Positions 1 through 18,120 of a stretch of 18,120 bases of DNA are shown here, in pieces. A program made the position numbers and the translations under genes. The DNA is taken from the NCBI GenBank assembly GCA_000504605.1, contig AZHQ01000016.1, forward strand, positions 1 to 18,120. Reading direction: 5' to 3'. The notes beneath the pieces are model-generated. The model made no database searches. It was not told the origin of the DNA and saw nothing but the letters and a program-made list of their open reading frames with translations. How positions within the stretch are numbered: position 1 is the first letter of the stretch; each line of letters begins with the position of its first letter. Source of the DNA: an alpha proteobacterium SCGC AAA288-E13 (lineage in GTDB: Bacteria; Pseudomonadota; Alphaproteobacteria; Pelagibacterales; Pelagibacteraceae).

Positions 1-214
1 AGCTTCTAAATCAAAACTAAAAAATATTTTAGAGATAAATAATGAACCACTCGTTTCTTCTGATTTTAATCATAACTCTCACTCTGCTATAGTAGACCTT
101 GCGTTAACAAAGGTCATAGAAAACAAAATGGCAAAAGTTTCTGCTTGGTATGATAACGAATGGGGTTTTGCATCTAGAATGTGTGATTTGGCAAATTATT
201 TTGGCAAGATTTAA
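1..214 (+). CDS. gap: Glyceraldehyde-3-phosphate dehydrogenase, C-terminal part (5' end outside window)
   Basis: Reading frame open from base 2 to a TAA at 212-214, about 70 residues, entering from the left edge. It carries the GAPDH C-terminal signature [12 protein letters not shown] (the family usually has WYDNEWGYS.R), preceded by a stretch resembling the end of the catalytic domain, including [19 protein letters not shown] interconverts glyceraldehyde-3-phosphate and 1,3-bisphosphoglycerate with NAD(P). The catalytic cysteine and cofactor domain lie outside the window, so cofactor type cannot be judged. It ends 6 bases before pgk, the next enzyme of the pathway, supporting a gap-pgk-fba operon. 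Confidence 0.93.
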
Positions 215-220
215 TACACT

Positions 221-1414
221 ATGGTTAAAATAAATCAATTAGATGAAAATCTAAATATAGAGGGAAAGAGGGTTTTATTAAGAGTTGATTTTAATGTTCC
301 AATAAATGATGGAGCTATAACTGAGAATTCCCGAATTGAAAAAATGCTGCCAACAATACAATCTCTAATAAATAAAAAAGCAAAAATAATAATTATTGCA
401 CATCTCGGAAGACCCAAAGGAAAAATCGTTCCTGAATTAACTTTAAAACCAATTGCAAAAAAATTATCTAATTATCTTAATCAAGATATAGTGTTTTTAA
501 ATGAAAGTATTGGTTCGTTAGTAATTCAAAATTCAAAAAAAATTCCTAATGGAAAAATCTTACTCTTGGAAAACTTGCGATTTAATAAAGAAGAAGAATT
601 AAACTCAGTGTCTTTTGCTAAAGAACTTTCAAAAATTGGTGATATATATATAAACGAAGCGTTTCCATGTTCTCATAGAGCTCATGCTTCTGTTTGTGAA
701 ATAACAAAACATATTAATTCCTTTGCAGGCAAACAGCTGTTGGAAGAAGTAAATATTATAAAAATGTTAACGGATAATGCAAAAAAACCCATAACTTGCA
801 TCATAGGGGGTTCAAAAATTTCTACTAAATCAGGTGTTTTAATTAATCTTATAAAAAAAATGCAAAATATCGTCATTGTTGGTGCTATGGCAAATACTTT
901 TATAAAATATAAGGGTTACAATATTGGGCAATCTATATTTGAAAAAAATCAAGAAAACTTTATTGAAAATATAATCCAAGAATCTAAAAAAAATAACTGC
1001 AATCTTGTATTGCCTGAAGATGTGATGGTATCAAAAAATTATAATTCAAAAGGCGTGTTAAAGATCTTAGACAAAATTAATGATAATGATTTAATTTTAG
1101 ATATTGGTGAAAAAACCATACAAAATATTTTTGAAATAATTGATGAATCAAAAACAATTTTATGGAATGGACCAGCTGGTTATTTTGAAGTTGATGAATT
1201 TTCTATAGGAAGTAAAAAAATTGCAAACAAAATATGTGAAAATACTAAAAGTAAATCTCTTGTTTCTATTGCCGGCGGTGGCGACACAGTAGCTGCAGTA
1301 AATAAATTTGGATGTTCTAATGGATTTACTTACTTATCAACTGCGGGTGGAGCTTTTTTAGAATTTCTTGAAGGAAAAGTTTTACCTGGTATAAAAGCTT
1401 TGGAAATTAATTAA
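221..1414 (+). CDS. pgk: Phosphoglycerate kinase
   Basis: 397 residues, the normal length for bacterial PGK, a cytosolic monomer that transfers phosphate between 1,3-bisphosphoglycerate and ADP. Visible family motifs in order: RVDFNVP (21-27), HLGRPKGK (61-68, substrate-binding arginine), LLENLRF (115-121), the HRAHAS loop (152-157), GGSKISTK (196-203, nucleotide-binding lysine), WNGPAGYFE (315-323) and GGGDT (352-356, phosphate-binding glycine loop). The usual NDAFG before HRAHAS is NEAFP here, a conservative difference. The ATG at 221 sits 6 bases after gap and no longer start is plausible. It is followed after 7 bases by aldolase, so the three glycolytic/gluconeogenic genes are probably co-transcribed. 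Confidence 0.97.
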   Translation: MVKINQLDENLNIEGKRVLLRVDFNVPINDGAITENSRIEKMLPTIQSLINKKAKIIIIAHLGRPKGKIVPELTLKPIAKKLSNYLNQDIVFLNESIGSLVIQNSKKIPNGKILLLENLRFNKEEELNSVSFAKELSKIGDIYINEAFPCSHRAHASVCEITKHINSFAGKQLLEEVNIIKMLTDNAKKPITCIIGGSKISTKSGVLINLIKKMQNIVIVGAMANTFIKYKGYNIGQSIFEKNQENFIENIIQESKKNNCNLVLPEDVMVSKNYNSKGVLKILDKINDNDLILDIGEKTIQNIFEIIDESKTILWNGPAGYFEVDEFSIGSKKIANKICENTKSKSLVSIAGGGDTVAAVNKFGCSNGFTYLSTAGGAFLEFLEGKVLPGIKALEIN

Positions 1415-1421
1415 AATATTC

Positions 1422-2441
1422 ATGAGTGAAATAGAGAAAATTGCAAAACAGATTGTAGCAAAGAGCAAAGGTATATTAGCAGCAGATGAAAGTACCGGAA
1501 CCATGACAAAAAGATTGTCCAGTGTGAATGTTGAATCAACAGCTGAAAATAGACTTAAATTTAGAGAAATACTGTTTTCTTCAGAAGGAATGAAAAATTA
1601 TATTGGTGGCGTGATACTTTACGATGAAACCATAAAACAAAAAACTTCTTTAGGAAAAACTATACCTGAACTAATTAAAAGCTTTGGATCAGTTCCAGGA
1701 ATCAAAGTTGATACTGGTGCAAAAAAACTGGCTAGTTCTCCTGAGGAAAAAATCACTGAGGGATTAGATGGTTTAAGAGAAAGATTGATTGAATATTTTA
1801 AATTAGGTGCAAGATTTGCAAAATGGAGGGCGGTATATAATATTTCTGAAAAATATCCTTCTGAATTAGCAATTAAATCGAATGCACATGCTTTAGCAAG
1901 ATATGCTTCTTTAGTGCAAGAAGCAAAAATGGTTCCTATAGTGGAACCAGAAGTGCTAATGAATGGAGATCATGATATTAACAAATGCTATGAGATAACC
2001 TCTAGAGTTTTAAAGGAATGTTATAAAGAGTTAACGTTGCATAAAGTAAATCTTAAAGGAACCATATTAAAGCCAAATATGATATTGCCCGGAGATAAAT
2101 CAAAAAATAAAAGTAATTCTACAGAAGTAGCAAAAATGACAATTAAATGTTTAAAGGAAAATGTACCTAGTGAAGTTCCGGGAATAGCTTTTTTATCAGG
2201 CGGACAAACTGAAACTGGAGCTACTCAAAATTTAAATGAAATTAATAAAACTAATGATACTAGTTTTATAATGAGTTTCTCATATGGAAGAGCTTTACAG
2301 CAAAGTGCTTTAAAAAATTGGGGAAAGAATATTAAGGATATTAATAATACACAAAAAATCTTTAATCATAGATCTAAAATGAATGGCCTTTCTACTACGG
2401 CCAAGTGGAATATTGACTTAGAAAATCAGATATCGGTTTAG
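1422..2441 (+). CDS. fba: Fructose-bisphosphate aldolase, class I
   Basis: 339 residues, matching the metal-independent Schiff-base (class I) aldolases of the eukaryotic/proteobacterial type, which cleave or form fructose-1,6-bisphosphate from glyceraldehyde-3-phosphate and DHAP. Seen: LAADEST (19-25), VDTGAK, FAKWRAVY, VEPEVLMNGDHD, LKPNMILPG (216-224, with the Schiff-base lysine expected at K217), FLSGGQTE (257-264, phosphate-binding loop) and a C-terminal ALKNWGK segment. All catalytic landmarks are present. It follows pgk by 7 bases. A class I rather than zinc class II enzyme avoids a metal cofactor; whether a class II copy exists elsewhere cannot be seen. Confidence 0.96.
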   Translation: MSEIEKIAKQIVAKSKGILAADESTGTMTKRLSSVNVESTAENRLKFREILFSSEGMKNYIGGVILYDETIKQKTSLGKTIPELIKSFGSVPGIKVDTGAKKLASSPEEKITEGLDGLRERLIEYFKLGARFAKWRAVYNISEKYPSELAIKSNAHALARYASLVQEAKMVPIVEPEVLMNGDHDINKCYEITSRVLKECYKELTLHKVNLKGTILKPNMILPGDKSKNKSNSTEVAKMTIKCLKENVPSEVPGIAFLSGGQTETGATQNLNEINKTNDTSFIMSFSYGRALQQSALKNWGKNIKDINNTQKIFNHRSKMNGLSTTAKWNIDLENQISV

Positions 2442-2447
2442 TTAAAA

Positions 2448-3056
2448 TTGAAAAAATTCATATATTTAATATCGCCCACAAAGATAAAAGGGAATAAATT
2501 TTATAAAGAACTTGATCTAGTGCTCAAAACCAAAAAAGTTAAATTCTTTCAGCTAAGATTAAAAAAAATAACTACTAATAATCTTTTAAGAATATCTAAA
2601 AAAATAAAAAAAATAGTTAAAAAAAATAATGTTAGATTTTTAATTAATGATAAACCTTTAATTGCAAAAAAAATCGGAGCTGATGGATGTCATATTGGTC
2701 AAAAAGATATGAATTATAACAAAAGTAGAAAAATATTAGGAAAGAACAAAATTATTGGAATTACTTGTCACAACTCTAAAAAATTAGCCCTAAAAGCAAA
2801 AAAGGATAAAGCTAATTATATTACTTTTGGATCATTTTTTGAATCTTCAACAAAAAAATCACCTTTTAAGGCCAACTTAGTTACGTTGCATTGGGCTAAA
2901 AAAAAAATTAATATGCCGACCGTTGCAATTGGTGGAATTGATAATTCTAATTATAAGAAAATTTTATCAAACGGGGCAGATTTTATAGCTTGTTCAAACT
3001 ATGTTTGGAATAATAAAAAATTAGATCCCGTTTCAGCAATAAAGAAATTTAAATAA
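2448..3056 (+). CDS. thiE: Thiamine-phosphate synthase family protein (ThiE-like)
   Basis: 202 residues with a lysine-rich beta/alpha-barrel pattern. ThiE joins HMP-pyrophosphate and thiazole phosphate to thiamine phosphate in the cytosol. Family-like segments: FFQLRLK near the N terminus, FLINDKPLIAKKIGADGCH followed by IGQKDM (the hlGQ.D signature), IIGITCHN, ITFGSFFESSTKK (counterpart of the GPvf.T.TK loop), VAIGGI, and GADFIACS near the end. The start is a TTG at 2448, six bases after fba; no in-frame ATG lies earlier. The sequence is divergent and slightly short, so a role in thiamine salvage or a related reaction remains possible. Placement in a glycolysis/EF-P operon gives no extra functional hint. 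Confidence 0.8.
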   Translation: MKKFIYLISPTKIKGNKFYKELDLVLKTKKVKFFQLRLKKITTNNLLRISKKIKKIVKKNNVRFLINDKPLIAKKIGADGCHIGQKDMNYNKSRKILGKNKIIGITCHNSKKLALKAKKDKANYITFGSFFESSTKKSPFKANLVTLHWAKKKINMPTVAIGGIDNSNYKKILSNGADFIACSNYVWNNKKLDPVSAIKKFK

Positions 3057-3059
3057 AAA

Positions 3060-3623
3060 ATGAAAATATTAGGAAATGAAATTAAACCCGGAATGATAAT
3101 AGACCATAGTAATGATTTATGGGAAGTTATAAAAACTCAACACGTCAAACCTGGCAAAGGTGGTGCTTTTAATCAAGTGGAATTAAAAAGTATAAACAAA
3201 GATACCAAACTTAATGAAAGATTTCGATCTAACGATAATGTGGAAAGGGTAGTATTGGAAGAAAAAAAATTTAATTTTCTTTTTGAAGACGATAAAGATT
3301 GTCATTTTATGGATCGGACAACTTTTGAACAGATTATAGTTAATAAAAAAAAGATTGGAGAAAAAGCAAAACTCCTAAAAGAAAATTTAGAAGTAACGAT
3401 TAATTTTTTTGAAGACAAGCCCCTATCTGTTGAATTACCTATTTCAATATGCTGTAAAATCATCAATACTGATATGGCCTTAAAAAGACAGACTGTTTCT
3501 TCGTCTTACAAACCAGCAATAATAGATAATAATCTAAAAATTTTAGTACCCCCTTTTATAGAAAGTGGCGATGAGATTATTGTTGATAGCAGAAGCTTAG
3601 AATACATTAAGAAAATAAAATAA
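3060..3623 (+). CDS. efp: Translation elongation factor P
   Basis: 187 residues, the three-domain EF-P length. EF-P binds between P and E sites and relieves ribosome stalling at proline runs. The N-terminal KOW-like domain carries the tip loop KPGKGG with K33 at the position of the E. coli modified lysine (K34), so the modification site is retained. The middle OB fold includes FMDRTTFEQI, and the C-terminal OB fold ends with the family-type VPPFIESGDEI region. No modification enzyme (EpmA/EpmB or EarP) is visible in the window. The start ATG lies 3 bases after the thiE-like gene, and the stop overlaps the next ATG by one base (TAATG), suggesting translational coupling. Confidence 0.96.
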   Translation: MKILGNEIKPGMIIDHSNDLWEVIKTQHVKPGKGGAFNQVELKSINKDTKLNERFRSNDNVERVVLEEKKFNFLFEDDKDCHFMDRTTFEQIIVNKKKIGEKAKLLKENLEVTINFFEDKPLSVELPISICCKIINTDMALKRQTVSSSYKPAIIDNNLKILVPPFIESGDEIIVDSRSLEYIKKIK

Positions 3624-4414
3624 TGAAAGTAATTTCTGCAAACATTAATGTAATAATAATGGCATGTGAAAAAGCTTCTAAGACATTAATCAGAGATTTT
3701 GGAGAAATTGAAAAATTACAAGTTTCAGTTAAAGGACCTTCTGATTTTGTATCAAGTGCGGACAAAAAAGTTGAAAAAACATTAATCAGTGAATTAAAAA
3801 AATCAAGACCAGATTATTCTATTCTTAGTGAAGAAATAGGGGAAATTAAATCTGAAAATTCCGAATATAGGTGGATAATTGATCCTATTGATGGAACATT
3901 AAATTTTTTACATGGTATTCCACATTTTGCAATCTCTGTAGCTTTAGAAAAAAAAAATGAAATAATATGCGGTGTAATTTATGATCCCATAAAAAATGAA
4001 ATGTTTCTAGCAGAAAAAGAAAAAGGAGCTTATTTAAATAATCAAAGAATAAGGGTATCAAGTAGAAAAAAAATAAAGGACTGCATGATATTTACAGGAG
4101 GTCCTGCTTTTAAATCTAATGAAAAAGAATTAAGTTTGGATGAATATAGAAAAATCTCAAATTTATTACCTTCTCCTTTAAGAAAAATGGGAAGTGCAGC
4201 ACTTGACATGGCTTATGTAGCTGCAGGAAGAGCTGACGGTTTTTTTCAAAGAAATTTAAATTACTGGGATATTGCAGCTGGAATAATAATTGTCAAAGAA
4301 GCTGGTGGTTGCATAACTGATTATTATGGAAATTTAGATTATGTAAATAAAAGGAATATTCTTGTGACAAATTCCTTTATAAATGAGGATTTAGTTAATC
4401 TAATAAATAATTAA
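3623..4414 (+). CDS. suhB: Inositol-1-monophosphatase family phosphatase
   Basis: 263 residues, the usual length for the Mg-dependent, Li-sensitive inositol-monophosphatase superfamily. The metal-binding set is complete: EE at 70-71 within SEEIGE, DPIDGT (87-92) followed by LNFLHGIPHFAISVAL, and the C-terminal WDIAAG (215-220) followed by KEAGG. These ligate the two or three Mg ions that drive phosphate-ester hydrolysis. In bacteria members act on inositol phosphate, PAP(S) or fructose-1,6-bisphosphate, or work with NusG in rRNA antitermination as SuhB. Adjacent translation genes fit a SuhB label, while the upstream aldolase makes fructose-bisphosphatase activity worth considering. The start ATG overlaps the efp stop codon. 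Confidence 0.9.
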   Translation: MKVISANINVIIMACEKASKTLIRDFGEIEKLQVSVKGPSDFVSSADKKVEKTLISELKKSRPDYSILSEEIGEIKSENSEYRWIIDPIDGTLNFLHGIPHFAISVALEKKNEIICGVIYDPIKNEMFLAEKEKGAYLNNQRIRVSSRKKIKDCMIFTGGPAFKSNEKELSLDEYRKISNLLPSPLRKMGSAALDMAYVAAGRADGFFQRNLNYWDIAAGIIIVKEAGGCITDYYGNLDYVNKRNILVTNSFINEDLVNLINN

Positions 4415-4470
4415 AATTGTAAGTTTTATTTATTTTACTAAAATCTTTTGCTATAAAACTTCATAAAATT

Positions 4471-4698
4471 ATGAAAAAAAAAATACATCCTGATTATCAC
4501 AAGATTAAGGTTGAAATGACTGATGGAAGTCAGTTTGAAACCAGATCAACTTGGGGCAAAGAAGGAGATATACTTAAATTAGACATAGATCCAAAATCTC
4601 ACTCTGCATGGATTGGTGGAAAGCAAAAAATCTTGGACAAGGGCAGAGTAGGTAAATTTAATAAAAAATTTCAAAATTTTAAATCATTTTTTAAATGA
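4471..4698 (+). CDS. rpmE: 50S ribosomal protein L31 (zinc-free type)
   Basis: 75 residues beginning [10 protein letters not shown], with the family segments [36 protein letters not shown] and [13 protein letters not shown]31 bridges the large subunit and the small-subunit head. The CxxC zinc-ribbon cysteines of the C+ type are absent, so this is the zinc-independent form. A 56-base A/T-rich spacer separates it from suhB, so it may have its own promoter, though no convincing -35/-10 pair could be chosen. The stop codon overlaps the start of the next gene (ATGA). Confidence 0.95.
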
Positions 4699-5276
4699 GA
4701 AATATTCCATTAATGCCAAAAGCTACGGCTGTATGGTTAGTTGAAAATACTTCATTATCATTTAAACAAATTGCAAATTTTTGTAATTTACATGAAGTGG
4801 AAGTTCAAGGTATTGCAGATGGAGAAGTAGCCAAAGGAATTAAGGCTTATAATCCTATTATAGCCAGTCAACTTACTAGAGAAGAAATCGAGCTTTCATC
4901 AAAAGATATATACAGACCATTGCAACTTCTTAAAAAAGAACTTGATATTTCAAAAAAAGAGAGGAAAAAACCTAAATATACACCTCTTTCAAAAAGGCAG
5001 GATAGACCTGATGCGATTCTTTGGTTAATTAAAAACCATCCGAAATTATTGGATACACAAATTGCTAGATTGATTGGAACAACCAAAAACACAGTTGTAT
5101 CTATAAAAAAAAGAACTTATTGGAACTTTAATAATTTATCTGCGAAAGATCCTATTGCGATAAATCTTTGTTCGCAACTTGATTTAGAAAATGCTTTGGA
5201 GAAAGCAAAAAAAAAAATTAAAAGAGAAGAAAAAAAAATTGAAAAAGAAAAAAAAGTAGTCGAATTGGAATCATAA
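4695..5276 (+). CDS. trcR: TrcR-type cell-cycle transcriptional regulator (DUF1013)
   Basis: 193 residues. The N-terminal segment [20 protein letters not shown] followed by [18 protein letters not shown] is the signature of the alphaproteobacterial DUF1013 family, whose Caulobacter member is TrcR. A first helix-turn-helix-like region (residues 5-40) is followed by a second, [20 protein letters not shown] around 103-122 with GTTKNTV after it, which looks like another DNA-binding helix pair. The last 30 residues are a highly charged K/E coiled-coil tail. It overlaps rpmE by four bases and runs into a small ORF and rpsU, so it is embedded in a translation operon. DNA targets are not evident from sequence. 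Confidence 0.88.
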
Positions 5277-5386
5277 TGGATAAAAAATTCAATTGGAATA
5301 CTATAAAATTTTGTAGTGATACATTTAAAGAATTTAAGTGGACAAAAAAAATTAAAAGTGTTAATGAAATCAATTTTTGGAGGTAG
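5276..5386 (+). CDS. Small ORF of 36 codons between trcR and rpsU
   Basis: An ATG at 5276-5278 overlaps the trcR stop (TAATG), and the frame runs 36 codons to a TAG at 5384-5386, filling the whole space before rpsU. The predicted peptide starts [10 protein letters not shown] and ends NEINFWR; it is basic and aromatic-rich, with no signal peptide or membrane segment. Its last codons, TGG-AGG, provide the GGAGG ribosome-binding site of rpsU, so ribosomes finishing here would be placed to start S21. I do not recognise the peptide. It could be a real small protein, a leader peptide for coupling, or chance in an A/T-rich spacer; the exact fit at both ends favours translation. Confidence 0.5.
   Translation: MDKKFNWNTIKFCSDTFKEFKWTKKIKSVNEINFWR
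5379..5383 (+). promoter_or_regulatory. GGAGG ribosome-binding site deciding the rpsU start
   Basis: A full GGAGG lies at 5379-5383, rare in this window where most genes lack a clear Shine-Dalgarno. It lies inside the last codons of the small upstream ORF. The best-spaced codon after it in the S21 frame is ATT at 5389 (5-base spacer); the TTG at 5377 lies upstream of, and partly within, the site and so cannot use it. Confidence 0.6.
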
Positions 5387-5388
5387 TT

Positions 5389-5583
5389 ATTAAAATAGAA
5401 GTTAAAGATAATAATGTTGAACAAGCTTTAAGAATTTTAAAAAGAAAACTTCAAAGAGAAGGTTTCTTCAAAATTATTAAATTAAAAAATACTTACGAAA
5501 AACCCTCCGAAAAGAAAAAAAGGATTAAGCTAGAAAATATAAAAAGAGCAAAAAAAATCCAGAAAATGAGGAATCGAATTTAA
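5389..5583 (+). CDS. rpsU: 30S ribosomal protein S21, probable ATT start
   Basis: 64 residues from the ATT at 5389: the product would begin MKIEVKDNNVEQALRILKRK, which aligns without gaps to the usual alphaproteobacterial N terminus MQVxVRDNNVDQALR. Further family segments are LQREGFFK, YEKPSEKKKR and a basic tail KIQKMRNRI. S21 sits in the small-subunit platform near the anti-Shine-Dalgarno region. An in-frame TGA at 5365 rules out a longer gene; the only standard alternative is TTG at 5377, which adds four residues and lacks a usable ribosome-binding site. The gene follows the 36-codon ORF and precedes the initiator tRNA by six bases. Confidence 0.88.
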   Translation: MKIEVKDNNVEQALRILKRKLQREGFFKIIKLKNTYEKPSEKKKRIKLENIKRAKKIQKMRNRI

Positions 5584-5589
5584 TTTTAT

Positions 5590-5666
<77 letters not shown>

Positions 5667-5726
5667 ATTAAGACGCTATTTATTTTAGTTTTCTCCTGTT
5701 AGATAAATTTTTGAAATATTTTTGAC

Positions 5727-5758
5727 GCTCTGGTGACGTCAGCGGAGTTACTTTTTTC
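5727..5758 (+). terminator. Possible Rho-independent terminator after rpsU/tRNA-fMet
   Basis: A nearly palindromic 20-base core at 5728-5747, centred on TGACGTCA, can fold as an 8-pair stem with one G-G mismatch, one G-T pair and an ACGT loop. It is followed by TTAC and six T residues (5752-5757). Its position fits the end of the plus-strand translation operon, and it also lies just past the stop of the minus-strand gene. Folding energy was not computed. Confidence 0.4.
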
Positions 5759-5760
5759 AT

Positions 5761-6162
5761 TTAAAATTTTTTATCAACTTTTTCTTTTGGTAGCTCTCTT
5801 TTATTAATTTTTTCACAGTTTAAAACTAAATCTTTAGTTTCTTCTTTCTTAAATAAATCTACAAATATTGATGCTAAAGATGGTGTTATTATAATAGTTC
5901 CCACTTCCCTATTAATTTTTATGTTATCCCAGATTGCAGTAACATAACGTTCTCCATATTTAGCCTTAGACCGATTTCTAAATTCAGAATTTATTGGATC
6001 ATAATTGCTCCAAATATAACGTTTATCAAAAGCAAAATATAAAATTTCTTTAGAATTTTGATTGTATGGTTCACATTTTAAATACGTTTTAATACTGAAT
6101 GAATATTTAAATAGAAATAACAGCCCTAAAACCAGAAACACGTATAGAGATAGTTTTTTCAT
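5761..6162 (-). CDS. Small exported or membrane-anchored hypothetical protein
   Basis: 133 residues starting MKKLSLYVFLVLGLLFLFKY, a short basic N terminus followed by about 14 hydrophobic residues, which is a signal peptide or single membrane anchor. No obvious AxA cleavage site follows, so anchoring is plausible. The rest is soluble and mixed-charge, with two cysteines (in LKCEPY and VLNCEKI) that could pair in the periplasm, and a lysine-rich tail. I recognise no domain. The first 12 residues closely match the leader of the MORN protein on the same strand at 10965-11600. It is divergent from trpB, and the 90-base spacer between them is A/T-rich with no confident promoter. Confidence 0.75.
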   Translation of the reverse strand: MKKLSLYVFLVLGLLFLFKYSFSIKTYLKCEPYNQNSKEILYFAFDKRYIWSNYDPINSEFRNRSKAKYGERYVTAIWDNIKINREVGTIIITPSLASIFVDLFKKEETKDLVLNCEKINKRELPKEKVDKKF

Positions 6163-6252
6163 TTATTTTAGATTAAATACAATATAAAGAATATATGAAA
6201 TTATATTTTATTGTTGATTTTTTTCAGTTATGTAGTCAAAATATAAATTAAA

Positions 6253-7614
6253 ATGACCGATGTAACCAAATTTTTATTAGAGGAAAGTAAATTACCTAAA
6301 GCCTGGTATAATATCTCTGCCGATCTCCCTAAACCATTAGCGCCGCCACTCCATCCTGGTACAGGTAAACCGATTGGTCCAGATGATCTATCACCTTTAT
6401 TTCCTATGGCTCTAATTGGACAAGAAGTATCTCAAGAAAGAGAAATTGAAATTCCTGAACCAATTAGAAATATATATAAACAATGGAGACCTTCACCATT
6501 GTTTAGAGCAAAAAGACTTGAAGCAACTTTAGATACACCGGCAAAAATTTATTACAAATACGAAGGAGTAAGTCCCACAGGAAGTCATAAACCTAATACA
6601 GCTGTTGCTCAAGCATTTTATAATAAAGAAGAGGGTACTAAAAAAATCATAACAGAAACTGGTGCAGGACAATGGGGAAGTTCACTTGCTTTTGCTTGTT
6701 CACTTTTTAAAATAGATCTTGATGTCTACATGGTCAAAGTCAGTTTTGAACAAAAACCATATAGAAAGATGTTAATGCAAACATATGGAGCAAGATGTGT
6801 AGCAAGTCCTTCAAACGAAACTAAAACAGGAAAGGCAATTCTTAAAAAAGATCCAAATAACACTGGTAGTCTCGGAATAGCCATATCAGAAGCTGTTGAA
6901 ATGGCTGCACAAAAAGATGACACAAAATATTCTCTTGGAAGCGTTTTAAACCATGTATTAATGCATCAAACCGTAGTTGGTAATGAAGCGATGATACAAA
7001 TGGAAATGGCTGGTGATTATCCTGACATATTAATTGGTTGTACGGGCGGTGGTAGTAATTTCTCGGGATTAGTTTTTCCATTTATTGGCAAAAAATTTCG
7101 TGACAATCAAAATGTAAAAGTAATTGCATGCGAACCAAGATCTTGCCCTTCTTTAACAAAAGGCAAATATGTTTACGATTTTGGAGATACTGGTAATCTT
7201 ACACCTTTGGTCAAGATGCATACCTTGGGTTCGTCATTTATACCTCCTGCTACGCATTCTGGAGGTTTAAGATATCACGGTATGGCTCCAATGGTTAGTC
7301 ATTTAAAAGAATTAGGAGTTATTGAAGCAAAAGCTTTTGGACAAAAAGAATGTTTTGATGCCGGTGTAAAATTTGCAAATGTTGAAGGTATTGTTCCAGC
7401 ACCTGAAGCAACACATGCAATTAAAGGTGCAATAGATGCTGCAATTGAATGTAAAAAGAATGGCAAATCAAAAACTATTCTTTTCAACTTATGTGGGCAC
7501 GGTCATTTTGATATGGAAGCTTACTCTGATTATTTTGAGAATAAACTTGCAGAAGACGTTTATAATGAAGCTGAAGTAAATAAGGCCCTAGAAGCTTTAC
7601 CTAAGATAGCGTAG
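6253..7614 (+). CDS. trpB: TrpB2-type tryptophan synthase beta-like PLP enzyme
   Basis: 453 residues, longer than canonical TrpB1 (about 400) and with the extended N terminus (ADLPKPLAPPLHPGTGKPIG) of the TrpB2 group (TIGR01415). PLP site GSHKPNTA places the Schiff-base lysine at K113; ETGAGQWG (135-142) contains the catalytic glutamate region; GCTGGGSN (262-269) is the cofactor-phosphate loop. TrpB condenses indole with an activated serine. No trpA or other trp gene is adjacent; instead DUF1015, serC and serA follow after 25 bases. Certain TrpB2 enzymes use O-phosphoserine rather than serine, and SerC makes that compound, so this may be a phosphoserine-dependent, TrpA-independent enzyme; that assignment is inference. 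Confidence 0.9.
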   Translation: MTDVTKFLLEESKLPKAWYNISADLPKPLAPPLHPGTGKPIGPDDLSPLFPMALIGQEVSQEREIEIPEPIRNIYKQWRPSPLFRAKRLEATLDTPAKIYYKYEGVSPTGSHKPNTAVAQAFYNKEEGTKKIITETGAGQWGSSLAFACSLFKIDLDVYMVKVSFEQKPYRKMLMQTYGARCVASPSNETKTGKAILKKDPNNTGSLGIAISEAVEMAAQKDDTKYSLGSVLNHVLMHQTVVGNEAMIQMEMAGDYPDILIGCTGGGSNFSGLVFPFIGKKFRDNQNVKVIACEPRSCPSLTKGKYVYDFGDTGNLTPLVKMHTLGSSFIPPATHSGGLRYHGMAPMVSHLKELGVIEAKAFGQKECFDAGVKFANVEGIVPAPEATHAIKGAIDAAIECKKNGKSKTILFNLCGHGHFDMEAYSDYFENKLAEDVYNEAEVNKALEALPKIA

Positions 7615-7639
7615 TAAAATTTTTTATTTATAGTTTATT

Positions 7640-8869
7640 ATGTATTTTATAAATCCATTCAGGGGTTTACGGCCCAATGAAGAAAAAGCTTCGTCGGTAT
7701 CTATCCCTAGTACAGATCATTTATCTGAAGAGATAATTACAAATCATAAAAAAAATAACCCATGGAGTTATTTAAATATTTTTAATCCAGATTCTAAAAA
7801 TTCAAGTTCTCAAAATGAAATATTTACTAAATCAAAAGAACAATTTGATTTGATGAAAAAAAATTCAATTTTAATGAAAGATAATGTTAAATCTTTTTAT
7901 ATTTATAAAATTTCAAACAAAAATCACAATCAAGTTGGAATAGTTGGTGCAGTAAAATTGTCCGACTATGACAATCTACATATTCGTGGACATGAAGAAA
8001 TTTATTTTGAAAGGTCGCAGAAAAGATTTGACCAAATATATAATTTAAATGCTCAAATAGGACCTATTTATGTAATTTATCCCGATGACATTAAATTAAC
8101 TAAGTTAATCGAGGAACAAATTACTTTAAAACCTAAATATTCTTTTGGAGCATTAGATGGGTGCCAGCATGAACTTTGGATTATAAATGAACAAAATACT
8201 GTCCTTAAAATAAGCGAGATATTTAATAAAATAAATCGAATCTACATTGCGGATGGTCATCATCGAATTAAGGCATTGTCAAAACTGTCGGAAATTAGAA
8301 AACATCAAAACCCAAACCACACAGGAAAAGAACCATATAATTATTTTATGGTAGCCATATTTCCAAAAAGCCAAGTACGTATACTTGACTATAATAGGTT
8401 AATAAAAGATTTGTACGGTTATTCTGCCAATGATTTTATCAAGCAGGTTAAAAAAAATTTTTTTGTAGAAAAACAAAATTCTTTATATAAGCCAAATAAA
8501 TCTAAATCATTTGGAATGTATTTAGATAAAAATTGGTATTCAATTAAATTAAAAATAAGACCAGAAGAAAATTTATTTCATATTATTAATTTAGATATAA
8601 ATTTATTACATTATTATTTACTCGAGCCAATCCTGGATATAGGAGATCCAAGATATGATAAGAGGATTGATTTTATTGCAGGCTTTCATGGTTTAGAATC
8701 AATTGAAAGAAAAGTAGATTCTGGTGAAGCTAGCGTAGGTTTTTCTTTATTTGCAACACAAATTGAAGATGTTATAAATTTTGCTGACAAAAAATTAACT
8801 ATGCCACCAAAATCAACATGGTTTGATCCAAAACCTTTAGACGGTTTAATATCATACGATTTTGAATAA
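7640..8869 (+). CDS. DUF1015 family protein linked to serine biosynthesis genes
   Basis: 409 residues, the family's usual length. It starts with the typical INPFRGLRPN (counterpart of pfrglRp) and holds ILIADGHHR-like IYIADGHHRIKAL, with DGHHR at 205-209, the most conserved family segment, followed by YNYFMVAIFPKSQVRILDYNRL. No signal peptide or membrane segment is seen, so it should be cytosolic. The family has no firmly established reaction that I can cite for this gene, but members are commonly found beside serA and serC, as here. The DGHHR element recalls the ParB/sulfiredoxin-like fold that includes free-serine kinases (SerK, SbnI); a role in phosphoserine metabolism is a hypothesis. It ends two bases before serC. 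Confidence 0.85.
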   Translation: MYFINPFRGLRPNEEKASSVSIPSTDHLSEEIITNHKKNNPWSYLNIFNPDSKNSSSQNEIFTKSKEQFDLMKKNSILMKDNVKSFYIYKISNKNHNQVGIVGAVKLSDYDNLHIRGHEEIYFERSQKRFDQIYNLNAQIGPIYVIYPDDIKLTKLIEEQITLKPKYSFGALDGCQHELWIINEQNTVLKISEIFNKINRIYIADGHHRIKALSKLSEIRKHQNPNHTGKEPYNYFMVAIFPKSQVRILDYNRLIKDLYGYSANDFIKQVKKNFFVEKQNSLYKPNKSKSFGMYLDKNWYSIKLKIRPEENLFHIINLDINLLHYYLLEPILDIGDPRYDKRIDFIAGFHGLESIERKVDSGEASVGFSLFATQIEDVINFADKKLTMPPKSTWFDPKPLDGLISYDFE

Positions 8870-8871
8870 TT

Positions 8872-10032
8872 ATGACATTAATTAAGCCATCAACTAAACC
8901 TTCAAATTCAAATTTTTCTAGTGGTCCTTGTGCTAAACGACCAGGTTGGAACTTTAATGTTTTAAAAAATACTCCTGTTGGTAGATCACATAGATCAAAA
9001 GAATGTAAAAATAAACTTAATGAGGCAATTGTTAAATCAAAACAAGTTTTAAAATTACCGGATTCGTATACTTTGGCCATAATGGCTGGATCCAATACTG
9101 GTGCTTTAGAAGCTGCCATGTGGTCTCTTTTGGGTTGCAAAGGTATTGATGTTCTGGCCTGGGAAAATTTTGGAAAAGATTGGATAATTGATGTATTGGA
9201 ACAATTAAAAATTGAAAATGTAAATAGTTATGTAGCTGATTACGGTAAACTTCCTGATTTAAATAAAATAAATTTTAAAAACGACGTAATTTTTACATGG
9301 AACGGTACAACTTCGGGTGTTCGAGTTCCTGATGCAAAATGGATACCAGATAATAGAGAAGGTTTAATAATTAGTGATGCGACCTCGGGTATTTTTGCCA
9401 TGGATATAGACTTTAACAAGCTTGATGTAATCACCTGGTCTTGGCAAAAGGTTTTAGGAGGAGAGGCTGCTCATGGAATGTTAGCATTATCACCTCGTGC
9501 AATAAAAAGATTAGAAACGTATGTTCCCAAATGGCCAATTCCTAAATTATTCAGATTAGCAAATAAAAAAAAGTTAATTAAGGGTATTTTTGAGGGCGCT
9601 ACAATAAATACACCATCAATGATTTGTGTTGAAGATGTAATAGATGCGTTAAATTGGGTAGAGTCTGTGGGTGGAACAGGTGAATTAACAAAAATATCAA
9701 ACGAAAATCTTAAAATTGTTGAAAATTGGGTTAATGGTAGTGATTGGATTAAGTTTATGTGTGAAGATAAAAACACAAGATCTTCAACAAGCATTACACT
9801 TCTAATCAAAGATGAGTGGTTTAATAAATTTAGCGAAGAAGAACAAAGAAATGTAATTAAGAAAATAGTTTCAAAACTTGACAAAGAAGGTATAGCCAAA
9901 GACATTAATGGTTATCCTAAAGCACCTCCTAGTTTAAGATTATGGGGTGGAGCAACAGTTCAAAATAATGATATGAAAGCATTATTACCATGGATTGACT
10001 GGGCATATAATTCTATAAAAAATAATGCCTAA
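8872..10032 (+). CDS. serC: Phosphoserine aminotransferase (SerC, TIGR01365-like)
   Basis: 386 residues, class V aminotransferase fold. SerC converts 3-phosphohydroxypyruvate and glutamate to O-phosphoserine and 2-oxoglutarate in the cytosol. Seen: N-terminal NFSSGPCAKRPGW, VGRSHRS, the cofactor-stacking region MAGSNTGALEAAMWS, WNGTTSG, ISDATSGIFAMDI with the PLP-binding aspartate, and TWSWQKVLGGE with the Schiff-base lysine at K193. The pattern matches the alphaproteobacterial/Methanosarcina subgroup rather than the E. coli type. It is two bases after the DUF1015 gene and overlaps serA by eight bases, so the two serine enzymes are probably translated together. Confidence 0.94.
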   Translation: MTLIKPSTKPSNSNFSSGPCAKRPGWNFNVLKNTPVGRSHRSKECKNKLNEAIVKSKQVLKLPDSYTLAIMAGSNTGALEAAMWSLLGCKGIDVLAWENFGKDWIIDVLEQLKIENVNSYVADYGKLPDLNKINFKNDVIFTWNGTTSGVRVPDAKWIPDNREGLIISDATSGIFAMDIDFNKLDVITWSWQKVLGGEAAHGMLALSPRAIKRLETYVPKWPIPKLFRLANKKKLIKGIFEGATINTPSMICVEDVIDALNWVESVGGTGELTKISNENLKIVENWVNGSDWIKFMCEDKNTRSSTSITLLIKDEWFNKFSEEEQRNVIKKIVSKLDKEGIAKDINGYPKAPPSLRLWGGATVQNNDMKALLPWIDWAYNSIKNNA

Positions 10033-10960
10033 AGTTTTAATTTCAGATTCAATGAACAAAGTTGCTCAAAAAATATTTGAAAAAAATAAAATTTCAGTTG
10101 ATGTAAAAACTGGTTTATCTGAAGAAGAAATTATAAAAATCATTTCTGAATACGATGGTATGGTTGTTAGATCAGCTACAAAAGTAACAAAGAATATAAT
10201 TTTGGCAGCTAAAAAATTAAAAGTCATAGGTAGAGCTGGCGCAGGAGTTGATAATATTGACGTACCTACTGCAAAAGAAAACAATATGATTGTTATGAAT
10301 ACACCAGGTGGAAATTCTAATGCCACAGCAGAACATGCATTTGCATTAATAATGTCAGTATTGAGAAGAATTCCTTTTGCAAATGAAACTACTCATAAAG
10401 GACAGTGGGAGAAAAAAAATATTAAAGGAGCAGAACTTTCAAAAAAAACTCTTGGAATAATAGGTTTTGGAAATGTAGGAGTTAGATTAAGTTATTTGGT
10501 TAAAGGTTTTGATATGAATATTTTGGTTAACTCTAAGTCATTAGAATCAAGAAAAAAAGATTTTCCCCATGTTAAAGATGTTAGTTTTGATGAGTTAATT
10601 AGCAATAGTGATATTATAAGTTTTCATTGTAAAGCTGCTGCTGACGGTAAACCTTTAATAAGCAAAGAACATTATAAAAAAATGAAACCTTCAACTTATA
10701 TAATTAATGCCGCACGTGGTAATATAGTTGATGAAAATGATTTAAACGAAGCTTTGAATGAAAATTTGATTGCTGGGGCTGCAATAGATGTTTATTCAAA
10801 AGAGCCCGCTAAAGAAAATGTTTTATTTAACAACCCAAAAGCAATATTAACTCCTCATATAGCAGCATCAACTATAGAAGCTTCAATAGTAGTCGCTGAA
10901 ATGGTAGCTAAACAAATTAGTAACTTTTTATTAAAAGGTGTTAAAATTAACACAGTATAA
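10025..10960 (+). CDS. serA: D-3-phosphoglycerate dehydrogenase, short form without ACT domain
   Basis: 311 residues: a catalytic and nucleotide-binding domain pair only, against 400-530 for forms with ACT or extra regulatory domains. It oxidises 3-phosphoglycerate to 3-phosphohydroxypyruvate, the first step of serine synthesis. Seen: GRAGAGVDNIDV, the Rossmann loop GFGNVG (147-152), NAARGNIVDE with the substrate arginine, AAIDVYSKEPA with the catalytic glutamate, and TPHIAAST with the catalytic histidine. The second-strand acidic residue expected for NAD is not obvious; the segment reads ILVNSKS. Lack of an ACT domain implies no serine feedback by the classical route. It overlaps serC by eight bases and ends four bases from the convergent MORN gene. 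Confidence 0.93.
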   Translation: MPKVLISDSMNKVAQKIFEKNKISVDVKTGLSEEEIIKIISEYDGMVVRSATKVTKNIILAAKKLKVIGRAGAGVDNIDVPTAKENNMIVMNTPGGNSNATAEHAFALIMSVLRRIPFANETTHKGQWEKKNIKGAELSKKTLGIIGFGNVGVRLSYLVKGFDMNILVNSKSLESRKKDFPHVKDVSFDELISNSDIISFHCKAAADGKPLISKEHYKKMKPSTYIINAARGNIVDENDLNEALNENLIAGAAIDVYSKEPAKENVLFNNPKAILTPHIAASTIEASIVVAEMVAKQISNFLLKGVKINTV

Positions 10961-10964
10961 TTTG

Positions 10965-11600
10965 TTATTTTTTCTTAATTAATTTATCCTTTTTCCAAAC
11001 GCCTTCTTCAATTTTTCCGTCTGCTTGAGTAAAGGTTCCTTGTCCATGTCGTTTACCCTTTTTCCATTCTCCAACGTATTTGTCTTTATTGATATATGTG
11101 TAAGTTCCAAATCCATCACGCTCACTTAGGTTATCAGGTTTGTAATATTTATCTTTTTTCCACTCTCCAACATATTTGTCTCCGTTAGAATAAATGTAAG
11201 TACCTTTTCCATGATATTTATGCTTTTTCCATTCTCCGACGTATTTGTCGCCGTTAGCATATGTATATGTTCCTTGTCCATGTCGTTTATGATGTTTATA
11301 TTGCCCAACATATTCTCTACCCTGATGCCTAAAGATTCCATATCCATTAAATTCTCCTTTTAAAAATTCACCAACATATTTTTGACCGTCAGGGCCCATC
11401 GCAGTGCCATGGCAATTTGTCCATTTTCTCATCTTGTTAAAATGTTTTCTTGAATATTCTAAAATATTTCTATCACTTCCTTCACATTCGGGTAACGAAC
11501 TTTGTGTTAGTGCTGTGTTACAAAAAATTAAAACTAAAAAAGTGTATAGAGATAATTTCTTTATCAAAGATATTTTTTTTATTAAACTCAGATTTTTCAT
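10965..11600 (-). CDS. Exported MORN-repeat protein
   Basis: 211 residues. The N terminus has a duplicated short motif (SLIKK, ISLIKK) and then the hydrophobic leader LSLYTFLVLIFCNTALTQ, a signal peptide with likely cleavage around ALTQ-S, so it should act in the periplasm or at the membrane. A short cysteine-containing segment (residues 38-62) precedes five to six MORN repeats of about 23 residues with core YVGEWKKxKxHGxGTYTY. One unit carries a nine-residue insertion (KPDNLSERD). MORN repeats form extended beta-hairpin sheets used for protein or lipid contact; no catalytic domain is present. It is convergent with serA and followed upstream by the epimerase genes on the same strand. The molecular role is unknown. 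Confidence 0.88.
   Translation of the reverse strand: MKNLSLIKKISLIKKLSLYTFLVLIFCNTALTQSSLPECEGSDRNILEYSRKHFNKMRKWTNCHGTAMGPDGQKYVGEFLKGEFNGYGIFRHQGREYVGQYKHHKRHGQGTYTYANGDKYVGEWKKHKYHGKGTYIYSNGDKYVGEWKKDKYYKPDNLSERDGFGTYTYINKDKYVGEWKKGKRHGQGTFTQADGKIEEGVWKKDKLIKKK
11031..11345 (-). repeat. Direct DNA repeats encoding the MORN units
   Basis: Near-identical blocks (such as TTTCCATTCTCCAACGTATT near 11061, 11157 and 11227) recur at 69 bases, or at 96 bases where the nine-codon insertion lies. The block GTTCCTTGTCCATGTCGTTT occurs identically near 11034 and 11270. The spacing equals one 23-residue MORN unit, so copy number could change by recombination or slippage. Confidence 0.8.
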
Positions 11601-11606
11601 AGAAAG

Positions 11607-12323
11607 TTACTTTATTTTAAGAATTTTTTTTAACTTTTCTATGTTGATAGAAGAATTAATAGGCATTTTTATTTTTTTATTTTTTTTCAAAAATATCTTT
11701 TTAACTTTTGTATTTTCTATTTTAGCAAAATTGTATACCGACTGACTCTTGCCTCCTACATTCAATATTCCTTTTATATGAAGCAATTTTAATAATATTT
11801 TTGCCACTTCTTCATGATACATAAAACTATTTCTGACATCATAAAATGCTGCTTTGTGAACAAATGGTTTTTCTGTCATGCATAATCTTAATATCAATGA
11901 ATTTTTGTATAATTGAACAGCACATTCTCCGCCAAGTTTCGACCAGGCATAATTATTTACAGGTAACAAGCTATCAGATTCCATATAGTTTCCCTTTGTG
12001 CCTGGATAAACATAACTCGTAGAAAAATAAATAAGTTTAATATTTTTTTCTGCACATGCTTTGGTAACATTACAAGTTCCAATGATATTCAAATTTATGC
12101 TTTCTTTAATTTTACGGTCGTGAATATTCATCGGTCTGGATAATCCAGCAAGATGAATAACAAAATTTGGTTTTTTAAATTTTATGTATTTTTGAATACT
12201 TCTGAATTTTGTAATATCCAAAGTTTTTTTGTTGGGAAAAAGAATCTCATAATTTGTTTTTAATTTTTTAAGAACGGTTCCGAATCTTCCTGTGCCACCT
12301 GTAACCAAAATTATTTTTTGCAT
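11607..12323 (-). CDS. RmlD-like NAD(P)-dependent sugar reductase (SDR)
   Basis: 238 residues, extended short-chain dehydrogenase of the RmlD (dTDP-4-dehydrorhamnose reductase) type but shorter than the usual 280-300. Seen: GGTGRFG cofactor loop (9-15), LDIT at the second strand, FVIHLAGLSRP, STSYVYPG with the active-site serine/threonine region, and the catalytic YxxxK pair Y125/K129 in NNYAWSK. The substrate-binding half is reduced. Likely job: reduction of a 4-keto-6-deoxy nucleotide sugar, final step in making an activated deoxy sugar; the exact sugar cannot be told. It starts nine bases downstream of the methyltransferase remnant on the same strand and ends six bases before the MORN gene. 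Confidence 0.78.
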   Translation of the reverse strand: MQKIILVTGGTGRFGTVLKKLKTNYEILFPNKKTLDITKFRSIQKYIKFKKPNFVIHLAGLSRPMNIHDRKIKESINLNIIGTCNVTKACAEKNIKLIYFSTSYVYPGTKGNYMESDSLLPVNNYAWSKLGGECAVQLYKNSLILRLCMTEKPFVHKAAFYDVRNSFMYHEEVAKILLKLLHIKGILNVGGKSQSVYNFAKIENTKVKKIFLKKNKKIKMPINSSINIEKLKKILKIK

Positions 12324-12332
12324 AATTAATAT

Positions 12333-12437
12333 CTAAATGCCACGTGTAAAATTCATTTTTAAAAAACTACTAGCTGGAGACATCTTTCCAAATAACATGA
12401 AAGGTTTAATGATCTGATTTGTAACCTTACATTTCAT
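12333..12437 (-). pseudogene. N-terminal remnant of a sugar C-methyltransferase
   Basis: A 34-codon frame on the minus strand starting ATGAAATGTAAG, whose ATG overlaps the 3' end of the upstream epimerase gene, and ending in TAG at 12333-12335. The peptide contains CKVTNQIIKPFMLFGKMS, which aligns without gaps to CRFCNQDIKSIISFGKMP at the N terminus of the intact methyltransferase at 15676-16917 (shared C, NQ, IK, FGKM, then A and F). Homology stops after about 25 residues. I infer that a methyltransferase gene once sat here in the epimerase operon and was lost by deletion, leaving only its coupled start. The chance-ORF alternative is weak given the ungapped match. Confidence 0.55.
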
Positions 12438-13365
12438 TTTTTAAATGTCGTAACTTATCTAATGTCTCAGAAATTTCATTTTTTATATCTGAATTAAATT
12501 TAAAATTAGTATTCAAAAATTTTTTATTTGAAACCTCAAATGAAAGTTGATTCATAATTTCATGTTCCACAAATTCTATTGTAACTTCTAGTTTTTGTTT
12601 TATTATTTCAATAATTTCTCTAACTTTCATATTATGAGATACCAAATTAAACGTTTCATTATTAATTAAATTATGTTTTACAATATGGCATATTGCCAAA
12701 TTTAAATCAGATAGTCCCAGATAGGGTCTTTTTTGTTCGTATGCTGTTTTCCATATAGTCAAAGGTTTACCAATAGATGCCTGATAACAAAATTTGTTAA
12801 CAGCTGTATGAAATCTTATTCCGGGAGCAAAACCATAAATTGTTCCAAGCCTTAAAATTAAATATTTTTTTTTAATTTTGTTAAAGACAGTTTTGATTAA
12901 TTTTTCTTCTTCAAGTTTAACATCTGCATAGGGGCTTTGAGGATTTAATTCACTTTCATTACAATTCTCATCAACAAGATTAGATTGGGAACCATAAACA
13001 CTTGTAGATGAAGCAAATAATAATTTTGAATTATTATTATTTGCATATTCAATAATTTTTTTTGTTGAATTAAGATTATTCGAATAAAATTCATCTTTAA
13101 ATTTTGCGCTTTGCGCAGCATCTGTTTTAGCAGCAAGATGTATTGTTAAATCTGAATCGGGAATATCTGCAATAGAACATTTGGTTAAATCAAGATGTAA
13201 AAATTTATAATTGCTTTCTTTAGGAAGTGAAAAAAGTGAACAATACCTGTTGGTAGACATATTATCCAAAATATATATTTTTATATTTGGCAACAATATG
13301 TGTAAATTTCTTATGAGATATGAACCTATATGTCCAGTCCCGCCTGTTATAATAATTCTTTTCAT
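12427..13365 (-). CDS. NAD-dependent epimerase/dehydratase (nucleotide-sugar SDR)
   Basis: 312 residues from the ATG at 13363-13365. The frame stays open 34 codons further upstream, but those codons lie antisense to rfbA beyond the inverted-repeat boundary, so they are not part of the gene. Seen: GGTGHIG NAD loop (8-14), LDN at the second strand, IHLAAKTDAA, SSTSVYG (119-125), and YxxxK catalytic pair Y146/K150 in SPYADVK, followed by LRLGTIYG. The pattern fits GalE/UDP-glucose-4-epimerase relatives acting on NDP-sugars; substrate unknown. Its first 27 codons and 14 upstream bases are duplicated exactly, inverted, at the right edge of the window. Confidence 0.88.
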   Translation of the reverse strand: MKRIIITGGTGHIGSYLIRNLHILLPNIKIYILDNMSTNRYCSLFSLPKESNYKFLHLDLTKCSIADIPDSDLTIHLAAKTDAAQSAKFKDEFYSNNLNSTKKIIEYANNNNSKLLFASSTSVYGSQSNLVDENCNESELNPQSPYADVKLEEEKLIKTVFNKIKKKYLILRLGTIYGFAPGIRFHTAVNKFCYQASIGKPLTIWKTAYEQKRPYLGLSDLNLAICHIVKHNLINNETFNLVSHNMKVREIIEIIKQKLEVTIEFVEHEIMNQLSFEVSNKKFLNTNFKFNSDIKNEISETLDKLRHLKNEM

Positions 13366-13379
13366 ATAATTTATATTTA
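13285..13379. repeat. Inverted repeat, left copy (95 bp, identical to 18026-18120)
   Basis: Every base of this segment is the reverse complement of 18026-18120. It covers the first 27 codons of the minus-strand epimerase gene and 14 bases of its leader. Identity stops abruptly at 13380. The right copy reaches the window edge, so the true repeat may be much longer on its far side. Confidence 0.97.
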
Positions 13380-13643
13380 AAAAATAATAGATTAAATGTA
13401 GAAATAATTGACAAAAAAAATCATTGGATTGACGCAGGTAGCCCAGAAAAAATCTTTGAAGCATCAAAACTGATCGAATCTATTGAAAAACGAAAGAAAG
13501 CATATATAGGTTTTCCAGAAATAGCAGCATTAAAAAAAAGATATATAACAATAAATAATTTTACAAAATTGATTAGAAATTACAAAGGTAATCACTATGG
13601 TAGGATTTTGAATACTTTTTTATCAAAAAATTTTATTAATTAA
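13380..13643 (+). pseudogene. rfbA: Glucose-1-phosphate thymidylyltransferase, C-terminal fragment only
   Basis: An open frame of 87 codons to a TAA at 13641-13643 with no start of its own. It reads KNNRLNVEII, then NHWIDAGSPEKIFEASKLIE, ending HYGRILNTFL and a short tail. This matches the RfbA C terminus, where families show YL..g.L.Ve, WLDTGT, lleAs.fi.tie.R and YG.YLl. RfbA makes dTDP-glucose from glucose-1-phosphate and dTTP; about 200 N-terminal residues, including the nucleotide-binding site, are missing. Homology begins exactly at the inverted-repeat boundary, so the gene was cut there by a rearrangement or a chimeric join. If chimeric, an intact rfbA heads this operon in the real genome. 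Confidence 0.85.
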
Positions 13644-13683
13644 TTATTGGTGTCTTTGGGGTATTATTTAATTTGATTTATCT

Positions 13684-14680
13684 ATGAAAAAAATTTTAAT
13701 TACTGGTATCACTGGTTTTGTGGGCAGTCACCTTGCTGATTTTTTTATTAGTAAAGAAAAATATTAAGGTTTTTGGGTTAAGAAGATATCATCTTTCAAA
13801 AGAAGACAATATATTACACATAATCAATAAAATCGAATGGTTTGATTGTGATCTTTTGGACCCCAAAGCAATTCAAAATGTTTTAAAAAAAATAAAACCA
13901 GATATAATTTTTCATATGGCTTCACAGAGTTTTGTTAGTCCTTCATGGGATCACCCAAGTTTGTATATGGATGTAAATTATAAGATGACCGTAAATTTGT
14001 TTGAATCATGTTTGGTAAATAATATTAATCCACTGATACTCTTACCAGGAAGCGGAGAGGAATATGGTGAGATAAAAGAAAAAGAGCTTCCAATTACTGA
14101 AAAAACAATTTTAAGACCAGTTAATCCTTATGCAGTTACTAAAATAGCTCAAGATTTTATAGCTTATGTTTATTTCAGATCTTATGGGCTTAGGGTAATA
14201 CGTACAAGAGCATTTAATCACGAAGGTCCAAGACGTGATAAAGTTTTTGGTTTACCAATGTATGCATATCAAATAGCAAAAATTGAGGCAGGTTTACAAA
14301 AACCTTTAGTTTTAACCGGAGTTTTAACGGATAAAAGAAACTTAACCCATATAAAGGATATGGTCAGAGCTTACTGGCTTGCCATCAATAAATGTAAAAT
14401 TGGTGAATTATATATTATTGGCAATAATGATCAAAAATTTACTTATACATATAAACATCTTTTGGAATTATTAATTTCAAAATCAAAGGTAAGAAATATA
14501 AAACATAAGATTCACAAAAAATATATCAGACCAGTACAGGTTCCTAGGCTTATTTGTAACCCATCAAAATTTTATAAATTAACTAAATGGAAACCCAATT
14601 ATAATATTAATACGATAGTTGAAGATACTCTTAATTATTGGCGATTATATGTTAATAGAAATAAAAATTATTTAAATTAA
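13684..14680 (+). pseudogene. gmd: GDP-mannose 4,6-dehydratase-like NDP-sugar dehydratase, frameshifted
   Basis: The ATG at 13684 opens MKKILITGITGFVGSHLADF, a textbook SDR cofactor loop, but that frame ends at a TAA after 23 codons. The rest, LLVKKNIKVFGLRRYHLS onward, continues in the next frame to 14680. Removing one T from the seven-T run at 13740-13746 restores a 331-residue protein. Seen: IIFHMASQSFVSPSWDHP, GSGEEYG with the Ser-x-Glu dehydratase signature, NPYAVTK (YxxxK), AFNHEGPRR as in GDP-mannose dehydratases, and NLTHIKDMVRAYW. Next to rfbA, fdtA and rfbC it may instead serve as the dTDP-glucose 4,6-dehydratase, since no classical RfbB is visible. Frameshift may be a sequencing indel or real. 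Confidence 0.82.
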
Positions 14681-14704
14681 TTTTTGATAAGTTATATATA
14701 ATTC

Positions 14705-15121
14705 ATGTTTTCACTTAAAGATGTATATTTGATTAAATTCAAAACATATTTGAAAGGAAATGAACTTTTAACTGACTATACAAGTAAAAAAAATATTCCT
14801 TTCAATTTAAAAAGAGTTTTTTTAACAGGCAATGTTTCAGAAAAGTCAAAAAGAGGAAGTCATGCGCATAAAAGAACTAGCCAAATTTTTATTTGTCTTT
14901 ATGGAAAAATAAATATTAGATGTTTTGATGGAAAAAAGACTAAATTATTTAAATTAAAAAATCAAAGTTTAGGAATATATATCCCCCCGACAATTTGGTA
15001 TGACACTTTATATGAAGGTTCAAAAAATTCTATTATGGTGTTAACAAATACAAAATATTCTAAAAGAGATTATATTTTAACGAAAAAAAAATACTTAGAA
15101 TTTAGAAGAAAAAATCAGTGA
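14705..15121 (+). CDS. fdtA: FdtA/WxcM-like sugar 3,4-ketoisomerase
   Basis: 138 residues forming a single cupin (RmlC-like jelly roll). Seen: KRGSHAHKRTSQIFICLYGK with the paired active-site histidines H53 and H55, GKINIRCFDGKK, and GIYIPPTIWYDTLYEGS followed by SIMVLTNTKYSKRDYI. These are the hallmarks of the FdtA/QdtA/WxcM family, which moves the keto group of dTDP-4-keto-6-deoxyglucose from C4 to C3, preparing it for amination. A DegT aminotransferase at the end of the operon would be the natural partner. Its TGA stop overlaps the GTG start of the next gene (GTGA). Length is normal for the family. Confidence 0.88.
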   Translation: MFSLKDVYLIKFKTYLKGNELLTDYTSKKNIPFNLKRVFLTGNVSEKSKRGSHAHKRTSQIFICLYGKINIRCFDGKKTKLFKLKNQSLGIYIPPTIWYDTLYEGSKNSIMVLTNTKYSKRDYILTKKKYLEFRRKNQ

Positions 15122-15679
15122 AAGTATTAAATACAATAATTAATGGTTTAAAGATTATCAAACCAAAAATATTTAGAGATAAAAGAGGATATTTTTTTGA
15201 AAGTTTTAATGTAAAAAAATATAAAAAACATAATTTTAGATAATCATTTTGTTCAAGATGACCACTCCTTTTCAAAAAAAAATGTACTAAGAGGTATACA
15301 TTTTCAACATAAAAAACCACAAAATCAACTTTTATATTTAGTTGAGGGAAAAATATTTATTGTTTTTGTAGATTTAAGACCTAAGTCAAAATCTTTTAAA
15401 AAGCAGTATTCATTGATATTAAATTCAAAAAATCACATGCAAATTTTTCAACCCGCTGGCGTTGGCTCGGGGTATTATGTTTTGTCAAAACAATCACATT
15501 TAATTTATAAAGTTTCTGAACTTTTTGATAAAAAAAATGAAAGTGGAATTTTATGGAATGATAAAATGTTAAATATAAAATGGCCCTGCAAGTTTCCTAA
15601 ATTGAGTGATAATGACAAAAAAAATGCCAGGTTAAAGGATATTAATTTATATAAATATAGAGACTTATTAAAATTGTGA
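15118..15679 (+). pseudogene. rfbC: dTDP-4-dehydrorhamnose 3,5-epimerase-like (RfbC), frameshifted
   Basis: The GTG at 15118 opens MKVLNTIINGLKIIKPKIFR and then DKRGYFFESFNVKK, the RfbC N terminus, but stops at TAA 15241-15243. The frame one base later carries LDNHFVQDDHSFSKKNVLRG, IHFQ and the rest of the cupin to TGA 15677-15679. One surplus A in the runs at 15213-15228 explains the break; corrected length is 186 residues. Retained relative to Salmonella RmlC: the His of LRGxHFQ, the Tyr of IYK and the Asp of LWND. Changed: the substrate lysine (GKL becomes NQL) and the AHG histidine (becomes GSG). This suggests altered specificity, perhaps a single-position epimerase. It shares GTGA overlaps with both neighbours. 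Confidence 0.82.
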
Positions 15680-16917
15680 TTTTACGCACCAATAATTGTA
15701 GATTTTGTAATCAAGATATTAAAAGCATAATATCTTTTGGAAAAATGCCAATAGCGAATGGATTTATTGATAAAAAAGATTTGGACAGTGAATATTTTTT
15801 TAATTTAGAAGCAGCTTTTTGCACTAATTGTTCTTTATTTCAACTAATTGAAATGCCTGACCCAAAAATATTGTTCAATCAAAATTATGCCTATCATTCA
15901 GGACAGTCTAAATCTATGCAAAGTCACTTTAAGGATATTGCAAAGATGCTTATCAATAAATATAATTTAAAGGTAAATCAGCTCTGTGTCGAAATTGGTA
16001 ATAATGATGGGGGTATTGTTGAGTATTTAAGTGATCTTGGATACAATCATCTTGGAGTAGATCCATCTACCAACGTTTCTAATATTGCCAAAAGCAAAGG
16101 TATTAACGTACTTAATGATTATTTTAGCTTTGACGTTGCTAAAAAAATTTCAAAAGATTATAAAAAAGCTGATTTTATTTTGGCAGCAAATGCACTTGCC
16201 CATATTCCTGATTTGCAATCGGTTTTTTCAGGAATCGAGAATCTTTTGTCAGATGATGGCATTTTTATAACAGAAGACCCTTATCTAATCGATGTTTTTA
16301 CAAAAAATTCATATGATCAAATTTATGACGAACATGTTTATATTTTTTCATTAACCTCAATGCAAAATATTTGTAGTAAATTTGGTTTAGAATTGTTTGA
16401 TGTGGAGCATATTGATACATCCGGGGGAAGCTTAAGATATTTTATTGCAAAAAAAGGCGTTTATAACAAAACTAAAAATTATAATTTTTTCTTAAATTAC
16501 GAAAAAAAATTCAATTTGTTGAATAATAGAATTTACGTTGATTTTAATAAGAGCTGTAAAAAATCAAAAGAAGAACTATTAAAGCTTCTAAAAACTTTAA
16601 CAAATAAGAATAAGACAATCTGCGGGTATTCTGCTACTTCAAAAAGCACAACAATATATAACTACTGTGGAATTAGCACTGAGTACATTAAGTTTATTAC
16701 CGATACTACTCCCATTAAACAAAATAAACTATCCCCAGGAATGCATATTCCTATTTATGACTACAAGTATTTTAATGAAAATTTACCCGACTATTGTTTT
16801 TTGCTTGCTTGGAATTTAAAAGAAGAAATTTTAAATAAGGAAAAAAATAATTTTTCAACTAAAGGTAAATGGATATCACACGTACCCCATGTTCATATAT
16901 TAAATGATATACTTTAA
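15676..16917 (+). CDS. SAM-dependent NDP-sugar C-methyltransferase
   Basis: 413 residues with the three-part layout of TylC3/EvaC/NovU-type sugar C-methyltransferases. An N-terminal zinc-binding domain has cysteine pairs C8/C11 and C49/C52 and the FGKMPIANGF segment. A central SAM domain has EIGNNDGG (106-113), a GVDPS second-strand motif, and EDPYLIDVF followed by IYDEHVYIFS, with the catalytic Tyr/Glu/His cluster around 217-222. A C-terminal Rossmann-like domain has ICGYSATSKSTTIYNYCG and a TPIKQNKLSPG loop. The family adds a methyl group to C3 (sometimes C5) of a keto sugar. The GTG start at 15676 overlaps the rfbC stop, and its end overlaps the aminotransferase by 14 bases. Confidence 0.9.
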   Translation: MILRTNNCRFCNQDIKSIISFGKMPIANGFIDKKDLDSEYFFNLEAAFCTNCSLFQLIEMPDPKILFNQNYAYHSGQSKSMQSHFKDIAKMLINKYNLKVNQLCVEIGNNDGGIVEYLSDLGYNHLGVDPSTNVSNIAKSKGINVLNDYFSFDVAKKISKDYKKADFILAANALAHIPDLQSVFSGIENLLSDDGIFITEDPYLIDVFTKNSYDQIYDEHVYIFSLTSMQNICSKFGLELFDVEHIDTSGGSLRYFIAKKGVYNKTKNYNFFLNYEKKFNLLNNRIYVDFNKSCKKSKEELLKLLKTLTNKNKTICGYSATSKSTTIYNYCGISTEYIKFITDTTPIKQNKLSPGMHIPIYDYKYFNENLPDYCFLLAWNLKEEILNKEKNNFSTKGKWISHVPHVHILNDIL

Positions 16918-17986
16918 TTTTCCTAAATCTGTTTACTTAAAATATAGAGAAAAAATTAACAAAACAGTTTTAAAAGTTTTAAATAGTGGAAATTATGTAA
17001 AATCTAAAGAGCTTAACAAATTTGAAAAAAATTTTGCACAATACATCAAAACTAAATTTGCTGTAGGAGTCGGCAATGCTACCGATGCTATTTTTATAGC
17101 ACTAAAAGCACTTAATGTTGGTTATGGCGATGAAGTAATTACAGTATCACATACGGCCACCGGGACTGCTATGGGTATATTAAATACAGGTGCCAAACCA
17201 GTATTTTGTGATATAAGTGAAAGAGATTTTAATATTGATATTTCTTTCATTTCAAAAAAAATTACAAAAAAAACAAAAGCTATAGTCATAGTTCATTTAT
17301 ATGGTCAATCTTGTGAAATGAAAGATCTTTTGTATCTAGCCAAAAAAAAAGGTCTACCAGTTATAGAAGATTGTTCTCAATCAACAGGAGGAAAATACAA
17401 AAAAAGATATTTAGGTTCCCTCGGTATGTTCGGATGCTTTAGTTTTTTTCCAACAAAAAATCTTTCATGCATCGGAGATGGCGGAATGATTACAACTAAT
17501 GATTCCTTTTATTATAAAAAAATTAATTATTTACGAGAATATGGATGGAACGAAAATAGAAATGCACAATTAATTGGAATAAACTCCAGACTTGATGAAA
17601 TTCAAGCAGCTATTTTAAATGTAAAACTAAAATACTTGAACAAAGATAATAGCGAAAGAAGATCAATAGCAAATTATTACAACAAAAACATTAATAACTA
17701 TAAAATTATGAAACCCTTAGAAAAACCTAACTGTTATCATGTATATCATTTATACGTAATTAGATGTAAGAATAGGGATAAACTAATTTATGAATTAAGA
17801 AAAAAAGAAATATTTGCCGGTATTCACTATAGTAAAGCGGTTCATCAACAGCAATTATTTGACGGTAATAAAAATTATCTCCCAATCACAGATAAAATTT
17901 CAAAGGAAGTGTTATCATTACCGATTTATCCTGGTTTAAGAAAAAAATCTTTAAAAAAAGTTATTGATGTAATAAATAATTTTTAA
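16904..17986 (+). CDS. DegT/DnrJ/EryC1-family sugar aminotransferase
   Basis: 360 residues, PLP fold type I. Seen: VGVGNATDAIFIALKAL (cofactor phosphate region), VSHTATGTAMGI, VHLYGQ, VIEDCSQSTGGKYKKRYLGS with the PLP-pyridine aspartate, FSFFPTKNLSCIGDGG with the Schiff-base lysine at K185, and NSRLDEIQAAIL. These match FdtB/QdtB/DesV-like enzymes that aminate a 3-keto (or 4-keto) dTDP sugar using glutamate. With an FdtA-type isomerase three genes upstream, C3 amination is the most likely reaction. The start overlaps the methyltransferase gene by 14 bases, so the operon is tightly coupled. All catalytic residues are intact, unlike the two frameshifted neighbours. Confidence 0.92.
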   Translation: MIYFNFPKSVYLKYREKINKTVLKVLNSGNYVKSKELNKFEKNFAQYIKTKFAVGVGNATDAIFIALKALNVGYGDEVITVSHTATGTAMGILNTGAKPVFCDISERDFNIDISFISKKITKKTKAIVIVHLYGQSCEMKDLLYLAKKKGLPVIEDCSQSTGGKYKKRYLGSLGMFGCFSFFPTKNLSCIGDGGMITTNDSFYYKKINYLREYGWNENRNAQLIGINSRLDEIQAAILNVKLKYLNKDNSERRSIANYYNKNINNYKIMKPLEKPNCYHVYHLYVIRCKNRDKLIYELRKKEIFAGIHYSKAVHQQQLFDGNKNYLPITDKISKEVLSLPIYPGLRKKSLKKVIDVINNF

Positions 17987-18025
17987 TTTTAAAAAAATTT
18001 TTTTTATTGAGCAATTATTAGATTA

Positions 18026-18120
18026 TAAATATAAATTATATGAAAAGAATTATTATAACAGGCGGGACTGGACATATAGGTTCATATCTCATAAGAAATT
18101 TACACATATTGTTGCCAAAT
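18026..18120. repeat. Inverted repeat, right copy (95 bp, to window edge)
   Basis: Exact reverse complement of 13285-13379, running to the last base of the window. Upstream of 18026 the two leaders are unrelated. This copy sits naturally 39 bases after the aminotransferase and in the same direction, as expected for the next gene of that operon. Confidence 0.97.
18040..18120 (+). CDS. NAD-dependent epimerase/dehydratase, N-terminal part (runs off window)
   Basis: The ATG at 18040 opens 27 codons with the cofactor loop GGTGHIG, identical at DNA level to the start of the minus-strand epimerase at 12427-13365. Being co-directional and just 53 bases after the aminotransferase, it reads as the next gene of the sugar operon: an NDP-sugar epimerase or reductase. 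The rest is outside the window, so whether it is full length is unknown. Confidence 0.85.
   Translation, partial: MKRIIITGGTGHIGSYLIRNLHILLPN

Follow-up and report, generated by a model that had tools for sequence, protein, structure and literature searches.

The question raised by this locus is whether a sugar operon that appears to ‘fold back’ on itself reflects the chromosome of the organism, or the way in which its DNA was amplified and assembled. In the window, as we call the whole 18,120-nt stretch that was analysed and which is SAR11-like, positions 18026-18120 and 13285-13379 are reverse complements of each other without a single mismatch (95 of 95 bases), confirming what the earlier note had said of the window's final 95 bases. 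An inverted-repeat search extends the pair to 105 nt at an identity of 97% (13285-13389 and 18016-18120); the 10 extra A/T-rich bases of this pair hold three mismatches, which leaves an exact part of 95. Since the runner-up among the 20 inverted pairs listed is only 40 nt long at 73%, the 95-bp repeat is not the product of chance. We propose that it is very probably a fold-back chimera, most likely arising from amplification or assembly, rather than a chromosomal structure; this reading covers the repeat, a truncated gene beside it, the gene order of relatives and a microhomology at the fold, without any special assumption about the organism.

The right arm of the repeat (18026-18120, plus strand) is the natural start of an NAD-dependent epimerase/dehydratase gene at the window's end; it comprises 14 leader bases (18026-18039) and the first 27 codons (18040-18120), with the ATG at 18040 lying 53 bases past the aminotransferase stop at 17986. 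The left arm (13285-13379, minus strand) likewise holds epimerase codons 1-27 and the 14 leader bases, and ends at the fold; the complete copy of the gene (12427-13365, minus strand), which would naturally come next after the aminotransferase, lies on this side. The earlier note had described the epimerase as a duplicated gene, with the right copy as the natural next gene of the operon; the latter stands, whereas the duplication is partial, as the right copy is limited to the first 27 codons and the left one is complete.

Across the fold, on the plus strand, lies the 3' end of rfbA (13374-13643; 89 codons and a stop, the first two codons, Tyr and Leu, falling within the arm and its shared bases). 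It is followed on the same strand by genes for a nucleotide-sugar 4,6-dehydratase (13684-14680), an FdtA/WxcM-like protein (14705-15121; Pfam PF05523), an rfbC/rmlC-like 3,5-epimerase (15118-15679; PF00908 on its 3' part), a C-methyltransferase (15676-16917; Methyltransf_13/14 domain match) and a DegT/DnrJ/EryC1 sugar aminotransferase (16904-17986; domain match). The last two are 94.4% and 95.7% identical, respectively, to their counterparts in the closest relative found, contig CAJWDL010000001.1 of a Candidatus Pelagibacter MAG (hereafter L001). On the minus strand, downstream of the complete epimerase, are a remnant of a second methyltransferase (12266-12338; 83.6% to L001 12123-12193), a gene that also follows the epimerase in L001, then an RmlD-like reductase (11607-12323; PF04321) and a MORN-repeat protein (10965-11600; PF02493), which forms the downstream end of the folded locus.

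The rfbA piece matches the NCBIfam rmlA profile at positions 203-284 of 286 (E 1.2e-12, 47.5 bits), a score under the NCBIfam whole-protein cut-off, as expected for a fragment, and has no Pfam match at E 0.001. What is lost at the fold is the first 70% of the gene, with 89 of about 295 codons left. Of these 89 residues, 84-86 are identical to those of the homologues P0002, P0003, P0005, P0006 and P0008, the counts being confined to sequences in proper register (P0004, P0007 and P0009 are left out). The motif LNNLYLKNN stands at the position of the fold in all eight closest homologues (P0002-P0009, 85-99% identity; 20 examined, P0002-P0021), and complete rfbA genes are common: the cluster of P0002 has 10 members, that of P0003 has 115 and that of P0004 has 194 (295 aa).

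Gene order in relatives bears on the fold. An epimerase scan of the genome collection gave five loci, two of them close (L001 and L002). L001 is colinear: rfbA (5568-6455; 295 aa, complete), the dehydratase (6496-7491), the methyltransferase (7635-8876), the aminotransferase (8863-9945), the epimerase (10001-10939) and the second methyltransferase (10929-12128) follow one another, with trcR, suhB, efp and further core genes on the opposite strand past the second methyltransferase; a single epimerase is present, 55 bases past the aminotransferase (9945 to 10001). The window maps to this contig in blocks (1-5668 to 17881-12215; 12356-13389 to 11010-9977; 13366-14763 to 6178-7574; 15602-18120 to 7561-10081), and those flanking 13379/13380 fall on a single L001 operon but run opposite ways along it, the true order here being taken from L001, which is another strain. 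The right end of the window, where the aminotransferase runs into the epimerase start, is by comparison the normal L001 joint (a gap of 53 versus 55 bases).

Nucleotide identity to L001 is 97.1% for the epimerase with its leader (12427-13379 versus 10939-9987), 95.8% for the rfbA end (13380-13643 versus 6192-6455) and 92.6% for the dehydratase, with the core genes at the left of the window at 88.2%. Close to the fold the values are similar, the epimerase with its leader and the rfbA end differing little from each other or from the aminotransferase (95.7%). The two loci thus share the same operon genes at 92.6-97.1%, but differ in that L001 is colinear, with a complete rfbA and a complete second methyltransferase, and is without fdtA-rfbC between the dehydratase and the methyltransferase. 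In a more distant relative, L047, a longer stretch of one of the loci of the wider sample below, rfbA is followed on its own strand by rmlC, methyltransferase, aminotransferase and epimerase, the last two being separated by an fdtA-like gene of opposite orientation. L002, a contig of SCGC AAA288-G21 whose epimerase shows 95% amino-acid identity, is neutral on gene order, because the gene immediately preceding its epimerase, in the same orientation, is a different one of SDR type (28% to the epimerase); the rfbA-to-epimerase order accordingly rests on two relatives, L001 (close) and L047 (distant). The earlier note had called for such a comparison with related genomes, and had proposed a true order running from rfbA through the epimerase, a remnant and the reductase to MORN, with the fold at 13379/13380; this is supported, in that L001 is colinear with the window on both sides of the fold and L047 preserves the order.

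We also searched 397 genomes drawn from the family. At E up to 1e-50 the epimerase has a match in 25 of them, and the loci of 20 were used: those of G001 and G002, and 18 from the 23 other matching genomes (L010-L027), these 18 having 40-55% epimerase identity and flanks of up to about 1.5 kb. The second methyltransferase comes next after the epimerase on the same strand in 16 of the 18 (the exceptions being L010 and L025), and an fdtA-like gene precedes the epimerase on its strand in, again, 16 (in L010 it is on the other strand, and L017 has none). Beside the epimerase, none of these 20 loci has an rfbA match within flanks of up to about 1.5 kb; only matches with E up to 1e-8 were kept, and a short piece of rfbA in a distant genome could thus have escaped notice.

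This last result bears on a biological explanation: that the window records a very recent, real inverted duplication of the tandem-inversion type, begun when the template was switched at an inverted microhomology of 14 nt, and that another epimerase-reductase-MORN set lies beyond the window's end. Short inverted repeats can cause real rearrangements in cells, and events of this type in bacteria can start at them; it is also the case that the assembler kept the joint and that the window holds no normal rfbA. Saying this, the duplication would leave a piece of rfbA without its first 70%, next to an epimerase that has no rfbA match beside it in the 20 loci and despite complete relatives of rfbA being common, and the match ends at the window's end just as a K-mer overlap would; we therefore consider such a duplication very unlikely. 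There is only a slim chance that rfbA is cut in a real SAR11 sub-population by a fresh fold-back at this microhomology. Were it to exist, such a fold-back would switch off or change the surface sugar, for example under phage pressure; real rearrangement is, in our view, improbable.

A different form of real structure would be a 4.6-kb segment that inverts between the 95-bp repeats and so switches the surface-sugar operon by phase variation. The geometry, with two inverted arms flanking the operon, invites this idea, and positions 13200-13760 contain 10 promoter-like sites against 4.8 (s.d. 1.9) in shuffled sequence; consensus matches are not evidence of function, and we leave the excess uninterpreted because in A/T-rich DNA they are weak evidence. 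A terminator scan of the same 13200-13760 stretch found none. The earlier note had held that an invertible segment ‘would look the same’, which is right in part; either orientation, though, leaves rfbA cut and the epimerase start doubled, unlike in L001 and L047. With rfbA truncated at the arm both ways round, there is no working arrangement in both orientations, and the arm is not an independent repeat but the beginning of a single epimerase's coding sequence, a gene that L001 has in one copy. No recombinase was recognised among the 12 window proteins scanned, the nearest approach being a sub-threshold transposase-type HTH match in TrcR; the other ORFs were read by eye. We find inversion of this segment scarcely credible.

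The fold itself carries a further clue. The 14 bases ATAATTTATATTTA (13366-13379, plus strand) are common to the epimerase leader and to rfbA of L001 (6178-6191), and the fold lies somewhere inside them; because these leader bases are themselves the microhomology, any position from 13366 to 13379 could be the fold point. Beyond them the window's epimerase leader and rfbA diverge, the rfbA side being read from L001. L001 contains the 14-mer twice, forward in rfbA and reversed at the epimerase leader; the window contains it once per arm. When random inverted junctions within 10 kb were drawn in L001, 292,107 in all, at least 14 matching bases were seen in none and at least 13 in one, and we therefore conclude that the shared bases probably guided the joining; L001 has 41 inverted matches of 14-mers over such distances, overlapping ones included. 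A guided joint fits amplification and cellular rearrangement equally. The joined sites lie 4,646 nt apart (13380-18025), the L001 counterpart (6192-9986) being 3.8 kb. We also considered a local self-priming hairpin at the fold, which is not indicated: as single-stranded DNA, the 81 bases of 13340-13420 fold worse than shuffled sequences (z 1.14; 181 of 200 shuffles were at least as good). Viral contigs gave no match to an exact 41-base pattern taken from the epimerase start.

Synthesising these observations, we suggest how a fold-back chimera might have come about. The cellular locus would be colinear, in the order rfbA, dehydratase, fdtA, rfbC, methyltransferase, aminotransferase, epimerase, methyltransferase remnant, reductase and MORN. 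During whole-genome amplification, most likely by phi29 multiple displacement amplification (MDA), a strand growing from the MORN side via the epimerase would reach the epimerase leader, whereupon its displaced 3' end, ...ATAATTTATATTTA, could pair with the matching 14-base complement within rfbA, carried by a neighbouring single strand some 4.6 kb away, and the annealed strand would be extended back through the operon. Reads of normal and chimeric molecules would then be assembled together, giving a contig that crosses the chimeric joint into the operon and stops one 95-base K-mer into its second encounter with the epimerase start.

Inverted chimeras of phi29 MDA are described by Lasken and Stockwell 2007 (PMC1855051), in whose data 406 of 475 chimeras were inverted, 337 of these 406 joined sites less than 10 kb apart, and priming on 2-21 complementary bases was found in most, at about one chimera per 22 kb. 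The joint described here resembles these: two nearby segments are joined in opposite orientation relative to the L001 order, less than 10 kb apart, with the stretch between them skipped and with 14 shared bases, a number within the 2-21 range. Against the figures of a second study (PMC4595205: overlaps that are for the most part 5-8 nt long, and distances that are most probably 250-300 nt but reach about 5,000 nt), 14 nt and 4.6 kb both fall in the tails of the distributions; many palindromic reads after MDA are described in a third, on tardigrade mitogenome data (PMC13265396). We infer that the DNA was amplified, by phi29, and that the artefact is of the MDA type and not another.

Besides the length of the overlap, a difference from those published chimeras is that amplification is here deduced rather than documented, and this gives some room to the view that the joint was made without MDA, either while the library was prepared (by template switching in PCR or ligation) or during assembly or scaffolding, when the 14 shared bases could have served to link contig ends. 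A gap-closing step can exploit a short overlap between ends, and could have used this one. Inside a graph built at K=95, on the other hand, a plain 14-base misjoin is not to be expected, because the joint needs reads that cross it; and the inverted form and the distance of less than 10 kb are the MDA pattern of PMC1855051. An origin of the joint outside MDA is thus, in our estimation, unlikely.

For the length of the repeat we turn to the assembly graph, in which vertices are K-mers and colinear and fold-back molecules would meet at the K-mer of the epimerase start. De Bruijn assemblers such as SPAdes produce contigs whose ends overlap by a K-mer. In a toy de Bruijn graph at K=95 the edges run from 1 to 13379 and from 13285 to 18120, which are exactly the coordinates of the repeat, whilst at K=55, 77 and 127 the ends fall elsewhere; as both coordinates are reproduced, 95 is probably the assembler's K. 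The toy graph accounts for the repeat being exact, terminal and 95 bases long, although with one fitted parameter it is no proof of K. The earlier note had taken zero divergence as the mark of a recent or artificial event, and a K-mer overlap left by the assembler explains the identity at least as well as a recent duplication does.

We infer that K was 95 and that the window's end is the end of the contig; if the window is instead an excerpt of something longer, the figure of 95 just marks where the excerpt stops, and the fold-back reading is unaffected. When an upstream stand-in for the remaining rfbA is supplied, the toy graph splits the second edge (13285-13460 and 13366-18120), from which it follows that the normal rfbA branch was missing, resolved or outweighed in the assembly. 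That the assembler took the chimeric joint rather than the normal rfbA joint is an observation that counts against a chimera. As for published practice, SPAdes K lists ending in 95 are given for mini-metagenomes (PMC7065516; 25,55,95) and SAGs (PMC7490370; 22,55,95). The exact repeat at the window's end resembles a SPAdes-type overlap of contig ends, but both of these protocols trim 200 bp from contig ends, and an untrimmed K-mer end therefore does not fit them. The available passages of two further papers on single-cell assemblies (PMC9012536 and PMC5519541) contain no K list.

We regard the finding as a warning, and not as a discovery: comparative work on SAR11 surface-sugar loci should disregard the arrangement of genes over 13379/13380, as well as the seemingly doubled epimerase start and the seeming truncation of rfbA. 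The combination of a microhomology at the fold with a terminal repeat of fixed length could, we speculate from this one contig, act as a simple signature of fold-backs in amplified assemblies.

Finally, the gene order put forward in the earlier note holds for the operon as a whole, with the amendments that rfbA is present as its last 89 codons only, and that the dehydratase and rfbC are frameshifted. In the dehydratase the shift falls at a T run (13740-13746) that is one T longer than in L001; in rfbC it lies between about 15213 and 15243, the switch of frame having been placed by reading three frames, and both shifts are in A/T-rich stretches.

The compared sugar-operon genes (window 12427-17986) share 92.6-97.1% identity with L001, the Candidatus Pelagibacter MAG contig that is the closest relative found, which is above the 88.2% identity to the same contig of the core genes next to the operon (window 221-5276). 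This greater likeness of the operon than of the core genes looks, from the sequence comparison, as if the operon had recently been exchanged between strains. Two frameshifts lie within it, one in the dehydratase at 13740-13746, an A/T-rich stretch with one extra T relative to L001, and one in rfbC at about 15213-15243, also within an A/T-rich stretch; these could represent real decay, or else sequence errors where coverage is thin.

Between the epimerase and the reductase sits a 73-base remnant of a second methyltransferase (12266-12338), a gene that is complete in L001 and is matched downstream of the epimerase in 16 of the 18 distant loci. The surface-sugar locus of this SAR11-like genome is closed by a MORN-repeat protein (PF02493, 10965-11600).

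A four-gene cassette occupies 6253-10960 on the plus strand; its first gene is TrpB-like by an NCBIfam profile match, and the remaining three are putatively DUF1015-like, serC and serA. The serC protein has matches in 35 of the 397 family genomes (E up to 1e-50), and none in those of two close relatives (G001 and G002). PMC10030771 describes serABC as absent from subclade I isolates and present in some I/II MAGs and SAGs. When cassette gene order was compared across six serC-bearing stretches from relatives' genomes, the arrangement was different, or the stretch cut, in L043, L048 and L049; L045 retains the last three genes as far as its contig end, and L042 and L044 carry all four in the order seen in the window.
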